Source: Acidaminococcus timonensis (GTDB taxonomy: Bacteria; Bacillota; Negativicutes; Acidaminococcales; Acidaminococcaceae). From it: a stretch of DNA of 64,000 nucleotides. This document shows, one piece after another, positions 1 through 64,000 of this stretch. The first letter of the stretch is position 1. Every line of letters begins with the position of its first letter. Both the position numbers and the translations under genes were made by a program. The notes below the pieces were generated by a model, which was not told where the DNA came from, searched no databases, and saw only the letters and a program-made list of their open reading frames with translations. The stretch lies in assembly GCF_900106585.1 (NCBI RefSeq), contig NZ_FNWH01000006.1:806001-870000 (forward strand). The letters run 5' to 3'.

Positions 1-2
1 AA

Positions 3-116
3 CCGACGGCCATGCTGAAAAAAGCCATCGAAAAGATACTGGCTGAGGAAACGTCAGCAGCAACATCATTAGATGGCATGGTCTGCGGGGCGGATGGCTG
101 TCATTTTGCGCAGTAA
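3..116 (+). CDS. C-terminal end of an unidentified protein
   Basis: An open frame enters from the left edge and ends with TAA, giving 37 residues. They form a basic/acidic amphipathic stretch (LKKAIEKILAEE) followed by a short tail with two cysteines (VCGADGC). I do not recognise the family. The stop lies 14 bases before the start of the next gene on the same strand, so it is probably the upstream member of an operon with the metallo-beta-lactamase-fold and flavin oxidoreductase genes. The cysteine pair could bind metal or be redox active, which is only a guess. Confidence 0.5.
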   Translation, partial: PTAMLKKAIEKILAEETSAATSLDGMVCGADGCHFAQ

Positions 117-130
117 GGCGGGGGAGCATC

Positions 131-772
131 ATGATTTTATCGTTGCCCGTGACAGGCGTTTTTAACACCAATGCCTACTTTTATGTTGATGATGCCACAG
201 GACACGGCTTTTTGCTCGACCCCGGCGCAGAAGCAGATACTCTTTTAGCCGTTATTCGACAAAGAGGATTCGTCATCGAAAAAATTCTGCTCACCCATGG
301 ACATTTCGACCACATGGGTGCCGCAGCGCAAATCCAGGATGCACTGTCCATCCCTATCTGTATGCACGAGAGAGGGCGGGAATATACAGAGAATCCTCGT
401 TGGAATCTCTCGGAAGGTTGCGGGCTATATATCAAACTGGATGATGTGAGCTATTTGCCGGACGGGAGCAGGATCGCCCTCGAAAGGAATCCTGTATTTT
501 CTTTGACCATGCACTACGTTCCCGGTCATACTACGGACAGCGTATTCTATTATAGCGCCAGGGACAATGTGGCCTTCGTGGGTGATTCCATTTTCAAGAA
601 CAGTTTCGGGCTGACACATTTTCCCGGTGGGGATGAGCAAACATTGATGCAGAGTATCACACAGCGTATACTGAAACTGCCGCAGGAAACCGTCTTGCTG
701 TCCGGACATACGGAACCGACTACGGTGGGGGCAGAACGGGAACGCTCGTGGTATGCGCCATTTTTGAACTGA
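131..772 (+). CDS. MBL-fold metallohydrolase (glyoxalase II-like)
   Basis: A 213-residue metallo-beta-lactamase-fold hydrolase. The zinc-binding HxHxDH motif is THGHFDH at residues 55-61 (H56, H58, D60, H61). Further ligands are present as H133 (PGHT), D152 (GDS) and H193 (SGHT), so both metal sites look intact. Length and motif spacing fit the compact single-domain glyoxalase II-like group, cytosolic hydrolases of thioesters and related compounds; the substrate cannot be read from sequence. The ATG is preceded by a GGGGGAG ribosome site. It lies between an unknown gene and an Old Yellow Enzyme gene on the same strand, suggesting a shared detoxification or redox operon. Confidence 0.85.
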   Translation: MILSLPVTGVFNTNAYFYVDDATGHGFLLDPGAEADTLLAVIRQRGFVIEKILLTHGHFDHMGAAAQIQDALSIPICMHERGREYTENPRWNLSEGCGLYIKLDDVSYLPDGSRIALERNPVFSLTMHYVPGHTTDSVFYYSARDNVAFVGDSIFKNSFGLTHFPGGDEQTLMQSITQRILKLPQETVLLSGHTEPTTVGAERERSWYAPFLN

Positions 773-791
773 TTTAGGGGAGAAAGACAGA

Positions 792-1805
792 GTGGAAGAA
801 AAATACGAGCTGGCAATGAAACCTATGACCATAGGGAATTTGACATTAAAAAACCGTATCGTTATGCCGCCCATCGCAACCTATCAAAGTACAGAGGACG
901 GAAAAGTAACGAGCAAAATGCTGGAGTACTACGGAATGCGGGCAACAGGCAGCAATCTCGCCATGATAATCACGGAACACAGCTACATTGATATTTGCGG
1001 CAAGGCGCGAAAGAACCAACTCTCCATCTCCTCCGATGAGGATATTGAGGGATTGAAGCGGCTGGTGGATACCATCCATCAAGGCGGTGCAAAAGCAATA
1101 GCGCAACTGAATCATGCCGGCAGTGCCGCACCCTCTGATGTTACAGGAGAAAGGGCAGTAGCTCCGAGCAGCGTGATCCTCCCCGTCTCGCCGATGATGG
1201 GTGACGGAACTGCACCGGAAGAATTGACCGTATCGCAGATTGCTGAAATTGTGGAGCAATTCGCCTGCGCTGCTAAGAGAGCAAAGGCGGCGGGATATGA
1301 TGGTGTTGAAATCCACTCTGCTCATGCTTATTTGCTGAACCAGTTTTATTCGCCGCTCACCAATCATCGAGAGGATGACTACGGCGGTGACATAGAAAGG
1401 AGGCTGCGGATTCATCGGGAGATCATTCAATCTGTGCGTAGTGCCGTCGGCAAAGAATTTATGCTTTCCCTTCGTTTAGGTGGCTGTGACTACGCTGAAG
1501 GCGGCAACACGATTGAAGACAGTGTATATGCCAGCAAGGCATTGGCCGATGCCGGAGTGGATATGCTTAACATCACCGGAGGAATGTGTCGCTACACACG
1601 GCAAGGGCATAACGAGCCGGGTTATTTTCAGGATATGTCCAGTGCTATAAAAAAAGCTGTCTCCATTCCCGTCATGCTGACGGGGGGAGTTAAGACCTTA
1701 GAAGATGCAGAAACTCTCCTAAAAAATAATGCTGCGGACTTGATTGGGGTTGGCAGAGAGATTTTGAAGAATCCGTACTGGCTAATGGAACAAATGGAAA
1801 AGTGA
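792..1805 (+). CDS. NADH:flavin oxidoreductase, Old Yellow Enzyme family
   Basis: A 337-residue FMN-dependent TIM-barrel oxidoreductase that would reduce activated alkenes or similar electrophiles with NAD(P)H. The N terminus LKNRIVMPPIA is the family FMN-binding signature. Substrate-contact residues include H108 (QLNHAG) and H175/H178 (GVEIHSAHAYL), and the GVGRE motif near the C terminus fits phosphate binding. It ends after the barrel, so it is the short form without the FeS/FAD module of 2,4-dienoyl-CoA reductases. The start is GTG, chosen for the AGGGGAGAAAG ribosome site just upstream. It follows the hydrolase gene by 19 bases and a strong hairpin follows its stop. Confidence 0.88.
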   Translation: MEEKYELAMKPMTIGNLTLKNRIVMPPIATYQSTEDGKVTSKMLEYYGMRATGSNLAMIITEHSYIDICGKARKNQLSISSDEDIEGLKRLVDTIHQGGAKAIAQLNHAGSAAPSDVTGERAVAPSSVILPVSPMMGDGTAPEELTVSQIAEIVEQFACAAKRAKAAGYDGVEIHSAHAYLLNQFYSPLTNHREDDYGGDIERRLRIHREIIQSVRSAVGKEFMLSLRLGGCDYAEGGNTIEDSVYASKALADAGVDMLNITGGMCRYTRQGHNEPGYFQDMSSAIKKAVSIPVMLTGGVKTLEDAETLLKNNAADLIGVGREILKNPYWLMEQMEK

Positions 1806-1846
1806 CAGAACTTGTCCAATTTAGGGGGGAGCAAAATCCCCACCGA

Positions 1847-1876
1847 GGGGGTGCAAATGCACCCCCTTCTCTTTTC
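1847..1876 (+). terminator. Rho-independent terminator after the flavin oxidoreductase gene
   Basis: A perfect GGGGGTGCA / TGCACCCCC hairpin with a two-base loop is followed by a pyrimidine run (TTCTCTTTTCC). It closes the first transcription unit. Confidence 0.7.
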
Positions 1877-1877
1877 C

Positions 1878-1985
1878 TCAAACAAGTACCGCAGGACCAT
1901 CTATCGATGCAACGGAAAGTTCAAGGTGTACAGCAAAGACGATATCCGAGTGACCTTCAAGGACGGGACGGAAATCAGAGCATAA
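1878..1985 (+). pseudogene. Remnant of a large serine recombinase (internally deleted)
   Basis: One frame reads SNKYRRTIYRCNGKFK followed directly by VYSKDDIRVTFKDGTEIRA and a stop. The first block resembles the zinc-ribbon segment of large serine site-specific recombinases (N-K-Y-x-x-x-T-I-x-x-C-N-x-K-F). The second resembles the very C terminus of the same family (D-D-I-R-x-x-F-K-D-G-T-E-I). The coiled-coil part normally between them is missing and no catalytic domain is present. This is inferred from remembered family consensus; it is a scar of an integrated element, not a working gene. Confidence 0.55.
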
Positions 1986-2032
1986 AAAGTCAGGGCAGTT
2001 TGCCAACTGAATGGCAGCTGCCCTGACTTTTT
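1984..2032. terminator. Long hairpin terminator after the recombinase scar
   Basis: AAAAAGTCAGGGCAG at 1984-1998 pairs perfectly with CTGCCCTGACTTTTT at 2018-2032, and an inner TGCCA/TGGCA pair extends it. The T-run suits termination of rightward transcription, and the A-run makes it potentially bidirectional. Confidence 0.75.
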
Positions 2033-2052
2033 TATAATGATATATTCTTTTG

Positions 2053-2174
2053 TCCTTCCCTGAAAGGGAAGGGGGACCGTCCGTATGGACGGTGGATAGG
2101 TCTCACATCGGCAGTGAGACCCCTTACCCGCCAAGCGGGCCCCTTCCCTCTTTTCCACGGGACTAGGAGACTCC
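2053..2174. repeat. 122-bp dispersed repeat, copy 1 (family B)
   Basis: This stretch is almost identical to 5014-5135 (I see two differences). It is made of consecutive hairpins: CTTCCC-TGAA-GGGAAG, CCGTCC-GTAT-GGACGG, GGTCTCAC-(N)-GTGAGACC and CCCGC-CAA-GCGGG. Part of it (GGGGGACC-hairpin-GGTGG) matches the layout of the family A elements elsewhere in the window. The two copies have the same orientation and enclose about 2.8 kb. Confidence 0.8.
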
Positions 2175-2232
2175 TCTTCGTCGTCTCCGTCGCGGGGGAC
2201 ACAAAATCCTTCCCAAAAGACAATATCCGGCA

Positions 2233-2442
2233 ATGCCCGGACATGTTCCGCCTCTGGGGAAAGAATTGTGTGGAATACCACGGTTTCATCTCCATAAGCT
2301 TCTCTACCTCCGTGTTCTTGAGCTCAAGAACACCAAATGGAAGGGCAAAGGAAAGGTCTTTAACTGGCAGGCTGTTATGAACCAATTATTGATTGACGAA
2401 CGTATGAGCAAACTAATCGCTAAATACGATTGGTTAATCTAA
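2233..2442 (+). other. Possible gene fragment in decayed mobile region
   Basis: A 69-codon open stretch ends in a protein-like segment (ELKNTKWKGKGKVFNWQ, then MNQLLIDERMSKLI) before TAA. I see no ribosome site and recognise no family. The surroundings hold a recombinase scar and repeats, so this may be the tail of another decayed gene. The remainder of 1806-2519 contains only terminators, the family B repeat and a small hairpin repeat. Confidence 0.2.
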
Positions 2443-2468
2443 AAACACAAAATTCTTGACATCCCCGC

Positions 2469-2512
2469 GTAGTGCTGATCGCCCTGATCAGCCCGCCACA
2501 GGTCTGCTTTTT
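2469..2512 (+). repeat. Small bipartite hairpin repeat (family C), copy 1
   Basis: GCTGATCG followed by CTGATCAGC forms one stem, then comes a CCACAGGTCTG block and a T-run. The same order recurs at 3317-3362 and 12124-12170. The trailing T-run makes it look like a terminator-type repeat. Confidence 0.55.
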
Positions 2513-2519
2513 ACTCCTC

Positions 2520-3176
2520 TTACTGAATCTCCCACACAATGGTCACCGTATCGGACGCCTGGATATCATCCGGTTCAATGTCCAGGTCACAGCTTTCTTC
2601 CGCACACATCAGGTGAGGCTCCAGACATTCCAACGGCCGTTCTTCGAAACGCATCTCACTCCAGGAATAATCGATGGAAAGCATGGCTCCCAGGGTGACT
2701 CCCGCTGCAGAAGTAAGCACGTTTGCTTTTTCTCTGGCATCTTTGACTGCTTTACCCAGCAGCTGGTTCTTAACGGTTTCCGGATCCTTCACAGTATAGC
2801 TCAGGTGGAATTCAGGGTTCAGGGGACTTTTGGCCAGGACATATACAATCTTTCCCAGCCGCCTGTTGTCAGAGTCGAATTCGACCTTCAGGACATGAGT
2901 GAAACGATAGCCCACAAAACGGGTCTTATATACATCGTCCTCTTCATAGCGTTCCGTCTCCGTATCCACGGAAAAACGCAGTGTCTTCAAGTCGGCTGGT
3001 GCAAAGCCGAACGGCGCCAGCAGCTTCTTCAAAGTCTCGGTCTGCCGGGCTGCCTGCTGCAGAGTTTTCCCATATTCCGGGCATACGTCGGTCAGTTCCA
3101 TGGTGATCCTCGTCATATCCGGATGGACCTTCAAATTCCCCTTACCCGTGACGCGGATGGTTCTGCTCTTTTCCAT
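2520..3176 (-). CDS. SIMPL (DUF541) domain protein
   Basis: A 218-residue protein of the SIMPL/DUF541 family. The N terminus RTIRVTGKGNLKVHPDMTRI is the usual opening strand and turn (V-x-G-x-G-x-x-x-x-x-P-D), and the alternating strands with charged helices continue over the whole length. There is no signal peptide, so unlike many relatives it should be cytosolic. The molecular role of the family is poorly defined. The ATG has an AGGAGG site eight bases upstream and an extended -10 box (TGCTACAAT) lies about 50 bases before it. It is transcribed alone and away from the exported-protein gene to its right. Confidence 0.8.
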   Translation of the reverse strand: MEKSRTIRVTGKGNLKVHPDMTRITMELTDVCPEYGKTLQQAARQTETLKKLLAPFGFAPADLKTLRFSVDTETERYEEDDVYKTRFVGYRFTHVLKVEFDSDNRRLGKIVYVLAKSPLNPEFHLSYTVKDPETVKNQLLGKAVKDAREKANVLTSAAGVTLGAMLSIDYSWSEMRFEERPLECLEPHLMCAEESCDLDIEPDDIQASDTVTIVWEIQ

Positions 3177-3316
3177 AAGTCATTCCTCCTGTGGCTTCTC
3201 AGCCTTTTTGATCTATTTGTCATTGTAGCAGAAGTGGATTCCAAACAGGTCGCCTGCAGGGCGACAAATAAACCTTGTCTGTCCCTGGCCTGTACCTCCG
3301 CAGTTTACTTTGTTTC

Positions 3317-3362
3317 GTAGGTGCTGATCGGTGATCAGCCCGCTCCAGGCCTGGGAATTTTT
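3317..3362 (+). repeat. Small bipartite hairpin repeat (family C), copy 2
   Basis: GTAGGTGCTGATCG-GTGATCAGC forms one stem and CCAGGCCTGG a second, followed by AATTTTT. It lies in the 248-base divergent spacer between the SIMPL gene and the exported-protein gene; nothing else is evident in that spacer beyond promoter-like AT tracts. Confidence 0.55.
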
Positions 3363-3424
3363 CTGATTCTGTCCATTCTTCTACCCACAGAATCTGATAC
3401 AATAAAAGCAGAAAGGAAGTCAAT

Positions 3425-4186
3425 ATGATGAAAATTTTTAAAAAATCGTTGATGCTACTTACCCTGCTTCTTTGTTTCTGCTTCATTCCCTTTGCCTTTG
3501 CATCCTATGACCCAACCCCGGGAATCCTGTCCAGACTCCAGGGACAATGGTATGATGCCTCCGGTAAAGTAGTCCTAGATTTCCAGGGCAACACTGTAAA
3601 CGGCTGTACCATCGTGGGGGCCTACAATCCTGCCGGAGGCAGCAGCGATTTCAGCTGCATCATCCGGATTATCGAAGCTCAGGGCTACCGAGACCTGCCG
3701 ATTATCGGTGAAAATCTGTATAAAGGTAGTTATCATTCTCATGTCATCATGAACGATGACAATCAGGATGAACGGAAAGGTACGCTGCTCCTGCATGCCC
3801 CGAATGCGCAGTACTATGAATCCGTGGGTGGGATCGGCCTGGATATGCCTGCAACTGAAGTCCAGGCTAAATATGGCAGCCCTGATTCTATCCAAAGCGT
3901 AAAGCCCTGGATTCAACTGGATACTTGGCAATACCAAAAATTGGGTTTGGAACTGACCATGAGGCATGGCCGGGTCTGGATCATAAAGATGTATCGTAAT
4001 GGTGATCGCCATTTCGACCGTACTGGCTTCAACTGTGCCAATGCACCTTTTGAATTCCAGGAAGCCTATGGTTTTAAACGGGCTCCAAAAGCTGGCCAAT
4101 ACGGAGCCTACGGCATCGGCCACGGCGAATTTCTGTGGTTCAATGACTATCCGAACAGCATCACATTATCCACGTTCTGGAATTAA
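3425..4186 (+). CDS. Exported protein of unknown function
   Basis: A 253-residue protein with a clear Sec signal peptide: MMKIFKKSL, a leucine/cysteine-rich hydrophobic core, and cleavage probably after AFA near residue 27. The mature part opens with an LQGQWYDASGKVVLDF segment that looks like a small beta-barrel or lipocalin-like start, and later holds a GIGLDMPATEVQAKYGSPDS segment resembling the SmpA/BamE-type turn in which a dimensionless G-x-P pair follows a helix. I cannot assign a family. A GAAAGGAAG ribosome site precedes the ATG. The small gene at 4220 follows closely and may share the transcript. Confidence 0.7.
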   Translation: MMKIFKKSLMLLTLLLCFCFIPFAFASYDPTPGILSRLQGQWYDASGKVVLDFQGNTVNGCTIVGAYNPAGGSSDFSCIIRIIEAQGYRDLPIIGENLYKGSYHSHVIMNDDNQDERKGTLLLHAPNAQYYESVGGIGLDMPATEVQAKYGSPDSIQSVKPWIQLDTWQYQKLGLELTMRHGRVWIIKMYRNGDRHFDRTGFNCANAPFEFQEAYGFKRAPKAGQYGAYGIGHGEFLWFNDYPNSITLSTFWN

Positions 4187-4219
4187 GCCGTAGCATTTTA
4201 TAAAAAAGGACTCATTTCA

Positions 4220-4660
4220 ATGTCCAGAAGCGCAAAAGTCAGATACGTTGGTTTAGATCCTAACCTGGTCACAGGCCATTTCACACACGGTAAGGTTTAT
4301 TCTGCCTATTATATTGAATTCTGGCTGGGAGTAAGAAATGGGCTGGTTGCCAAAGATGACAATGGAGAGATTTGGGATTTCAATCAGCTTGATCAATTTG
4401 AGATACTGGAAGACCCAAATCATGTACTGAACGACTTCGTTGCAATCGTCAAATGCATAACTCATCGATATGATGATAACGCAGAGGACTTGAACTACGG
4501 AAAGTGCTATGAAGCCATCGGTTGTAACGAGAACGGTTTTTACCTGGTTATGGATGAAAGCTTTGATTGTTACTGGTACCCGGCTTCCTGTTTTACAGTC
4601 ATCCATGATCCACACCATTTGCTGCAGCCTGGAAGTATAACTACGGATTCCCCGATGTAA
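4220..4660 (+). CDS. Small protein with two tandem SH3-like repeats
   Basis: A 146-residue soluble protein of unknown function. Its halves look duplicated. Residues 8-62 (VRYVGL ... HGKVYSAYYI ... GLVAKDDNGEIWDF ... FEIL) match residues 73-131 (AIVKCI ... YGKCYEAIGC ... GFYLVMDESFDCYWY ... FTVI) in order and spacing. The pattern of short strands, a G-K-x-Y turn and an aromatic end suggests two small SH3-like barrels, as in minor phage or host accessory proteins, but no name can be given. An AAAAAAGGA site lies 14 bases before the ATG. A hairpin around 4694-4720 may terminate it. Confidence 0.65.
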   Translation: MSRSAKVRYVGLDPNLVTGHFTHGKVYSAYYIEFWLGVRNGLVAKDDNGEIWDFNQLDQFEILEDPNHVLNDFVAIVKCITHRYDDNAEDLNYGKCYEAIGCNENGFYLVMDESFDCYWYPASCFTVIHDPHHLLQPGSITTDSPM

Positions 4661-5013
4661 GGTATCATCTTATCGCTAATACCATCGCCCAGGAAGCCCC
4701 ATACCATGCGGCATGGGGCTGTTTGTTATCATACTGGAACCTCGCTTGCCGCAAGTTTCTGCAGGCGGGCGGGTCGCCGACCCGCCCTACGGGGTTGCGG
4801 TCGCACACTCCGGGTGTTACGGTCGCAGAATACGTTTCGGGGGCGGGTCCGCCGCTGGCAGCCCCCTACGAATACCGTGATGGATGGGTTGCTCTGTTGT
4901 CGTATGTCGTTATAAAACACCGTCACTGTAGGGGCGCACCAAGACCGGCGAAGCCGTGTCGCCCGGTGCGCCCGTCCCAGGTATGTGCCATCAGGGAAGT
5001 CCGTTCTCCAGAT
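4661..5013. other. Non-coding, GC-rich hairpin region
   Basis: No gene is supported here. It begins with an AGCCCCAT/ATGGGGCT hairpin at about 4694-4720, a possible terminator for the upstream gene. Several GC-rich inverted repeats follow, for example GGCGGG-TCGCCGA-CCCGCC near 4770 and a GGGGCGCAC ... GTGCGCCC pair near 4933-4975. It looks like accumulated repeat debris and leads directly into the second family B copy. Confidence 0.5.
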
Positions 5014-5135
5014 TCCTTCCCTGAAAGGGAAGGGGGACCGTCCGTATGGACGGTGGATAGGTCTCACATCGGCAGTGAGACCCCTTACCCGCCAAGTGGG
5101 CCCCTTCCCCCTTTTCCACGGGACTAGGAGACTCC
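5014..5135. repeat. 122-bp dispersed repeat, copy 2 (family B)
   Basis: Same sequence and orientation as 2053-2174, with the differences AAGCGGG to AAGTGGG and CCCTCTT to CCCCCTT. It ends about 100 bases before hsdR. With copy 1 it flanks the segment carrying the SIMPL, exported and two-repeat proteins. Confidence 0.8.
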
Positions 5136-5193
5136 ACCAAAGAGCGGGAAAAATACCGGAAAAACCGCCGCATTCCCTCCGCTTTCAGAAATA

Positions 5194-5202
5194 TGCTATA
5201 AT
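5194..5202 (+). promoter_or_regulatory. Extended -10 promoter of the hsd operon
   Basis: TGCTATAAT lies 38 bases before the hsdR ATG, with no good -35 box 17 bases upstream. The same TGCTATAAT string precedes the pyridoxal kinase, UPF0104 and thiE-like genes in this window, which supports its use as a promoter. Confidence 0.55.
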
Positions 5203-5240
5203 ATTTATATTCCAGTTTTTGACAGAGGAGAGATACGGGC

Positions 5241-8200
5241 ATGAGCAACTTTTCTTTTTTACAGGATCAATTCCCCCTGCTGGCCGAACTGGGCGAAAAA
5301 GGGGAGCACTATCTCTATACCGACCCCAACGCCTGCCTGTTCAAGCTCCGGTTCCTGGGAGAAAAAGTGGTGGAGCTCATGTTCCAGTACGACAAGGAGC
5401 CCGACCCCACCGACCACTCCCAGGTCCAGCGCATCCGGTACCTGGAGGCTGAAGACTACCTGCCACGTACAGTGGCCGACAGCCTGACAGTCCTGCGTAA
5501 AGTGGGGAACAAAGCCGTACACGACAACTATGCCTCCGAGCGGGATGCCGGCCTTTGTCTGCAGGTGGCCTATGGCATCTGTGAATGGTTCATGGCAACC
5601 TATGGGGATTATCGGTACACCCACAGGCCTTTTGTGCTGCCTGAAAAAGCCCCGGCGCCCACCATTGTGCCTTCCGGCCCCGTTGTCCCTGCCCCTGCAC
5701 CGACCACGCCTTCCATCACCCCCAAAGAGCACTCCCTGGCCAACGTTGCCCTTCAATCAGCCCGGAAGGCCCCCAAAGTACCCAAAAAGCAACGGATCGC
5801 CAAAAACGCCGATGTAGCCTACCATCGGGATATCAGCGAAGCGGAGACCCGGTACCTCATCGACGCCCAGCTGCGCCAGGTGGGGTGGGAGGTGGATTCC
5901 CTGAACCTGACCTACGCCAAAGGCACCCGTCCTGCCCGCAATACCTGCCGGGCCATCGCCGAATGGCCCACCGCAGCCACAGACCCCACCGAAACCAGCG
6001 CCCACAGGGCCCATCGGGCCGATTATGCCCTGTTCATCGGCAAGCAGCTGGTGGGCATCATCGAAGCGAAGAAACGGTTCAAAAACGTGAGCAGCGTGCT
6101 GGACGGCCAGTGCCGGGAATACGCCACCCACATCCGTCCCCAGGACCAGGCCTATCTGATGGGCAAGTGGGGCGAATACCAGGTCCCTTTCCTGTTTGCC
6201 TCCAACGGCCGGCCCTACATCCGCCAGTGTGAAATCGAAAGCGGCATCTGGTTCCGGGACGTGCGTCACCCGGACAACCCGCCCAGAGCCCTGCTGGGCT
6301 GGATGAGCCCCGACGGACTCCGTACCCTGCTGGAACGGAACATCCCCAAAGAAAACAAGGCCCTGGAAGCCCTGGGAGACTGGCTCCTGAAAGACCCCAA
6401 TGGCCTCAACCTGTACCCGTACCAGATTACGGCCGTGAAAAAGGCGGAGGAAGCCGTACAACAGGGGAAAAAGCGGATCCTGCTGGCCATGGCCACCGGT
6501 ACCGGAAAGACACGGGTCATCCTGGCCCTGATCTACCGGTTCCTGAAAAGCGGCCGTTTCCATCGGATCCTGTACCTGGTGGACCGGAACACCCTGGGCG
6601 AACAGGCCTTCGACAAATTTACGGAAGTGAAACTGGAAGACCTGAAGACCCTGAACCAGATCTATAACGTGAACCAGCTCACCGACACGGCCCTGGCGCC
6701 GGAAACCAGGGTGCAGATTGCCACGGTCCAGAGCATGATCCGCCGCCTGTTCGGCCGTACTGAAGAAGCCATCCCTTCCGTATCCGCCTTTGACCTGGTC
6801 ATTGTGGACGAAGCCCACCGGGGCTACCTGCTGGATAGGGAAATGAGCCAGAACGAACTGGTGTACCGGGATGAGGCCACCTACCAGAGCCAGTACCGCC
6901 GGGTGCTGGATTACTTCGACGGAGTGAAAATCGGTCTTACGGCCACCCCGGCCCTGCAGACCACGGAAATCTTCGGCAAACCCGTCTACCAGTATACCTA
7001 CCGGGAAGCGGTCATCGATGGCTACCTGATCGACCACGATGCCCCCGTCCAAATCGAAACGGAACTGTCAAAAAACGGCATCCATCTGAAGAAGGGGAGC
7101 CAGGTAAAGGTGCTGCAGCCCGACGACCCGGGCAACGTGGATACCACCACCCTGGCCGACGATGTGGATTTCGACGTGGAAGACTTCAACAAAAACGTGA
7201 TCACCGAAAGTTTCAACCGGGCCGTGCTCACGGAGCTTTCCAGGCACATCGATCCCTCCAGCCCCCGGGACAGCGGCAAAACCCTGATCTTTGCGGCCAC
7301 CGACCGGCACGCCGATATGGTGGTGCAGCTGCTGAAGGAAATCTATGGCAAACTGGGTGTTTCCGCAGATGCCATCATGAAGATCACCGGGGCTGCCTGC
7401 GGGGGAGACCGGAAAAAGATCAACGACGCCATCAAGCGGTTCAAGAATGAGGATTACCCCTCCGTAGTGGTCACCGTGGACCTGTTGACCACCGGGGTGG
7501 ATGTGCCTTCCATCACCAGCCTGGTGTTCCTGCGCCGGGTAAAGTCCCGCATCCTGTTCGAACAGATGCTGGGCCGGGCCACCCGCCGCTGTGACGCTAT
7601 CCACAAAGCCAAATTCGACATCTACGATGCGGTGGGGGAATTCGCCCAAATGGCCAGTGTCACCTCCATGAAGCCCGTGGCCACCAGCGTCACCACCACC
7701 TTTAAGGACCTGTTCGCCGGGCTGAAGGCCCTTACCGGAGAAACCGGCATCCAGGAACAGGTGGACCAGATCGTGGTGAAGCTCCAGCGCAAATGGCCCC
7801 GGCTGCAGCCCGATACCCAGAAAAAGCTGCTGCTTGCCTTGGGCACAACGGACGTAAAGGCCTATGTGCACCAGCTGCGGCAAAAGCCCCTGGAACAGGT
7901 GAAACAGGACCTTTTGAGCAGGGAAAAGGCACTGACCCGGCTGGACAGCCACAGCTACGAAATCATCGACCCCAAACCCCTGTACATTGCCGATACCCAG
8001 GATCAGATCGTGGAAATCACCCGTGGCTACGGCAAGGACAATATCACGAAACGGCCCCAGGACTATCTGGATGAGTTCACGGACTTCATCCGCAGCAACG
8101 AAAACCAGATTGCAGCCTTGCACATCCTGTGCACCAAACCCCGTGACCTGAAGCGCAGCGAGCTGAAGAAACTGGTGGCCGAACTGGACCTGGAAGGGTA

Positions 8201-8576
8201 TACCGAAAAGAAGCTGAATACGGCGCTGAAGGAAGTCAGCAGTCAGGACATGGCCGCCGACATCATCAGCCTGATCCGGAAAGCTGCCCTGGGTTCACCC
8301 CTGGTGAGCCACGAAGAACGGGTCCGTCGGGCCATGGCAAAGCTGCGGCAGAACCATACGTTTACCAAAACGGAAGAAAACTGGCTGAAGCGGTTCGAAG
8401 ATGTGCTGCAGAACGAAGAGATCTTCAACCGGGAAAGCCTGGATGAAGACAGCCGGTTCAGGAAAGCCGGCGGTTTCAACCAGATCAACAAGGCCTTTGG
8501 CAACCAGCTGGGGGCCATCCTGGATGAACTGAACGACTATTTATATGACGATACCAATGGAGGAAATCTGGCGTGA
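5241..8576 (+). CDS. hsdR: Type I restriction enzyme, R subunit (HsdR)
   Basis: The 1111-residue motor and nuclease subunit of a type I restriction-modification system. Residues 1-130 form a DUF4145-like helical domain, followed by a Pro/Ala-rich linker. The PD-(D/E)XK nuclease follows, with D261 (RADYALF) and E275-x-K277 (IIEAKK). The superfamily 2 motor has Walker A ATGTGKT near residue 420, the DEAH box in VIVDEAHRGY near 523, and helicase motifs through QMLGRATRR. The C-terminal third fits the EcoEI-type R C-terminal domain. All catalytic residues are present. An AGAGGAGAG site precedes the ATG. The stop overlaps hsdM by four bases. Confidence 0.95.
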   Translation: MSNFSFLQDQFPLLAELGEKGEHYLYTDPNACLFKLRFLGEKVVELMFQYDKEPDPTDHSQVQRIRYLEAEDYLPRTVADSLTVLRKVGNKAVHDNYASERDAGLCLQVAYGICEWFMATYGDYRYTHRPFVLPEKAPAPTIVPSGPVVPAPAPTTPSITPKEHSLANVALQSARKAPKVPKKQRIAKNADVAYHRDISEAETRYLIDAQLRQVGWEVDSLNLTYAKGTRPARNTCRAIAEWPTAATDPTETSAHRAHRADYALFIGKQLVGIIEAKKRFKNVSSVLDGQCREYATHIRPQDQAYLMGKWGEYQVPFLFASNGRPYIRQCEIESGIWFRDVRHPDNPPRALLGWMSPDGLRTLLERNIPKENKALEALGDWLLKDPNGLNLYPYQITAVKKAEEAVQQGKKRILLAMATGTGKTRVILALIYRFLKSGRFHRILYLVDRNTLGEQAFDKFTEVKLEDLKTLNQIYNVNQLTDTALAPETRVQIATVQSMIRRLFGRTEEAIPSVSAFDLVIVDEAHRGYLLDREMSQNELVYRDEATYQSQYRRVLDYFDGVKIGLTATPALQTTEIFGKPVYQYTYREAVIDGYLIDHDAPVQIETELSKNGIHLKKGSQVKVLQPDDPGNVDTTTLADDVDFDVEDFNKNVITESFNRAVLTELSRHIDPSSPRDSGKTLIFAATDRHADMVVQLLKEIYGKLGVSADAIMKITGAACGGDRKKINDAIKRFKNEDYPSVVVTVDLLTTGVDVPSITSLVFLRRVKSRILFEQMLGRATRRCDAIHKAKFDIYDAVGEFAQMASVTSMKPVATSVTTTFKDLFAGLKALTGETGIQEQVDQIVVKLQRKWPRLQPDTQKKLLLALGTTDVKAYVHQLRQKPLEQVKQDLLSREKALTRLDSHSYEIIDPKPLYIADTQDQIVEITRGYGKDNITKRPQDYLDEFTDFIRSNENQIAALHILCTKPRDLKRSELKKLVAELDLEGYTEKKLNTALKEVSSQDMAADIISLIRKAALGSPLVSHEERVRRAMAKLRQNHTFTKTEENWLKRFEDVLQNEEIFNRESLDEDSRFRKAGGFNQINKAFGNQLGAILDELNDYLYDDTNGGNLA

Positions 8577-9991
8577 ATACCCAGGAAATCGTACAAAAGC
8601 TGTGGAATCTCTGCAACGTACTGCGGGATGACGGCATTACCTATCACGAATACGTCACCGAACTGACCTATATCCTGTTCCTGAAAATGGCCAAGGAGAC
8701 AGGCGCCGAAGCCCATATCCCCGAAGCCTACCGCTGGGACGTACTGGCCCGGAAAAGCGGACTGGAACTGAAGGAATACTACCAGCAGCTGCTTTCCGAA
8801 CTGGGAAAGAACGGGACCGGTCGCATCCGGGAAATCTACGAGGGAGCCCAGACCAAGATCGACGAGCCCAAAAACCTGGAAAAGATCATCCGGACCATCG
8901 ACGAACTGGACTGGTTCTCCGCCCGGGAAGAAGGGCTGGGGAACCTGTACGAAGGACTGCTGGAAAAGAACGCCAACGAGAAAAAATCCGGTGCCGGCCA
9001 GTATTTCACGCCCCGGGTGCTCATCGACGTAATGGTACGGCTCATGAAGCCCCAGCCCGGAGAACGGTGCAATGACCCGGCCTGTGGCACTTTCGGGTTC
9101 ATGATTGCGGCCCACGAATACGTGCGGCAGCAGACGGACGATTTCTTCAGCCTGGATCAGGATACGGCCGATTTCGAAGCAGGGGATGCCTTTACCGGCT
9201 GTGAGCTGGTCCATGACACCCACCGGCTGGCTCTGATGAACGCCATGCTCCACGATATGAATGGTACCATCACCCTGGGGGACACCCTGTCCAGCCTGGG
9301 CGAAAGCTTCAAAGACTACGATCTGGTGCTGACGAACCCTCCCTTTGGGACGAAGAAAGGCGGGGAGCGGGCCACCCGGGAAGACTTGACCTTCCCCACC
9401 AGCAACAAACAGCTGAACTTCCTGCAGCACATCTACCGCTCCCTGAAACGGGGCGGCCGGGCGGCCGTGGTCCTGCCCGACAACGTGCTCTTTGCCGACG
9501 GCGACGGGGAAAAGATCCGGGTGGACCTGATGGACAAATGCAACCTCCATACCATCCTGCGCCTGCCCACCGGCATTTTCTACGCCCAGGGGGTAAAGAC
9601 CAATGTGCTGTTCTTTACCCGGGGCCAGAGCGATACGGATAACACCCGGGAAGTGTGGTACTACGACCTGCGCACCAACATGCCCTCCTTTGGCAAGACC
9701 CATCCCCTGGCCAAAGAGGACTTTACCGGATTCGAGGCCGCCTATGGAGCCAGTGACCGGGCCGCCGTAACGGACGAACGGTGGCAGTGCTTCACCCGGG
9801 AAGAAATTGCCCGGAAAGGGAACAGCCTGGATCTGGGGCTGATCAAAGACGACAGCGTACTGGATTACCAGGACCTGCCAGACCCCATCGAAAGCGCCCG
9901 GGAGGCCGCCCAAAACCTGGAGGAAGCCACCGGCCTGCTCCAGCAGGTGATCCAGGAACTGGAAGCCTGCCAGAAAGGGGAGGATGCCTGA
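8573..9991 (+). CDS. hsdM: Type I DNA methyltransferase, M subunit (HsdM)
   Basis: A 472-residue N6-adenine methyltransferase that pairs with HsdS to methylate the recognition site and protect host DNA. The N-terminal helical HsdM_N domain covers about residues 1-130. Motif I is DPACGTFGF at 168-176 and motif IV is NPPF at 255-258, both in the usual order. Motif I has phenylalanine (F174) where glycine or alanine is common. The GTG start overlaps the hsdR stop (GTGA) behind GGAGGAAATCTGGC, so translation is coupled. The C terminus is a helical tail that should pack on the HsdS conserved regions. Confidence 0.95.
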   Translation: MNTQEIVQKLWNLCNVLRDDGITYHEYVTELTYILFLKMAKETGAEAHIPEAYRWDVLARKSGLELKEYYQQLLSELGKNGTGRIREIYEGAQTKIDEPKNLEKIIRTIDELDWFSAREEGLGNLYEGLLEKNANEKKSGAGQYFTPRVLIDVMVRLMKPQPGERCNDPACGTFGFMIAAHEYVRQQTDDFFSLDQDTADFEAGDAFTGCELVHDTHRLALMNAMLHDMNGTITLGDTLSSLGESFKDYDLVLTNPPFGTKKGGERATREDLTFPTSNKQLNFLQHIYRSLKRGGRAAVVLPDNVLFADGDGEKIRVDLMDKCNLHTILRLPTGIFYAQGVKTNVLFFTRGQSDTDNTREVWYYDLRTNMPSFGKTHPLAKEDFTGFEAAYGASDRAAVTDERWQCFTREEIARKGNSLDLGLIKDDSVLDYQDLPDPIESAREAAQNLEEATGLLQQVIQELEACQKGEDA

Positions 9992-11394
9992 TGGCCGGAA
10001 AGAAACAGTCTTTCACCCCGGAAGAAAAGCTGGCCCGGGCCCTGGTGCCCCAAGACCAGCAGCCCTACAAGCTGCCGAAAGGATGGGTGTGGACGAGGTT
10101 AGAAAATATAGCGGAATTAATTACGGGTAATACACCTAGCAAAAAAGAACAGACCTATTATGGTAATGATGTTCCATTCTATAAACCAGCTGATTTAGAT
10201 GCTGGAAGACATGTTTGTACTCCATCAGAATATTTAAGCAAAAATGGAGCTGCTGTTGGACGTTTAATACCTACAGGTGCTACGTCAGTTTGTTGTATAG
10301 GTTCAATTGGCAAATGTGGCTTTATAGAAAATCCAGGTTGTACAAACCAACAAATAACTTCTGTAATCCCTTATTTTAATAATCTCTATATTTATTACTT
10401 ATGCCAATCCCCTTTATTTCAAACAGAACTAATTGAAAAATCATCATCTACTACTATTTCTATCGTAAATAAAGCTAAAATGGGGAAATGTATTATTCCT
10501 CTTCCTCCTCTCCCGGAACAGCAACGGATCGTGGCCCGCATCGAGAGCCTGTTCACCAAACTGGATGCCGCCCGGGACAAGCTCCAGCAGGTGCTGGATA
10601 CCCAGGAAGCCCGGAGAGCCGCCATTCTGCACAAGGCGTTCACGGGGCAGTTGACGGGGCATAAAGGCAGTGCAGAGTGCAGAGGAAAGAGGGAAGAGGA
10701 GAGGTCGAAAAATCCGGAAGGGACGGAGTTCGTGCCAGAGGGGTGGAAAAAAGTCAAGCTAACCGAAGTATGTGCCATTAATCCCAAAAAGATTTCTACT
10801 AAAGGACTTGATGACTCCCTTAAAGTATCTTTCTTTCCAATGGCATCATTGGATGAGCGTCTTGGCAAGATTACGAAACCAGAAATAAGGACTTTAAGCG
10901 AAGTAAAAAAAGGCTTTACAAATTTTAGCGAAGCTGATGTTGTATTGGCTAAAATCACACCCTGTTTTGAAAATGGAAAAGCTGCTATTATTGGACCTTT
11001 AATGAATCATATTGGTTATGGTACAACTGAATTTTTTGTATTGAGATCAACTCAAGATTTATACAACAAATTTCTTTTTTATTTTATTCGAAGTCCTAAA
11101 TTTAGAAGTGAAGCGAAGGCACATATGACAGGAGCAGTAGGACAGCAGAGAGTACCAAAGGATTTTATTGAAAACTACAACTTTATGTTACCTCCATTGG
11201 AAGAACAGTGTCGTATTGTTGATATTCTTGATTCTTTGTTAAACAAAGAGTATCAAGCTTCTACAATTGCCCAAAGCTCTTTATCTCAAATCGACCTGCT
11301 GAAAAAAAGCATCCTGGCCCGAGCGTTCCGGGGGCAGCTGGGCACCCAGGATCCTTCCGACCCCGATGCCCGGGAACTGCTGACTAGAGACTAG
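9991..11394 (+). CDS. hsdS: Type I specificity subunit (HsdS)
   Basis: A 467-residue DNA-recognition subunit with two half-repeats. TRD1 starts at LPKGW (residue 28) and the central conserved helix starts at LPPLPEQQRIV (171). TRD2 starts at VPEGW (248) and the second helix at LPPLEEQCRIV (400), ending in ILARAFRGQL. The TRDs (about 10100-10500 and 10740-11290) are strikingly AT-rich, whereas the conserved helices and the R and M genes are GC-rich, a sign of TRD exchange. The ATG overlaps the hsdM stop by one base (TGATG). The stop lies inside a tandem heptamer array. The linker before TRD2 contains AGTGCAG twice in tandem. Confidence 0.93.
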   Translation: MAGKKQSFTPEEKLARALVPQDQQPYKLPKGWVWTRLENIAELITGNTPSKKEQTYYGNDVPFYKPADLDAGRHVCTPSEYLSKNGAAVGRLIPTGATSVCCIGSIGKCGFIENPGCTNQQITSVIPYFNNLYIYYLCQSPLFQTELIEKSSSTTISIVNKAKMGKCIIPLPPLPEQQRIVARIESLFTKLDAARDKLQQVLDTQEARRAAILHKAFTGQLTGHKGSAECRGKREEERSKNPEGTEFVPEGWKKVKLTEVCAINPKKISTKGLDDSLKVSFFPMASLDERLGKITKPEIRTLSEVKKGFTNFSEADVVLAKITPCFENGKAAIIGPLMNHIGYGTTEFFVLRSTQDLYNKFLFYFIRSPKFRSEAKAHMTGAVGQQRVPKDFIENYNFMLPPLEEQCRIVDILDSLLNKEYQASTIAQSSLSQIDLLKKSILARAFRGQLGTQDPSDPDARELLTRD

Positions 11395-11419
11395 TGACCA
11401 GTGACTAAAGACTAGTGAC
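11382..11419 (+). repeat. Heptamer array (GACTAGT)n overlapping the hsdS stop
   Basis: Five consecutive 7-base units: GACTAGA, GACTAGT, GACCAGT, GACTAAA and GACTAGT, then GAC. The hsdS stop codon TAG (11392-11394) lies in the second unit. Related arrays occur at 14128, 14209, 15629, 42145, 48025 and 55640. Confidence 0.85.
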
Positions 11420-11457
11420 GGGGGTGTGAAAATCATTTTTTCACGCCCCCATTTTTT
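11420..11457 (+). terminator. Terminator of the hsd operon
   Basis: GGGGGTGTGAAAA pairs with TTTTTCACGCCCCC around a short loop, followed by ATTTTTT. The same GTGTGAAAA/TTTTCACAC core recurs next to other heptamer arrays (14177, 55666). Confidence 0.75.
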
Positions 11458-11548
11458 AAATCAAAATCCCCGCCAGATGGTCCACCTCGTGCTGGATGAT
11501 CTGGGCCGGGAACCCCGTGAATTTCAGCGTCTGCGGCTTGAAATCCAT
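11456..11548 (-). pseudogene. C-terminal scar of peptide deformylase
   Basis: Minus-strand translation gives 30 residues ending in PAQIIQHEVDHLAGILI and a stop. QHEVDHLxGIL is the HEXXH zinc motif and C-terminal signature of peptide deformylase (Def), which removes the formyl group from nascent proteins. The rest of the enzyme, including the GxGLAA and EGC motifs, is absent. Upstream the frame changes to unrelated sequence at about 11549-11556. This is a truncated relic; a functional copy is presumably elsewhere. Confidence 0.75.
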
Positions 11549-11556
11549 GTCCTGAA

Positions 11557-11616
11557 TTCTACTGGGTGAAGGAAGTGCTGAAGCCTGCAAAAAAGAAGGC
11601 TACAGCAAAGAAATAG
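11557..11616 (+). pseudogene. Possible C-terminal tail of another gene
   Basis: The frame FYWVKEVLKPAKKKATAKK ends with TAG ten bases before the prolyl-tRNA editing gene. The Lys/Ala-rich tail resembles those of DNA- or RNA-binding proteins. It begins right where the deformylase relic ends, so the spot looks like a deletion junction joining two truncated genes. No parent gene can be named. Confidence 0.3.
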
Positions 11617-11625
11617 AGGGTAACC

Positions 11626-12108
11626 ATGGACAAAGAAGAAACCTGCCAATACCTGACTGAACAGCATATCCCCTATGAAGTGACGGAACACAAGGCCGTG
11701 TTCCACATGGGGGAACTGGATCCTTCCAAATTGCCCTATCCTGACTGGCTGGCCAAGAATCTGCTGATCCGGGATGATAAAAAACGCAACTATTTCCTGA
11801 TCACCGTAAAGGGAGAGAAGCGGGTGGACCTGAAGACCTTCCGCCGGGAACACGGCCTGCGGCCCCTGTGTTTTGCCTCAGCTGCCGATCTGCAGGCCAT
11901 CCTGGGCCTGACCCCCGGTTCGGTCACGCCCCTGGGTATCCTGAACGACAGGGAGCATCGGGTCCATTTCCTGATGGACGAAGAATTTGCCGGGCATAAG
12001 ATCGGCATTCATCCCAACGACAATACGGCCACCGTCTGGCTGCAGGCAGACGATCTGCTGGAACTGATCCGAAAACAGGGAAACGAGGCAGGGTTAATCA
12101 GGATTTGA
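11626..12108 (+). CDS. Prolyl-tRNA editing protein (YbaK/ProX family)
   Basis: A 160-residue YbaK/EbsC-type aminoacyl-tRNA deacylase. Free-standing members hydrolyse mischarged tRNAs, typically Ala-tRNA(Pro) or Cys-tRNA(Pro). The pattern fits the ProX/PrdX group: HKAVFHM near the N terminus, KNLLIRDDKKRNYFLI with the conserved lysine, VTPLGILND in the middle and IGIHPNDNTATVWL near the C terminus. The length is normal for the single-domain enzyme. The ATG follows GAGGGTAACC. It is transcribed alone and a family C hairpin repeat follows its stop. Confidence 0.82.
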   Translation: MDKEETCQYLTEQHIPYEVTEHKAVFHMGELDPSKLPYPDWLAKNLLIRDDKKRNYFLITVKGEKRVDLKTFRREHGLRPLCFASAADLQAILGLTPGSVTPLGILNDREHRVHFLMDEEFAGHKIGIHPNDNTATVWLQADDLLELIRKQGNEAGLIRI

Positions 12109-12123
12109 TTCTACACTATCAGT

Positions 12124-12170
12124 GTAGGTGCTGATTGCTCTGATCGGCCTGTCCTAGGCCTGCGTTTTGT
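12124..12170 (+). repeat. Small bipartite hairpin repeat (family C), copy 3
   Basis: GTAGGTGCTGATTGCTCTGATCGGC followed by CCTAGGCCTG and GTTTTGTTG matches copies 1 and 2 in order and spacing. It lies 16 bases after the prolyl-tRNA editing gene and could terminate it. The rest of the 12109-12352 spacer is AT-rich, with no gene. Confidence 0.5.
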
Positions 12171-12352
12171 TGTTAATTGCTTGCAAATGCAATTAATATA
12201 TGCCATTCTGAGATAAATAGAATGGAAAGGGATTTTATGTTATATTCTCCTTCATCTGTGCTATACTGAAAAGTAAGAAAATACAACAAATCGACAAGCA
12301 CCGAGTCTCAACTATGAACGATGAACTTGCAATCTCCCTGGAGGTGATCTTT

Positions 12353-13003
12353 ATGAAACGGAAAGCAGTGTTGGGATTCATCCTGGCGGCGCTTTTAAGC
12401 CTGCCCCCGCTGGCAGGAGCCAGTGTTCGAGAAGAAACAGCTTCGGCCATCAATTACAAGATGCGTTACCCGGTGGTGACCGTGGAGAAGAACGCTGCCG
12501 CCCAGGCGGCCATCAATGAGGACATCCAGAAATACGTGGACAGTTTCCTGAACCAGTACAAAGGCGGCAAGTTCTATCGTGGCAATTTTTCCTATAAAGT
12601 GCAGTATGAAGATGACCAGGTGATTTCCCTGACAGTGGCCGATTACCGCTACAACCAGGGGGCTGCCCACGGATATACAAATACCTATGGCTTGAACTAC
12701 AGCAAGGTCACGGGGGAAAAGCTGCCTCTGAGTTATTTCGTAAAGGTGCGTCCGGAGGACAAGATGACGATTCTGCGCCAGCCCATCATCGACAGCAGGG
12801 GGGAGCGGGTACCCCTGGAAAAGACTTTTGCCACGGGCCGGTACATCTCTACCATCAAGATTTCCAGCAACTACTACATGCTGGGCGATGGAGCCCTGGC
12901 CCTGATCTATCCGCCCTACAGCCTGGCCTGTTACGCCATGGGCACCCTGCACATCGACCTGTCGCCCCAGATCATAGATTACTTCAATCGCAAGAACCAG
13001 TAG
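12353..13003 (+). CDS. Exported DUF3298/DUF4163 domain protein
   Basis: A 216-residue exported protein. I start it at the ATG at 12353, which has GGAGGTGATCTTT directly before it and opens a signal peptide (MKRKAV, hydrophobic core, cleavage near AGA-SV); a longer frame starts 13 codons earlier without a ribosome site. The mature part has a DUF4163-like half (INYKMRYPVVTVEKN) and a C-terminal DUF3298 half (GAAHGYTNTYGLNY, then IYPPYSLACYAMG). These domains occur in RsiV-like anti-sigma factors and peptidoglycan deacetylases; here they are alone, without a catalytic or sigma-binding part. It is probably periplasmic. Confidence 0.78.
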   Translation: MKRKAVLGFILAALLSLPPLAGASVREETASAINYKMRYPVVTVEKNAAAQAAINEDIQKYVDSFLNQYKGGKFYRGNFSYKVQYEDDQVISLTVADYRYNQGAAHGYTNTYGLNYSKVTGEKLPLSYFVKVRPEDKMTILRQPIIDSRGERVPLEKTFATGRYISTIKISSNYYMLGDGALALIYPPYSLACYAMGTLHIDLSPQIIDYFNRKNQ

Positions 13004-13015
13004 AACCTAACCTGT

Positions 13016-13195
13016 GTCCCCCTGGAAGGGGGAAAGGGCCCGCTTGCGGGTAGGGGGTCCAGCACCCGATGTTAAATCTTTCGTCCGATGTTAGACCCTA
13101 CCACCAGCCATTCGGCTGGTCAGCTACGGCATAAGCGATGAGTTCCACGCTAAAGCGTGGGCTCCCTGCTTACCCCTCCCCTTTCAGGGGAGGAC
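13016..13195. repeat. Hybrid, partly decayed palindromic element
   Basis: The left end (GTCCCCCTGGAAGGGGG and GGGCCCGCTTGCGGG) resembles the reverse complement of the family B right end. The inner part carries ACCACCAGCCATTCGGCTGGT, the family A terminal hairpin. The right end is CCCCTCCCCTTTCAGGGGAGG. It also contains hairpin CCACGC-TAAA-GCGTGG. It fills most of the spacer before the pyridoxal kinase gene. Confidence 0.6.
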
Positions 13196-13215
13196 ATTTT
13201 TTATTGCAATTTATA

Positions 13216-13224
13216 TGCTATAAT
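13216..13224 (+). promoter_or_regulatory. Extended -10 promoter of the first pyridoxal kinase gene
   Basis: TGCTATAAT lies 34 bases before the ATG, in an AT-rich stretch just downstream of the palindromic element. No clear -35 box is visible. Confidence 0.55.
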
Positions 13225-13258
13225 GATACTAAAACGCAAATAAGGAGGAATTACACCC

Positions 13259-14122
13259 ATGAAAATAAAACGTGTTCTGGCCATCCATGATCTCTGTTCC
13301 TTTGGCCGCTGCTCTTTAACGGCCGCCATCCCGGTGCTGTCCGCCATGGGGCACCAGGTCTGCCCGTTCCCCACGGCGCTCTACAGCAACAACCTGACCT
13401 ACGGGAAATTTGTTTCCCGGGATCTGACGGACCTGATGCCCAGCTATATGGACCAGTGGCAGGAACTGAAACTGCCTTTTGATGCCATCTACAGCGGGTT
13501 CCTGGCCGGCCCTGGCCAGGTGGAAGCCGTAATCTCCGCCATCGACCGGTTTGCCACCGGTGATCAGCTGGTGGTGGTGGACCCGGCCATGGGGGACGAC
13601 GGCAAGCTGTACCCGGTCTTCGATTCTTCCATGGTGGAAGCCATGAAAAAACTGGTGGCCAAAGCCAGTCTGATTACCCCCAACTATACAGAAGCCTGTC
13701 TGCTGACGGGGACGCCTTATAAAGCCGGTGCCCCCACGGACGATGAACTGGATACCCTGTGTGAAAAACTGCTGGCCATGGGGCCCAAAGCGGTGGTAGT
13801 CACCAGCGTACCCTGTGCCGAAGACAAGATCCGCATCGCCAGCATGGAAAAGAATTCCCTGTTTCCGGAATCCTACCTGGTCACCAAACAGCCCTTTGCC
13901 ACCTGCGGCACCGGCGATGTGTTCGCCAGCACCCTGGTGGGGTACCTGCTGAACGGCCGGGATCTGAACCGGTGTGTCCAGGAAGCCGCCGATTTTCTGA
14001 GCTTTGTCATCGACACCACAATCAAGGCAGGGACGGATCCCCATGAGGGCGTAGTCCTGGAAGGCTGCCTGTGGAAGCTGCTGGTTCCCCAGACAAAGAA
14101 CTGCACCACGTGTATGGCTTGA
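13259..14122 (+). CDS. Pyridoxal/pyridoxamine kinase (PdxY/PdxK-like), paralogue 1
   Basis: A 287-residue ribokinase-superfamily kinase that phosphorylates pyridoxal, pyridoxamine or pyridoxine in the vitamin B6 salvage pathway. Family marks are the start VLAIHDLCSFGRCSLTAAIPVLSAMG, the DPAMGDDGKLY segment, LITPNYTEACLLTG, and the anion-hole/catalytic motif CGTGD near residue 218. An AAGGAGGAATTACACCC site precedes the ATG. It is transcribed alone, unlike the second paralogue at 18383, which sits in an operon. The two share the fold and key motifs but differ widely elsewhere, so they probably differ in substrate preference or regulation. Confidence 0.88.
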   Translation: MKIKRVLAIHDLCSFGRCSLTAAIPVLSAMGHQVCPFPTALYSNNLTYGKFVSRDLTDLMPSYMDQWQELKLPFDAIYSGFLAGPGQVEAVISAIDRFATGDQLVVVDPAMGDDGKLYPVFDSSMVEAMKKLVAKASLITPNYTEACLLTGTPYKAGAPTDDELDTLCEKLLAMGPKAVVVTSVPCAEDKIRIASMEKNSLFPESYLVTKQPFATCGTGDVFASTLVGYLLNGRDLNRCVQEAADFLSFVIDTTIKAGTDPHEGVVLEGCLWKLLVPQTKNCTTCMA

Positions 14123-14127
14123 AAGCC

Positions 14128-14236
14128 AGTCACTAGTCTCTAGCCGAAAGAAGCCAGCTTTGCTGGCAATAAAGAAGGGGGTGTGAAAAAAATGCTTTTT
14201 CACACCCCGTCACTAGTCACTAGTCTCTAGTCACTA
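14128..14236 (+). repeat. Heptamer arrays around a terminator hairpin
   Basis: Two short arrays, AGTCACT-AGTCTCT at 14128 and GTCACTA-GTCACTA-GTCTCTA-GTCACTA at 14209-14236, flank a GCCAGC-TTT-GCTGGC hairpin and a long GGGTGTGAAAAA / TTTTTCACACCC terminator hairpin (14177-14208). A further AAGCCAGCTGACGCTAGCG block follows. The orientation is opposite to the hsdS array. Confidence 0.8.
14177..14208 (+). terminator. Terminator after the first pyridoxal kinase gene
   Basis: GGGGTGTGAAAAA ... TTTTTCACACCCC forms a long stem with a short loop. It sits between two heptamer arrays. Confidence 0.7.
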
Positions 14237-14269
14237 GCTGATGGAAGCCAGCTGACGCTAGCGAAATAA

Positions 14270-14308
14270 AGGCGCTGTGGATGATTTTTTCACAGCGCCT
14301 CTTTTTTT
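14270..14308. terminator. Bidirectional terminator next to the ttcA-like gene
   Basis: AGGCGCTGTG at 14270-14279 pairs with CACAGCGCCT at 14291-14300. A T-run (CTTTTTTTT) follows on the plus strand and an A/T tract on the minus strand, immediately after the stop of the minus-strand gene. Confidence 0.7.
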
Positions 14309-15486
14309 TACTCAAAATCCTCTAAAAAACGATGTTCCTTCCCGTGGAGCTTGTATTTTAGCACCGTGTCCAGGTTCACATTTTCCAGGGCGTGGAAGAT
14401 ATTGGCCGGCACTTGGGAATTTTCTTTTTCCAGGCTGGCAATCAGCTTCTTTACTTCCAGCCGCTTGGAGTCGGTGGTACCGTCCGTATGGCAGGTGGAG
14501 CAGGTTTCCGTGAATTTACAGGCGCACTGGATGAAGTACAGCCCGTTTTCATCCCGCCAGCTCTTGATGTCCCGTTCCCGTACATAGTACAGGGGCCGCA
14601 GCAGCTCCATACCCGGACAGCTGGTGCTTTTCAACCGGGGCAGCATGGTACGGATGGCTCCGGAATACAGCATGCTCATCAGATTGGTCTCGATGACATC
14701 ATCGAAATGATGCCCCAGGGCGATCTTGTTGCAGCCCAGTTCCCGGGCCTTGCGATACAGGTAGCCCCGGCGCATCTTGGCGCACAGGTAGCAGGGGTTG
14801 TCCTCCACATGGAACACGTTTTCAAAGATGTCCGTGGAGAAAAAGGTCAGGGGGACCTGGAGCAGCTTGGCGTTTTCCTCGATGACCTTCCGGTTCATTT
14901 CGTTATAGCCCGGATCCATGCATAAAAACACCAGATCGAAGGGGAACTTATTGTGGCGCTTCAACTCCTGGAAACACTTGGCCATGAGCATGGAATCCTT
15001 GCCTCCGGAAATGCACACGGCAATCTTGTCCCCGGGCTGGAGCATGTCATACTCGCAGATGGCCTGGACGAACTTGTTCAGGATCCGCCGCTTGTATTTC
15101 CGCCGCAGGGAGGTCTCGATCCGTTTCAGCCGATTCTCGTCCTGGGCCGCCAGTTCCGCGTCCTTTTTTAGCTTCTGCTGCAGCCACAGGGAATAGCCGC
15201 CGGTCAGGGAAACGGCTGTATACCCCTGTTCCCGCAGATTGGCCGCCAGGCCCAGGCTGATTTTGCCCCACATGCACAGGCACACCAGCAGTTTGTCTTC
15301 AGGCAGGTCCACGGCGCCCTGCTGCAGGGCCAGAGGGTCCACATTCACAGCGCCGGGCAGGGACCCCCGGCCAAAAGCCGCCGTATCCCGGATATCTATC
15401 AAATACACCTGGTCAGCCGGCAGTGCCGCCAGTTCTTCCAGCGAAATTTCTGCCTTATTTTCCCAGGCATCAGTCAAAGCAGTCAT
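14308..15486 (-). CDS. Rhodanese-TtcA fusion, tRNA thiolation protein
   Basis: A 392-residue protein with two domains. Residues 10-105 are a rhodanese domain (VYLIDIRD, active-site loop CMWGKIS with C71), which carries persulfide sulfur. Residues 115-390 are a TtcA/TilS-type PP-loop ATPase with SGGKDS at 160-165, paired cysteines CYLC at 232-235 and GHHFDDVIET, as in enzymes that make 2-thiocytidine in tRNA or related thiolations. The fusion suggests direct hand-over of sulfur to the PP-loop site. The ATG is preceded by AAAAGGAAG. The start lies 209 bases from the gap stop, and a heptamer element sits between. Confidence 0.85.
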   Translation of the reverse strand: MTALTDAWENKAEISLEELAALPADQVYLIDIRDTAAFGRGSLPGAVNVDPLALQQGAVDLPEDKLLVCLCMWGKISLGLAANLREQGYTAVSLTGGYSLWLQQKLKKDAELAAQDENRLKRIETSLRRKYKRRILNKFVQAICEYDMLQPGDKIAVCISGGKDSMLMAKCFQELKRHNKFPFDLVFLCMDPGYNEMNRKVIEENAKLLQVPLTFFSTDIFENVFHVEDNPCYLCAKMRRGYLYRKARELGCNKIALGHHFDDVIETNLMSMLYSGAIRTMLPRLKSTSCPGMELLRPLYYVRERDIKSWRDENGLYFIQCACKFTETCSTCHTDGTTDSKRLEVKKLIASLEKENSQVPANIFHALENVNLDTVLKYKLHGKEHRFLEDFE

Positions 15487-15602
15487 GTATGGGTACTTCC
15501 TTTTCTACAATATAATGTAACTATTTTACCATAAAACCTGCCTGTAGAAAAATAAAACATTCCAATCCAACTCCCAGGTCGCCCAACGGGCCATTTGTTT
15601 TT

Positions 15603-15649
15603 TGCCAGCATCAGCTGGCTTCCTTCGGCTAGTGACTAGTGACTATAAG
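15603..15649 (+). repeat. Composite hairpin-heptamer element
   Basis: GCCAGC-ATCA-GCTGGC is followed by TTCCTTCGG and then CTAGTGA, CTAGTGA and CTATAAG. The same order is seen at 55611-55663, and in reverse at 14128-14165 and 42145-42200. Confidence 0.75.
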
Positions 15650-15651
15650 CT

Positions 15652-15686
15652 AAAAAAGAGGCACCGCCGCAGCGATGCCTCTTTTG
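15652..15686 (-). terminator. Terminator of gap
   Basis: AAAAGAGGCA pairs with TGCCTCTTTT just after the gap stop codon. The A-run on the plus strand is the T-run for leftward transcription. Confidence 0.75.
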
Positions 15687-15694
15687 CTTGATTG

Positions 15695-16729
<1,035 letters not shown>

Positions 16730-16808
16730 TCACCGCACTTTCTCTATCATCAATTTCTATTCTATTTGCTTTCAGGAATTCCCTTCACTTATAGTATGAC
16801 AGCATTGG

Positions 16809-16843
16809 ACAAATTTTGCAACCCATGGTCAAAATTTGTCCCG
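16809..16843 (-). promoter_or_regulatory. Palindromic operator candidate over the gap promoter
   Basis: GGACAAATTTTG (16809-16820) and CAAAATTTGTCC (16832-16843) are perfect inverted repeats separated by 11 bases. On the minus strand TTGCAA and, 17 bases later, CATACT give a plausible -35/-10 pair that overlaps the right-hand arm. This layout suits repression by a dimeric or tetrameric sugar-phosphate sensor, such as a SorC/CggR-type protein, but the regulator is not in the window. Confidence 0.6.
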
Positions 16844-16897
16844 CTACCAGTCAAAGTGCTTGTGCCAGCAGGAATTTTTCCGAAACCGTCTGTAACA

Positions 16898-17041
16898 ATG
16901 TTACAAAAAGCCGGACGACTTGCAAAAGAGATGGATGGTTCAACCCACCTGTCAGCTGCGGCTATGGATGATCAGCTGGTGAGTATTGCCGGCGATACCC
17001 TCTCCTGGGCCTGCGACGGCCGGAGATGGATCGATGAATAA
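16898..17041 (+). other. Possible 47-residue micro-ORF
   Basis: An ATG-started frame (MLQKAGRLAKEMDG...) ends at TAA ten bases before a strong terminator. The composition is protein-like, but there is no convincing ribosome site and no family is recognised. It might be the tail of a lost gene whose terminator remains. Nothing else coding is seen in 16724-17185. Confidence 0.2.
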
Positions 17042-17050
17042 ACCAAAAAA

Positions 17051-17097
17051 CGCAAAATCGCTCACAGACGTCCAAATTTCGTCTGTGAGCGATTTTT
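17051..17097 (+). terminator. Strong hairpin terminator
   Basis: AAAATCGCTCACAGACG pairs perfectly with CGTCTGTGAGCGATTTT around a nine-base loop. It would stop rightward transcription and possibly leftward as well. Confidence 0.75.
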
Positions 17098-17131
17098 GCT
17101 GATTTTATGAGTAAGTACATGCGGCATATAG

Positions 17132-17170
17132 AAAAATCGTCTCTGAAGTCAAATTCAGAGACGATTTTTT
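17132..17170 (-). terminator. Terminator of lexA
   Basis: AAAAATCGTCTCTGAA pairs with TTCAGAGACGATTTTT, 16 bases after the lexA stop on the minus strand. It resembles the neighbouring 17051 hairpin in size and base content. Confidence 0.75.
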
Positions 17171-17185
17171 GAATCATTTTTTGAA

Positions 17186-17833
17186 TTACAGGGTACGGAA
17201 CACGGCAATGACTTTTCCCTTGATTTCAATGTTATCGGTCCCCACAATGGGAGTGTAGGCATCGTTTTCCGGCTGGAGACGGATCTGTTTCAACTCCCGG
17301 AAATACCGTTTGATGGTGGTTTCCTCACCATTGACCAGTGCCACCACAATATCCCCATTGGTGGCATAATTCTGTTTGCGTACGAACACATAATCGTGAT
17401 CCAGGATTCCGGCATCTTTCATGCTGTCGCCTTCCACCACCATCATAAAAACATCTTCCTTGCATCCAATCAGATCCAGGGGGATGGGGTAGGTGTCCTC
17501 AATATTTTCCACGGCCAGCATGGGGTCACCTGCATGGACAGCGCCCACCAGGGGAACGGGGACCATGCTCTTTTTTCTCCAGCTGATTTCTTCTGTCAGG
17601 CCGTAGGTACGGGGTTTTTCAGGGTCCCAGCTGACAAAACCGGCTTCTGCCAGCTTTTTCAGGTTGTTGTGCACAGAGGCACTGGAAGAAAGGCCCACAG
17701 CCTTGCCAATTTCACGGACGGAAGGGGGGTACCCGTTGGAAAAGATATATTGTTTGATATATTCAAGGATCTGGCTCTGCCGGGCATTGATGGAACTCCG
17801 GGAACCCATTTTCTTATCAGTCGCTTCAGCCAT
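17186..17833 (-). CDS. lexA: LexA repressor
   Basis: A 215-residue SOS repressor and S24-family autoprotease. The N-terminal winged helix (residues 13-80, INARQSQILEYIKQYIFSNGYPPSVREIG) binds operators. The Ala-Gly cleavage bond is A101-G102 (VHAGDP), with catalytic S137 (EGDSM) and K175 (TTIKRY). When RecA filaments form, it cleaves itself and frees DNA-repair genes. The ATG follows AAGGAGAGTTGTCCT. The intergenic region upstream has no perfect GAAC-N4-GTTC box, so its own operator is uncertain. The Y-family polymerase at 62317 is a likely regulon member. Confidence 0.95.
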   Translation of the reverse strand: MAEATDKKMGSRSSINARQSQILEYIKQYIFSNGYPPSVREIGKAVGLSSSASVHNNLKKLAEAGFVSWDPEKPRTYGLTEEISWRKKSMVPVPLVGAVHAGDPMLAVENIEDTYPIPLDLIGCKEDVFMMVVEGDSMKDAGILDHDYVFVRKQNYATNGDIVVALVNGEETTIKRYFRELKQIRLQPENDAYTPIVGTDNIEIKGKVIAVFRTL

Positions 17834-18382
17834 AGGACAACTCTCCTTATCATGTCAGTCAAACAACAGGGCTCAAATCGGAAATCATACCACTGTTGAT
17901 GAAAAAGTATTGGAATCAAACGACCGGCAATCCAGGCGAACGAAATGTCGGCTTTGAGGTCAATTCAGCAAGTTACACTTTTATTAAGTATAACAAGAAA
18001 ACAATTGTGTGTCAAACAACTGTTTGAGCTCCAGGAAGTTTACCTGCATACAAAAAAGAGAAAGTGTCCCGACACCAATGGACACCCATTTTTTCGAGAA
18101 AATTTTACGTCCTATAATATATATTATGTTAATAAATGTTGATAAAACGATGGGGGCCTTTGTCTTTCATCACAGGATGGGCCTGAAAACATGCACAGTT
18201 CTGCTTAAAAATTTCTCAAATTGGTTCTTTTTTGTCAAGTGGTTCCATGGTATAACTGGATTCGTACTCACAAAGACCTGAAAGATTCCCATCACTGGCT
18301 TATGGAATGTTAACTTTCCCTGACTATAGGGTTCCCATCTTATATTTGATCAATCTGATTTTCTTGCAAAGGAGTTTTTGCC
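17834..18382. other. AT-rich divergent spacer between lexA and the B6 operon
   Basis: No gene is supported. It is markedly AT-rich compared with its surroundings. It contains two related motifs, GTCAAACAACAGGG near 17857 and GTCAAACAACTGTTTGAG near 18010; the second holds the palindrome CAAACA-AC-TGTTTG. A CCTATAATATATATTATG block near 18110 and GGTATAAC near 18250 could be -10 boxes for the rightward operon. Confidence 0.4.
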
Positions 18383-19234
18383 ATGCACCAACGTGTTGCT
18401 GCCATCAATGATCTGTCCGGCCTGGGACGATGTTCGTTGACGGCTGATATTGCGGTCCTGGCTGCCATGGGGCTGGAATGCTGTCCGCTGCCTACGGCGG
18501 TACTGACCACCCAAACCGGGTATCCGGGTTACCGTTGTATCTCTCTGACAGATCATATGGAAGACTATCGCCTCCACTGGGCGCAGCTGGGTATGGCGTT
18601 CCAGGGAATCCTTTCCGGATATCTGGCCACCCCGGAAGCTGCGGACCAGGTGGAAGCCTTCCTGGATCGCTTCCAGAAGCCGGATACATTGTATTTGTGT
18701 GATCCGGTGCTGGGTGACAATGGCCATGTCTACCGGGGCTTTTCAGCAGCTTCCATACGGGCCATGGAAAAGCTGACCCTGCGGGCGGATCTGCTGACCC
18801 CCAATCTGACAGAATTCTGCATCCTGACCGGCACGGACATGGACCCCATATTCAGGATGGGCCGGGAGGAACCGGCGGAGCTGTTCCAGGTATTGGAGGA
18901 AAAGGCTTCTCTTTATAAAGGGAAGAAGCTTGTCATTACCGGCATCCCCCACTCTTCACCAGAAGGTGAACACCTGGTCACCAATCTGGTTTTGACAGAG
19001 GGCCACCCTGTTCCGGTGACCTTTCCCCATCTGGGAGGCACCTATTCCGGTACCGGAGATCTCCTTGCTGCAGTCCTTCTGGGAAGCCAGCTCCAGGGCC
19101 GGGACCTGATCCAGGGCGCACGGCTGGCGGGAACACTGATCGGCCGGGCCATCCAATCCTCCAAAAAGGAAGGGACCCCCTGCAACGATGGTATCAACTA
19201 TGAGCCTTACCTGTTTTTATTGAGAAAGGAATGA
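18383..19234 (+). CDS. Pyridoxal/pyridoxamine kinase (PdxY/PdxK-like), paralogue 2
   Basis: A 283-residue B6-vitamer kinase of the ribokinase superfamily. It has AAINDLSGLGRCSLTADIAVLAAMG at the N terminus, CDPVLGDNGHVY, LLTPNLTEFCILTG and the YSGTGDLLAA catalytic/anion-hole motif. An AAAGGAG site precedes the ATG. It is the first gene of a tight operon with a membrane S-component seven bases downstream and a radical SAM gene after that. The context implies that the imported vitamer is trapped by phosphorylation as it enters. It differs clearly from paralogue 1 at 13259. Confidence 0.87.
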   Translation: MHQRVAAINDLSGLGRCSLTADIAVLAAMGLECCPLPTAVLTTQTGYPGYRCISLTDHMEDYRLHWAQLGMAFQGILSGYLATPEAADQVEAFLDRFQKPDTLYLCDPVLGDNGHVYRGFSAASIRAMEKLTLRADLLTPNLTEFCILTGTDMDPIFRMGREEPAELFQVLEEKASLYKGKKLVITGIPHSSPEGEHLVTNLVLTEGHPVPVTFPHLGGTYSGTGDLLAAVLLGSQLQGRDLIQGARLAGTLIGRAIQSSKKEGTPCNDGINYEPYLFLLRKE

Positions 19235-19241
19235 TCAACGG

Positions 19242-19799
19242 ATGAAACGACAAAGAACCCCTCAGGAAAAACTCCGGCTGCTGGTGCTGACCGGTCTGTT
19301 TGCCGCTGTGATCTGCCTGTTTACTGCGTACATTTGCCATATTCCTATGGGCGCCAACGGCGGTTACCTGCATTTCGGAGATACGCTGATTTACGTAGCC
19401 GCGGCTCTGCTGCCCCAGCCCTATGCGCTGCTGGCGGCATCCATCGGCGGCGGGCTGGCCGATCTGCTGACAGCACCCATGTGGGCACCGGCCACCATCC
19501 TCATCAAGGCGCTGATCACCCTGCCGTTTACCTGGAAGGGCCGGAAGCTCCTGTGCACCCGGAACCGGATTGCACCCTTTGTTTCCTGGATTCTTTCCAC
19601 CATCGGGTATTACCTGGCGGAAGGCCTGCTGTTCGGCCAGTATGCAGCCCTGATCACCTCTGTGATGGGTAGTGCCCTGCAGTCCGGCGGCAGCCTGCTG
19701 TTCTTTTATCTGGTGGCTGGCGTGCTGGACCGGCAGGATGTCAAAAGTAAAGTTTTCACAGACAGCGGTTCCCGGCTGTCTGCTGTGGAGAAAGGATGA
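19242..19799 (+). CDS. ECF-type transporter S-component (vitamin uptake)
   Basis: A 185-residue integral membrane protein with about five or six hydrophobic helices. It resembles substrate-binding S-components of energy-coupling factor transporters (MGANGGYLHFGDTLIYVAAALLP, then ASIGGGLADLL near the middle, and the typical basic N terminus). S-components capture a vitamin and share an ATPase/T module encoded elsewhere. The linked pyridoxal kinase points to a B6 vitamer as the substrate. From memory, membrane proteins of this type (TIGR04002-like) are often paired with a short radical SAM protein, as here. Its ribosome site overlaps the kinase stop. Confidence 0.75.
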   Translation: MKRQRTPQEKLRLLVLTGLFAAVICLFTAYICHIPMGANGGYLHFGDTLIYVAAALLPQPYALLAASIGGGLADLLTAPMWAPATILIKALITLPFTWKGRKLLCTRNRIAPFVSWILSTIGYYLAEGLLFGQYAALITSVMGSALQSGGSLLFFYLVAGVLDRQDVKSKVFTDSGSRLSAVEKG

Positions 19800-19805
19800 T
19801 TGTAA

Positions 19806-20405
19806 ATGGCAAAGATCTTATATACCTATAAAGATGGCGTATACGCCAACCTGACCAATCTGTGCAACTGCCGTTGTACCTTCTGTGTCCGGTTCCAGCA
19901 CCAGGGCATTGGGGATGCCCCCACCCTGTGGCACAAGGTGAATCCCACCTGGGAACAGGTAAAGGCAGCGGTGGATGCCTTTGATTTTACCGGTTTCAAA
20001 GAGCTGGTGTTCTGCGGGTACGGAGAACCTACCTGTGCCCTGGATCTGATGCTGCAGACGGCCCGGTACGTAAAAAAAATCCACCCGCAGATGAAACTGC
20101 GGGTGAATACCAATGGCCTGGGCAATCTGGAAAACAGGAGGGATATCGTTCCGGATCTGGCCCAGGTGCTGGATGCGGTTTCCATCAGCCTGAATGCCCC
20201 GGATGAAGCCGATTACAACAAGGTGACCCGCCCCACCCTGCCGGGTGCTTATGAGGCCATGCTGGATTTTGCCCGGGAATGCAGGAAAGCCATTCCGGAC
20301 ACCCGGATGACCGTGGTGGACGTGCTGCCGCCGGAACAGATCGAAGCCAGCCGGAAGGTGGCGGAAAGCTGTGGCATCAAGTTGCGGGTGCGCCATTTCA
20401 GCTGA
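19806..20405 (+). CDS. Short radical SAM protein linked to the ECF S-component
   Basis: A 199-residue radical SAM protein. The cluster motif CX3CX2C is C20, C24 and C27 (LCNCRCTFC, with an extra C22). The glycine-rich SAM-binding strand is FCGYGEPT near residue 75, and RVNTNGLGN gives the next SAM contact. It is only a core partial barrel, with no SPASM or other auxiliary cluster domain. It begins six bases after the S-component gene. No reaction can be assigned. It may match the TIGR04100-like group that pairs with TIGR04002-like membrane proteins (from memory). A role in modifying a vitamin or cofactor is inference from context. Confidence 0.75.
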   Translation: MAKILYTYKDGVYANLTNLCNCRCTFCVRFQHQGIGDAPTLWHKVNPTWEQVKAAVDAFDFTGFKELVFCGYGEPTCALDLMLQTARYVKKIHPQMKLRVNTNGLGNLENRRDIVPDLAQVLDAVSISLNAPDEADYNKVTRPTLPGAYEAMLDFARECRKAIPDTRMTVVDVLPPEQIEASRKVAESCGIKLRVRHFS

Positions 20406-20417
20406 TCCGTACAGGGT

Positions 20418-21644
20418 TTATTTCTTCTTCTTTTCGTCCAAAATGTGTGACACGATGATGGCGCAGGAAGCGTCACCGGTGATATTCAACGTGGTACGAC
20501 CCATATCGAAGATCCGATCCACGCCAGCCACCAGGGCAATGCCGTCCACGGGCAGGTTCACGGACGCCAGCACCATGGCCAGCATGATCATGCCGGCTCC
20601 GGGGACACCGGCGGTGCCTACAGAAGCAAGGGTGGCGGTGAGCACGATGGTCAGCATCTGAGGCAGAGTCAGGTCGATGCCATAGCAGGACGCAATGAAG
20701 ACGGCGCAGACACCCTGATAGATGGCCGTACCATCCATGTTGATGGTGGCACCCAGAGGCAGGGTGAAGCTGACCACTTCTTTGGAAGCCCCCAGTTTAG
20801 AGGCACATTCCATGTTGATGGGCAGGGTCCCTACGGAGGAGGCACTGGAAAAGGCAAAGATCATGGCAGGCATCATGCCCTTGAAGAATTTCAGCGGGCT
20901 CATACCGCCAATGGCCCGTACGGCCAGAGAGTACACGATGATGGCGTGCAGTGCATAGGCAATGTAGGCACACAGGATGACCTTGGCCAGGGAGCCGATC
21001 ACCGCCGGACCGTTCTGGGCCACCACCGGGCACAGCAGGCAGAAGACACCGATGGGCGACAGGGACAGGATCATTTCCATGACTTTCATGAATACATCGT
21101 TCCAGGTATTGATGAATTCAGCGGCCTTCTCCCCTTTCCTGCCCAGGGCGATGATGGCGATGCCGATCAGGATGGCCATGACGATGACCTGGAGCATGTT
21201 GCTGCTGTTTAGGGGGGCAATGAAGTTGGAGGGGAACAGATCCACGATCATCTTCATGAAACCCGGATTGGAATTTTTCACTTTATAGGCCAGGTTGGCT
21301 GTGGACAGTGCGGGAAACGCCCCTTTGAAGCTGTTGGCGATGACCAGTCCGATGGTGACGGCCACGGCGGTGGTAAAGAAATAATATACCAGGGTCAGAC
21401 CGCCGATGGAGCCTACCTTCCGCAGATCACTGAGGGATACCACCCCTGCCATAATGGAAAACAGTACAATGGGGCCTACTACGAATTTCACAAGATTCAG
21501 AAAAATTGTTCCAAAAGGTTTGATGTAATTCACGGCCAATGGCACATTTCCCTGGAGAGCCAGACCTGCCACAATGGCCAGGATCAGAGCAATGAAGATT
21601 TGTGCGGCCAGCGGCATTTTTTTCTTCGGTTGGACAGCATCCAT
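20418..21644 (-). CDS. Dicarboxylate/amino acid:cation symporter (DAACS family)
   Basis: A 408-residue membrane symporter of the GltP/DctA/SstT fold that imports C4-dicarboxylates or acidic/neutral amino acids with Na+ or H+. The two hairpin signatures are visible: FAFSSASSVGTLP (serine-rich HP1) and the NMDGTAIYQG helix, followed by GTAGVPGAG (HP2) and the D-x-x-R-T-x-x-N motif (DMGRTTLNITGD). I start it at the ATG at 21644, nine bases after AAAGGGG; a TTG three codons upstream abuts that site. It ends head-to-head with the radical SAM gene. The precise substrate is not clear. Confidence 0.88.
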   Translation of the reverse strand: MDAVQPKKKMPLAAQIFIALILAIVAGLALQGNVPLAVNYIKPFGTIFLNLVKFVVGPIVLFSIMAGVVSLSDLRKVGSIGGLTLVYYFFTTAVAVTIGLVIANSFKGAFPALSTANLAYKVKNSNPGFMKMIVDLFPSNFIAPLNSSNMLQVIVMAILIGIAIIALGRKGEKAAEFINTWNDVFMKVMEMILSLSPIGVFCLLCPVVAQNGPAVIGSLAKVILCAYIAYALHAIIVYSLAVRAIGGMSPLKFFKGMMPAMIFAFSSASSVGTLPINMECASKLGASKEVVSFTLPLGATINMDGTAIYQGVCAVFIASCYGIDLTLPQMLTIVLTATLASVGTAGVPGAGMIMLAMVLASVNLPVDGIALVAGVDRIFDMGRTTLNITGDASCAIIVSHILDEKKKK

Positions 21645-21776
21645 AGTAAACAACCCCTTTCATTACGCATGGTAAAAAATAATAAAACTGTAAACCTCTA
21701 CAGTACAGTCATTATAGCATATTTACAGTTCAAGGTACAGATATTTTTTTCAGAATATTAAAATTTCAGCAATGAA

Positions 21777-21821
21777 AAAGGATCCTCTCCCCGGTATGGA
21801 AACAACCGGGGTGGGTCCTTT
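21777..21821 (-). terminator. Terminator of pepT
   Basis: AAAGGATCC and CCCCGGT pair with ACCGGGG and GGTCCTTT in one long interrupted stem immediately after the pepT stop. Confidence 0.65.
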
Positions 21822-21827
21822 CGCGTG

Positions 21828-23069
21828 TTACTTTTCTTCGGCAATGGCGATGACGGTTTCGCAGGCTTTTTTCAGAGACGGCAGGGGCAGATATTCGAAC
21901 CGGCCGTGGAAATTGGCGCCGCCTGTGAACAGGTTCGGGCAGGGCAACCCTTTATAGGAAAGGACGGCTCCGTCGGTACCGCCCCGGATGGGACTGATCA
22001 CAGGCGTCACCCCCACCTTTTCCATGGCTTTTTTGGCCCGCTCCACCACATCCATGTGGCCGTCTTCGATGACACTGAGCATATTGTAATATACATCATG
22101 GCAGCTTACTTCCACGCTGCCGGCTCCGTATTTGGCATTGAAAAACTCCGCCATTTTTTCCAGCAGTGCCTTCCGGGCCTGGAATTTTTCCCTGTGGTGA
22201 TCCCGAATCAGCATGTCCATGCGACAGGTTTCCACACTGCCCTGGATGCCATACACATGGAAGAAGCCTTCCCGGCCTTCGGTGTATTCCGGCTTTTCTC
22301 CGGCCGGCAACATTTCCTGCCATTCTCCGGCCAGGGTCAGGGCATTCTTCATCTTTCCTTTGGCAGAACCGGTATGGACACTGCGACCGTGGAAGGTGAT
22401 CACCGCGTTGGCCGCATTGAAATTCTCGTATTCCAGGCCGCCCAGTTCGCCGCCGTCCACGGTATAGGCAAAATCGGCGCCGAATTTCTCCACGTCGAAA
22501 TACCGGGTCCCCCGCCCCACTTCTTCATCGGGGGTAAAGCCCAGGCGCAGGGGGCCGTGTTTCACCTCCGGATGATCCAGCAGATATTCCACAGCCGTGA
22601 CGATGGCGGTGATGCCCGCCTTGTCGTCCGCTCCCAGCAGGGTGGTACCGTCGGTGAACAGGATATCCTGTCCCTTGTATTGCAGCACTTCCGGGAAATC
22701 CCTGGTGGAAAAGAGGATGCCCTGTTCTTTGTTCAGGACGATGTCCTTGCCGTCATAGTTCCGGACCAGCACGGGCTTCACCGGGCCTCCGGGAGCATCA
22801 GGAGCCGTATCCATATGGGAGATGAAGCCGATCACCGGGCCTTCTTTGCCGTTGTTGGCCGGCAGGGTGGCCATCACATAGCCGTGTCCATCCAGAGAAA
22901 CGTCACTGAGGCCCAGGGCCTTCAGCTGGTCAGCCAGATGCCTGGCCAGCACCATCTGGCCGGGGGTACTGGGAGAAGCCTGGGTATTGGTTTCATTGGA
23001 CTGGGTGTTGAACGAAATATACTCTTCAAAACGATGGAGCAGTTTTTCCTGTAAAGTGTCCATGGACAT
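21828..23069 (-). CDS. pepT: Peptidase T (tripeptide aminopeptidase)
   Basis: A 413-residue M20B metallopeptidase that removes N-terminal residues from tripeptides in the cytosol. Zinc-site motifs are ISHMDTAPD (H85, D87), LLGADDKAG with its bridging aspartate, FTPDEEVGRG with the catalytic Glu, and the late HGR and GGTDGA segments. Its length is that of PepT. Two ATGs (MSMDT) compete behind GGAAAGGAATGC; the first is kept. It follows the methionine-gamma-lyase-like gene by 45 bases on the same strand and closes a long minus-strand run. Confidence 0.92.
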   Translation of the reverse strand: MSMDTLQEKLLHRFEEYISFNTQSNETNTQASPSTPGQMVLARHLADQLKALGLSDVSLDGHGYVMATLPANNGKEGPVIGFISHMDTAPDAPGGPVKPVLVRNYDGKDIVLNKEQGILFSTRDFPEVLQYKGQDILFTDGTTLLGADDKAGITAIVTAVEYLLDHPEVKHGPLRLGFTPDEEVGRGTRYFDVEKFGADFAYTVDGGELGGLEYENFNAANAVITFHGRSVHTGSAKGKMKNALTLAGEWQEMLPAGEKPEYTEGREGFFHVYGIQGSVETCRMDMLIRDHHREKFQARKALLEKMAEFFNAKYGAGSVEVSCHDVYYNMLSVIEDGHMDVVERAKKAMEKVGVTPVISPIRGGTDGAVLSYKGLPCPNLFTGGANFHGRFEYLPLPSLKKACETVIAIAEEK

Positions 23070-23114
23070 GCATTCCTTTCCAGAGTCAAGTTACGATGCT
23101 ACTGAAAGCTCCTG

Positions 23115-24362
23115 TTACTTGCCTTCCTGTCTGGCCATGATCTGTCTGGCCGCAGCCATGACGGCGATCCGGCCGTGTTCGAAGGTCAGGCCGCCCTGCA
23201 TGAAGACCTTGTAGGGGGCCCGCATGGGACCATCGGCGCTCAGTTCGATGGAAGCCCCCTGTACGAAGGTGCCGGCTGCCATGATGATGTCATCCTGATA
23301 GCCTGGCAACGGAGACGGTACCGGGGTCACATGGGCATCGATGGGAGAATGGGCCTGGATGGCTTCGCAGAAGGCACACAGGTTCTCCGGGGTCTTCAGG
23401 GTAATGGTCTGGATGATGTCGCTGCGTACCTCATCAGGCAGCGGAGACACTTCGAATCCCAGGGCCTGGAAGACGGAAGCGGCGAACATGGAAGTCTTCA
23501 CAGCCTGCAGGACTACGTGCGGTGCCATGAACAGGCCCTGGTAGAATTCCCGGGCCGTGTCCCCCAGGGTACAGCCCATTTCGCCGCCCAGGCCGGGAGC
23601 CGTCAGACGATAGGAAGCCTGTTCCACCAGGTCTTTCTTCCCCACGATATAGCCGCCGGTGGGAGCGAAACCGCCCCCCAGGTTCTTGATCAGGGAACCG
23701 GCCATCAGATCGGCCCCCACTTCCGTAGGTTCCTGTTTCTCGATGAATTCCCCATAGCAGTTGTCCACAAAGCAGATGATATCGGGGCGGACAGCCTTCA
23801 CAGCCTGGAAGATCTCCCCGATTTCGGCCACGGTCAGGGTCTTCCGCCTGCTGCTGTACCCGCAGGAGCGCTGTACATGGATCAGACGGGTCCTGGGAGT
23901 GATGGCCTTCAGCAGGGCCGGGATGTCGGGATGGTCGCCTTCCATGGGGATTTCCCTGTAGGTGACCCCCATGTCCACCAGGCTGCCCGGCGTCTTCACC
24001 GGATACCCGATGATGGTCTGCATGGTGTCGTAGGGTTCCCCTGTGGCGCCGATCATTTCATCCCCCGGCTTCAGGTTCCCCAGAAGGGCCACGGCCAGAG
24101 CATGGGTGCCGGAAACGAACTGGGAGCGGACCAGGGCCGCTTCCGTCTTGAAAATGTCCGCATAGATCAGGTCCAGCTGATCCCGTCCCACATCGGAATA
24201 ACCATACCCGGTGGTGGGTTTCAGGTAATAATCAGCCACCTGGTATTTGGCAAAGGCATCCAGTACCTTTTTGGTGTTGGCCAGGGCCGCTTCTTCATGG
24301 ATTTGGGTATGCCGGGCAACGGTGTCCAGCGCTTTTTTCTCAATTTCATCCCATTGGATCAT
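23115..24362 (-). CDS. PLP-dependent methionine gamma-lyase-like protein (YnbB type)
   Basis: A 415-residue fold-type I pyridoxal-phosphate enzyme of the group annotated as methionine gamma-lyase family or aluminium resistance protein. The N-terminal LKPTTGYGYSDVGRDQLDLIYADIF block and the lysine that should carry PLP, K226 in AGSLIKNLGGG, are clear, as is FVDNCYGEF with the PLP-binding Asp. The reaction of this subgroup is not well established. It lies 35 bases downstream of hflX, the same order as ynbA-ynbB in Bacillus, which supports the assignment. The ribosome site is GGAAG. Confidence 0.85.
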   Translation of the reverse strand: MIQWDEIEKKALDTVARHTQIHEEAALANTKKVLDAFAKYQVADYYLKPTTGYGYSDVGRDQLDLIYADIFKTEAALVRSQFVSGTHALAVALLGNLKPGDEMIGATGEPYDTMQTIIGYPVKTPGSLVDMGVTYREIPMEGDHPDIPALLKAITPRTRLIHVQRSCGYSSRRKTLTVAEIGEIFQAVKAVRPDIICFVDNCYGEFIEKQEPTEVGADLMAGSLIKNLGGGFAPTGGYIVGKKDLVEQASYRLTAPGLGGEMGCTLGDTAREFYQGLFMAPHVVLQAVKTSMFAASVFQALGFEVSPLPDEVRSDIIQTITLKTPENLCAFCEAIQAHSPIDAHVTPVPSPLPGYQDDIIMAAGTFVQGASIELSADGPMRAPYKVFMQGGLTFEHGRIAVMAAARQIMARQEGK

Positions 24363-24397
24363 TTAGGTTCTACTTCCTTCCCGTCGCATTTTGCATT

Positions 24398-26209
24398 TTA
24401 TTTTCGATAGGCCGCCAGTTTGTCGGCCATTGTTTTTTTCATTCTGGCTTTCACCAGGATCCCCTGGTCGCCGTATTCCTCGCTGAGGACCCTGGCATCG
24501 CTGTGGAGCCGGGCCGCCAGCCTGGTTTCCGCGTAGGGGATGCACAGGGTGACTTCCGTCATGTCCTGGCCCAGCATCCCAGCCATGGTCTGGAGCAGCC
24601 GGGGGATGCCGTCGCCGGTCTTCGCAGAGACGCAGACCGTATGTTCCTCCTGTTCCAGCCGGTGCTGCAGTCCCTGGAACTGGTGCAGCTTGTCCACCTT
24701 GTTATAGACGGTCAGGATGGGTTTGTCGGTGACCTCCAGTTCCTGGAGCACCTGGTACACCGCTTCGGCCTGTTCCCTGTACAGTTCGTGGGAGCAGTCG
24801 ATTACATGGACCAGCAGGTCCGCATCCTTCACCACTTCCAGGGTGGATCGGAACGCCGCCACCAGCTGATGGGGCAGCCGCTGGATGAACCCTACCGTAT
24901 CCGTCAGGGTACACACATCGCCGTCAGGCAGTTCCAGCTGGCGGGTGGTGGGGTCCAGGGTGGCAAACAGCTGGTCCTGGGCGTAGATGTCCGAATGGGT
25001 CAGCTGGTTCAGCAGGGTACTCTTGCCTGCATTGGTATAGCCCACCAGGCACACTTGCTTCACTTCACTCTTGTTCCGGGCCCGCTGCTGCTGTTTCCGG
25101 CTTCCCTTCATCTTCCGGATCTGTTCTTCCAGGAAGGCGATCCGGTCCCGGATCCGGCGCCGGTCCACTTCCAGTTTGGTTTCACCGGGCCCCCGGGTCC
25201 CGATACCGCCGCCCAGCCGGGAAAGACTGGTCCCCTGTCCCATGATCCGGGGCAGCATGTACTGCAGCTGGGCCAGTTCCACCTGGAGCTTGCCTTCGCT
25301 GGTCCGGGCCCGTTTGGCGAAGATGTCCAGGATCAGGCCGGTACGGTCGATGATCCGCACCCCCAGGGCCCGTTCCAGGTTCCGCTGCTGGGCCGGGGAC
25401 AGTTCGTCATCGAAGATGCACAGATCGATGTCTTCCTGCTGGGCGAACAGGGCCATTTCCTGGACCTTGCCCTTGCCGATGAAGAACACCGGATCCGGCT
25501 TGGGCCGGCTCTGGACAAATTTCCCGACTACCAGGGCTCCGGCAGTCTCGGCCAGCTGGGCCAGCTCTTCCACTGAATCCTCAGCGCTCCAGCGAGCATT
25601 CAGGTCCCCCCAGGCCAGGGAAACCAGCATGGCCCGCTCCGGCCCTTCCTCCAGATTATGGTTCCGGGACCGTTTGGCCAGGAGCTTCTCGATCAGATGA
25701 ACGATGTTGCCAAAGGGCATGGACGCTACGTCCTTGGCCGTATAGGGTCCGAATTCCTGGAGCACCGGCTGCTGATTGTCGTCCAGATCCGTGATTATGG
25801 CAAAGCCCAGGACCGGTTCGCTGCCCGGCGTTTCCCAGGCCAGGGCCGCCATGGCATCGAAGCGAAGATCCCGCAGAGCGGAAAAATCCACGCCGCTGAG
25901 CCGGGGTGCCCCGTGGGGATGGGTATGGATGCAGGCTACCCCGCACAGCCGGTTCTGGCTGCGCCGGGACTCCACCTGGGGCAGATCCACATGGCAGTCG
26001 CTGCCCACGGCCACAGCCGTCACCTTGCCCTTCCGGTCGATGTACAGGGAGATTTCCCGGTTGATTTCCTCCGAAAGGTCGCGCAAAACAAGGGCCAACT
26101 CATGACTGATCAGTTGGCCCTCGTCGGCTCTCAGCTCATAGATCGCTTCCAATTGGGTGAGGACCTGTTTCTTCAGGCCCTCCGTCCTTCCGTAGATCGT
26201 TTGAGGCAT
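24398..26209 (-). CDS. hflX: GTPase HflX with an N-terminal JAMM-like domain
   Basis: A 603-residue ribosome-associated GTPase that splits stalled or stressed ribosomes. Residues about 190-380 are the HflX N-terminal and glycine-rich linker region ([18 protein letters not shown]). The G domain has GYTNAGKST at 390-398, DTVGF and NKVD. Ahead of this is an extra domain of about 190 residues with a complete JAMM-type metal motif: H95-T-H97-P, then S105-G-V-D108, with E52 in a strand ([16 protein letters not shown]) resembling RadC. Longer HflX forms occur in Clostridia. The ATG follows CAAGGAG. It sits between a DEAD-box helicase gene and the YnbB-type gene. Confidence 0.9.
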
Positions 26210-26227
26210 AAGAGAACTCCTTGTCGA

Positions 26228-27847
26228 TTATACCCGTGCTTTCGCAGGTTCCATATTCACCCGGCAGCCCCGGATGGTGTTCCGGTGCATGACCACCAGG
26301 ACTTTTTCTGCATATTCCATGGGAACTTCCACAAAGCTGAATTTGTCATAGATGCTGATCCGGCCAATGCTCCGGGCCGGGATTTCCGCTTCGATGGCAA
26401 TGCTCTGGACAATATCCCGCACCGTCACCCGAGAAGAACGGCCGATGTTCAGGAACAGCCGGACCATGCCCGGTTTGGCACCGGTATTGGCCAGGGCATC
26501 GGGCAGAGCGCCCTCCTCCTGGGGTTCCTCCAGGGCCTTGGCCCCTTCCTGCATGAACTTCAGGGCTGCGGCTGCAATATCCTGAATGTCATAATCCTTT
26601 TCCAGGGTTTCCACAATGGGCAGGTAATCCTGGAACCGGTCCTGCTCCAGGATGGTCTGCATCTTGGAGACGATCTGTTCCCGCTGCCGTTCCAGCACGC
26701 TGGCATCGGTGGGCAGGGTGCCCCGGATGATCCGGGTCTTGATGCTCCGTTCGATCAGCTTCAGCTGGCGGAATTCCCGGGGGGTGATGAAGGTCAGGGC
26801 CACACCGGTATTGCCGGCACGGCCCGTACGGCCGATCCGGTGCACGTAGCTTTCACTGTCACTGGGCACGTCGAAGTTCACCACATGGGTGATGTTGTCG
26901 ATGTCCAGCCCTCTGGCTGCCACATCCGTGGCCACCAGGATATCCACCTGGCCGTTGCGGAACTTCTTCATGACCCGGTCCCGCTGGTTCTGGCTCAGAT
27001 CCCCGTGCAGGCCTTCGGCTTCGTATCCCCGGGTGGCCAGGGCGATGACCAGTTCATCCACACCTTTCTTGGTGCGGCAGAAGATGATCATCTTGCAGTC
27101 GTCGGTGGTGTCCAGGATCCGGCACAGACCGTCCAATTTATCCCGGGTCTCATAGTAGTACTGGTCGATGGTGGGGGCCGTCACCACTTCCTTGTGGATG
27201 GCCACCATCTTGGGGGTGCGCATGTACTTTTTGCTGATGCTCAGGATGGGCCGGGGCATGGTGGCGGAAAACAGCATGGTCTGCCGTTCGGGCGGTACGT
27301 TCTTGATGATGTTCTCCATATCATCCACGAAGCCCATATCCAGCATTTCATCGGCTTCATCCAGCACCAGGAAATTCACATATTCCAGGTCGATGGTCCC
27401 CCGACGGATATGGTCCAGCAGACGGCCGGGGGTCCCGATGACCACCTGGATGCCCCGTTTCAGGCTGCGGATCTGGCGTTCGATGGGCTGGCCACCGTAC
27501 ACCGGCAGGACCCGGACCCGTTTGTTCTTGCCGATCTTGGTGATTTCATCGGCCACCTGGATGCACAGTTCCCGGGTGGGGCTCATGACCAGCGCCTGGA
27601 TGTGGCGGTCCTTCTCGTTGATTTTCTGGATGATGGGGATCCCGAAGGCGGCGGTCTTACCGGTACCGGTCTGGGCCTGGCCGATCAGGTCGTCCCCTTC
27701 CAGGGCCAGAGGGATGGCTCGCTTCTGGATGGGAGAGGGTTCTTCGAAGCCCATTTCCTTCAGTGCGCTCAGGATTTTCTTATCCAGCTGCAGGTCTTCA
27801 AAAGAAGTGATTTCCTGCTTATTTTCTTCTTGCAGAGTTTCAGTCAT
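26228..27847 (-). CDS. DEAD-box RNA helicase with DbpA-type RNA-binding domain
   Basis: A 539-residue ATP-dependent RNA helicase likely to act in ribosome assembly or RNA decay. It has the Q motif (FEDLQLDKKILSALKEMGFEEPSPIQ), Walker A AQTGTGKT at 58-65, VLDEADEM, SAT, and HRIGRTGRAG. The C terminus (MVRLFLNIGRSS ... IRGCRVNMEPAKARV) is a DbpA-like RRM as in CsdA/DeaD. I start it at ATG 27847, preceded by AAGGAGAAATCA; the open frame extends 35 codons further upstream without support. It lies 14 bases downstream of cinA and 18 bases upstream of hflX. Confidence 0.92.
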   Translation of the reverse strand: MTETLQEENKQEITSFEDLQLDKKILSALKEMGFEEPSPIQKRAIPLALEGDDLIGQAQTGTGKTAAFGIPIIQKINEKDRHIQALVMSPTRELCIQVADEITKIGKNKRVRVLPVYGGQPIERQIRSLKRGIQVVIGTPGRLLDHIRRGTIDLEYVNFLVLDEADEMLDMGFVDDMENIIKNVPPERQTMLFSATMPRPILSISKKYMRTPKMVAIHKEVVTAPTIDQYYYETRDKLDGLCRILDTTDDCKMIIFCRTKKGVDELVIALATRGYEAEGLHGDLSQNQRDRVMKKFRNGQVDILVATDVAARGLDIDNITHVVNFDVPSDSESYVHRIGRTGRAGNTGVALTFITPREFRQLKLIERSIKTRIIRGTLPTDASVLERQREQIVSKMQTILEQDRFQDYLPIVETLEKDYDIQDIAAAALKFMQEGAKALEEPQEEGALPDALANTGAKPGMVRLFLNIGRSSRVTVRDIVQSIAIEAEIPARSIGRISIYDKFSFVEVPMEYAEKVLVVMHRNTIRGCRVNMEPAKARV

Positions 27848-27861
27848 TGATTTCTCCTTAT

Positions 27862-29106
27862 TTATAACTTCTTGACCCGGTCCATGGCCAGGCTCAGGGC
27901 ATTCATGGCCGCCCGGAGCTTGATGGTGGTCCGGGAAGCCTTGAACCGGCATTCCAGCACCTGGGTACCGTTCCTGTCAGCAGCCCCTACATACACCAGG
28001 CCCACAGGCTGGGTGGGCGTACCACCGCCGGGACCGGCGATGCCTGTAATGCTGATGCCCAGGTCCGTGCCGATCCGCTTCCGGATCCCTTCGGCCATTT
28101 CCCGGCAGGTCTGTTCGCTGACGGCCGTGTATTTGTCCAGGGTCTCCTGCTTTACGCCCAGGAGACGGTGTTTGACATCATTGGTATAGGAAACCACCGA
28201 ACCCATCAGATACTCCGAACTGCCCGGGATGTCCGTCACCAGGCTGGAAGCCAGGCCGCCGGTACAGGATTCGGCGAAGGCGATGGTCAGTTTCTTCTCC
28301 TTCAGCCGTTTTCCCAGGGCTTCAGGCAGGGTTTCATAATCCACCCCATAGATATAGTGGCCCAGCACCTCCCGGATTTTTTCCTCGATGCCATGGTTCA
28401 TAGCTTCCGCTTTTTCCAGGGTATCGCTCTTGGCGGTGATTCGGATGATGATTTCACCCTTCCGGGCATAGAGGGCAATGGTGGGATTGGTCTGGGCCAT
28501 GATGATCCTGTCCAGTTTTTCCGCCACCATGGATTCTGTCAGGCCCCGCAGATGGAGCACCCGGGAATGGATGATGCCCTGGGCCGCATAGCTTTTCCGC
28601 AGGTAGGGCATCACCTGCTGGCTGAACACGTGGGTGGTCTCTGCCGGAGGTCCGGGCAGCATGACGATCAGCTTGTGGTCCGGAGTCCAGACCCCGATGC
28701 CCGGCGCTGTCCCCACTTCGTTGTTGAACACCACGGCCCCTTCCGGGATCATGGCCTGCTTCCTGTTGTTCTCGGTCATGGTCACCCTGCGGGCGGCGAA
28801 GTACCGGGTCAGCTTATCCATCCAGAATGTACTGGGCACCAGAGGCAGTCCCAGCTTCCTGGCCACCATTTCCTTGGTGATATCCCCCCGGGTGGGCCCC
28901 AGGCCTCCGGTGGTGATGATGATATCCGCCCGTTTCAGGGCAATGTCCAGCACTTCCAGCAGCCGGTCCCCATTGTCCCCGATGGTGGTCTGGTACAGCA
29001 CATTGAAACCGGCGTCATTGAGCATCCGGGAAAGATACTGGAAATTGGTGTTGACAATATCTCCCAGCAGCAGCTCCGTTCCGGTATTGATGACTTCCAC
29101 GTTCAC
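27862..29106 (-). CDS. cinA: CinA, competence/damage-inducible nicotinamide-nucleotide amidase
   Basis: A 414-residue two-domain protein. The N-terminal MoCF-type domain (VEVINTGTELLLGDIVNTN) is a COG1058 pyrophosphatase, and the C-terminal domain (LTIAFAESCTGGLASSLVTDIPGSS) is the CinA amidase that deamidates nicotinamide mononucleotide in pyridine-nucleotide recycling. Both are complete. The start is GTG, with the ribosome site AAAGGAGTG formed by the last codons of rimO seven bases upstream. In streptococci it is co-expressed with recA and competence genes; here it is with RNA-metabolism genes. Confidence 0.93.
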   Translation of the reverse strand: MNVEVINTGTELLLGDIVNTNFQYLSRMLNDAGFNVLYQTTIGDNGDRLLEVLDIALKRADIIITTGGLGPTRGDITKEMVARKLGLPLVPSTFWMDKLTRYFAARRVTMTENNRKQAMIPEGAVVFNNEVGTAPGIGVWTPDHKLIVMLPGPPAETTHVFSQQVMPYLRKSYAAQGIIHSRVLHLRGLTESMVAEKLDRIIMAQTNPTIALYARKGEIIIRITAKSDTLEKAEAMNHGIEEKIREVLGHYIYGVDYETLPEALGKRLKEKKLTIAFAESCTGGLASSLVTDIPGSSEYLMGSVVSYTNDVKHRLLGVKQETLDKYTAVSEQTCREMAEGIRKRIGTDLGISITGIAGPGGGTPTQPVGLVYVGAADRNGTQVLECRFKASRTTIKLRAAMNALSLAMDRVKKL

Positions 29107-29113
29107 GGGAAAT

Positions 29114-30442
29114 TCACTCCTTTACGATCTGTCCCACCGCTTCATAGGTGAAACCCTGGCTGATCCGGACCTTTACAAAGTCCCCTGCCTTCAGGGCTCC
29201 TGCCTGTTCCACAAAAATCTTGCCGTCGATGTCCGGAGCTTCCGCATAGCTGCGTCCTTCCGCCAGTTCCGGGTCTTCCTGGTCCTTGCCCTCGATCAGC
29301 ACCTCCAGCACACGGCCTTCCCGCTCCTGCTGGATTTCCTCGGAAATCTGGGCCTGCTGGGCCATAAGCCGGTGGTACCGGTCCTGCTTGGTCTCTTCCG
29401 GGATCTGGTTGGGCATCTCTCCGGCTTCTGTGCCTTCTTCCTGGCTGTAGGTGAACACACCGGCACACTGGAACCGTTCTTTTTCCACAAAGTCCAGCAG
29501 TTCCTGGAACTGTTCCTCCGTCTCTCCGGGGAAGCCCACGATGAAGGTGGTCCGCAGGCAGATGTCCGGCATCCGTCTGCGCAGTTTGGCCAGCAGTTCC
29601 TCCACCTGTTCCCGGGTATCCCGGCGGTGCATGGTCTTCAGCAGGCTGTTGCTGGCATGCTGAAGGGGCAGATCCACATAATGGCATACCTTTTTGCAGG
29701 TGGCCATGGTCTCGATCAGTTCATCGGTGAAAGAATCCGGATAGCAGTACAGGATGCGGATCCACTTCAGCTCGGGGATCCGGTCCAGGTCCTTCAGCAG
29801 GTCGGCCAGACGCAGCCTGTGGTACAGGTCGATGCCGTACTGGGTGGTATCCTGGGCCACCAGGATCAGTTCCCGCACGCCCTGGCTCACCAGCTCCCGG
29901 GCTTCCTCCAGCACTTCCTCATAGGGACGGCTGCGGTAGGGGCCCCGGATTTTGGGAATGGCGCAGTAGGAACACCGGTTGTTGCACCCTTCGGCGATTT
30001 TCAGATAGGCCGTATACCGGGGGGTGGTCAGCACCCGTTTGGTCTTCTGGGTATATGTATGGGGCGGTTTCAGCAGGGTGAACCGTTCGCCGGCTTCCAC
30101 CCGGTCGATGACGCTGCCGATCTGGTCATAGCATTCGGTACCGATGATGGCATCCACTTCCGGCAGGTCCCTGAACAGATCATCGGCATACCGCTGTCCC
30201 AGGCATCCGGTGACGATCAGTTTCCGATGGGCATCGTCCTTCTTGTATTCGGCCATCTGCAGGATCGTGTTGATGGATTCTGTCTTGGCACTTTCGATGA
30301 AGCCGCAGGTGTTCACGATGATCACATCCGCATGGGTGGGATCGTTGGTGATGGTCCAGTGGCGCTCTCTGATGAGCCCCATCATCACTTCCGAGTCCAC
30401 CAGGTTCTTGGGACACCCCAGGCTGACTACTCCGATTTCCAA
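29114..30442 (-). CDS. rimO: Ribosomal protein S12 methylthiotransferase RimO
   Basis: A 442-residue radical SAM methylthiotransferase that modifies an aspartate of ribosomal protein S12. The UPF0004 domain carries three cluster cysteines, C10 (SLGCPKN), C46 (NTCGF) and C80 (TGCLGQ). The radical SAM motif is C153-x3-C157-x2-C160 (GCNNRCSYC). The C-terminal TRAM domain ends in FVKVRISQGFTYEAVGQIV. The IPKIRGPYRSR segment favours RimO over MiaB. The start is TTG behind AAGGAGTAACAAT. It lies 88 bases after the RodZ-like gene, in a spacer with GC-rich inverted repeats. Confidence 0.94.
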   Translation of the reverse strand: MEIGVVSLGCPKNLVDSEVMMGLIRERHWTITNDPTHADVIIVNTCGFIESAKTESINTILQMAEYKKDDAHRKLIVTGCLGQRYADDLFRDLPEVDAIIGTECYDQIGSVIDRVEAGERFTLLKPPHTYTQKTKRVLTTPRYTAYLKIAEGCNNRCSYCAIPKIRGPYRSRPYEEVLEEARELVSQGVRELILVAQDTTQYGIDLYHRLRLADLLKDLDRIPELKWIRILYCYPDSFTDELIETMATCKKVCHYVDLPLQHASNSLLKTMHRRDTREQVEELLAKLRRRMPDICLRTTFIVGFPGETEEQFQELLDFVEKERFQCAGVFTYSQEEGTEAGEMPNQIPEETKQDRYHRLMAQQAQISEEIQQEREGRVLEVLIEGKDQEDPELAEGRSYAEAPDIDGKIFVEQAGALKAGDFVKVRISQGFTYEAVGQIVKE

Positions 30443-30530
30443 ATTGTTACTCCTTCCATTTGCGGACGTCCCTTATGGGCCGTCCCTGCGGGTTACGACG
30501 AGCGGGCGCACCTAAGGGGCGCCCCCTGCC

Positions 30531-31988
30531 TCACTTTGCCTTGAAGGTACGGGTCACTACGCCCCATTCCTTCGAACCATAGGGCACTTCCTTGCCGTTG
30601 ACGCTGATGGTCACGTCACGGATGCTGCCCACGTTTACAGATACGCTTTTGCTGCCTTTGTAGGTCCGGGTGGAACCCTTGGGGATGGTGGCAGCTTCCA
30701 CCTGTTTGCCATCAATGGTGGTCTGGGTCCACACCGGTTTCTTATAAGTTACCACAACGGTGACTCCATTGCCCTTGCCCAGGGTCTTGTCATCGCCTTT
30801 GGCTTCTTCCTGCTGGGCCTTGGTTGCTTCGGCCTCTTTCTTGTTCTCCGGCGTTTTTTCCGAAGAATGATCGGACTTCACCCCGTCGGTGATGGATTCC
30901 GTGGCCTTCAGATCCGGGGTGGTCTTGCCGCCGAACACAAAGTAGGCCATGACCACCGTGAAGATGGCCAGGCACACCACGAACACACCGGTGAACACCT
31001 TGAAGCTGAAGGCCGGAGCTTTGCTGCCGGTATCCACCGAAGTGGCGCCATACTCCTCGCCCTCTTCGTCCTCGGGCACGGTCTCGTACAGGTTGTCGTC
31101 GATGAATTGATGGATACGATCCAGGAAGCCCCCCATCTTGGCTTTGCTGTCCGTCAGTGCTTCCTCCACATGTTCCTTGTTCAGGGCTTTTTCCATCTTC
31201 TTCAGGGTCTGTTTGGGCGAACCATGTTTCTTTCCCTGTACCGGAGCTGCAGCCACAGCTGCCGTTTCGGGTTTTCCGTCCGGGCCCTTTTTCGTGGCCT
31301 CTGCCGGTTTCGGGGCCGGGGAAGCCGCCTTCTGTTTTTCCGGAGCCGCTTTGGGAGCCCCGGTTCTGGCCGTTTCTGCCGGTTTCTCCTCCGGTGTGCT
31401 CGCCGGCTCCGGCCGGACAGAAGGCTTCACCGGTTTCATGATCCGGGTCTCTTCCATGGCCTGTTTCTCCGGAGGATCCACCGGCCTTGCCGGCTGCGGT
31501 TTCTCTTTGTGGGATGGATGGCCATACCCCACCGGTTCCATTTCCTTCAGGGCTGCCACCTTATCGAAGGGCTCCGCTTCCGGTCCGGCCGGTTCGGCAG
31601 CCCGCTTCGCAGGCTCTGCCCCTTGGGGTTCCGGTTCCGTGGTGCTTCTGGGTTCCATGGTATCCAGCGCCTTCCGCAGGATGACGGTATCCGTACTTAC
31701 AGGAGGTTTCGGAGCCGGTGCGGCCTGGTCCACCTCCTTCAGGATCTTGCCCGGTTCGCTCCCGGTGCGGTAGGCCTCCACCAGGCCATTGCCGTCCAGG
31801 CCCAGATAGTTCCCATAATTCCGCAGGAAACCGCGGATGAACACATCACCGGGGATCTTGTGGAAGTCCCCGTTTTCCAGGTCTTCCAGATAGGGTTCCC
31901 GGATTCCGGTATGTTCGGCAACCTGCTCCAGGGTCAGCTTCTTTTCCTCCCGGTGCTGCCGTAAATAGGTTCCAATTTTGTTTTTCAT
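30531..31988 (-). CDS. RodZ-like HTH and membrane protein
   Basis: A 485-residue single-pass membrane protein. Residues 1-75 are a HTH_25/RodZ-type helix-turn-helix (GTYLRQHREEKKLTLEQVAEHTGI). Residues 85-320 are a long Pro/Ala/Glu/Lys-rich cytoplasmic linker, 329-353 a transmembrane helix, and 408-485 an extracytoplasmic DUF4115-like beta domain. RodZ links MreB to the cell-wall elongation machinery. The linker is much longer than in E. coli RodZ. It lies 28 bases downstream of ftsK, fitting a cell-division and shape cluster. Confidence 0.85.
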   Translation of the reverse strand: MKNKIGTYLRQHREEKKLTLEQVAEHTGIREPYLEDLENGDFHKIPGDVFIRGFLRNYGNYLGLDGNGLVEAYRTGSEPGKILKEVDQAAPAPKPPVSTDTVILRKALDTMEPRSTTEPEPQGAEPAKRAAEPAGPEAEPFDKVAALKEMEPVGYGHPSHKEKPQPARPVDPPEKQAMEETRIMKPVKPSVRPEPASTPEEKPAETARTGAPKAAPEKQKAASPAPKPAEATKKGPDGKPETAAVAAAPVQGKKHGSPKQTLKKMEKALNKEHVEEALTDSKAKMGGFLDRIHQFIDDNLYETVPEDEEGEEYGATSVDTGSKAPAFSFKVFTGVFVVCLAIFTVVMAYFVFGGKTTPDLKATESITDGVKSDHSSEKTPENKKEAEATKAQQEEAKGDDKTLGKGNGVTVVVTYKKPVWTQTTIDGKQVEAATIPKGSTRTYKGSKSVSVNVGSIRDVTISVNGKEVPYGSKEWGVVTRTFKAK

Positions 31989-32016
31989 GGTTCGTCCTCT
32001 TTCTTAGCAGGATAGG

Positions 32017-34350
32017 TCATAGAGATTCATCCGGGTCTTCTTTCAGCCCTTTGGTGAAGAACTTCTGCCTGATGGTGGTGGGGCTCATGAGGAGAGGCCT
32101 GGGCTTGCTCCCGTCAGCCGGTCCCACAATGCCCTTTTCTTCCATGGCATCCACCAGCCGGGCCGCCCGGGTGTACCCGATGCGGAACTTGCGCTGGAGC
32201 ATGGAGGAGGACGCCTGGTGGGCATCCATGACGGCTTCCACCGCATCCTGGAACAGCTCGTCCTGTTCGTCCTCTGCGCCATCCTTCTTGCTGTCCTTTT
32301 CCCCATTCAGCTCCTGGGTGGTCACTTCCTGGTGATAGGTGGTGGGGATGGCTTCCGCCTTGATGAAGTCCACCACCCGGTTCAGTTCATCATCCGCAAT
32401 GTAGGCACCCTGGACACGGATGGGCTTGTTTTCGCCAGTGGGGAAGAAGAGCATGTCCCCTTTCCCCAGCAGCTTTTCGGCCCCGCTGGTGTCCAGGATG
32501 GTCCGGCTGTCGATCTGGCTGGATACGGCAAAGGCGATCCGGCTGGGGATGTTGGCCTTGATGGTCCCGGTCAGCACGTCCACACTGGGCCGCTGGGTGG
32601 CCAGGATCAGATGGATGCCGGCCGCACGGGCCTTCTGGGCCAGACGCAGGATGGCATCTTCCACATCCACCGCTGCCACCATCATCAGATCGGACAATTC
32701 GTCGATGATGACCACAATGAACGGCAGCTTCTCTCCCGGCTGCACCAGCTTGTTGTAATCGTCGATCTTCCGCACCTGGGTCTTGGCGAACAGGCTGTAC
32801 CGCCGTTCCATTTCCACCACAGCCCAGTGCAGGGCACTGGCCGCCTGCTTGGGTCCTGTAACCACAGGGGTCAGCAGATGGGGGATGCCGTTGTAATTGG
32901 TCAGTTCCACCACCTTGGGGTCTACCAGGATCAGCTTCACCTCGTCGGGAGCTGCCTTGTACAGCAGACTGCAGATGATGGTGTTGATGCAGACACTCTT
33001 GCCGCTGCCGGTGCTGCCGGCAATCAGCAGGTGGGGCATCTTGGTCAGGTCGGCCACCACCACATGGCCGGAAATATCCTTGCCCAGGCCAATGGCCAGC
33101 TTGCCTTTGGCATTCTTCACTTCCGGGCAGTCCACAATGGACCGGAAGGAAACGGGCTGGCTGGTCCTGGAAGGCACTTCGATGCCGATGGCCGCCTTGC
33201 CCGGGATGGGCTCGATCCGCACGCTGGAAACCGCCAGTTTCAGGGCAATGTCCTCCGCCAGGTTCTGGATCTTGTTCACCTTGACCCCAGGAGCCGGCTC
33301 CAGTTCATACCGGGTCACCGAAGGTCCCCGGGTCACGTTCACCAGCGTGGCATTCACGCCGAAATCGTGGAGGGTCTGCTCGATGGTGCCGCCCTGCTCC
33401 TGGATTTCCGCCTGGTAGTTCCGGGGGTTCACCGAAGCATCCGGATTCAGCAGGTCCAGGGATGGGAATTCATAGGGAATCACTTCCCCGGTCTCCGCAT
33501 TTTCCAGACGGGTGGTCTGGACCGGCTGGGACTCATCTGCTGCCGCCACAGGCCGGGCCGTATCCTGGCCGTTGGTAATGGTGAACTTCCGGGGCGGTTC
33601 CGCCGTATCCACCTGGTCTTTCTGGAACTTCAGCAGCGGCGCATTCCCGGCTCTGCTCACCTTTTCCTTCAGCCGTTCGGCCAGGGTGGGTTTCTTTTCC
33701 CCGGTCCCGGCTTTGGATTTCGGGTAGTTTCCATCGTCCTTTTCCTGGTCATAGAAGGCATTATGGCTGCGCTTCCGCTGGTCCTGGTATTCCTCCCACT
33801 TCTGGGCCACGTTCTCGGCCCCTTCCTTCACCCCGTCGCTGGCCGTCCGCAGAGGGGAGCGCAGGGAGAATTTGCCGGAAAGCACCATGGAAGCCAGGGC
33901 CCAGGCGATCAGCACGATCATGGCCCCGATGCGGCCCACCACCTTCGTTAAAACAAACACGATGGCGCCTCCCAGGAGGCCACCACCGTTCATCAGGTAT
34001 TCAGGGATCAGTTCCCGGCCCTCCGGCACCTTATGCATGTGCCACAGGCTCAGGACAGAAACAAGGAACAGCAGCAGAGTAAAGAACTTCCTGGAAAACC
34101 GCAGATGTTCGTGGTTCAGGATATACCCCAGCCCCAGAACCAGCACATACAGAGGGAAGAGGAAAGCCCCGATTCCCAGTGCGAATCTCAGCACTCTTTC
34201 CAGGAACGCCCCGGCACTCCCCATGGGGAGCCCGGCCAGGGCACAGAGCATCACCATGGCGAAAGCCGCCAGCAGGATGCCCAGTACTTCCCGGTTGAAG
34301 GTGAATTCGATTTTTTTGTTGTTTCTGCGAGTTCGTTCTTTTTTCTCCAC
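32017..34350 (-). CDS. ftsK: DNA translocase FtsK/SpoIIIE
   Basis: A 777-residue ATP-driven DNA pump that clears chromosomes from the closing septum. Four N-terminal transmembrane helices lie within residues 20-160. A charged linker (160-310) is followed by the alpha/beta motor domain with Walker A AGSTGSGKS at 444-452 and Walker B FIVVIIDELSDLMM. The C-terminal gamma winged helix (LLQRKFRIGYTRAARLVDAMEEKGIVG) reads KOPS-like sites. The size is typical of Firmicutes SpoIIIE/FtsK. The start is GTG behind AGGAAGGGAACAGC. It lies 35 bases downstream of rnj. Confidence 0.95.
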   Translation of the reverse strand: MEKKERTRRNNKKIEFTFNREVLGILLAAFAMVMLCALAGLPMGSAGAFLERVLRFALGIGAFLFPLYVLVLGLGYILNHEHLRFSRKFFTLLLFLVSVLSLWHMHKVPEGRELIPEYLMNGGGLLGGAIVFVLTKVVGRIGAMIVLIAWALASMVLSGKFSLRSPLRTASDGVKEGAENVAQKWEEYQDQRKRSHNAFYDQEKDDGNYPKSKAGTGEKKPTLAERLKEKVSRAGNAPLLKFQKDQVDTAEPPRKFTITNGQDTARPVAAADESQPVQTTRLENAETGEVIPYEFPSLDLLNPDASVNPRNYQAEIQEQGGTIEQTLHDFGVNATLVNVTRGPSVTRYELEPAPGVKVNKIQNLAEDIALKLAVSSVRIEPIPGKAAIGIEVPSRTSQPVSFRSIVDCPEVKNAKGKLAIGLGKDISGHVVVADLTKMPHLLIAGSTGSGKSVCINTIICSLLYKAAPDEVKLILVDPKVVELTNYNGIPHLLTPVVTGPKQAASALHWAVVEMERRYSLFAKTQVRKIDDYNKLVQPGEKLPFIVVIIDELSDLMMVAAVDVEDAILRLAQKARAAGIHLILATQRPSVDVLTGTIKANIPSRIAFAVSSQIDSRTILDTSGAEKLLGKGDMLFFPTGENKPIRVQGAYIADDELNRVVDFIKAEAIPTTYHQEVTTQELNGEKDSKKDGAEDEQDELFQDAVEAVMDAHQASSSMLQRKFRIGYTRAARLVDAMEEKGIVGPADGSKPRPLLMSPTTIRQKFFTKGLKEDPDESL

Positions 34351-34385
34351 GCTGTTCCCTTCCTGAAGATTTTATTTTATGGCAA

Positions 34386-36122
34386 TCAGATCTCCATGAT
34401 CAGCGGAAGGATCATGGGACGCCGTCTGGTCTTGTCGAACAGATACCGGCCCAGGCTGTCCCGGACGGCACTCTTCAGAGCGGACCATTCGGTGATGTTG
34501 TTCTCGTGGCATTTGTCCAGCGTGCTCAGCACCCGGTCCCGGGCCCCTTCCATCAGTTCCTCAGATTCACGCACATACACGAAGCCTCTGGATACGATAT
34601 CCGGGCCGGCAGCGATCCGGTAGGTGCTGTGGTCGATGGTCACCACCACGATCAGGATCCCGTCCTGGGACAGCTGACGGCGGTCACGCAGCACTACATT
34701 GCCCACGTCGCCCACGCCCAGGCCGTCGATCAGCACCCGGCCGGCCGTCACTTTTCCGGTGATCCCGATAGAATCCCGGGTCAGGTCCACCACGGAGCCG
34801 TTTTCGGCAATGACGATGTTTTCCTTGGGCATGCCCAGCTGCATGGCCAGTTTCTTATGCTTCACCAGGTGACGGTATTCGCCGTGGACCGGCATGAAGA
34901 ACTTGGGATGGATCAGACGGTGCATCAGTTTGATCTCTTCCTGGCTGGCGTGGCCGGAAACGTGGATGCCCTGTTCACGGCCGTATACCACTTCCGCACC
35001 CTGTTTGTACAGATTGTCGATGGTCCGGGCCACACCCTTCTCGTTGCCGGGAATGGGGGTGGCGGAGATGATCACCGTATCCCCGGGCATGATGGACACC
35101 TTCCGGTGGTCGTTGTTGCTCATCCGGGTCAGGGCACTCATGGGTTCGCCCTGGCTGCCGGTGGTGATGATGGCAATCTGCCGGGGTGCATAGTTGCGGC
35201 ATTCATCGATGTCGATCAGCACACCCTGGGGCACCTTCAGGTATCCCATTTCAATGGAGATGTTCACCACGTTCACCATGCTGCGGCCGATGACAGCCAC
35301 CTTCCGGCGGGTCATGACGGCTGCGTCGATCACCTGCTGGATCCGGTGCACGTTGGAGGAGAACGTTGCCACGATCACCCGGTTCCTGGCGGCGCGGAAC
35401 TGTTCGTCCAGGGTCTTGCCCACGCTCTTTTCGCTGGGGGTATACCCGGTCCGTTCGATGTTGGTGGAATCGCTCATGAGCAGCAGTACGCCCTTGCGGC
35501 CCACTTCTGCCAGCTTGGCATAGTCCGCCACCTGGCCGTCCACCGGGGTCTGGTCAAACTTGTAGTCGCCGGTGTGCACGATGACGCCCACCGGGGTATG
35601 GATGGCCAGGGCAACCGCATCGGGAATGCTGTGGTTGACCCGGATGAATTCCACCCGGAAAGCGCCGGCCCGTACAGTGGCGCCCGGTTTCACCATTTTG
35701 CACTTGCTGTCAGAGACACCGTTTTCTTTCAGCCGGCCGCTCAGGATGCCCAGGGTCAGAGGCGTGCCGTATACCGGTACGTCGAAATCCTTCATCACAT
35801 AAGGCAGGGCGCCGATATGGTCTTCATGGCCGTGGGTCAGGAAAATGGCCTTGAATTTGTCCTTGTTTTCCTGCAGGAAGGTGGTATCCGGAATCACCAG
35901 ATCCACACCCAGCATATCATCATCAGGGAATGCCAGGCCGGCATCCACCAGGATCATATCGTTGCCGTACACGAAAGCGGTCATGTTCTTGCCGATTTCG
36001 CCCAGACCGCCCAGGGGGATGATGGACAGTTTCTTCTGTTCCCGCCTGTTTTCTCTCTTCTGTTCCCGTTTCTGTTCTCTCTTCTGCCCTTTACTGGTAT
36101 TGTTGTTCGTTTCCTCTTTCAA
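34386..36122 (-). CDS. rnj: Ribonuclease J
   Basis: A beta-CASP metallo-beta-lactamase-fold ribonuclease with endo- and 5' exonuclease activity, central to mRNA decay and rRNA maturation in Firmicutes. The metal motif is LTHGHEDHIGALPY. The beta-CASP part has DSTN, SGHAS and PVHGEYRHL. The likely start is TTG at 36122, seven bases after a perfect AGGAGG, giving 578 residues; an ATG 22 codons upstream has no such site. The N terminus has a basic low-complexity run of REQK-type repeats. A -35/-10 pair about 165 bases upstream probably drives it with ftsK and following genes. Confidence 0.93.
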   Translation of the reverse strand: MKEETNNNTSKGQKREQKREQKRENRREQKKLSIIPLGGLGEIGKNMTAFVYGNDMILVDAGLAFPDDDMLGVDLVIPDTTFLQENKDKFKAIFLTHGHEDHIGALPYVMKDFDVPVYGTPLTLGILSGRLKENGVSDSKCKMVKPGATVRAGAFRVEFIRVNHSIPDAVALAIHTPVGVIVHTGDYKFDQTPVDGQVADYAKLAEVGRKGVLLLMSDSTNIERTGYTPSEKSVGKTLDEQFRAARNRVIVATFSSNVHRIQQVIDAAVMTRRKVAVIGRSMVNVVNISIEMGYLKVPQGVLIDIDECRNYAPRQIAIITTGSQGEPMSALTRMSNNDHRKVSIMPGDTVIISATPIPGNEKGVARTIDNLYKQGAEVVYGREQGIHVSGHASQEEIKLMHRLIHPKFFMPVHGEYRHLVKHKKLAMQLGMPKENIVIAENGSVVDLTRDSIGITGKVTAGRVLIDGLGVGDVGNVVLRDRRQLSQDGILIVVVTIDHSTYRIAAGPDIVSRGFVYVRESEELMEGARDRVLSTLDKCHENNITEWSALKSAVRDSLGRYLFDKTRRRPMILPLIMEI

Positions 36123-36286
36123 AGGGGTACCTCCTCTTTCTTGTTCCTGATTTTGACATATAGAAATACTGGAGTATCTTTCGTCCATACTCCGTTTTCG
36201 AAACTATGTTTTCAATTCCCGTATCCCCTACGAATCCGAACGATACGCTTCGTTCCGGACCCTATAGGACTAGTCTCTTGTTCAAC

Positions 36287-36315
36287 ATTATACAGGTTTG
36301 ACGCCTGTTTTGCAA
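36287..36315 (-). promoter_or_regulatory. Promoter of the rnj-ftsK run
   Basis: On the minus strand TTGCAA (36310-36315) and TATAAT (36287-36292) are separated by exactly 17 bases. The downstream leader of about 165 bases before the rnj start holds no obvious structured element. Confidence 0.75.
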
Positions 36316-36335
36316 ATAAAGTTTTACCAAAATAG

Positions 36336-37313
36336 TCAGGAACTGACTTTCTGGTCTTTCCTGAATTGTTCGGCACCGGGTGCTAACGGCAAATCCCCTT
36401 CCCGGAAGAACGATTGTTTCGGATCTGCCGGCAGGAACGGGTATCTGCTGTGCAGTTCACCCCAGTGGCTCCACAGCCGTTCCAGGAAACTGCGGGTCTG
36501 GCCGGCATCCAGCCGATCCGTAGCCAGCAGCAGGCAGTCCACGCTCACCGTGTTGCAGGCCTGGAACTGGTTGGGATAGGTCCCCACCGGGATCACGGTC
36601 TTCCGGAACCGGGGGTAGGCCTCCAGCAGATCCTCTGCCGTGCGCCCCTCCACCGGTACCAGCACCAGCTGCCGCTGCCGGGCCAGATCCCGGAAGGCCT
36701 GGTGGGGCACCCCCGAGGTCACAAAGGCCGCATCCACCGTGCCTTCTTTCAACGCCCTCACTTCATCTTCCACGGAAAGGTACTGGATGCGGACTTCATC
36801 TTCCGGGATCCCGGCAGCCTCCAGCACCTTCCGGGCATCGTAGGCGGATCCGGAACCGGCCGCCCCTACGGCCAGGGTACGGCCCCGCAGGTCTGCCAGT
36901 TTCCGGATGCCCGTCACGTCGTAGGTGATGATCTGCACCGTCTCCGGATACAGGACCCCCAGCACCTGCAGGTTCTCCATGGGTTTTCCTGCAAACTGAT
37001 CCGTCCCGTTAACGGCCGCATCCGCCACATCGCTCTGGACAAAGGCCAGGTCCGCCCGGCCCTCCGCCAGCAGCTCCACATTGGCCACCGAACCGGAACC
37101 GCCCGTTTCTCTCAGGAGGGGCTGTCTGCCGTCCCCGTTGTACAGCTTGACCAGTTCTCCTCCCAGGGTGCCGTAATCTCCATCATTCTGGCCGGCCGCC
37201 AGGACCAGTTCCTTCGGAGCCTGATGGCCGCCCCGCACCTGGGCCCTGTTCTGGCCGCATCCTGCTGCAACCAAAAAAAGCAGGGCCAGAACCAAAAGGA
37301 GCCGTTTTTTCAT
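36336..37313 (-). CDS. TAXI-type TRAP solute-binding lipoprotein
   Basis: A 325-residue periplasmic binding protein of the TRAP-associated extracytoplasmic immunogenic (TAXI) family. The lipobox FLVAAGC places the lipidated cysteine at residue 19. The mature part has the family turn LVLAAGQNDGDYGTLGGELVKLYN and ETGGSGSVANVELLAEGRADLAFVQSD. TAXI proteins deliver glutamate-like or other organic acids to a fused TRAP permease (DctQM), but none is next to it here. I use the ATG at 37313 behind AAGGAGGATTGGCT. It is 25 bases downstream of the epimerase gene and may share its transcript. Confidence 0.85.
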   Translation of the reverse strand: MKKRLLLVLALLFLVAAGCGQNRAQVRGGHQAPKELVLAAGQNDGDYGTLGGELVKLYNGDGRQPLLRETGGSGSVANVELLAEGRADLAFVQSDVADAAVNGTDQFAGKPMENLQVLGVLYPETVQIITYDVTGIRKLADLRGRTLAVGAAGSGSAYDARKVLEAAGIPEDEVRIQYLSVEDEVRALKEGTVDAAFVTSGVPHQAFRDLARQRQLVLVPVEGRTAEDLLEAYPRFRKTVIPVGTYPNQFQACNTVSVDCLLLATDRLDAGQTRSFLERLWSHWGELHSRYPFLPADPKQSFFREGDLPLAPGAEQFRKDQKVSS

Positions 37314-37344
37314 AGCCAATCCTCCTTGTTCTCCCCCACTTCTT

Positions 37345-38262
37345 TTATTTCAGGAAATAAGCCAGGGTCTTCCCCAGGCCTGTTTCCAGGTCCGTATACT
37401 CCTTCATGCCCAGGGTCTCCACCAGGGCCCGGTGGCTCAGTACGGAAGCGTAAATATCCCCCGGCCGCACCGGGCCATGCTCCACTTCCATGGGCCGTCC
37501 CAGGATCTTTTCCAGGATGGCGATCAGCTGATTCAGGGATACCTCCTGATTGGTGGAAACATTCAGGGTGGCGCAGCCTTCATAGCCGATCCCTGCGGAG
37601 ATTGCCCGTGCCAGGTCGCCGGCATAGACGAAATCCCGTGTCTGGTTGCCGTCTCCGAAAATGGTCACCGGTTCACCGGCAGCGATTTTCCGGGCAAATA
37701 CGGAAATCACACCGCCTTCGCCGGTTTCTCCCTGCCGTTCACCGTATACATTGGCAAACCGGAAGATCAGGTGCTTCAGTCCGAAGCACCGGCTGTACAT
37801 GCGGATGTACTCCTCCCCCACCACCTTGGACAGTCCGTAAAAGGACGTGGGGGCCGGAACTTCCGTTTCCTTCAGGGGCAGGTTCTGGTTGTCCCCGTAA
37901 ACGGCTGCGCTGGAAGAGAAGATGATCTGTTCCACCCCCGTCTTCCGGCAGCCTTCCAGCAGGTGGACCATGGCCGTCACATTCAGGTCCTCATCTTCTT
38001 CCGGATGCTCCATGGAATAGGGCACCAGGGTCTGGGCCGCCAGATGGATCACCGTCTGGAATTTTTCCTGGGCCATGAAATCCCACAGCTCCCGGGAGCG
38101 GATATCCAGCAGCTGGAACCGGGCTCCCTCCGGGACATGACACCGTTTTCCGGTGGACAGGTTGTCCAGGACCACCACTTCACAATCATTATGGGCCAGC
38201 AGTTCCGGCACCACATGGGAGCCGATGAACCCCGCTCCCCCTGTAACCAGGATCTTTCTCAT
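37345..38262 (-). CDS. NAD-dependent nucleotide-sugar epimerase (GalE-like)
   Basis: A 305-residue extended short-chain dehydrogenase. The NAD site is TGGAGFIGSH at the N terminus, the catalytic serine block is FSSSAAVYGD, and the YxxxK pair is YGLSK. The length and the PTSFYGLSKVVGEEYIRMY segment suit UDP-glucose 4-epimerase-like or UDP-N-acetylglucosamine epimerase enzymes that supply sugars for envelope polysaccharide. The start overlaps the stop of the UPF0104 gene by four bases (ATGA), suggesting linked roles in surface-glycan or glycolipid synthesis. The exact sugar is not predictable. Confidence 0.88.
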   Translation of the reverse strand: MRKILVTGGAGFIGSHVVPELLAHNDCEVVVLDNLSTGKRCHVPEGARFQLLDIRSRELWDFMAQEKFQTVIHLAAQTLVPYSMEHPEEDEDLNVTAMVHLLEGCRKTGVEQIIFSSSAAVYGDNQNLPLKETEVPAPTSFYGLSKVVGEEYIRMYSRCFGLKHLIFRFANVYGERQGETGEGGVISVFARKIAAGEPVTIFGDGNQTRDFVYAGDLARAISAGIGYEGCATLNVSTNQEVSLNQLIAILEKILGRPMEVEHGPVRPGDIYASVLSHRALVETLGMKEYTDLETGLGKTLAYFLK

Positions 38263-39263
38263 GAATCCATCCCCCTCCGATCACGGATCTTGTTCAAAAT
38301 ATCGAATCCGAAGCATTTGATGGTGACGGCAGCGCCAATGGTGAACGGAATGTATTCACAAAAGAAACGCCACAGTACGGCCAGTACCCCGGATACCCCA
38401 GGCGGCAGCAGGCTGTTGAACAGCATCAGGAATCCCCCTTCGGCCACGCCGCTGCCACCGGGCGTGGGGGTGAAATACAGGATCAGGTTGATCAGGCACA
38501 TCCGCCCCATGATGATGTGCAGGGGCAGGTTGATGCCGAAGGCCTTGATGAAGACAGGTACCACAGAATAGATAAACAGCAGGCTGATGCCGGATTCCAG
38601 GAACGCACGGAATACCTGCCTGGGATTGTCCTTCAGCATGAACATGGCCTGCTGGAAATCCCGGTATCCCAGGAAAATGGCTTCCTGTACCCGGGGCGAG
38701 AACCGGCGGCTGAACCGGGCCAGCCATTTCTCCACCCGGCCCCCCATCACCAGACGCCACAACAGCCAGGGTGCGCCGATGAAGAAGGCACACACCAGTG
38801 CGATGACACTGGTGGGCATCCAGTCCACCAGGGCCGGGTCAAAGAAGAACACGATGGGCATCATCAAAAACAGGAACAGGATGGAGAACACCGTCCGCAC
38901 GATGATGATCAGCGTGGATTTGGCCACCGGCACCCCGGCCCGCTTCATGAACATGAGCATGGCGATGCCCCCGCCGCCCTGGCCGGGAGTAATCAGCGCC
39001 AGGAAATAGTTGCTGAACACCGCATAGAAGATATGGGCATAGTCCATCTTCTCCCCAGAGATCCGGGTCAGGGTGATCAGCCGGGTAGCATCGAAGAACA
39101 GCCCGATGGACAGCGTCCCCAGAGCCAGCAGGGCATAATACCACTTGAAGGTGGTCAGGTATTCCAGTGCCCGGACATCAAACGTAAAGTAAATAACGCC
39201 TGCTGATACGAGTACGATGACCACAAACAGGACGCACAGCACGCGAAAAACATTTTTATTCAT
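38259..39263 (-). CDS. UPF0104/LPG synthase-type membrane protein
   Basis: A 334-residue polytopic membrane protein with about eight hydrophobic helices, of the lysylphosphatidylglycerol synthase TM region (UPF0104/AglD-like) family. Its LITPGQGGGGIAMLMFMKRAGVPV and FTPTPGGSGVAEGGF motifs are family hallmarks. Members flip or transfer lipid-linked groups; this one lacks the soluble aminoacyl-transferase half of MprF. It is the first gene of a unit with the epimerase and perhaps the TAXI protein. The ATG follows GCAGG, and an extended -10 box lies about 75 bases upstream. Confidence 0.83.
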   Translation of the reverse strand: MNKNVFRVLCVLFVVIVLVSAGVIYFTFDVRALEYLTTFKWYYALLALGTLSIGLFFDATRLITLTRISGEKMDYAHIFYAVFSNYFLALITPGQGGGGIAMLMFMKRAGVPVAKSTLIIIVRTVFSILFLFLMMPIVFFFDPALVDWMPTSVIALVCAFFIGAPWLLWRLVMGGRVEKWLARFSRRFSPRVQEAIFLGYRDFQQAMFMLKDNPRQVFRAFLESGISLLFIYSVVPVFIKAFGINLPLHIIMGRMCLINLILYFTPTPGGSGVAEGGFLMLFNSLLPPGVSGVLAVLWRFFCEYIPFTIGAAVTIKCFGFDILNKIRDRRGMDS

Positions 39264-39336
39264 AAATGATAACCTGCCAGTATGTTATATTAGGGATTGG
39301 ATCCCTGTTTCTACCAATTGAGTACATATATTTTAT

Positions 39337-39345
39337 ATTATAGCA
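39337..39345 (-). promoter_or_regulatory. Extended -10 promoter of the UPF0104-epimerase unit
   Basis: On the minus strand the sequence reads TGCTATAAT, the same extended -10 string seen before hsdR, the first pyridoxal kinase gene and the thiE-like gene. No good -35 box lies 17 bases upstream. Confidence 0.5.
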
Positions 39346-39386
39346 TAAGTACGTGACAAAAAGGGGAACAAACCGTAAAACGGCTT

Positions 39387-40334
39387 CTATACCTTTCGGC
39401 TGTTGGCAAAATGCAGCTTCACGAACCGGACCAGTGCGTCTTTTCCCTGTTCCTCCACGATCCGCCGGGCTGCAGCCGTAGCCTGGGCCCCGCCCCCTTT
39501 GGGCAGCGGGAAGCCGGCCTGTTCCGTCAGCTGGTCCATGACGGCCACAAAGGCATCCCGGGCCAGGATGGAAGCTGCGGCCACGGCCATGTCCGCCTCC
39601 GCCCGGGGCTGCTGGTACACCTGCAGGCCGGGGAAGGCCTGTTCCAGGGTCCCGGTAATCCTGTTGTGCCGGGTGAACTGATCCACCAGGGCGAAATGGC
39701 ACTCCGGCACTTGCTGCAGCACCTTGCCCAGGGCATGGATGTGCCCGCTGGCCAGCAGATGGTTCAGGTTCATCTTCTGGTCCTTCAGCTGCTGGTACCG
39801 CTGGTTGTAGAACTGGGGTCTCAGGACCAGGGTGGCATGAGCCCGGGCCGTTTCCCGGATTTTCGCTGCCAGCTGGTGGATCTTGTCATCCGTCAGGGCC
39901 TTGCTGTCGCAGACGCCCCAGGAAGCGAACTTTGCCGCCGTGGCTTCATCCACACACACGGCTGCCACTGCCAGGGGGCCGAAATAATCCCCCTTCCCGC
40001 TTTCGTCGCTGCCGCACCACAGGCCGTCGAACCCGGGTTTTTCCTTGAGCAGGCAGCCATGGTGGAAGGGGTTTTCCGGAAGGGCACCCGCCTCTTCCGG
40101 AGCTTCGTCCAGCGCCGCCTTGCAGGCATGCAAAAGGGGCGTCTCTTTGCCGCCCCATACGGTTTTCAAGCCTTTTTTGCCGTTATACAGGGAAAGGGTC
40201 ACAGAAGAAGGCGCCTGTTTCACCTTCAGCTGCTGTCCGTAGTTGATCTCCTTCTGCTCCACCGGTTCGTCCGTCAGCAGCTGGAGTTTTTCCTTGACCA
40301 GACTCACATACTGGTCGAAATCGTAAGGGGTCAT
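39387..40334 (-). CDS. rnhC: Ribonuclease HIII
   Basis: A 315-residue RNase HIII that cuts RNA in RNA-DNA hybrids, protecting the genome from R-loops. The N-terminal TBP-like substrate-binding domain covers about residues 1-95. The catalytic RNase H fold starts with GSDESGKGDYFGPL (D110, E111) and continues with CDSKALTD and AEADMAVAAASILARD. RNase HIII is mainly a Firmicutes enzyme. It overlaps the upstream P-loop/Asp23 gene by four bases (ATGA), so the two are co-translated. Confidence 0.92.
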   Translation of the reverse strand: MTPYDFDQYVSLVKEKLQLLTDEPVEQKEINYGQQLKVKQAPSSVTLSLYNGKKGLKTVWGGKETPLLHACKAALDEAPEEAGALPENPFHHGCLLKEKPGFDGLWCGSDESGKGDYFGPLAVAAVCVDEATAAKFASWGVCDSKALTDDKIHQLAAKIRETARAHATLVLRPQFYNQRYQQLKDQKMNLNHLLASGHIHALGKVLQQVPECHFALVDQFTRHNRITGTLEQAFPGLQVYQQPRAEADMAVAAASILARDAFVAVMDQLTEQAGFPLPKGGGAQATAAARRIVEEQGKDALVRFVKLHFANSRKV

Positions 40335-41224
40335 GCCCCGGTTTCCTCCTTTTGTCCCTCCGCCATCTCTCCGTGCTCCGCCAGATGCTTCGGAATATCC
40401 GGGGGCCGCACCGTCAGGCTGCGGATGGAAACGTCAATATTTTTCACCGGCATGCTGGTCATGCCTTCCACCTTCAGTTTGATCCTGGTCTGCAGGGCCT
40501 TCACCACTTCGTAGATGGGCGCCCCGAAAAATAGCACGATTTCCAGGAAGATGGTCATGCCCTTGCTGGTGTCCGAAGGCCGGCGCACCTTGATGCCGGT
40601 GATCCGGTCCACTTCCCGGTTCTTCTTCACCACGATGCGCACAATGTCGCTGACCACGTAATCCGATACGGTGATCTTGCCATAGTAGCTGAACGCCGGG
40701 CGCACAATGGATTTTTCCGGCAGGGCGTGGTGCTTCCTGTTCCGGGAGAACAGCCGGTGGGGCAGATCCACCAGGACCCCTGAAAGATGGGGCTTCAGCT
40801 CGATGGTGGGCACCGGCACCACGTGTTTGCCCTCTTTGATGCGCATTTCCCGGGCTTTCTTCATTTCCCGGGTGGTTGAAATGTCCTGGATATACACCGT
40901 TTCCGAAGGCATGGGGATCTGCAGCCGTTTGCAGATGGTCCGCACCATCTTGTCCGAGGTGCCGATCACCAGCAGGGTCTTGATGTCGCTCTGGGTCAGG
41001 GCCTCCCGCACGGCCTGGCAGTGGTCCTTTTCCATGAAGATGGCCCGTTTCACCGCCTGTACCTTATTCTGTTCCGTCTTTGCACTGGTGCCGGCCAGGA
41101 TCTTTGTCCCCTCGATCAGGAGCCCGTCGTCGATGATGCCGTCACACCCGTGGTCATGGGCAACCCCGATGGCCCGGAAGCTTTTCCCGGTACCGCTGGG
41201 ACCCACAAAGGCTACAACTTTCAT
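40331..41224 (-). CDS. P-loop NTPase fused to an Asp23-like domain
   Basis: A 297-residue protein. Residues 1-150 are a P-loop NTPase-like domain with Walker A GPSGTGKS (8-15) and a region reading IDDGLLIEGTKILAGTSAKTEQNKVQAVKRA; from about 165 an Asp23/Gls24-like domain follows (YYGKITVSDYVVSDIVRIVVKKNREVDRI in its first half, and the closing MPVKNIDVSIRSLTV). Asp23 proteins are alkaline-shock and envelope-associated. I know of no defined role for the fusion. It lies between the PHP phosphoesterase gene and rnhC in a tight cluster with a 13-base gap and a four-base overlap, perhaps linked to nucleic-acid turnover. Confidence 0.75.
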   Translation of the reverse strand: MKVVAFVGPSGTGKSFRAIGVAHDHGCDGIIDDGLLIEGTKILAGTSAKTEQNKVQAVKRAIFMEKDHCQAVREALTQSDIKTLLVIGTSDKMVRTICKRLQIPMPSETVYIQDISTTREMKKAREMRIKEGKHVVPVPTIELKPHLSGVLVDLPHRLFSRNRKHHALPEKSIVRPAFSYYGKITVSDYVVSDIVRIVVKKNREVDRITGIKVRRPSDTSKGMTIFLEIVLFFGAPIYEVVKALQTRIKLKVEGMTSMPVKNIDVSIRSLTVRPPDIPKHLAEHGEMAEGQKEETGA

Positions 41225-41237
41225 AGTAACACCTGCT

Positions 41238-42062
41238 TTATGCGTTAATGATACCTGCCACGTCCTCGTAATTCACAGGGAATTCTCCCAGGTGCAGGGG
41301 GAACCGTCCCTTGTTGCCATGGAGGTCGCTGCCGCCGCTGGGAATAAGATGATGATTTCTGGCCACCTGCAGCCAGTCATGGTGCGGCTCCTCCTTCAGC
41401 ACCGAAGGATGCCAGACCTCCATGCCGTCAAAAGGTACGCTGTCCAGCAGTTCTTCCACCATGGGCGGATTCTCGATCTCCGCCGGATGGGCCAGCACTG
41501 CAATGCCCCCCGCCCGGTGGATCAGGTCCACCGCCTCTTTGGGGCTCATCTTCACCTGCCGGTAGTAGGCCGGCTTGCCCGCGCCCAGCAGCGCATCGAA
41601 CACCGCCTGTACCGTGGGGAACAGGCCCTTCTTCACCAGCGTCCGGGCGATGTGGGGACGGCCCAGGCTCTTGGCCCCGCCAGCCTCCTCCCGCACCTCA
41701 TGAAAGGTGATGGGATACCCCAGGGAGTTCACTTTGGCCACCATCTTCTCCGTCCGGCCAATTCGGTTCACCCGGTTCCAGCGCAAGGCCTGCAGGAATT
41801 CCTGGTTCGTGGGGTCGAAATGGTAGCCCAATACGTGCACATCCTTGCCCTTGTAGTCCGTGTCCATCTCCACGCCCCGCAGCAGCTTCAGCCCCAGGTG
41901 GCGGGAATGGATCAGCCGTTCGGCCCGGTCGTAGGCCTGGATGTTATCATGGTCGGTGATGGCGATGCAGCCCATGCCCGCAGCCTGGGCCTGGGTCACG
42001 ATCTGTTCCGGGGTATAGACCCCGTCCGAAAATGTGGTATGGATATGTAAGTCAGCCAGCAT
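41238..42062 (-). CDS. PHP-domain phosphoesterase
   Basis: A 274-residue metal-dependent phosphoesterase of the PHP/TrpH type, which includes 5'-nucleotidase and 3',5'-nucleoside bisphosphate phosphatase (RNase AM-like) enzymes. The metal motifs are DLHIHTTFSDG at residues 4-14, ITDHDN, GVEMDTDYKGKDVHVLGY, and GGSDLHG near the C terminus. I start it at ATG 42062, preceded by GGAGGAAGATACC; the open frame extends 29 codons upstream into repeat DNA. It leads the cluster with the P-loop/Asp23 gene and rnhC, hinting at small RNA or nucleotide disposal. Confidence 0.85.
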   Translation of the reverse strand: MLADLHIHTTFSDGVYTPEQIVTQAQAAGMGCIAITDHDNIQAYDRAERLIHSRHLGLKLLRGVEMDTDYKGKDVHVLGYHFDPTNQEFLQALRWNRVNRIGRTEKMVAKVNSLGYPITFHEVREEAGGAKSLGRPHIARTLVKKGLFPTVQAVFDALLGAGKPAYYRQVKMSPKEAVDLIHRAGGIAVLAHPAEIENPPMVEELLDSVPFDGMEVWHPSVLKEEPHHDWLQVARNHHLIPSGGSDLHGNKGRFPLHLGEFPVNYEDVAGIINA

Positions 42063-42102
42063 GGTATCTTCCTCCGTATTCACTACAGTTTGATTATACC
42101 AT

Positions 42103-42140
42103 AAGGAAAGGGAGAGTGAAAATAGTTTCACTCCCCCCTT
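42103..42140 (-). terminator. Hairpin terminator after the WYL regulator gene side
   Basis: AAGGGAGAGTGAAA pairs with TTTCACTCCCCCCTT with small mismatches. It separates the WYL-gene unit from the PHP gene. Heptamer arrays follow directly. Confidence 0.55.
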
Positions 42141-42144
42141 CCCA

Positions 42145-42236
42145 GTCACTCGTCACTAGTCCACAGTCACTAGCTGAAGGAAGCCAGCGTCAGCTGGCAC
42201 CTTTCGGCGTATGACGTATGACCTATGACGTATGAC
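42145..42236 (-). repeat. Composite element with two kinds of heptamer array
   Basis: GTCACTC, GTCACTA, GTCCACA and GTCACTA (42145-42172) lead into GCTGAAGGAAGCCAGCGTCAGC, then a second array, CGTATGA, CGTATGA, CCTATGA and CGTATGA (42208-42235). The central GCCAGC...GCTGGC hairpin is the same one seen in the other composite copies. Confidence 0.85.
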
Positions 42237-42248
42237 AAGGTAAGCCCG

Positions 42249-43286
42249 CTATTTGTATCTTTCTGCAATTTTTCGGAATTCATCTGCCAGCTTTTTCCTC
42301 AATTCCTCCGGCGCCACCACCGTACATTCTCCCGCGTACTGGCGGGCGAACTGCCGGGCCGCGGCTTCGGACAGGGGTACCGTGAACCGGATGTCTCCCG
42401 TTTCCGGATCCCGGCTTTCCACCTTCACATGGTCCCCGAAGGTATCCCACAGGTACCGGCTCAGCTTCTCCGTGCCCGCAAAGGTCACCGGCATCGCCTC
42501 GCCCCCGTACATCTGCAGGTGTTCCCGGATGTACCGCTCCAGGTCCAGCCGGGTCTCTCCCTCGTACCCCTCGATGTCCGCCAGGGGCCGCCGGGGCTGC
42601 TGGGGCAGCAGCGTCACTCCCGTCATATGGTCCACCCGGAAATGCCGCAGGTTCCGGTACGCCCCCACGCTGGCAATCAGGTAATACTGGTCATTGGTGT
42701 ACACCAGCCCGAAGGGATGCACCTGCCAGCCGCCCCGGACCCGTTTCGCAATGGGCAGGGGCTCCAGCGACCCATCCGGCCGCATCTGGTTGTAAGTGAA
42801 CTGCACCTGGCACCCCCGGTCCAGCCCGTCGTTCAGCACCTCCAGGTTGTGGAAAAAGTCCGGGTTCCGCAGGTTGATGCCCGAAAAGGGCCTGGAAACC
42901 TGGGCCACGCCCCGGTAGTTCGCCTTTCCGAAAAGGCTGTCCAGGTTCCGCAGCAGCGTCTCCCGATTGCCGGTTGTCAAAAAGCCCGCCCGTTCCACCA
43001 TGTCCTTCAACAGCTGCTTCTGGGGCCGGGTCAGCGTCCGCTGTTCCAGGTAGAACCCCTTCCGGGGCACCCGGTGGATGTCATACCCCAGCCCGTCCCG
43101 TAAGAGAGCCAGGTCCCGTCCCAGCGTATTCCGGGAAGGCGCCGCCGGCAGGTCATAATCTTCGCAAAGCCGGCTCTGGAGGCTCACCGTACCGGTTATG
43201 GGCAGCGGATGCCGGGCATCCGTATGATTCTTCAACACCTGCACCAACAAGAGCAGGGTAACACGTTTGTCTTTCTGGTCAAGCAA
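42249..43286 (-). CDS. WYL-domain transcriptional regulator
   Basis: A 345-residue regulator. The N-terminal winged helix (about 1-75, with SRNTLGRDLALLRDGLGYDI) binds DNA. The WYL domain (about 150-235, QVHPFGLVYTNDQYYLIASVGAYRNLRHFRVDHM) is thought to sense a ligand, often a nucleic acid or nucleotide. WYL proteins of the CapW/BrxR type control several phage-defence loci. The start is TTG, seven bases after AAAGGAGG. It is 26 bases downstream of the Sel1 gene and on the same strand, so it may be the third gene of the nuclease operon. Its codon and base use are GC-rich, unlike the two genes before it. Confidence 0.85.
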   Translation of the reverse strand: MLDQKDKRVTLLLLVQVLKNHTDARHPLPITGTVSLQSRLCEDYDLPAAPSRNTLGRDLALLRDGLGYDIHRVPRKGFYLEQRTLTRPQKQLLKDMVERAGFLTTGNRETLLRNLDSLFGKANYRGVAQVSRPFSGINLRNPDFFHNLEVLNDGLDRGCQVQFTYNQMRPDGSLEPLPIAKRVRGGWQVHPFGLVYTNDQYYLIASVGAYRNLRHFRVDHMTGVTLLPQQPRRPLADIEGYEGETRLDLERYIREHLQMYGGEAMPVTFAGTEKLSRYLWDTFGDHVKVESRDPETGDIRFTVPLSEAAARQFARQYAGECTVVAPEELRKKLADEFRKIAERYK

Positions 43287-43312
43287 GGGGAAGCCTCCTT
43301 TTCTATGGATGA

Positions 43313-44242
43313 TTACACTTTTCCTTGCAGAAACAGGGAAATCAACACCAGTTGAGCCCTTTCATGTCCTCCTTCCGCAGCTTTTCGGATCCAATGGATG
43401 GCTTTTTCTTCAGCCTGAGGATTTTTTCTGTACCTGTAATACTTCATCCCCAGCCAGTATTGTGCCCTTCCAAACCCTCCTTCTGCAGCTTTCAGGATCC
43501 AGTGGACAGCTTTTCCTTCAGCCTGAGAAATATTCCTGTTCTTATAATACATCATACCCAGCCGATATTGAGCTACAATATACCCAACTTCCGCCAGCCG
43601 TTCATACCATTGCATCGCCAGCGGGATGGAACGGGCTATCTTCCCCTTCTCGTACAACTCCGCCAGCTTGAATTTCGCCCTGTCCAGGTCCTGCTCTGCC
43701 GCCCTGCGAAACCAAACCGCAGCCTGATGCTCAGAAGCTGGAACTCCCAGGCCATCGCGATACAAGATTCCCAGATCATGCTGTGCCAGAGAATACCCCT
43801 GTTCCGCCGCTTTCAGGAACCACTCGGTCGCTTTCTTGTAAGATTTCCGGCACCCCTCCCCCAATACATAGAGAAGCCCCAGCCAGTACTGTGCCGGGGC
43901 ATAGCCCCGACAAGCAGGAACCCAGAGCGCCTTGTAAGCGGCCCTGTAAGCACGCCGTGTTGACAAAGGAAATTGTAATCCATGTTCAAACAGGATACCG
44001 ATACAAGTCTGAGCCGATAGATTCCCCGCAGCTGCCAGCTTACCGATGGCAACAACCACTTCTGGCGTAATCTCCTCTTTCGCGAAATCTACATAGGATT
44101 CAATCAAATCTCCTGTGAAATCGATATATCCTCTGAGTAACTTCCCCATGATTTTTGTAGCAGCTTTCATCTCGTCCGGCGCCAGCACATCATTTCCCGG
44201 ATGCATCAATAACCAAGGTTGGATGTCCACTAAGTGAGACAC
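43313..44242 (-). CDS. Sel1-repeat (TPR-like) protein
   Basis: A 309-residue soluble solenoid protein. About six Sel1-like repeats run from residue 95 to the end, with the recurring A-x-x-x-L-G-x-x-Y and A-x-x-W-x-x-K-A-A-E-x-G pattern (AEQGYSLAQHDLGILYRDG, AEGGFGRAQYWLGMKYYRY, AEGGHERAQLVLISL). The N terminus is a separate helical segment (DVLAPDEMKAATKIMGKLL). There is no signal peptide. Such repeats act as protein-binding scaffolds. The GTG start has AAGGAG eight bases upstream. It lies 20 bases after the predicted nuclease gene, with similar AT-rich base use, so both probably arrived together. Confidence 0.82.
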   Translation of the reverse strand: MSHLVDIQPWLLMHPGNDVLAPDEMKAATKIMGKLLRGYIDFTGDLIESYVDFAKEEITPEVVVAIGKLAAAGNLSAQTCIGILFEHGLQFPLSTRRAYRAAYKALWVPACRGYAPAQYWLGLLYVLGEGCRKSYKKATEWFLKAAEQGYSLAQHDLGILYRDGLGVPASEHQAAVWFRRAAEQDLDRAKFKLAELYEKGKIARSIPLAMQWYERLAEVGYIVAQYRLGMMYYKNRNISQAEGKAVHWILKAAEGGFGRAQYWLGMKYYRYRKNPQAEEKAIHWIRKAAEGGHERAQLVLISLFLQGKV

Positions 44243-44262
44243 GATAAGGACTCCTTTTTACA

Positions 44263-45201
44263 TTATTGGAACAGGTTCTCCCACTGGGTAATGGAGTCCG
44301 GCAGGAGCCCTTTGTACTCCTGATAAAATCGCTCCAGTTCTTCTTTTGTAATGACGATGATCCGCTCATCCTTTTCCGGATTCTCGATATAAGGGGCATA
44401 CAAATACACCAAACACCCTTTTTCCGTAAATTCCTTAAAATCTTCAGCCTTCAGCTTTCTGTCTCTGCCTCCTTTAACCTGTACAACTGCACGTTGCCCT
44501 TTTTTTGCCGGGTCCCTGGAAATGAATTCACATTCAATTTTGATAGTTGTAGAATGATTGGCAATGGAGTTGGAAAGCACATAATAGTTTTCCTTCAGCT
44601 GAATGTAGGAAATGACCAGTTCCTCCAGATCGAAATCCGGAAGATTATCCAGGAATGAGCCTTCCCCCGGTTTGCAATCATAGCTGTACACATCTTTTCG
44701 GGACCGTTTATTGAATTCATACTTTGAGTAATTCAAAACTAATTCGTTACCAGTTAAATCATGGATAGTATTTCTTACTGCAGTAAAAGATGCCTTAATC
44801 TGCCCAGGAACTTCCAGTCCCACTTTGTAAGCTTCTACAGGGACCATGGCCCCGATATCCAGATCATTCTCTTGATTATATGGCGCAGCCCCCTCTTTAG
44901 CCCGACAGATCCAGTAATATCCGTTCAGATCCCGGGTCCAGAACAAATCGTTCGGTACTACATTCCGAAAGACATTCAAGGCATGATGAGACTTGCCTCT
45001 TTTTTTCAATACTGCATCATAGAATCCATTATAATCAGTAAATTGAGAATTATTATCGTCTTTGTAAATCGAACTCCAGCCGATGACAACATACTGTTTC
45101 TCAAAATCATCCTTTAAACAAAATTGAATCAGTTTCTTTCTATCTTTACAATTTCCGGGTTTCAAATTGATCCGGTAAAGGGAGGGTTGTTTCTCAGTCA
45201 T
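44263..45201 (-). CDS. Predicted modification-dependent nuclease: PUA/EVE-like domain plus PD-(D/E)XK
   Basis: A 312-residue protein that I do not recognise as a named family. Residues 1-145 look like a PUA/EVE-type base-reading barrel (VVIGWSSIYKDD; ALNVFRNVVPNDLFWTRDLNGYYWICR; IGAMVPVEAYKVGL). Residues 185-275 have the order of an Mrr-like PD-(D/E)XK nuclease: a helix with E193/E194, a strand with E223-C-E225, and a strand with the Q241-x-K243 motif (RAVVQVKGGRDRK), then FKEFTEKGCLVYLYAP. Such pairings act as type IV restriction of modified DNA; this is inference. It is AT-rich, heads an operon with the Sel1 gene, and has GAAAGGAG before its ATG. Confidence 0.65.
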   Translation of the reverse strand: MTEKQPSLYRINLKPGNCKDRKKLIQFCLKDDFEKQYVVIGWSSIYKDDNNSQFTDYNGFYDAVLKKRGKSHHALNVFRNVVPNDLFWTRDLNGYYWICRAKEGAAPYNQENDLDIGAMVPVEAYKVGLEVPGQIKASFTAVRNTIHDLTGNELVLNYSKYEFNKRSRKDVYSYDCKPGEGSFLDNLPDFDLEELVISYIQLKENYYVLSNSIANHSTTIKIECEFISRDPAKKGQRAVVQVKGGRDRKLKAEDFKEFTEKGCLVYLYAPYIENPEKDERIIVITKEELERFYQEYKGLLPDSITQWENLFQ

Positions 45202-45330
45202 GGTCTTTAACTCCTTTCAAAATGCCTTATAGTAAGCTCGGATTCCACATTATTTTTCATAGGCTTTTTCTGATTCAAGTTTAAAAAAAGTAGTGCACCA
45301 GAATCAGTGCATGATCGTAATTTACTGTTT

Positions 45331-45384
45331 TCAGGGCACCCATTGCTTATCATTTTTGGTCAGACAGTTTCGTTGTTTCTTCAA
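45331..45384 (-). CDS. Possible 17-residue micro-ORF upstream of the nuclease gene
   Basis: A TTG-started frame (MKKQRNCLTKNDKQWVP) sits nine bases after a strong AAGGAGG. It could be a leader peptide or a decayed remnant. No homologue is known to me. Confidence 0.25.
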   Translation of the reverse strand: MKKQRNCLTKNDKQWVP

Positions 45385-45478
45385 TTCAACACTCCTCCTT
45401 CAGTCAAATCGCAGTCGTTTCTATTTTCTACACCAAAGCTTCATATTTTTAATTTTACCCTATTTATTGTGTTTTCTG

Positions 45479-45538
45479 TCATTTGTTTTTTATAGGTTGC
45501 CCGCAACCGTTACAGATTTTGCAGTTGTGCCATGCCAT
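45479..45538 (-). CDS. Possible 19-residue cysteine-rich microprotein
   Basis: The frame MAWHNCKICNGCGQPIKNK has three cysteines spaced CX2CX2C, like half a zinc ribbon. Its ATG lies nine bases after AAAAAGGAG. A TATACT box lies about 50 bases upstream, just after the MFS-gene terminator. The ribosome site is stronger than expected by chance in this AT-rich spacer, but so short a product needs proof. The remainder of 45202-45685 holds further tiny frames and terminators only. Confidence 0.3.
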   Translation of the reverse strand: MAWHNCKICNGCGQPIKNK

Positions 45539-45611
45539 GATATCCACTCCTTTTTGGTTTGTTACGGGTAGTATACAGGGTGGTGTGCACGGGGAGTGGT
45601 GCAAAAAAATA

Positions 45612-45639
45612 GAGCGAGTGAAAAAGTTTTCACTCGCTC
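45612..45639 (-). terminator. Terminator of the MFS gene
   Basis: GAGCGAGTGAAAA pairs with TTTTCACTCGCTC, followed on the minus strand by TATTTTTTT. A second hairpin GGAGACTGC / GCAGTCTCC lies at 45651-45675, closer to the gene. Confidence 0.8.
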
Positions 45640-45685
45640 GTCATACGTCGGGAGACTGCGAATTTTGCAGTCTCCGTTTTACCTA

Positions 45686-46900
45686 TTACACCTCTTCCAG
45701 TTCTTCGGCTTCTTCCTCTTCTACCCTGCTGCTGCGTCTTCTAGCGTACAGCAGCCAGTATAGCGCTGCACAGCCGATGGCTCCCAGGCCCACAGCCGAG
45801 TAGATGCCCTGGAAGCCCAGGGATTCCTTAAAGGCACCCAGGATGTAGGGCCCTACCCCCAGTCCCAGGTCCAGCATCACGAAGTAGGTGGAAACAGCCA
45901 CGCCGATCCGGACTTCTTCCACCAGCTTCACGCAGATGGCCTGTCCGTTGGACATGAAGGTCCCGTACCCCAGCCCCACGAATACACCGGCCACGAGCAT
46001 CTCCCAGCTTTGGGTGGTGAAGGACAGCACCAAAAGGCCGATGGCCAGGCAGGCGTAGGTGGGATACATCACGAAGTCCTCCCCTTTCCGGTCGAACAGG
46101 ACGCCGGCAATGGGCCGGGCCACCGTGATGGACAGGGCATAGACCACGAAGAACAGGGTCCCGGCGGTCATCAGTTTCAGTTCAGCCGCATAGGTGGCCA
46201 GGAAACTCAGCACGCTGGAATAGCACACGGCCACGAAGAAGCCCACGATGGAGATCCCCATGACCCGGGGTTCCAGGAAATTGGACAGGGACAGCTGTTT
46301 CAGGGCAGCCCGGTGTTCTTCGGTCAGCTGGATCTCGTCTACTTTCATCACGAAAGCAGCGGCCAGGCACACCAGCACCATGGCGATGGAGAACATAATG
46401 ATCACGCTGAAGGGGAAAACCTGCTGCAGGAGCATGCCGATGAAGGGTCCGATGGCCGCAGCCAGGCTCATGCTCAGGGCATAGTAGTTGATGCCCTCGC
46501 CCCGGCGTTCGGCAGGGATCATGGCGGACACGATGGTGCTGGTGGCGGTGGAGGCAATGCCGTAGCCCACCCCGTTCAGCAGCCGGACCCCGTACATCAT
46601 GGGCAGGGAGTCCACCAGGAAGTACATGCAGGTGGTCACCAGGTAGAACAGGATCCCGGCGTACAGCATCTTCTTCCGACCGTACAGTTCCACCGAGCGG
46701 CCGGCAAACAGACGGGCCACCAGGGTCCCCAGCACGAACAGCCCGGAAGCCAGGCCCGCTTCGCTGACGGAAGCATTCAGGGAATGGATGGCCTCGGAAG
46801 CAATGATGACCATTAGCATATAATAGATGATGTAGATCAGGAAATTGACCAGGGTGTCCAGCACGAACCCTCTGGTCCACAGACGAGGTTTGGCAGCCAT
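45686..46900 (-). CDS. Major facilitator superfamily transporter
   Basis: A roughly 404-residue MFS transporter with twelve predicted transmembrane helices. The loop 2-3 signature is present as AGRSVELYGRKKMLYAG (variant of G-x-x-x-D-R-x-G-R-R), and a matching loop occurs in the second half (GVLFDRKGEDFVMYP). The C-terminal tail is very acidic (VEEEEAEELEEV). The substrate is unknown; the group resembles drug or metabolite exporters. I use ATG 46900 (MAAKPRLW); an ATG five codons upstream abuts the GAAAGG ribosome site. A LysR regulator gene lies immediately upstream on the same strand and may control it. Confidence 0.82.
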   Translation of the reverse strand: MAAKPRLWTRGFVLDTLVNFLIYIIYYMLMVIIASEAIHSLNASVSEAGLASGLFVLGTLVARLFAGRSVELYGRKKMLYAGILFYLVTTCMYFLVDSLPMMYGVRLLNGVGYGIASTATSTIVSAMIPAERRGEGINYYALSMSLAAAIGPFIGMLLQQVFPFSVIIMFSIAMVLVCLAAAFVMKVDEIQLTEEHRAALKQLSLSNFLEPRVMGISIVGFFVAVCYSSVLSFLATYAAELKLMTAGTLFFVVYALSITVARPIAGVLFDRKGEDFVMYPTYACLAIGLLVLSFTTQSWEMLVAGVFVGLGYGTFMSNGQAICVKLVEEVRIGVAVSTYFVMLDLGLGVGPYILGAFKESLGFQGIYSAVGLGAIGCAALYWLLYARRRSSRVEEEEAEELEEV

Positions 46901-47040
46901 AACAGAAATCAGCATCCTTTCTTTGTACAGGGTTACGGTTCTTTGTATCTACTCTGATTATACGAGGATGCCGCTCCTTTTTATAGCGGATAAAAAAGAT
47001 GCATGTGATCGCAAAAAACGATAACATGCAAAGGACGCCT

Positions 47041-47970
47041 TTATTGGATGGCCGGCGACTCTTTCCCATGGAAACTGGAGAGCACCTGGTTCACATAGGC
47101 TTCGATCAGGGGCCGTTTGGGATTGTTTTTCCGATAGATCAGGAATCCTCCGGCTTTGAGAGGTTTCTCCAGCTGGTGCCACCCATCCCGGAGCCCCAGG
47201 GTCTTCAGCAGCCGTTCCGGCAGCAGTGCTCCCACTTCGTTTTCCTGACAGTAGTGGATCATGGCATAGGGCGTGGAAAGCCGGGCATAGATCAGCGGTT
47301 CCATGGGAGAATCGGCAAAGTACCGGTGGTAGATCTCGTTCATGTAATAACTGGTGGGATACAGCACCAGGGGAAAACTGAGGATCCGTTCCCGGGTCAG
47401 GCGGCTTTCCTCCAGTTTCAGCAGCGGCGCATAGTAGACCAGGTTGTCCGTACAGAAATGGACAATGGTGAAATCCCCGGGCCGGGCCTTCTGGGGCAGG
47501 CTCTCCTTCACAAAATAAGTGGACACCACATCCAGCCGTCCCTCTGTCAGGGCCCGGTGGATCTGGTAGGTGGGCAGGTCCAGTACATTGAATCGCAGAG
47601 AAGGGAGATCCCGCCGGAAATGGGCGATATGCCGGTTCATATGGATGTCTCCCAGAGAACGGAGGATCCCCACGTTCAATTCCGTGGGCTTTGTTTCGGC
47701 GGTGGCCCGGGTGTCGTAGACAATTTTTCGCAGCCCGTCGATCCAGCCGGTGATCCGGGCCAGGAACAGTTTCCCCTCCTCCGTCAGCTGGCTGCCCCGC
47801 CTGGAACGGTGGATCAATGTGACGCCCAGGGTGGTTTCCAGCCGCTTGATCTGGGCGCTGAAGGCGGACTGGGTAATATGGGCCTCCTGGGCCGCCCGGG
47901 CAAAATTGCCCACCCGTCCATAAATGATGAAACATTCCAGCTGTGCAATGGTCGGTAAGGATTCAGGCAT
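47041..47970 (-). CDS. LysR-family transcriptional regulator
   Basis: A 309-residue LysR-type regulator. The N-terminal winged helix is typical (LECFIIYGRVGNFARAAQEAHITQSAFSAQIKRLE), followed by the linker helix and a two-lobed periplasmic-binding-like effector domain (TELNVGILRSLGDIHMNRHI and onward). I start it at ATG 47970, eight bases after GGAG. Its target is not evident; the MFS transporter gene downstream on the same strand is a candidate. A palindromic repeat element fills the upstream region. Confidence 0.88.
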   Translation of the reverse strand: MPESLPTIAQLECFIIYGRVGNFARAAQEAHITQSAFSAQIKRLETTLGVTLIHRSRRGSQLTEEGKLFLARITGWIDGLRKIVYDTRATAETKPTELNVGILRSLGDIHMNRHIAHFRRDLPSLRFNVLDLPTYQIHRALTEGRLDVVSTYFVKESLPQKARPGDFTIVHFCTDNLVYYAPLLKLEESRLTRERILSFPLVLYPTSYYMNEIYHRYFADSPMEPLIYARLSTPYAMIHYCQENEVGALLPERLLKTLGLRDGWHQLEKPLKAGGFLIYRKNNPKRPLIEAYVNQVLSSFHGKESPAIQ

Positions 47971-48024
47971 AAGGGTCACTCCGTGGATTGTAGGATAGAC
48001 TTATTATAACAGAAATCTGAGGAA

Positions 48025-48048
48025 GTGATTAGTGATTAGTGGCTAGTG
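48025..48048 (+). repeat. Short heptamer array beside element A1
   Basis: GTGATTA, GTGATTA and GTGGCTA, then GTG, directly adjoin the left end of the family A element. Confidence 0.65.
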
Positions 48049-48052
48049 TAGG

Positions 48053-48266
48053 GAACCCACCACCAGCCATTCGGCTGGTCCCCCGCCCTTGGAAAGGGCG
48101 GATAATCCTGAAGCGAAGTGCTGCGTTTCGAATTGGAGTTTTGTATCAATTGATTGTTTCGGTTAAACTAATTCATCGACAAGAAACGTAAAACTTCCGA
48201 TAACAGGATATCCGCCCTTTTCAAGGGCGGGGGACCGTTGCGCTTCAGCGCAATGGTGGTGGGTTC
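48053..48266. repeat. Palindromic MITE-like element, family A copy 1
   Basis: It opens with GAACCCACCACC, then the hairpin AGCC-ATTC-GGCT, then CCCCCGCCCTT...AAGGGCGGAT. It ends with the mirror ATCCGCCCTTTTCAAGGGCGGGGG, the hairpin TTGCGC-TTCA-GCGCAA and GGTGGTGGGTTC. The AT-rich centre (about 120 bases) carries no gene. Confidence 0.85.
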
Positions 48267-48284
48267 TGCTATCGACGTATGACA

Positions 48285-48322
48285 AAAAGGAAAGGAGCTG
48301 TTATCACAGCCCCTTTCCTTTT
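48285..48322. terminator. Hairpin terminator beside the alcohol dehydrogenase scar
   Basis: AAAAGGAAAGG-AGCTG pairs with CAGC-CCCTTTCCTTTT. It is probably the original terminator of the truncated minus-strand gene. A single CGTATGA heptamer precedes it. Confidence 0.6.
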
Positions 48323-48350
48323 ATGTGTGGAGTTTGGATTGCTTTGCCGC

Positions 48351-48449
48351 TTACATCAGCTGGCGGAACATTTCGATGACCTGTTCCTTGGTGGCTTCTC
48401 TGGGGTTGCCGGGATAGCAGGCGTCGGCCAGGGCGTCCATGCAAAGTGC
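48351..48449 (-). pseudogene. C-terminal scar of an iron-containing alcohol dehydrogenase
   Basis: The minus-strand frame ends MDALADACYPGNPREATKEQVIEMFRQLM and a stop. The D-A-C-x-x-G-N-P-R-x-x-T pattern and following helix are the usual C terminus of iron-containing (1,3-propanediol/butanol-type) alcohol dehydrogenases. Everything upstream is missing; the frame runs back into the dapA terminator. It is a clear truncation relic. Confidence 0.75.
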
Positions 48450-48476
48450 AAAACAGGCCGGTTCCTGTCTTCCACG

Positions 48477-48512
48477 CAAAAAAACGCCGATGGCGGATTT
48501 CCACCATCGGCG
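48477..48512 (-). terminator. Terminator of the lysine operon
   Basis: CGCCGATGG pairs with CCATCGGCG, 12 bases after the dapA stop, with TTTTTTTG following on the minus strand. Confidence 0.85.
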
Positions 48513-48523
48513 CGGGGTTTCTC

Positions 48524-49423
48524 TTATTTCAGCAGACCGCTGTCCTTCCAGGCCTTCGTCACTCTGGCCCGTTCCTCGTCGGTCATAGGGCACAGGGGCA
48601 GACGGTAGGGCCCCGGGTTGAAGGGGGTCATCTTCCCCACCGCTTCCTTCACCGGAATGGGATTGCTGACCAGGAACATGCTGCGGGCCTGGGGAATCAT
48701 CACCTTGTTCAGATCCCGGGCCTTCTGCACATCGCCCTTTTCGTAGCTCTGCATCAGGTCCTGAAGCAGCTGGCCGTTCACGTTGCTGAGCACAGAAATC
48801 AGGCCCACTGCACCGGCGCTCATGAACGGCAGGATCTCGCCATCGTCACCGCTGTAGATGGAGAAGTCATCCGGGCACAGCCGGTACAGGTCAGCCACCT
48901 GGTTCACGCTGCCGCTGGCTTCTTTCACAGCTACAATGTTCTTGCAGTCGTGAGCCAGGCGGGCCACGGTAGCCGGCAGTACATTGGAGCCGGTACGGCC
49001 GGGCACATTGTAGATCACAATGGGCAGCCGGGTGTGCTCTGCAATGGTCTTGTAGTGGCGATAGATCCCTTCCTGGGAGGGCTTATTGTAATAGGGGCTG
49101 ACGATGAGGACACCGTCGGCACCCACCTTTTCTGCCAGTTCGTTCATCTTCAGTACATCGGCTGTGTTGTTGGAACCGGTACCAACGATGACTTTGCCTT
49201 TATGGTTCACTTTGGCAATGACTTTGGTGAACAGTTCTTCTTTTTCTTCATAGGTCATGGTGGGAGCTTCCCCGCTGGTCCCGCTGACCAGGATGGCATC
49301 AGAGCCATGATCCAGCAGCCAGGCAGCAAAGTCTGCGGTCCCGTCTGCATTCAGGGAACCGTCTTCGTTGAAGAAGGTCACCATGGCGGTGATCAGACGG
49401 CCAAAATAGGGTTTTGTATTCAT
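48524..49423 (-). CDS. dapA: 4-hydroxy-tetrahydrodipicolinate synthase
   Basis: A 299-residue class I aldolase that condenses aspartate semialdehyde with pyruvate, the first step specific to lysine and diaminopimelate. The Schiff-base lysine is K167 (IVAVKEASG), with Y138 in IVIYNVPGRTG and the GTSGEAPT loop near residue 49. It is complete. The ATG overlaps the aspartate kinase stop by four bases, and it is the last gene of the operon dapB-asd-lysC-dapA. Confidence 0.95.
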   Translation of the reverse strand: MNTKPYFGRLITAMVTFFNEDGSLNADGTADFAAWLLDHGSDAILVSGTSGEAPTMTYEEKEELFTKVIAKVNHKGKVIVGTGSNNTADVLKMNELAEKVGADGVLIVSPYYNKPSQEGIYRHYKTIAEHTRLPIVIYNVPGRTGSNVLPATVARLAHDCKNIVAVKEASGSVNQVADLYRLCPDDFSIYSGDDGEILPFMSAGAVGLISVLSNVNGQLLQDLMQSYEKGDVQKARDLNKVMIPQARSMFLVSNPIPVKEAVGKMTPFNPGPYRLPLCPMTDEERARVTKAWKDSGLLK

Positions 49424-50649
49424 TTCGTTTCACCTTCCTGAGTCTGGAACGCCGTATGCAGGGCATTCACGGCTTCCTTCACCTGGCTTTCCCGTACGAT
49501 GGCGGAGATCAGGTTGTCAGAATCCGTGGTCTGCAGGATTTCAATGCCGGCTTTGGCCAGGGCATTGATGAATCTGGCCATGATGCCGGGCACCCCACCC
49601 ATATGGGAGCCTACTACGGTTACTTTCGAGCAGTTTTCCACTTTTGTATAGTTGCAGTTTTCCTGTTTCAGTACATTTTCAGCGTCAGCGGTGGCTGCAC
49701 TGTACACCGCGAACATCAGGGAATGAGGTTGCAGGCTCATGGTCCCGATGCTGACACCGTTTCTGGCCAGGGTATCGAACAGTTCGGCCCCGTTTTGGGT
49801 ATCCAGGGATACGGAGAAGAAAGTGATGTTGTTCTTGCTGGCCACGCCGCAGGCATGGTTGCTTTCCAGGGTGTCCCCCTCCTCCATCTCCTTGGGCTGG
49901 TCTTCCTTGCTGATCAGGGTCCCGGGGGCATCGCTGAAGGTGCTCTTCACCACCATGGGAACCCCGTAGCGCATCACGATCTCCACCGCTCTGGGATGGA
50001 TGACTTTGGCGCCCTGGTGGGCCATTTCACGGATTTCGTCATAGGAAATCTGTTTGATGATATGGGCATCCTTCACAATCCGGGGATCGGCGGTCATGAC
50101 CCCGTCCACGTCCGTGTAGATTTCCACCTTGTCCGCATGGACAGCCACCCCGAAGGCGGCCGCAGAGGTATCGCTGCCCCCCCGGCCCAGGGTGGTGATG
50201 TTCTTGTGGTCCGGCGTAACGCCCTGGAACCCGCAGACCACAGGGATGATGCCCTGTTCCACCAGTTCCAGCAGGTTGTCCGGTTCCACCGTGCGGATCT
50301 TGGCATTGCCGTATTCTTCATCGGTGATCATACCGGCCTGGCCACCCGTCATGGCTCTGGCCTTCAGGCCGTGTTCCTGCAGGGTGGAAGCCATCACCGT
50401 AGAGGAGATGATTTCCCCGCAGGCCATCAAAAGATCCAGTTCGTGAGGCGCCGGATTGGGATTTACGCTCTTGAGCATATCGATCATGGTATCGGTGGCA
50501 AAGGGATCCCCTCTGCGGCCCATGGCAGATACCACTACGATGGGGGCATACCCCTGGTCAATGGCTTCCTGGACTTTTCCTACGACTTTTTCCCGGGTTA
50601 CGGGCGTAGCTACGGAAGTTCCTCCGAATTTTTGTACAATGATTTTCAT
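49420..50649 (-). CDS. lysC: Aspartate kinase
   Basis: A 409-residue aspartokinase that phosphorylates aspartate to open the lysine, threonine and methionine branches. The kinase domain starts with VQKFGGTSVA and has GRGGSDTSAAA and TDVDGVMTADPRI. Two C-terminal ACT domains (from about residue 265) give feedback control, probably by lysine. The size matches the single-start aspartokinase forms. It lies 48 bases downstream of asd and overlaps dapA. The lysine riboswitch upstream of dapB adds transcriptional control. Confidence 0.94.
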   Translation of the reverse strand: MKIIVQKFGGTSVATPVTREKVVGKVQEAIDQGYAPIVVVSAMGRRGDPFATDTMIDMLKSVNPNPAPHELDLLMACGEIISSTVMASTLQEHGLKARAMTGGQAGMITDEEYGNAKIRTVEPDNLLELVEQGIIPVVCGFQGVTPDHKNITTLGRGGSDTSAAAFGVAVHADKVEIYTDVDGVMTADPRIVKDAHIIKQISYDEIREMAHQGAKVIHPRAVEIVMRYGVPMVVKSTFSDAPGTLISKEDQPKEMEEGDTLESNHACGVASKNNITFFSVSLDTQNGAELFDTLARNGVSIGTMSLQPHSLMFAVYSAATADAENVLKQENCNYTKVENCSKVTVVGSHMGGVPGIMARFINALAKAGIEILQTTDSDNLISAIVRESQVKEAVNALHTAFQTQEGETK

Positions 50650-50697
50650 CTAAGTCAGGCTCCCCTCTCAAATTCCTGCGCTTCTCACACTGCTATC

Positions 50698-51729
50698 TTA
50701 CAGCCAGCCGTTCTTCACCATGGTTTCTGCGATCTGCAGGGTGTTCAGAGCGGCACCCTTGCGGATCTGGTCGCCCACACACCAGAAGTTGAAGCTGTTA
50801 GCAGCACTTTCGTCTCTTCTCAGACGGCCTACATACACATCGTTCTTGCCGGAGGTGTACAGAGGCATGGGATAGATCTGCTGGGACGGATCGTCCTGCA
50901 GCACCACACCCGGGAAATTGGACAGGGCCTTGCGGATGTCTTCCAGCTGTACATCATGTTCCAGTTCCACGTTGACGCTTTCGCTGTGGCTGCGGTACAC
51001 CGGTACCCGGACAGTGGTGGCGGTGATGCGCATTTCCGGATCGGAGAAGATTTTCTTGGTTTCGTTGACCATCTTCATTTCTTCCTTGGTATACAGGTTA
51101 TCCAGGAAGATATCGATCTGGGGCACCAGGTTCAGGGCCAGGGGGAAATGCTTCTTGGCAGAAGCGCTGGGGAAGATTTTGGCGGTCATTTCTTCGCCCC
51201 GGGCTGCCTGTTTGATCTGGTTTTCCAGTTCATCCAGCCCGTCCTTGCCGGCGCCGGAAGCCGCCTGGTAGGTGGAAACGATGATCCGTTTGATCCGGGC
51301 CAGGTCGTAGATGGGTTTCAGGGCCATCACCATGATGATGGTGGAGCAGTTGGGGTTGGCAATGATGCCGTGATGTTTGGTGATGTCCTGGGGGTTCACT
51401 TCCGGAACGATCAGGGGCACATCCGGATCCATCCGGTAGGTGCTGGAGTTATCGATGACCACAGCCCCGGCCTTCACCGCAATGGGAGCAAAGGTCTTGG
51501 AAATGCTGCCGCCGGCGAACAGGGCCACATCCACCCCGTTGAAGGAATCTGCCTTGGCTTCTTCCACGGTATAGGTCTTGCCCCGTACGGTCAGTTCCGT
51601 ACCGGCACTGCGGGCGGAAGCCAGCAGTTTCAGGTTCTTGAAGGGAAAATCCCGTTCGTTCAGCAGATTGATGAATTCATGGCCAACGGCGCCCGTGGCA
51701 CCCAAGATTGCTAAGTTGTATTCCTTCAT
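50698..51729 (-). CDS. asd: Aspartate-semialdehyde dehydrogenase
   Basis: A 343-residue NADP-dependent dehydrogenase that reduces aspartyl phosphate to aspartate semialdehyde. The NADP site is ILGATGAVGHEF, the catalytic cysteine is C128 (NPNCST), and STYQAASGAGKDGLDELENQ holds the family signature. The ATG is preceded by AAAGGAGAG. It lies between dapB (104 bases upstream, a gap holding half of a family A element) and lysC. Confidence 0.95.
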   Translation of the reverse strand: MKEYNLAILGATGAVGHEFINLLNERDFPFKNLKLLASARSAGTELTVRGKTYTVEEAKADSFNGVDVALFAGGSISKTFAPIAVKAGAVVIDNSSTYRMDPDVPLIVPEVNPQDITKHHGIIANPNCSTIIMVMALKPIYDLARIKRIIVSTYQAASGAGKDGLDELENQIKQAARGEEMTAKIFPSASAKKHFPLALNLVPQIDIFLDNLYTKEEMKMVNETKKIFSDPEMRITATTVRVPVYRSHSESVNVELEHDVQLEDIRKALSNFPGVVLQDDPSQQIYPMPLYTSGKNDVYVGRLRRDESAANSFNFWCVGDQIRKGAALNTLQIAETMVKNGWL

Positions 51730-51784
51730 GATTGTCTCTCCTTTATCTCAGCAGACGCAGCACTGCGGCGCCCCTTTCTGTTTC

Positions 51785-51833
51785 GATCCGCCCTTTCCAG
51801 GGGCGGGGAACCGTGTCTGTACGGTGATGGTTC
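51785..51833. repeat. Half of a family A element between dapB and asd
   Basis: GATCCGCCCTTTCCAGGGGCGGGG, the hairpin ACCGTGTCTGTACGGT and ATGGTTC match the right half of family A. The end abuts the dapB stop codon exactly (stop at 51834-51836). It lies inside the lysine operon, so it would be transcribed as an intercistronic hairpin. Confidence 0.75.
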
Positions 51834-52607
51834 TCAATCCAGGATCTGATCCAGTCCGTACACCAGGCCTTTGCGTTCCACCATGGTGCGGCAGCCCAGC
51901 ATCACGCCCGGCATGTAACATTCCCGGCTCACAGGATCGTTGCGTACCGTCAGGGTCTCGCCCATGCTGCCGAAGATGATTTCCTGGCTGGCCACGAACC
52001 CGGGCAGCCGTACGCTGTGGATCCGCATGCCTTCGTATTCGCTGCCTCTGGCATGGGGCAGTTTCTCCACTTCATCCGGGTTGCCCTGCTGTACAAAGCC
52101 GCCCCGGACCTGGGCCAGTTTCTGGGCCGTCAGGATGGCGGTGCCGCTGGGAGCATCCAGCTTCTTATCGTGGTGCATTTCGATGATTTCCACCTGGGGG
52201 AAATATTTGGCGATCTCGGCAGCCACTTTCATCATGAGCACAGCGCCCATGGCGAAGTTGGGGCAGACCAGGATGCCCACGTTGTTCTTTTCCGCCAGGC
52301 CCTTCAGTTCATCCAGGTTTTCCTGGGTGAATCCGGTGGTCCCCACCACGGCGTTCACGCCGGCGTTCAGGATCACCCGCAGGTTGGCCATGACCACATC
52401 CGGCCGGGTGAAGTCCACCACCACATCGGGTTTGTGGGCATCCAGGGCGGCTTTCAGATCCGTGTCCACCGGGCAGCCTTCCACAGCTTTATCCTTGCCG
52501 AAGACATCCACGGCCCCCACCAGTTCCATGTCCTTCTGCTGCAGGACCGTTTGTACCACGGTATGGCCCATGCGGCCCAGCGCACCGTTTACCATCACTT
52601 TGATCAT
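51834..52607 (-). CDS. dapB: 4-hydroxy-tetrahydrodipicolinate reductase
   Basis: A 257-residue NAD(P)H-dependent reductase for the second lysine-specific step. The nucleotide site is VNGALGRMGHTV, the active-site motif is EIIEMHHDKKLDAPSGTA with its paired histidines and lysine, and the C-terminal half is complete (IHSVRLPGFVASQEIIFG). I start it at the ATG at 52607 (MIKVMVNG), eleven bases after AAGGAG; an ATG three codons upstream lies only two bases from that site and is also possible. It is the first gene behind the riboswitch. Confidence 0.93.
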   Translation of the reverse strand: MIKVMVNGALGRMGHTVVQTVLQQKDMELVGAVDVFGKDKAVEGCPVDTDLKAALDAHKPDVVVDFTRPDVVMANLRVILNAGVNAVVGTTGFTQENLDELKGLAEKNNVGILVCPNFAMGAVLMMKVAAEIAKYFPQVEIIEMHHDKKLDAPSGTAILTAQKLAQVRGGFVQQGNPDEVEKLPHARGSEYEGMRIHSVRLPGFVASQEIIFGSMGETLTVRNDPVSRECYMPGVMLGCRTMVERKGLVYGLDQILD

Positions 52608-52644
52608 CTTGTCCATCGCTCCTTCTACGATTCCTTTGGGAGAC

Positions 52645-52681
52645 AAAAAAGCAGGTCATCGAGTCGAGCCCAATGACCTGC
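52645..52681 (-). terminator. Riboswitch-controlled terminator before dapB
   Basis: GCAGGTCAT pairs with ATGACCTGC and is followed on the minus strand by TTTTTTG, about 40 bases before the dapB start. It should form when lysine is bound. Confidence 0.8.
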
Positions 52682-52732
52682 AAGAAAGGAAGCCGCTCCT
52701 GCCACAGCAGGGGACTTGATTCCGTTCCCATT

Positions 52733-52882
52733 GATAGCTCTCCACCCAAAGGCGACAGTCTGCAGCTTGTTCACCTGCAGCCCAGCATAAGCGCGCACCC
52801 GCAGCTTTGCTTCGGCGGTTCCCCTTTCGCTTCCTTCAACGGTGTCCCTCTGGGAGTTACTCATGTTTTCCGCGCCTCTATC
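52733..52882 (-). promoter_or_regulatory. Lysine riboswitch (L-box) aptamer
   Basis: On the minus strand the region opens with GATAGAGGCGCG and ends with GGAGAGCTATC, whose outer bases pair as P1. In between are the conserved GAAGGAAGCGAAAGGGG, the CCGCCGAAGC junction and the CGCCTTTGGGTGG block. These are the signature parts of the lysine aptamer in their usual order. It sits between a strong promoter and a terminator hairpin ahead of dapB, so lysine would stop transcription of dapB-asd-lysC-dapA. Confidence 0.93.
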
Positions 52883-52902
52883 TTGTTTTGAATTATGGTT
52901 AC

Positions 52903-52931
52903 AGTATAGGAGTTTCCCGCTCACTTGTCAA
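52903..52931 (-). promoter_or_regulatory. Promoter of the lysine operon
   Basis: On the minus strand TTGACA (52926-52931) and TATACT (52903-52908) are separated by exactly 17 bases, about 25 bases before the riboswitch aptamer. Confidence 0.9.
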
Positions 52932-52959
52932 CTGGGAACCCCCTAATTTTGTACTTTTT

Positions 52960-53400
52960 TTATTTTCGCAGATTTTTCCGCAGTTCGGCCTGGGTCCGGC
53001 TGAAGAAATTTGTTAAGTCTTTTACAAACTGCCGGGAATAGACCGTACTGTCCAGGGTACTCCGTTTGGCAAAGATGGCCTTCTGATTGGCCAGGCTCTG
53101 CCCCTCATAGCTGTGCAGGGCTTCCAGGAGTCCCTCATAGGTAGCCCCGTAGCTGTAATCCGGGGTGGCCTCCATCTGTTTGCCCAGTGCCAGGTAGAAC
53201 CCGTTCCATTCCTCCGGGGTCAGGTCCTGCTTCAGGGCCGCCATACAGCCCCGCACCAGATGGGCCTTCAGGTAGATGTATTCCCGCAGGGCCGTTTCCC
53301 GCTGTTCCGGGAACAGTTTGAACCACTCATAAAGCTGATAGCCGCCCCAGTCTCCCATGGTATCCACCACGGAGATCAGGGTCTTCCAGTTGTTGTCCAA
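52960..53400 (-). CDS. Helical protein of unknown function
   Basis: A 146-residue, mostly alpha-helical cytosolic protein rich in aromatic and charged residues (WGGYQLYEWFKLFPEQRETALREYIYLKAHLVRGC). I do not recognise the family. The start is TTG, ten bases after GTGAGG, and lies 12 bases after the dut stop. It is probably the last gene of a unit with the exported protein at 53865 and dut. Confidence 0.6.
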   Translation of the reverse strand: MDNNWKTLISVVDTMGDWGGYQLYEWFKLFPEQRETALREYIYLKAHLVRGCMAALKQDLTPEEWNGFYLALGKQMEATPDYSYGATYEGLLEALHSYEGQSLANQKAIFAKRSTLDSTVYSRQFVKDLTNFFSRTQAELRKNLRK

Positions 53401-53412
53401 TATGTGTACGCC

Positions 53413-53868
53413 TCACTTTGATGTGCTGCCGAAGCCGCCGCTGCGCTCCTTTTTGGGAGCTCTGGCATCGTCGTCCGCCAGCAGATAGGTATAGAAGATT
53501 CCCTGGGCCACCCGCTCGCCCTTTTCCAGGGTCACATCGCTGTCGCTGTCGTTGTACAGAGCCAGCAGCAGATGGCCTTCATTGTCGGGATTGTTGTAGT
53601 AATCCGCATCCACGATGCCCTCGTTGTTCACCAGTCGCAGGTGGCGTTTCACCGCCATGCTGGACCGGATGTGGATCCCCAGGTATTCGTTGTCCTGCAT
53701 ATAGGCCTTGATCCCCGTTGGGACCATTTTCTGGGTATGGGCCGGCAGGGTCACCCTTTCCGGCAGGTAAATATCGTATCCGGCGCTGCGGGCCGTCTGC
53801 CGGCTGGGCAGTGGGAAGTCGACATCCTTATAAGAAGTGATTTTTTCAAAACCGCGGACTTTTGTCAT
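53413..53868 (-). CDS. dut: dUTPase-family protein
   Basis: A 151-residue trimeric dUTP diphosphatase-type enzyme that removes dUTP and supplies dUMP for thymidylate synthesis. The conserved motifs run in order: AGYDIYLPERVTLPAHTQ, HIRSSMAVKR, NNEGIVDADYYNNPDNEG (with the catalytic Asp), ERVAQGIFYTYL, and the C-terminal ERSGGFGSTSK arm. The ATG overlaps the stop of the upstream exported-protein gene by four bases, with GGAAAGG before it. A longer open frame upstream is out-of-frame overlap with that gene. Confidence 0.85.
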   Translation of the reverse strand: MTKVRGFEKITSYKDVDFPLPSRQTARSAGYDIYLPERVTLPAHTQKMVPTGIKAYMQDNEYLGIHIRSSMAVKRHLRLVNNEGIVDADYYNNPDNEGHLLLALYNDSDSDVTLEKGERVAQGIFYTYLLADDDARAPKKERSGGFGSTSK

Positions 53869-54338
53869 TGCTTCGACACCTTTCCTTTTTCCAGGTCCCA
53901 GGCCTGGATCTCTTTTTCCAGGGCGGCCACGAAGGTCTTCTGGGGAATGGGGGTGAATGCTTCTTTGACGTTCTTCTTTTCCAGGCTCTTTCCCTTCCGG
54001 GTCAGCACCTGGATCTGGTCGATCCGGTAGGTGTGATCCTTTCCGTTGATTTCCACGGTCATCAGGCATTCCCTGGCGGAATCCGCCTCCGGCAGGTGCT
54101 TTTCATACAGATGGTTCAGCAGCCGGATGAAAGAAGCACTTTTGATCACCGCCCGGGTATCGGCGGTAATGATGTCCGGGGTCCTGGGCTGTTGCTGGAA
54201 GGAAGCCAGGTCGGCATAGTACGCTCCGGAGGGATTCTCCCCCAGAAGGCTCCATTCCACAGGTTTGGCGGCCAGCGCCGTGCCGGACCCCCACAGGGTC
54301 ACCCAGGCGGCGGTCAGGGCCAGCAGTTGTTTTTTCAT
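53865..54338 (-). CDS. Exported protein of unknown function
   Basis: A 157-residue protein with a Sec signal peptide (MKKQLLALTAAW, cleavage near ALA-A). The mature part begins with KPVEWSLLGENPSGAYYADLASF and has a strand-rich middle (CLMTVEINGKDHTYRIDQIQVL). The SGAYYADLAS segment is reminiscent of small Negativicutes exported proteins reporting on a surface-exposed substrate, but no function is known. Its stop overlaps the dut start, an odd pairing of an exported and a nucleotide enzyme. Confidence 0.65.
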   Translation of the reverse strand: MKKQLLALTAAWVTLWGSGTALAAKPVEWSLLGENPSGAYYADLASFQQQPRTPDIITADTRAVIKSASFIRLLNHLYEKHLPEADSARECLMTVEINGKDHTYRIDQIQVLTRKGKSLEKKNVKEAFTPIPQKTFVAALEKEIQAWDLEKGKVSKQ

Positions 54339-54398
54339 GTGCCTACTCCAATCTCTGGTAATTTCTCCCTTCCATATTATAGGATACCTGCCCGGGAG

Positions 54399-54677
54399 TC
54401 AAGAGGAAGTCCGCACCCGGCCTGCCAGCAGCTCTCTGGCCCGGGGCACGTCGGCCTCGGCCACGTCGATGTAGTAGAAATTCCGGTCGATCTTGCCTTT
54501 GGGGCCAAAATCCCGGATGTCCAGCTTGGCCCCGCAGCCGCAGGTGGGAGCTTCGCTGGGGAGCTCCGTGGAAGAAAAGTCTATGCCTTGCTCCTTCAGG
54601 AGCCTCTTTGCCGCTTTCCAGTCCGCCTTGCAGCCTTTTTCCTTATACACAGTGATTTTTTTCGTAAAGAAACCCAT
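54399..54677 (-). CDS. Small protein, possibly glutaredoxin-like
   Basis: A 92-residue cytosolic protein. The opening KKITVYKEKGCKADWKAAKRLLKEQGIDF has the strand-turn-helix of a thioredoxin-like fold, with a single cysteine in the active-site position instead of CxxC. A later TCGCGAKLDIRDF holds two more cysteines that could bind metal. I use the ATG at 54677, preceded by AGGAGGTGTACAAT. The family is not identified. Confidence 0.55.
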   Translation of the reverse strand: MGFFTKKITVYKEKGCKADWKAAKRLLKEQGIDFSSTELPSEAPTCGCGAKLDIRDFGPKGKIDRNFYYIDVAEADVPRARELLAGRVRTSS

Positions 54678-54698
54678 ATTGTACACCTCCTGGGGATT

Positions 54699-54914
54699 GA
54701 ACCCACCACCATTGCGCTGAAGCGCAACGGTCCCCCGCCCTTAGAAAGGGCGGATATCCTGGGTATCAGATGATTGACGTTTCTTGGCCAAAGACAGGTT
54801 GAACAGTAAATTCAGTTTGAAGCATTCCCCATTCAGAAACGTATCCGTCCATTCTGCGATTATCCGCCCTTTTAAGGGCGGGGGACCATCTCCGCAGGAG
54901 ATGGTGGTGGGTTC
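54699..54914. repeat. Palindromic MITE-like element, family A copy 2
   Basis: GAACCCACCACC, the hairpin TTGCGC-TGAA-GCGCAA and CCCCCGCCCTTAGAAAGGGCGG are on the left. ATCCGCCCTTTTAAGGGCGGGGG, the hairpin CATCTCC-GCA-GGAGATG and GGTGGTGGGTTC are on the right. The right end encodes the C terminus and stop of the thiE-like gene. Confidence 0.85.
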
Positions 54915-55486
54915 TTCCCCCCTTCCCCCTTCAGCCACCCGCTCATCATTACTCCGCCGGCTGCCCCGGCAGCTTTCAATTCTGCTGCCCGCTCCGGTGT
55001 CACGCCGCCCAGGGCGTAGACCGGGATGGGGCTTTCCTGACACACCTGCTGCAACAATACCAGCCCCTTGGGCGGTACCCCCGGCTTGCACTGGCTGGGA
55101 TACACCGGGCTGAAGGTGCAGCAGGTGGCCCCCAGCTCTGCGGCTTCCAGGATATCGTCCAGGCTGTGACAGCTGGCTCCAATCTGTTTGGGCAGCCCCT
55201 GCCGTTCTGCCGGTCCCAGGTTGCGCAGCACAGGCAGGGGCAGGTGGAGCCCCTCCGGCTGCAGTTCCCGCGCCACTCCCGCAAAGGTGTGGAGCCAGCA
55301 GGGCACCCCATGGCGCCGGCACAGGGCCAGCACCTGGATGGCCAGTTTCCGGTACGCTGCTTCCGTCAGATCCTTTTCCCGCAGGATCAGCCCCGCCGGG
55401 TGCCTCCGCAGGATGGATTCCAGAGCTTCCAGCAAAGGCCGATTGTATAATTTCCGGTTCGTGATGCAGTACAAAGGAAAGGCCAT
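54872..55486 (-). CDS. Thiamine-phosphate synthase/TenI-like protein
   Basis: A 204-residue TIM-barrel protein of the ThiE/TenI family. ThiE couples thiazole and pyrimidine phosphates; TenI is an aromatase in thiazole formation. LILREKDL, GLHLPLPVL, IGASCHSLDDILEAAELGATCCTFSPVYPS and VYALGGVTPERAAELKAAGAAGGVMMSGWL match the family core. The replacement of the usual S-V-H segment and lack of other thi genes favour a TenI-like role. The last 14 or so residues (NPPPSPAEMVPRP) and the stop come from a family A repeat. ATG 55486 follows AGCAGG. Confidence 0.8.
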   Translation of the reverse strand: MAFPLYCITNRKLYNRPLLEALESILRRHPAGLILREKDLTEAAYRKLAIQVLALCRRHGVPCWLHTFAGVARELQPEGLHLPLPVLRNLGPAERQGLPKQIGASCHSLDDILEAAELGATCCTFSPVYPSQCKPGVPPKGLVLLQQVCQESPIPVYALGGVTPERAAELKAAGAAGGVMMSGWLKGEGGKNPPPSPAEMVPRP

Positions 55487-55524
55487 AGGATCCACCTGCT
55501 TTCTAAATAATAATTATTATCCAT

Positions 55525-55533
55525 ATTATAGCA
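55525..55533 (-). promoter_or_regulatory. Extended -10 promoter of the thiE-like gene
   Basis: The minus strand reads TGCTATAAT about 40 bases before the start codon. No TPP riboswitch is visible between it and the gene. Confidence 0.5.
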
Positions 55534-55572
55534 CAGCTCTGACTTGAAATACAGCTTTTTCTACAGAGGAAA

Positions 55573-55601
55573 GGAGCTGTGAAACAATCGTTCACAGCTC
55601 C
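55573..55601. terminator. Hairpin between convergent repeat units
   Basis: GGAGCTGTGAA pairs with TTCACAGCTCC. It may be a transcription terminator, though its T-tail is poor on both strands. Confidence 0.4.
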
Positions 55602-55610
55602 TCTATTCCT

Positions 55611-55663
55611 GCCAGCGCAGCTGGCTTCCAACGGCTGATGACTAGTGACTAGAGACTAGTGAC
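55611..55663 (+). repeat. Composite hairpin-heptamer element
   Basis: GCCAGC-GCA-GCTGGC is followed by TTCCAACGG and by GACTAGT, GACTAGA, GACTAGT and GAC. This repeats the order seen at 15603-15649. Confidence 0.8.
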
Positions 55664-55665
55664 AG

Positions 55666-55694
55666 GAGGTGTGAAAACAATTTTTTCACACCCT
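55666..55694 (-). terminator. Terminator after the exported-protein gene
   Basis: AGGTGTGAAAA pairs with TTTTTCACACCCT, the same GTGTGAAAA stem found next to the other heptamer arrays. Confidence 0.6.
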
Positions 55695-55698
55695 CTGA

Positions 55699-56466
55699 TC
55701 ACTTATTCAATGTTGTCTTCATGTTCTTGAAGAACCGGTCCAGGATCCGGTCGTAGATATCCATGGGGTTGTTCTCGCTGCCCCGGGCCCGGGCGTCCTG
55801 GCTGGAAGCCACCAGCTTTCCGGTTTTCGTGTCAAACCACTGGAACTGGACGCTTACCGCCGTATAGGGCACGTAGGAATCCGGATAATATTCCGGATAG
55901 GTGACCGTCCGGTAAAAGGTGTGCCAGTGGCCATCGTCATCCCGCCAGCTTTCCGGGATCTCATCCGTTCTCCATTCCGTATGGGCCGGCACCAGATAAC
56001 TGCTCACGGCACAATAGTCCATCCGGGGCAGGATGTACAGATCCGCTTTGGCGTCCAGGGCCGCCTGGGGGATGGTCACCTGGGTGGCGTCATTTATCTT
56101 ACTGGGCTCCAGCTGTTTTTCCAGGGCCTGCTGCCGGGCCGTTTCCGTCCCCTTCTCCGGGACTGCCGGCTTTTCCCCGGGCAGCAGGGCCCGGGGCTGG
56201 CTCACCGGCTCCACCACCAGTTTGGCCTTCTTCAGCTTCGTTTTGGCTGCCCTGGTGTTGAAATGGTCCACCATCTTCTGCTTTTTGGCCAGATTCTGCA
56301 GCCCATAGCCGCTCATATCCATCTGGGCCATATAAACGGTCCTGACTTTGCTGAAATCATATTGGGGATCCTGCCAGGAGGTGTAATCGGCCAGGGCCGG
56401 CACCGCACCCGTTAGGGCCAGGTAGCCTGCCAATAACAGCACCCGGCAGCGTTTCATCAGATCCAT
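55699..56466 (-). CDS. Exported protein of unknown function (DUF4136-like layout)
   Basis: A 255-residue protein with a signal peptide (MDLMKRCRVLLLAG, cleavage after ALA). It opens with YDFSKVRTVYMAQMDMSGYG, a turn like that of DUF4136 and related periplasmic lipoproteins, and ends in a strand-rich half (SVQFQWFDTKTGKLVASSQDARARG). The lipobox cysteine is absent. A Lys/Glu/Pro-rich stretch lies in the middle. An AAAAGGAGCTGATACC site precedes the ATG. The function is unknown. Confidence 0.65.
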   Translation of the reverse strand: MDLMKRCRVLLLAGYLALTGAVPALADYTSWQDPQYDFSKVRTVYMAQMDMSGYGLQNLAKKQKMVDHFNTRAAKTKLKKAKLVVEPVSQPRALLPGEKPAVPEKGTETARQQALEKQLEPSKINDATQVTIPQAALDAKADLYILPRMDYCAVSSYLVPAHTEWRTDEIPESWRDDDGHWHTFYRTVTYPEYYPDSYVPYTAVSVQFQWFDTKTGKLVASSQDARARGSENNPMDIYDRILDRFFKNMKTTLNK

Positions 56467-56547
56467 GGTATCAGCTCCTTTTCTGCAGGAAGGAGACGCC
56501 CTTCTGCAGCTCCACTGTATCAGCTTTGGATGAAAACCGGGTGAAGA

Positions 56548-57861
56548 TCACACGTCCTCGTCCCAGGCATTGATGTACTGGGGCTTTTTCTTCAGCATTT
56601 CCAGCTGTTCCGGGGTGAAGTAATCTTTGTGGATGACGGCTTCGTACACGAATTCTTTGAAATAGGCTTCCGAGCAGACGAAATAACCGTCCCTGCCCAC
56701 ATCCTTGCCCCAGGAGTTTTCGATTTTCCAGCGGGTGGGGTTGCCTTCGGCGTCAAAGTCCACGCCGGTGAGCAGCATGGCATGGGTGGCCGAGCTGGCG
56801 CCGTACCACAGCCGATCGCCCTTTGCCATGGTGGTGTCGAACCCACCCAGGAGCTGTTCCACCTGCACGCTGGCCGGATCCCAGATGCCCTCTTTCCGGG
56901 CCCCGTAAGCACCGGCATCACAGGCGAACCACACGGGCTGGCCGGCCTTCAGCTGTTTCACGCAAAGGTCCTCCAGCGCCTTTTGGGACAGGTTCAGAGC
57001 CAGCATATCCTTCCCCACCATGTTCTCCACCGCATGGAAGGCGATGAGCCGGTCCATTTCCTTATCCGGAGTGGGTTCGTTGATCACCGGCTGGAAATCG
57101 GCCAGGGAAATACCCACATACTTGTCGTAAAATTCCTTCGGCGTCAGGTTCCGGTGGCAGTGGTACTTCTTGTCCTTGTCCCGCCAGGCAAAGTCGAAAT
57201 GGTCCACGGGCGTACCGAAGGCGATGCACTGCGCCTTGTACACTTCCGCCAGCATGGCTTCCTTGCGGGGATAGGGATCCTGACCGGCCAGTACCAGGTC
57301 CCGCAGTTCTTTGGCATCCTTCCGCAGCAGGCGATTCAGCGTGGCCAGGAACCGGGCTGTATGTTCCGACTGGAAGGATTCCGGCTGGGCACTTTTGGGC
57401 ACCACCCCGTATTTTTCCACCAGATGGGCCGCCTCACACCAGTAGCCACCGTCCACCATGCCCCGCAGCACATACTGCATGCTCTGGCCCTTTACCGGCT
57501 CTTTCGCCTGTTCGATGACCATTTCCAGGAAGTTGTTGGCTTTTTCCAGTTTATCGTAGAAGCTCAGGTAGTTCTGGGACAGCTCGAATTTTTCGTCCAG
57601 GTTACAGGTCTCCGCCACCTTTTCCCGCAGGATGTTCAAGGCGGCGAACAGCCAGCACCGGCCGGACTGTTTCTGGGCCGTAATGCCCCGAGTCTTTACT
57701 TCCACCGCAAAGGGACCGTCATGAAGAGCAGCCTGCATGGGCACAAAGGAAAGGTCGGCCAGATCCGTCTTGGCCAGGGCCCCGTTCAAAACAGAAACAC
57801 TGGGGTCCGCTGCCACTTTGGCACGGAAGGACTGCAGCAATGCATCGTTGATTTCTTTCAT
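56548..57861 (-). CDS. pepC: Aminopeptidase C (bleomycin-hydrolase family)
   Basis: A 437-residue C1B cysteine peptidase that trims peptides from the N terminus in the cytosol. The catalytic cysteine is C69 (KQSGRCWLFAALN). The catalytic histidine is in SSATHAMLLTGVDFD and the asparagine in KIENSWGKDVG. The full length and the C-terminal arm, which enters the active site in this family, are present. It is transcribed alone; heptamer repeats lie just upstream of its start. Confidence 0.93.
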   Translation of the reverse strand: MKEINDALLQSFRAKVAADPSVSVLNGALAKTDLADLSFVPMQAALHDGPFAVEVKTRGITAQKQSGRCWLFAALNILREKVAETCNLDEKFELSQNYLSFYDKLEKANNFLEMVIEQAKEPVKGQSMQYVLRGMVDGGYWCEAAHLVEKYGVVPKSAQPESFQSEHTARFLATLNRLLRKDAKELRDLVLAGQDPYPRKEAMLAEVYKAQCIAFGTPVDHFDFAWRDKDKKYHCHRNLTPKEFYDKYVGISLADFQPVINEPTPDKEMDRLIAFHAVENMVGKDMLALNLSQKALEDLCVKQLKAGQPVWFACDAGAYGARKEGIWDPASVQVEQLLGGFDTTMAKGDRLWYGASSATHAMLLTGVDFDAEGNPTRWKIENSWGKDVGRDGYFVCSEAYFKEFVYEAVIHKDYFTPEQLEMLKKKPQYINAWDEDV

Positions 57862-57890
57862 ATTCTACACGCTCGCTTTCAGTTTATCAG

Positions 57891-57978
57891 GTTCGTAGTT
57901 CATCGTTCATAGTTCATCGTTCAAACAAATTTGCCCCCGGCGAATTTGCTCCATCGGCTAGAGACTGGTGCCTGGAGA
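57891..57978 (-). repeat. Heptamer array (GTTCATC)n and a degenerate second array
   Basis: GTTCGTA, GTTCATC, GTTCATA, GTTCATC and GTTCAAA fill 57891-57925. A weaker array, CTAGAGA, CTGGTGC and CTGGAGA, fills 57958-57978 and abuts the end of the DMT transporter gene. The unit length matches the other arrays, while the sequence differs. Confidence 0.75.
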
Positions 57979-57980
57979 CT

Positions 57981-58904
57981 TTATGATTTTTTGAGTGCCA
58001 CAAACGCCCCGCTGATCATGAGCACCATGCCGATCATCATTTTCGTCGTGATGGGTTCCCCTACGAAGAGCAGGGCAAACACCGGGCTCAGGGCCGGCTT
58101 GATGAAATAGGTCAGGCTGCCCAGGGCCACACCACCCCATTCGATGGCCAGGAACCAGCTCAGGAAGGCCACCAGGGTAATGCCGATGTACAGAACCAGG
58201 ACCCAGGGCAGATTTTCCCAGGTGTAGCCGGTGAAGAGAGGAACACAGGCGTAATTGGCAAAGCCGTGGGCCATCAGCCATTGGGACACAGCCGGGATGT
58301 GGGACAGGCCGGCCACCAGCAGCAGCTGGACACCACCCCAGAAAAAGGACCAGGCAGTCACCGTGATGCTGCCCAGATCCGTTATCAGCTTCTTGCCGCC
58401 CACGGCGTACAGGCTGTAGCAGACCACGCACAACAACAGGGCTGCCACTCCCACCGGATCCATGGTCATATGGAAGGGATCCACCAGAATGGCAATGGCC
58501 AGCACCTGCAACGCCAGAGCAATTCCCTCCCGCCGGGTAACAGGCGTATGGAGCAGCAGGGCCGCCAGCATGATGATGAACAGAGGCGTACTGGAAAAGA
58601 TGACGCCGGTGTTGGCTGCCCCCAGAGTGGCTGAAGCCATCTGGTACAGGGGGCCTACGATGGTAATGCCGGAAAAGGCCAGCAGGGCACACAGCTTCAT
58701 CTGGGCTGCATGGATGTGTGTATCCATGGCCTTCAGCCGGGCCCGGCTCCAGGGCATCAAAAACAGTCCACACAGAAAGTATCGAGTGGCGTTCACCTGG
58801 ACCCCGTTCAGATCCGCATTGATCTTTTTCATAGCCACTTCCGTCAGGCTGAACAGGACCCCTGCCAGCAGCATGCAGAAAATGGCCTTCTGGTTCTTGG
58901 TCAT
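57981..58904 (-). CDS. DMT-superfamily (EamA) transporter
   Basis: A 307-residue permease with ten predicted helices in two EamA repeats (first repeat from FCMLLAGVLFSLTEVAMKKIN, second from the WSFFWGGVQLLL region). The late LSYLTWF-type segment reads FLSWFLAIEWGGVALGSLTYFIKPALSPVFA, which is typical. Substrates of such transporters are amino acids, nucleotides or other metabolites, and this one is not known. It is followed 21 bases upstream by the DUF4153 gene on the same strand. Confidence 0.85.
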   Translation of the reverse strand: MTKNQKAIFCMLLAGVLFSLTEVAMKKINADLNGVQVNATRYFLCGLFLMPWSRARLKAMDTHIHAAQMKLCALLAFSGITIVGPLYQMASATLGAANTGVIFSSTPLFIIMLAALLLHTPVTRREGIALALQVLAIAILVDPFHMTMDPVGVAALLLCVVCYSLYAVGGKKLITDLGSITVTAWSFFWGGVQLLLVAGLSHIPAVSQWLMAHGFANYACVPLFTGYTWENLPWVLVLYIGITLVAFLSWFLAIEWGGVALGSLTYFIKPALSPVFALLFVGEPITTKMMIGMVLMISGAFVALKKS

Positions 58905-58925
58905 AGAGGAGGATGCCTTCTTTCT

Positions 58926-60560
58926 TTATTTTGTCAGCAGGGTTCCTCTGCCATTGATTTGTTTACCCGGCTGGGCCTGGAATCCTGCTCGGTCTCCACT
59001 CAGAGAGAAGAGTATCAGCTTGTGCTGGCCGTCCAGCTGGAATTCCAGGGCCTCCGGAGGAACGGCGCCGCCGGAAGGGTATTTCTCAGTCAATTTCTTC
59101 AGCTGCCGGGACACATCCCAGGTCTGTTCCGTCTGACTGGGCAGCCCGTACTGCAGTTTCCCTGCCCGGATGGCAAAACCGCGTTCCAGGCTTGCGGTAC
59201 TATATCCGGCCACAGGGATATTCAGCCGTTCAGTCCGATAATGCAGGTTATTGCCCCGTACGGTCTGGACAGGTTCCCGAGGCAGCGTGGCCAGAAAGTC
59301 CAGCTGCTGCCGGATCCGTTCCACATTGGGATATCGCCAGCTGCCCGGACTATGGGACAGGTAAGCAAAGCTGCTGCGGAGGAGTTTACTGTCTTCCGGC
59401 GATAGATTCCGCCCGCTGGCCAGCTGATCTCCCTGTACCAGCTGGTTCCGCTCCAGCACCCCATCCAGCCGCCGGGCCTGGAACCAGGCGGGCAGGTCGA
59501 TGAGATTGAGCGGCGTCAGGATCAGTACCAGAGTCAGCAGGCTACTCAAAAGGTACAGTTTCCGGGGTTTCCACCGGAAGAAGCCACACACCAGGGTGCA
59601 GATTCCGAATCCCGTACAGCACAGGGACAGGTACCGCAGAGAGGTCAGGCTGTAGGCGGAAAGCCGGATGTACAGGCCGGCAAACTGGCCGATGAGCACC
59701 GGGATCAGCAGCAGGGCGCCCCAGTGCAGGGCTTTTTTCTGCCAGGCCGGTTCCCCCTTCCAGAAGGAGAAGTACAGCAGGGCGTACACCGCCATCAGGA
59801 ACAGGCCGAAGGGGTTCATGAGCCCCACGGGCAGGCTCTTCTGCCACAGGCTGCGTACCAGATACTGGTAGACCACCAGCAGCAGGAATATGGCGCAGGG
59901 CAGCAGGATCCGTTTCCAGAGAGTGGTATAGAGCGGCGGCACGGAGACCGGGTCGTCAGCTTTGGGGATGCAGGAGATGAAATACTGGAACCCCGCCACG
60001 CCAAAGGAAAGATAAGAAATCCACAGCATCCAGGGCAGGTCCAGGGGATACAGCAGCAAGCTGACGCTGGTGTAGCACAGACCCAGCATACAGTTCACCA
60101 CGGACGCCAGCAGCAAGGTCTTCACACCCGCCACCACAAAATGGCCAAACAGCTGGGGTTTGCCTTCCCGGCTGTCACAGAAAAACAGGCTGAGTTCCAG
60201 GCAAAGAGGCAGCAGGCCGACCAGCACCAGCAGCACATACTGGGAAAAGCCGGTACCGGGAAGTCGCTCCAAAAAACGCCACAAAAGCAGAAAAAACAGG
60301 AAGCAGGCCGCGTCCCGACGCAGTTCCACCCGGCCGTACCGTTCGTTGTACAGGCGCCAGGGAACGGAAACAAGGGCGACGACACCCGCGGCCAAAAGGG
60401 CCGAAGAAAAGTTGTTCTTCTGGAGCAGCCAGGAAAGGTTGCCGGACACCAGCACAAAAAACCAGGCCAGGGCAATGCCCCAGGTGGCGATCAGAGCCGG
60501 TTTGAACCGCTGGTTCCGCTCCCAGATGCCCAGAAAAAAAGAATGGATACGAGAAAGCAT
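58926..60560 (-). CDS. DUF4153 membrane protein
   Basis: A 544-residue protein with about twelve hydrophobic helices in residues 15-365 and a soluble C-terminal domain (365-544) containing repeated HxY/YxT motifs (RTERLNIPVAGYSTASLERG). The membrane part matches the DUF4153 group, which often occurs near cell-envelope genes. The role is unknown. I use the ATG at 60560 behind AAGGAGGGG; a TTG directly before it gives one more residue. Confidence 0.78.
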   Translation of the reverse strand: MLSRIHSFFLGIWERNQRFKPALIATWGIALAWFFVLVSGNLSWLLQKNNFSSALLAAGVVALVSVPWRLYNERYGRVELRRDAACFLFFLLLWRFLERLPGTGFSQYVLLVLVGLLPLCLELSLFFCDSREGKPQLFGHFVVAGVKTLLLASVVNCMLGLCYTSVSLLLYPLDLPWMLWISYLSFGVAGFQYFISCIPKADDPVSVPPLYTTLWKRILLPCAIFLLLVVYQYLVRSLWQKSLPVGLMNPFGLFLMAVYALLYFSFWKGEPAWQKKALHWGALLLIPVLIGQFAGLYIRLSAYSLTSLRYLSLCCTGFGICTLVCGFFRWKPRKLYLLSSLLTLVLILTPLNLIDLPAWFQARRLDGVLERNQLVQGDQLASGRNLSPEDSKLLRSSFAYLSHSPGSWRYPNVERIRQQLDFLATLPREPVQTVRGNNLHYRTERLNIPVAGYSTASLERGFAIRAGKLQYGLPSQTEQTWDVSRQLKKLTEKYPSGGAVPPEALEFQLDGQHKLILFSLSGDRAGFQAQPGKQINGRGTLLTK

Positions 60561-60649
60561 CAAAGGATCCCCTCCTTAGAAAAGCTGAAATGGTGTTTTT
60601 ATTATACCATTTTGCAGGGAAAGGGAGAAGATGGAGGCGCCAGCAGGGT

Positions 60650-60712
60650 GGAACCCGCCAGGCCCGATGCGGAACCCACCAGGCCCGATGCGGAACCCAC
60701 CAGGCCCGATGC
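60650..60712. repeat. Three tandem 21-bp units leading into element A3
   Basis: The unit is GGAACCCACCAGGCCCGATGC and occurs three times (the first with one change). The fourth start continues as the family A end. Each unit combines the first bases of family A with a 10-base flank. Confidence 0.85.
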
Positions 60713-60713
60713 G

Positions 60714-60892
60714 GAACCCACCACCAGCCTCCGGCTGGTCCCCCGCCCTTAGAAAGGGCGGATAACCTTGTTGTCGAATGGGTAACGTTGCTGGTCGATC
60801 CTCCATCTCGGAACCCGACACTCCGTCCCACAGGTATCCGCCCTTTTCAAGGGCGGGGGACCGTTGCGCCCGGGCGCAATGGTGGTGGGTTT
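60714..60892. repeat. Palindromic MITE-like element, family A copy 3
   Basis: Left: GAACCCACCACC, the hairpin AGCC-TCC-GGCT and CCCCCGCCCTTAGAAAGGGCGG. Right: ATCCGCCCTTTTCAAGGGCGGGGG, the hairpin TTGCGC-CCGG-GCGCAA and GGTGGTGGG. The central sequence is related to copy 4, not to copies 1 and 2. Confidence 0.85.
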
Positions 60893-60900
60893 TATCCCTG

Positions 60901-61057
60901 TCCTCCGCCCTGGCGCATTGAAGGCGGATATAGTTGTTTTATTTGGCTGGCGTTGCTTGTCGATCCCCCATCTCGAAACCCGGCACCCCGGTCCACGGGT
61001 ATCCGCCCTTTTCAAGGGCGGGGGACCGTTGCGCCCTGGCGCAATGGTGGTGGGTTC
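60901..61057. repeat. Palindromic element, family A copy with decayed left end
   Basis: The left half is reduced to CCGCCCTGGCGCATTGAAGGCGGATA. The centre and right half match copy 4 closely, with the hairpin TTGCGCCCTGGCGCAA. The right end encodes the last 15 residues and stop of the DUF559 gene. Confidence 0.75.
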
Positions 61058-61431
61058 TTCTCCCCCTCTTCCATCCTCAGTTTTACTTCCTTATCGATCA
61101 CATACATGACCCCATCAAAATTCCTCCAGATGTCCCGATTGGTGAATCGCAGTACTTTAAAACCGTACCGGCTCAGTTCCCTTGTCCGGATGCTGTCGTA
61201 CTGCCGGGCCTCGGGAGCATAGTGCTGGCCGCCGTCGATTTCTACAATCAGCCGGGCCCGGGCACAGTAAAAATCCACAATGTACCCGGCAAGGATTTTC
61301 TGCCGCAGGAAACGGACCGGATAGGACTGCAGGAACTGGAACCACAAATGGCGTTCTTCCGGCGTCATGTGCCGGCGCATGGTCCGGGCATAGTGCTTCA
61401 GGCGGCGATCGGTCGAGGTTTCATGGTACAT
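61012..61431 (-). CDS. DUF559-family endonuclease-like protein
   Basis: A 139-residue protein of the DUF559 group, related to the very-short-patch-repair (Vsr) nuclease fold. D53 (YIVDFY) and the E64-I-D66-G-G-Q motif give a PD-(D/E)XK-type active site. N-terminal MTPEERHLWFQFL is the usual start helix. Members are small nucleases often seen near mobile DNA; function is undefined. The C-terminal tail from about residue 125 (KNPPPLRQGATVPRP) and the stop are encoded by the neighbouring family A repeat. It lies between two repeat copies, facing away from the DUF4153 gene. Confidence 0.8.
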   Translation of the reverse strand: MYHETSTDRRLKHYARTMRRHMTPEERHLWFQFLQSYPVRFLRQKILAGYIVDFYCARARLIVEIDGGQHYAPEARQYDSIRTRELSRYGFKVLRFTNRDIWRNFDGVMYVIDKEVKLRMEEGEKNPPPLRQGATVPRP

Positions 61432-61466
61432 GGTGCAGAGTCTCCTTTGTTGTAGATTGGGATGAA

Positions 61467-61646
61467 GAACCCACCACCAGCCTTCCGGCTGGTCCCCCGC
61501 CCTTAGAAAGGGCGGATATAGTTGTGGTCATTTGGCTGGCGTTGCTTGTCGATCCTCCATCTCGAAACCCGGCACTCCGGTCCACGGGTATCCGCCCTTT
61601 TCAAGGGCGGGGGACCGTTGCGCCCCGGCGCAATGGTGGTGGGTTC
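61467..61646. repeat. Palindromic MITE-like element, family A copy 4
   Basis: GAACCCACCACC, the hairpin AGCC-TTCC-GGCT and the CCCCCGCCCTTAGAAAGGGCGG / mirror core are followed by the hairpin TTGCGC-CCCG-GCGCAA and GGTGGTGGGTTC. A decayed extra right end (GTGGTGGCGGGTTCT) lies at about 61672-61687. Confidence 0.85.
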
Positions 61647-61710
61647 TTCTATCCCTCTTCTTTGCCCGCGCCGTGGTGGCGGGTTCTGTTTTCTGCGGAT
61701 TCCTCCAGCA

Positions 61711-61748
61711 AAAGGGGGGTACCGCCTGCGTTTGCGGTACCCCCTTTG
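61711..61748. terminator. Terminator of the polymerase/YolD-PC4 operon
   Basis: AAAGGGG-GTACCGC pairs with GCGGTACCCCCTTT, a few bases after the minus-strand stop. Both strands have T-rich flanks. Confidence 0.75.
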
Positions 61749-61756
61749 CTTCTTTT

Positions 61757-62320
61757 TCAGCCCCGATTCTTAAAATACTGGAACAGGATTTTGCACAGGT
61801 CCCTGGCCTCTTCTTCGCTCAGGGTGATGCCTTTGCTCATTTTTTCGTGCTCCGGAGCCCATTCCCGCAGGTCGAACTTCGGTTTCATCCCGTTGTAGGA
61901 CACCCGGTTAATCTCTTTGGTCCACCCTTTCTTGCTGGTGGACAGCACGCCCAGTTCCTCCACCAGCTCATAGCTGAAATCAGAATCTCCTTTTCCTGCC
62001 ATGCCGCTACCTCCTTGCTGTTTTTTCCTTTGCTGATCGACCCCAGGTCCATTATACCGGAAATCCTCTTTTTGGGAACCCCCCACCGTCATCATCTGCA
62101 ATTTCTCCGCAACTTCGTGATTCACTGCAGGATCCCCGGTGTAGCGATGGGCTGTTTCCACGGCTTCCTCCACCTGCTGATCCGTGGCCGCCACCAGTTC
62201 CTCATACCCCACCAGGGCCGCAAAGGGGGCAAACTGGGCAGCCCTTTGCTTCCTGGGCATCCGGGGCCGGGGCAGCGTCTTCGGATGGGGCAGCCCCACC
62301 AAGTCTTTTTCCCCGTTCAC
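61757..62320 (-). CDS. YolD-like domain fused to a PC4/YdbC ssDNA-binding domain
   Basis: One open frame of 187 residues. Residues 1-95 resemble YolD-like proteins that accompany Y-family polymerases (RAAQFAPFAALVGYEE, then QQVEEAVETAHRY). Residues 107-187 are a PC4/YdbC-type single-strand DNA-binding domain (LGVLSTSKKGWTKEINRVSYNG, KFDLREWAPEHEKMSKGITLSEEEARDL). The GTG start overlaps the polymerase stop (GTGA). Within the linker AAGGAGG lies seven bases before an in-frame ATG at 62002, so a separate 81-residue PC4 protein could also be made. The role is probably lesion-bypass support. Confidence 0.78.
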   Translation of the reverse strand: MNGEKDLVGLPHPKTLPRPRMPRKQRAAQFAPFAALVGYEELVAATDQQVEEAVETAHRYTGDPAVNHEVAEKLQMMTVGGSQKEDFRYNGPGVDQQRKKQQGGSGMAGKGDSDFSYELVEELGVLSTSKKGWTKEINRVSYNGMKPKFDLREWAPEHEKMSKGITLSEEEARDLCKILFQYFKNRG

Positions 62321-63798
62321 GCCCGATGCCCCCCTACCTGTCCGTTCCGTTCCCGGGTCATGGCCCCCTGGAGCAAGTTGCTGCCCCGCAGCAGGGCGTT
62401 CTTCCCGTACCGGGCCTGGATGTCCAGGATGGTCTGCTGCAGGCTGTCCTCCTGGTCCTCCTTTCCCTGCTCCGCCATCCCGGCGAACAGGTCCGCCTCC
62501 CGGCCCCGGACTGGCACGGCTTCCGGCGGCACCACATGTTCGGCGGTCAGGGTCACCTTCCGCACCAGCAGCAGGGGATTGCACACCCGGTCGAACAGGT
62601 CCAGGGCCGCCTGCCGGATGGCCGTTCCGGAGGCAGTATACCCGCCCGGCAGGTTCAGAGACCCATGGCCATGGACGGGGACCGGCCGTCCGTAATGGTC
62701 CTGCACCACCCGGCCCCGGTACGACCGCCGACGCCAGGGGTCCTCCAGGTTGCTCCGGTCATACCCCAGGGTCAGCACCAGCTGGTCCGTCACCCGGCTT
62801 TTCTTCACCAGGTCCAGGGCCAAAAGGTCCGCCATCTCCCACACAATGAGCCGGGCCTTGTCCGCCGGATAGGGATGCTGGAGCACCTGCCCGGACCCCA
62901 GGCTGCTGCTCCGGGGGCGGTAGGTCTTGATATCCTGCAGGGTGCAGGGTTCCCAGCCCCAGGCATGGTCGATGAGCAGCTCCGCATTCACCCCGAACAG
63001 ATGGTACAGCAGGTCCGGGTCCTGGAGGGACATGCGGGCCACAGCCCCCAGGGTATACATGCCATAGCGCTGGAGCTTGCGGGTGATCCCCGGCCCGATC
63101 CGCCAGAAATCCGTCAGGGGGCAGTGGTCCCACAGGGTCTCCCGGTACCTCTGCTCGGTCAGAGAGGCGATCCGCACCCCATCCCCGTCGGGCTCCATAT
63201 GCTTGGCCACAATGTCCATGGCCACCTTGCACAGGTACAAATTGGTGCCGATGCCGGCAGTAGCCGTGATGCCCGTCTCCTTCAACACCGCCCGGATCAT
63301 CTCCCGGATCAGCTGGCGGGCGCTGCAGCCATAGCTTTTCAGGTAGGGTGTCAGGTCCAGCAGCACTTCGTCGATGGAATACACGTGGATGTCCTCCGGG
63401 GCCATGTACCGCAGGTAGGTGCGGTACACCCGGGCGCTGGTTTCCATATAGAGCCGCATCCGGGGCACGGCGGTGATGTAGTCCAGCTCCAGGGAAGGCT
63501 GCCGGTTCAATCGAGAAGCCAGGAAGGAACGGCCGGTGAACCGGTTACGGGGGCACAGGCTGCGGCGCATGGCGTTCAGCTCCTCCACCTGGCGGATCAC
63601 CTGGAACAGCCGGGGCCGGCCGGGGATTCCCCAGGCCTTCAGGGCCGGGGAAACGGCCAGACAGATGGTCTTATCGGTACGGCTCTTATCGGCCACCACC
63701 AGACAGGCATCCAGCGGGTCCAGGCCCCGTTCCACACATTCCACCGACGCATAGAAAGATTTCAGGTCGATGGCTCCATAGATCCGCTGCTGTTCCAT
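62317..63798 (-). CDS. Y-family DNA polymerase (UmuC/UvrX-like)
   Basis: A 493-residue error-prone translesion polymerase. The catalytic metal motifs are GAIDLKSFYASVE at the N terminus and VYSIDEVLLDL, with the fingers and little-finger domain complete. It belongs to the UvrX/ImuB-like Firmicutes group with a C-terminal extension. I use the ATG at 63798 (MEQQRIYG) after GGGAGGGACAGGGA; the frame continues 20 codons upstream into the promoter. An inverted repeat between the -10 box and the start suggests damage control, likely by LexA. Confidence 0.92.
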   Translation of the reverse strand: MEQQRIYGAIDLKSFYASVECVERGLDPLDACLVVADKSRTDKTICLAVSPALKAWGIPGRPRLFQVIRQVEELNAMRRSLCPRNRFTGRSFLASRLNRQPSLELDYITAVPRMRLYMETSARVYRTYLRYMAPEDIHVYSIDEVLLDLTPYLKSYGCSARQLIREMIRAVLKETGITATAGIGTNLYLCKVAMDIVAKHMEPDGDGVRIASLTEQRYRETLWDHCPLTDFWRIGPGITRKLQRYGMYTLGAVARMSLQDPDLLYHLFGVNAELLIDHAWGWEPCTLQDIKTYRPRSSSLGSGQVLQHPYPADKARLIVWEMADLLALDLVKKSRVTDQLVLTLGYDRSNLEDPWRRRSYRGRVVQDHYGRPVPVHGHGSLNLPGGYTASGTAIRQAALDLFDRVCNPLLLVRKVTLTAEHVVPPEAVPVRGREADLFAGMAEQGKEDQEDSLQQTILDIQARYGKNALLRGSNLLQGAMTRERNGQVGGHRA

Positions 63799-63816
63799 TC
63801 CCTGTCCCTCCCGTTC

Positions 63817-63833
63817 TGTTCGTTTTATGAACA
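63817..63833 (-). promoter_or_regulatory. Operator-like inverted repeat before the Y-family polymerase
   Basis: TGTTC-N7-GAACA lies between a TATACT -10 box (63847-63852) and the start codon, where a repressor would block transcription. It is not the classic Gram-positive LexA box, but the GAAC/GTTC half-sites are shared. Confidence 0.5.
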
Positions 63834-63856
63834 TTTGTTTGTTTATAGTATAGCAC

Positions 63857-63884
63857 AAAAGGGAGGCTTCGAAAAGCCCCCCTT
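63857..63884 (-). terminator. Terminator of the gene at the right edge
   Basis: GGGAGGCTT pairs with AAGCCCCCC, about 40 bases after the stop of the partial gene, with TTTTGTG following on the minus strand. Confidence 0.6.
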
Positions 63885-63925
63885 GTCAAGATTCCATCTG
63901 ATCCAGATCCGCCCCTGTCCAGACA

Positions 63926-64000
63926 TCAGGCCTGGATGATCTTCATCCCCTGCACCACCTGGTCCGGAGTCAGGCTGCCCAGAGCATCCAGCAGGTGCAC
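63926..64000 (-). CDS. C-terminal end of an unidentified protein
   Basis: The minus-strand frame is open from the right edge and gives 24 residues (VHLLDALGSLTPDQVVQGMKIIQA) before TGA. The amphipathic helical pattern looks genuine and a terminator follows. The family cannot be told from this fragment. Confidence 0.45.
   Translation of the reverse strand: MHLLDALGSLTPDQVVQGMKIIQA

What the first reader, a model, noticed from the sequence alone, without database searches (positions are those of the whole stretch)
54872..61056. Repeat element supplies the C terminus and stop codon of unrelated genes
The thiE-like protein ends in KNPPPSPAEMVPRP and the DUF559 protein in KNPPPLRQGATVPRP. Both tails are read in the same frame from the end of a family A element, and the stop codon is inside the element. 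The dapB stop at 51834 directly abuts another copy. The element therefore tends to land at gene ends and provides an in-frame, terminating tail, similar in principle to repeats that become coding.
Basis: seen in the sequence. Interest (0 to 1): 0.7.

Follow-up and report, generated by a model that had tools for sequence, protein, structure and literature searches.

The report
Nuclease gene wrapped in hairpin repeats
The two odd protein tails are real, but they are rare by-products of a scattered hairpin-shaped DNA repeat; the more interesting point is that one of the two genes belongs to a family of small nucleases often found wrapped in such repeats, which may be what spreads them.

Summary
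The ThiE-like (54872-55495) and DUF559 (61012-61431) genes read in one frame into family A arms and stop inside them. The orthologues compared lack both tails. The generalisation fails: only these 2 of 40 arms fetched from the own genome contain a stop codon, and 0 of 113 arms from other genomes. Repeat-supplied tails are already published (PMC2759123).

The genes are not both 'unrelated'. DUF559, a Vsr-like PD-(D/E)XK nuclease family, often sits among two-hairpin elements: 14 of 17 DUF559 loci (one per genome) have one within 210 bp, against 0 of 30 GIY-YIG, 0 of 18 Y1-transposase and 1 of 11 ThiE-family loci. Four element families each have their highest count in the Acidaminococcus genome whose DUF559 carries that family. 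Two 553-bp DUF559 units begin and end sharply at inverted arms.

Best reading: a REPIN/MITE-like repeat whose probable partner is the DUF559 nuclease. The DUF559 tail follows from that nesting; the ThiE tail is an insertion accident. No mobility assay, clean empty site or target duplication was obtained.

The parts
54872..55495 (-). ThiE-like (TMP-TENI) gene; last 13 codons and stop (54872-54913) are inside a family A arm
   Evidence: Pfam PF02581 E 8.9e-35; orthologues without the tail
54699..54914 (.). Full family A element (two inverted arms, 54700-54753 and 54863-54913) between thiE and the next gene; its other end lies just before that gene's apparent ribosome-binding site
   Evidence: both arms fold as two hairpins, z -5.1 to -5.9
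61012..61431 (-). DUF559 (Vsr-like PD-(D/E)XK nuclease family) gene; last 14 codons and stop (61012-61056) are inside a family A arm
   Evidence: Pfam PF04480 E 3.6e-31; PDB 3hrl_A E 5.8e-14; invariant E26 D53 E64 D66 H70
61003..61515 (-). DUF559 with its two nearest arms: hairpin 2 outermost, AACCCACC boxes facing the gene, the layout of the sharply bounded 553-bp units of G022
   Evidence: arm positions; layout of L188 units
60713..60899 (.). Full family A element downstream of DUF559 (arms 60715-60761 and 60838-60891)
60895..61056 (.). Second family A copy; its left half is degenerate, its right arm 61003-61056 supplies the DUF559 tail
61467..61653 (.). Full family A element upstream of DUF559 (arms 61468-61515 and 61592-61645)
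48053..48273 (.). Full family A element elsewhere in the window, intergenic
51786..51833 (-). Degenerate single arm abutting the dapB stop codon (51834-51836)
2052..2174 (-). Family C element, the family that flanks the genome's second DUF559 gene
5013..5135 (-). Family C element, second copy in the window (core with 1 mismatch)

Best explanation
Family A is a dispersed, mainly intergenic two-hairpin repeat. Each arm is an AACCCACC box, hairpin 1 (variable sequence, conserved pairing) and hairpin 2 (CCGCCCTTnnAAAGGGCGG), and arms often come in inverted pairs. It is most likely mobilised or amplified by the DUF559 nuclease it surrounds, as REP/REPIN repeats are thought to be by their RAYT transposase. 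The DUF559 gene runs into its own 3' arm because it is nested among its elements. The thiE tail arose when a non-coding copy inserted at or near the thiE stop; that frame is closed by the hairpin 2 loop (CCT TAA/TAG/TGA). Shown: anatomy, tails, orthologues without tails, the DUF559-element association, family counts, repeated units bounded by arms. Inferred: that DUF559 acts on the arms, drives spread, and does so through single-stranded hairpins.
For: Elements near 44 DUF559 genes: 2.58 per kb within 150 bp against 0.15 per kb at 5-10 kb. Element within 150 bp: 24 of 44 DUF559 against 30 of 294 long ORFs at least 1 kb away in the same stretches, Fisher p 1e-10. One locus per genome: 14 of 17 DUF559 against 0 of 30 GIY-YIG, 0 of 18 Y1_Tnp, 1 of 11 ThiE-family. 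Counts in 9 Acidaminococcus genomes: A 85/36/7/6 (G006, G000, G007, G003; 1 mismatch), B 7/2/1 (G006, G003, G007), C 56/1/1 (G000, G006, G007), D 22 (G002 only; B-D 2 mismatches); each is highest where a DUF559 flanked by that family exists. G022: two 553-bp DUF559 units, 99.6% identical and 2.4 kb apart, begin and end at inverted arms with unrelated sequence outside. G002: three units about 95% identical, similarity ending within about 60 nt of the arms. In genus g26 the three DUF559-bearing genomes tested give 18-26 matches to the locus with its repeats, the two tested without it 3 and 6. On plasmid records DUF559 lies inside conserved gene orders such as sufB-sufC. Y1_Tnp gave no match in G006, the genome with most copies.
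Against: No transposition was seen and no target-site duplication found. The one candidate empty site (G074) has also lost the start of the next gene, so it is not clean. Some unit pairs share sequence beyond the arms: G022 copies 2 and 3 for about 300 bp past the right arm at 82%, and a fourth, deleted G002 copy with copy a for about 290 bp. G003 and G007 carry 6-7 family A copies without a DUF559 match, and the four G004 and G008 genes tested have no element detected within 150 bp. Patterns B-D were taken from sequence beside DUF559 genes, so finding them most often in those genomes is partly built in. In the units hairpin 2 is outermost, in dispersed pairs the AACCCACC box is outermost. On plasmid records the detector finds elements at only 5 of 12 DUF559 loci.
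Confidence: 0.6

Rival explanations
1. One reading: the repeat is an exaptable coding tail that preferentially lands at gene ends and gives genes a terminating C terminus.
For: Two tails in one frame; orthologues without them; three further own-genome sites within 10 nt of a stop; precedent in Delihas 2007; 35 of 40 own arms have a length divisible by three, so the NPPP frame leads to VPRP.
Against: Only 2 of 40 own arms and 0 of 113 others contain a stop. Arm length is not frame-conserved elsewhere: 45 of 113 divisible by three. Outside the own genome stops are no nearer than starts: 1 of 46 each within 10 nt in Acidaminococcus stretches.
Confidence: 0.1
2. DUF559 genes are passive passengers: they accumulate next to repeats because repeats mark tolerant, recombinogenic intergenic regions, and another enzyme moves the repeats.
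For: Family A copies exist without a DUF559 match in G003 and G007. A Legionella study reports repeated segments holding a transposase and DUF559 as recombination hotspots (passages read). Some repeated DUF559 segments extend past the arms.
Against: Other small genes of the class are not flanked: GIY-YIG 0 of 30, Y1_Tnp (genus) 0 of 18. DUF559 genes are flanked by families dispersed in their own genomes. The L188 unit pair stops at the arms.
Confidence: 0.25
3. The arms are regulatory RNA or terminator structures kept by selection at transcript ends, not mobile DNA.
For: Stable hairpins on both strands, z -4.2 to -5.9; intergenic location.
Against: No run of T follows hairpin 2 in the arms printed; copy number runs from 0 to 85 between species of one genus; no Rfam match in 47800-62000 other than a lysine riboswitch; sites are not confined to gene 3' sides.
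Confidence: 0.05

Closest known systems
REP/REPIN repeats and RAYT (Y1 tyrosine) transposases (from search listings, and recall)
   Same: Short hairpin repeats, often in inverted pairs, extragenic, with a partner nuclease gene flanked by the repeats (partner relation inferred here)
   Different: Two hairpins per arm and a CCCACC box rather than a GTAG/CGTC tag; partner is a DUF559 PD-(D/E)XK gene; no Y1_Tnp match in the genome with most copies
Enterobacterial RU-1/RU-2 small mobile sequences (Delihas 2007, PMC2759123; passages read)
   Same: A non-autonomous repeat fused to a gene's 3' end removes the normal stop and supplies a C-terminal tail and stop
   Different: Named there for other repeats in enterobacteria; here only 2 of 40 copies do it, and one of the two genes belongs to the element's own neighbourhood
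Vsr-like / DUF559 (COG2852, YcjD) nucleases
   Same: Fold family and invariant acidic/His residues; PMC1189080 treats YcjD as PD-(D/E)XK and its profile detects Vsr (passages read)
   Different: A link to palindromic repeats was not seen in the searches made

Membership tests
REP/RAYT (REPIN) system | Short imperfect palindromes, often as inverted pairs | tested here: met
REP/RAYT (REPIN) system | Conserved GTAG or CGTC tag at one end (title and start of abstract of PMC3733652 in listings, plus recall) | tested here: not met
   The box beside the hairpins is AACCCACC; no such conserved tag in the arms printed (list partly cut)
REP/RAYT (REPIN) system | Partner Y1 tyrosine transposase flanked by the repeats | tested here: not met
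   No PF01797 match in G006 with 85 copies; 0 of 18 Y1_Tnp loci of the genus have an element within 210 bp
MITE of an autonomous element | Terminal inverted repeats shared with an autonomous copy | tested here: inconclusive
   Two-hairpin arms bound DUF559 units and dispersed copies, but arm orientation differs and autonomy is not shown
MITE of an autonomous element | Target-site duplication and clean empty site | tested here: inconclusive
   No duplication seen at the G002 and G022 units inspected; G074 lacks the block but its junction is deleted
DUF559 / Vsr-like nuclease family | DUF559 profile match with invariant catalytic-type residues | tested here: met
   PF04480 E 3.6e-31; 18 invariant columns incl. 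E26 D53 E64 D66 H70 in 16 sequences
Homing endonuclease-like mobile gene | Cleaves its cognate empty site and copies itself there | not testable with these tools
   Needs biochemistry
Repeat-derived coding tail (RU-type, Delihas) | Orthologues end earlier; the extension and stop come from the repeat | tested here: met
   ThiE and DUF559

The most novel reading that the evidence does not exclude
DUF559/COG2852 nucleases, found in several phyla and of largely uncertain role, are the dedicated enzymes of a widespread class of two-hairpin mobile repeats. The gene with its arms is the autonomous member, and the CACC/CTCCCC-type palindromes of many genomes are its non-autonomous copies: a counterpart of RAYT-REP with a Vsr-like nuclease.
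Probability: 0.45. Interest if true: 0.85.

Novelty: new variant of a known kind. Interest (0 to 1): 0.55.

Why it matters
If DUF559 drives these repeats, a nuclease family of largely uncertain role gets a function, a common kind of bacterial palindromic repeat gets an enzyme, and the reason why such genes keep ending in Pro/Arg-rich tails is explained. It also gives an annotation rule: tails such as NPPP...VPRP or TPPAGTPL are repeat sequence read in frame, not protein domains.

Tried and rejected
Rejected: a general tendency to supply stops. Rejected: RAYT as mobiliser. Rejected: a known Rfam RNA for the elements of 47800-62000. A strand preference was looked for: stem mismatches are A.C 16 against G.T 1 (own genome) and 74 against 1 (others), i.e. 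G.T/G.U on the complementary strand; most come from one shared hairpin type, so this is a hint, not independent evidence. An empty site was sought in genus g26 (5 of the 8 genomes of it seen): G074 lacks the whole block but also the next gene's start, and G045 has unrelated sequence there, so no target duplication could be read. Suf-operon matches without DUF559 are many but, at about 73-76% identity in the rows listed, too distant for a junction. The structural detector misses hairpins with long loops, so it sees neither the G002 family nor the sharp L188 units, and several plasmid-record palindromes visible by eye; its counts are low estimates on both the DUF559 and the control side.

Dropped rows: three false tblastn hits (second hits in L167, L177; first in L192) left out; arms without the outer box left out; L152-L164 (weak or multidomain DUF559 matches) and the window's own ThiE locus L029 left out; 12 of 28 plasmid records fetched. 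The gene caller is home-made (codon model) and was not compared with an annotation. Of the 8 DUF559 genes counted as stop-in-element (12-nt padding), L184, L191 and L199 are one event in one genus, and L201 and L202 only abut; four cases (L166, the L184 group, L197, window) are clear and independent.

Full report
What was checked. The window lies in a 2.30-Mb genome (G000) of a genus of which 9 genomes are held. The same repeat core was found in named records of A. fermentans WCA-389-WT-5B, A. massiliensis Marseille-P2828, a Selenomonadaceae MAG and a Schwartzia MAG. From equal contig lengths I infer that G006 is that A. fermentans and G003 that A. massiliensis, hence that the genus is Acidaminococcus. 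The species of the window was not identified.

The observation. Both tails are as described. Tail codons AAC CCA CCA CCA ... GTC CCC CGC CCT TAA/TGA start at the AACCCACC box of a family A arm, run through hairpin 1 and stop in the loop of hairpin 2. The frame closes when the two variable loop bases are AA, AG or GA. In the own genome 35 of 40 arms have a length divisible by three, so a gene entering in the NPPP frame tends to reach VPRP. ThiE orthologues at 58-65% identity in G003, G006, G007 and G008 end 5-8 residues after the conserved GWW or its equivalent, without the tail. The syntenic A. fermentans DUF559 ends DKEVRKRVKQ*. The dapB neighbour is a degenerate arm that abuts, but does not supply, the stop.

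How often. The 40 arms form 27 sites: 21 tandem, 4 convergent, 2 divergent; gaps of at least 60 bp in the same stretches are 90, 16 and 22. In the own genome 5 of 25 sites with a stop on one side lie within 10 nt of it or over it, and 0 of 23 that near a start. In other Acidaminococcus stretches it is 1 of 46 and 1 of 46, in the MAG stretches 1 of 7 and 0 of 6. This is an extragenic repeat that is tolerated at 3' ends, not a regular stop-codon donor. That a small mobile repeat can replace a stop and extend a protein is in print: RU-1 and the amidase ECA3499 (PMC2759123, passages read).

Anatomy. The three window arms folded give two hairpins on either strand, z -4.2 to -5.9 against dinucleotide shuffles. 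Hairpin 1 keeps pairing through many sequences: by the script's pairing 14 distinct stems among 40 own arms, 20 among 113 others. Arms often occur in inverted pairs, about 75-315 bp from start to start. Family A has 38 cores in the own genome within 2 mismatches. At 1 mismatch it has 36 there, 85 in G006, 7 in G007, 6 in G003, and none in the five other genus genomes or in 52 genomes outside the genus.

DUF559 is not an unrelated gene. In the window it lies between two family A arrays (60713-61056 and 61467-61653). Its A. fermentans orthologue lies between family A arrays too, and the second DUF559 of A. fermentans between arms of another family, B. The second DUF559 of G000 is next to a third family, C, and in G002 six DUF559 copies or remnants have a family D arm just downstream. 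Over 9 genus genomes B is 7 in G006 (2 and 1 elsewhere), C 56 in G000 (1 and 1 elsewhere), D 22 in G002 only. These patterns were taken from sequence beside DUF559 genes, so the comparison between genomes is partly built in; the dispersal within each genome is not. Outside the genus, DUF559 genes of other Negativicutes stand among CACCTCCCC-type two-hairpin elements.

Controls. A structural detector (two adjacent hairpins, pyrimidine-rich second left arm) was run on 38 stretches plus the window, 44 DUF559 genes: 34 elements in 13.2 kb within 150 bp, 46 in 307.6 kb at 5-10 kb. Element within 150 bp: 24 of 44 DUF559, 30 of 294 control ORFs, Fisher p 1e-10. One genome, G126, is dense in elements (13 of its 23 controls). 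None is detected at 8 G002, 3 G008, 1 G004 and 1 G135 genes; five of the 8 G002 genes have family D arms that the detector cannot see. Stop inside or within 12 nt of an element: 8 of 44 against 4 of 294, p 1.5e-5; about four of the eight are clear and independent. With one best locus per genome DUF559 has 14 of 17, GIY-YIG 0 of 30, Y1_Tnp of the genus 0 of 18, ThiE family 1 of 11; of 12 plasmid-record loci (28 hits) 5 do. Several of these DUF559 proteins end in element-coded tails: TPPAGTPL*, NTPRPNGHPSLEGT*, NPPTHPAS* and, on a Sphingomonas record, SPSPSRLREGGL*.

Unit boundaries. In G022 two DUF559 units of 553 bp, 99.6% identical and 2.4 kb apart, begin and end exactly at inverted two-hairpin arms with hairpin 2 outermost, and the outer flanks differ. 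No duplicated target is seen at their edges. The window's DUF559 with its two nearest arms (61003-61515) has the same layout. In G002 three units of about 0.8 kb, about 95% identical, lie within 15 kb; similarity ends within about 60 nt of the arms. Against a simple picture, a fourth, deleted G002 copy shares about 290 bp past the right arm with copy a, and G022 copies 2 and 3 share about 300 bp past it. In genus g26 the tested genomes with the DUF559 block (G063, G091, G099) return 26, 26 and 18 matches to the locus and its repeats, those without it (G045, G074) 6 and 3; these are matches, not copies. G074 lacks the block, but its junction has also lost the start of the next gene. On plasmid records DUF559 lies between sufB and sufC and within hpa gene clusters.

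Mechanism. I think it most likely that the DUF559 nuclease recognises the hairpin arms and promotes their spread, with DUF559 plus its arms as the autonomous unit and the dispersed pairs as dependants. Hairpin ends without a target duplication would suit a single-strand route like that of IS200/IS605 elements (recalled), and stem mismatches favour the GGTGGTGGG strand as the folded one, though mostly through one shared hairpin type. DUF559 reads into its 3' arm because gene and arm adjoin; thiE was extended when a copy landed at its end. The nuclease step is inferred.

Known or new. All 14 papers of the library that name DUF559 were listed. Judged by title and start of abstract none concerns repeats; two were opened at the passage: the Caulobacter VsrA paper treats it as a Vsr-like repair protein, and a Legionella paper reports repeated transposase/DUF559 segments as recombination hotspots. 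The search with COG2852 and YcjD listed 3 papers, one opened at passages. Broader searches showed only the top of long lists. The library lacks most subscription journals, so the novelty claim is limited to those searches.

Noticed in passing
window 52727-52888 (-): Lysine riboswitch (RF00168, 80.4 bits) upstream of dapB.
   Followed up: no
window 2052-2174 and 5013-5135: Two family C elements; this second family has 56 core matches in the genome and flanks its other DUF559 gene at G000:C6:574785.
   Followed up: partly
window 60650-60712: Three tandem 21-nt units GGAACCC(G/A)CCAGGCCCGATGC beside an element, as if the outer box were being duplicated.
   Followed up: no
window 11381-14243, 15609-15643, 55632-55668: Another short repeat of the type TGACTAGAGACTAGTGAC in several places, in part as inverted arms.
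   Followed up: no
NC_016623.1 254766-256695 (Azospirillum lipoferum 4B): A GIY-YIG nuclease gene is annotated with sufB and sufC under the match to the Sphingomonas sufB-DUF559-sufC stretch.
   Followed up: no
L061, L093, L103, L113 (Selenomonadaceae MAG): The arm core occurs outside the genus with its own longer shared flank (like GAGGGTAAGAGAAAA upstream), suggesting a separate miniature element.
   Followed up: no
L106 2615-2738 and L097 3266-3290: In A. fermentans and A. massiliensis an arm sits about 18 nt before the apparent start of the same gene, in A. fermentans with partial tandem copies.
   Followed up: no
G022 genome (L175-L177, L186-L188): A 1.3-Mb genome of the same family has eight DUF559 matches, among them two nearly identical 553-bp units 2.4 kb apart.
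   Followed up: partly
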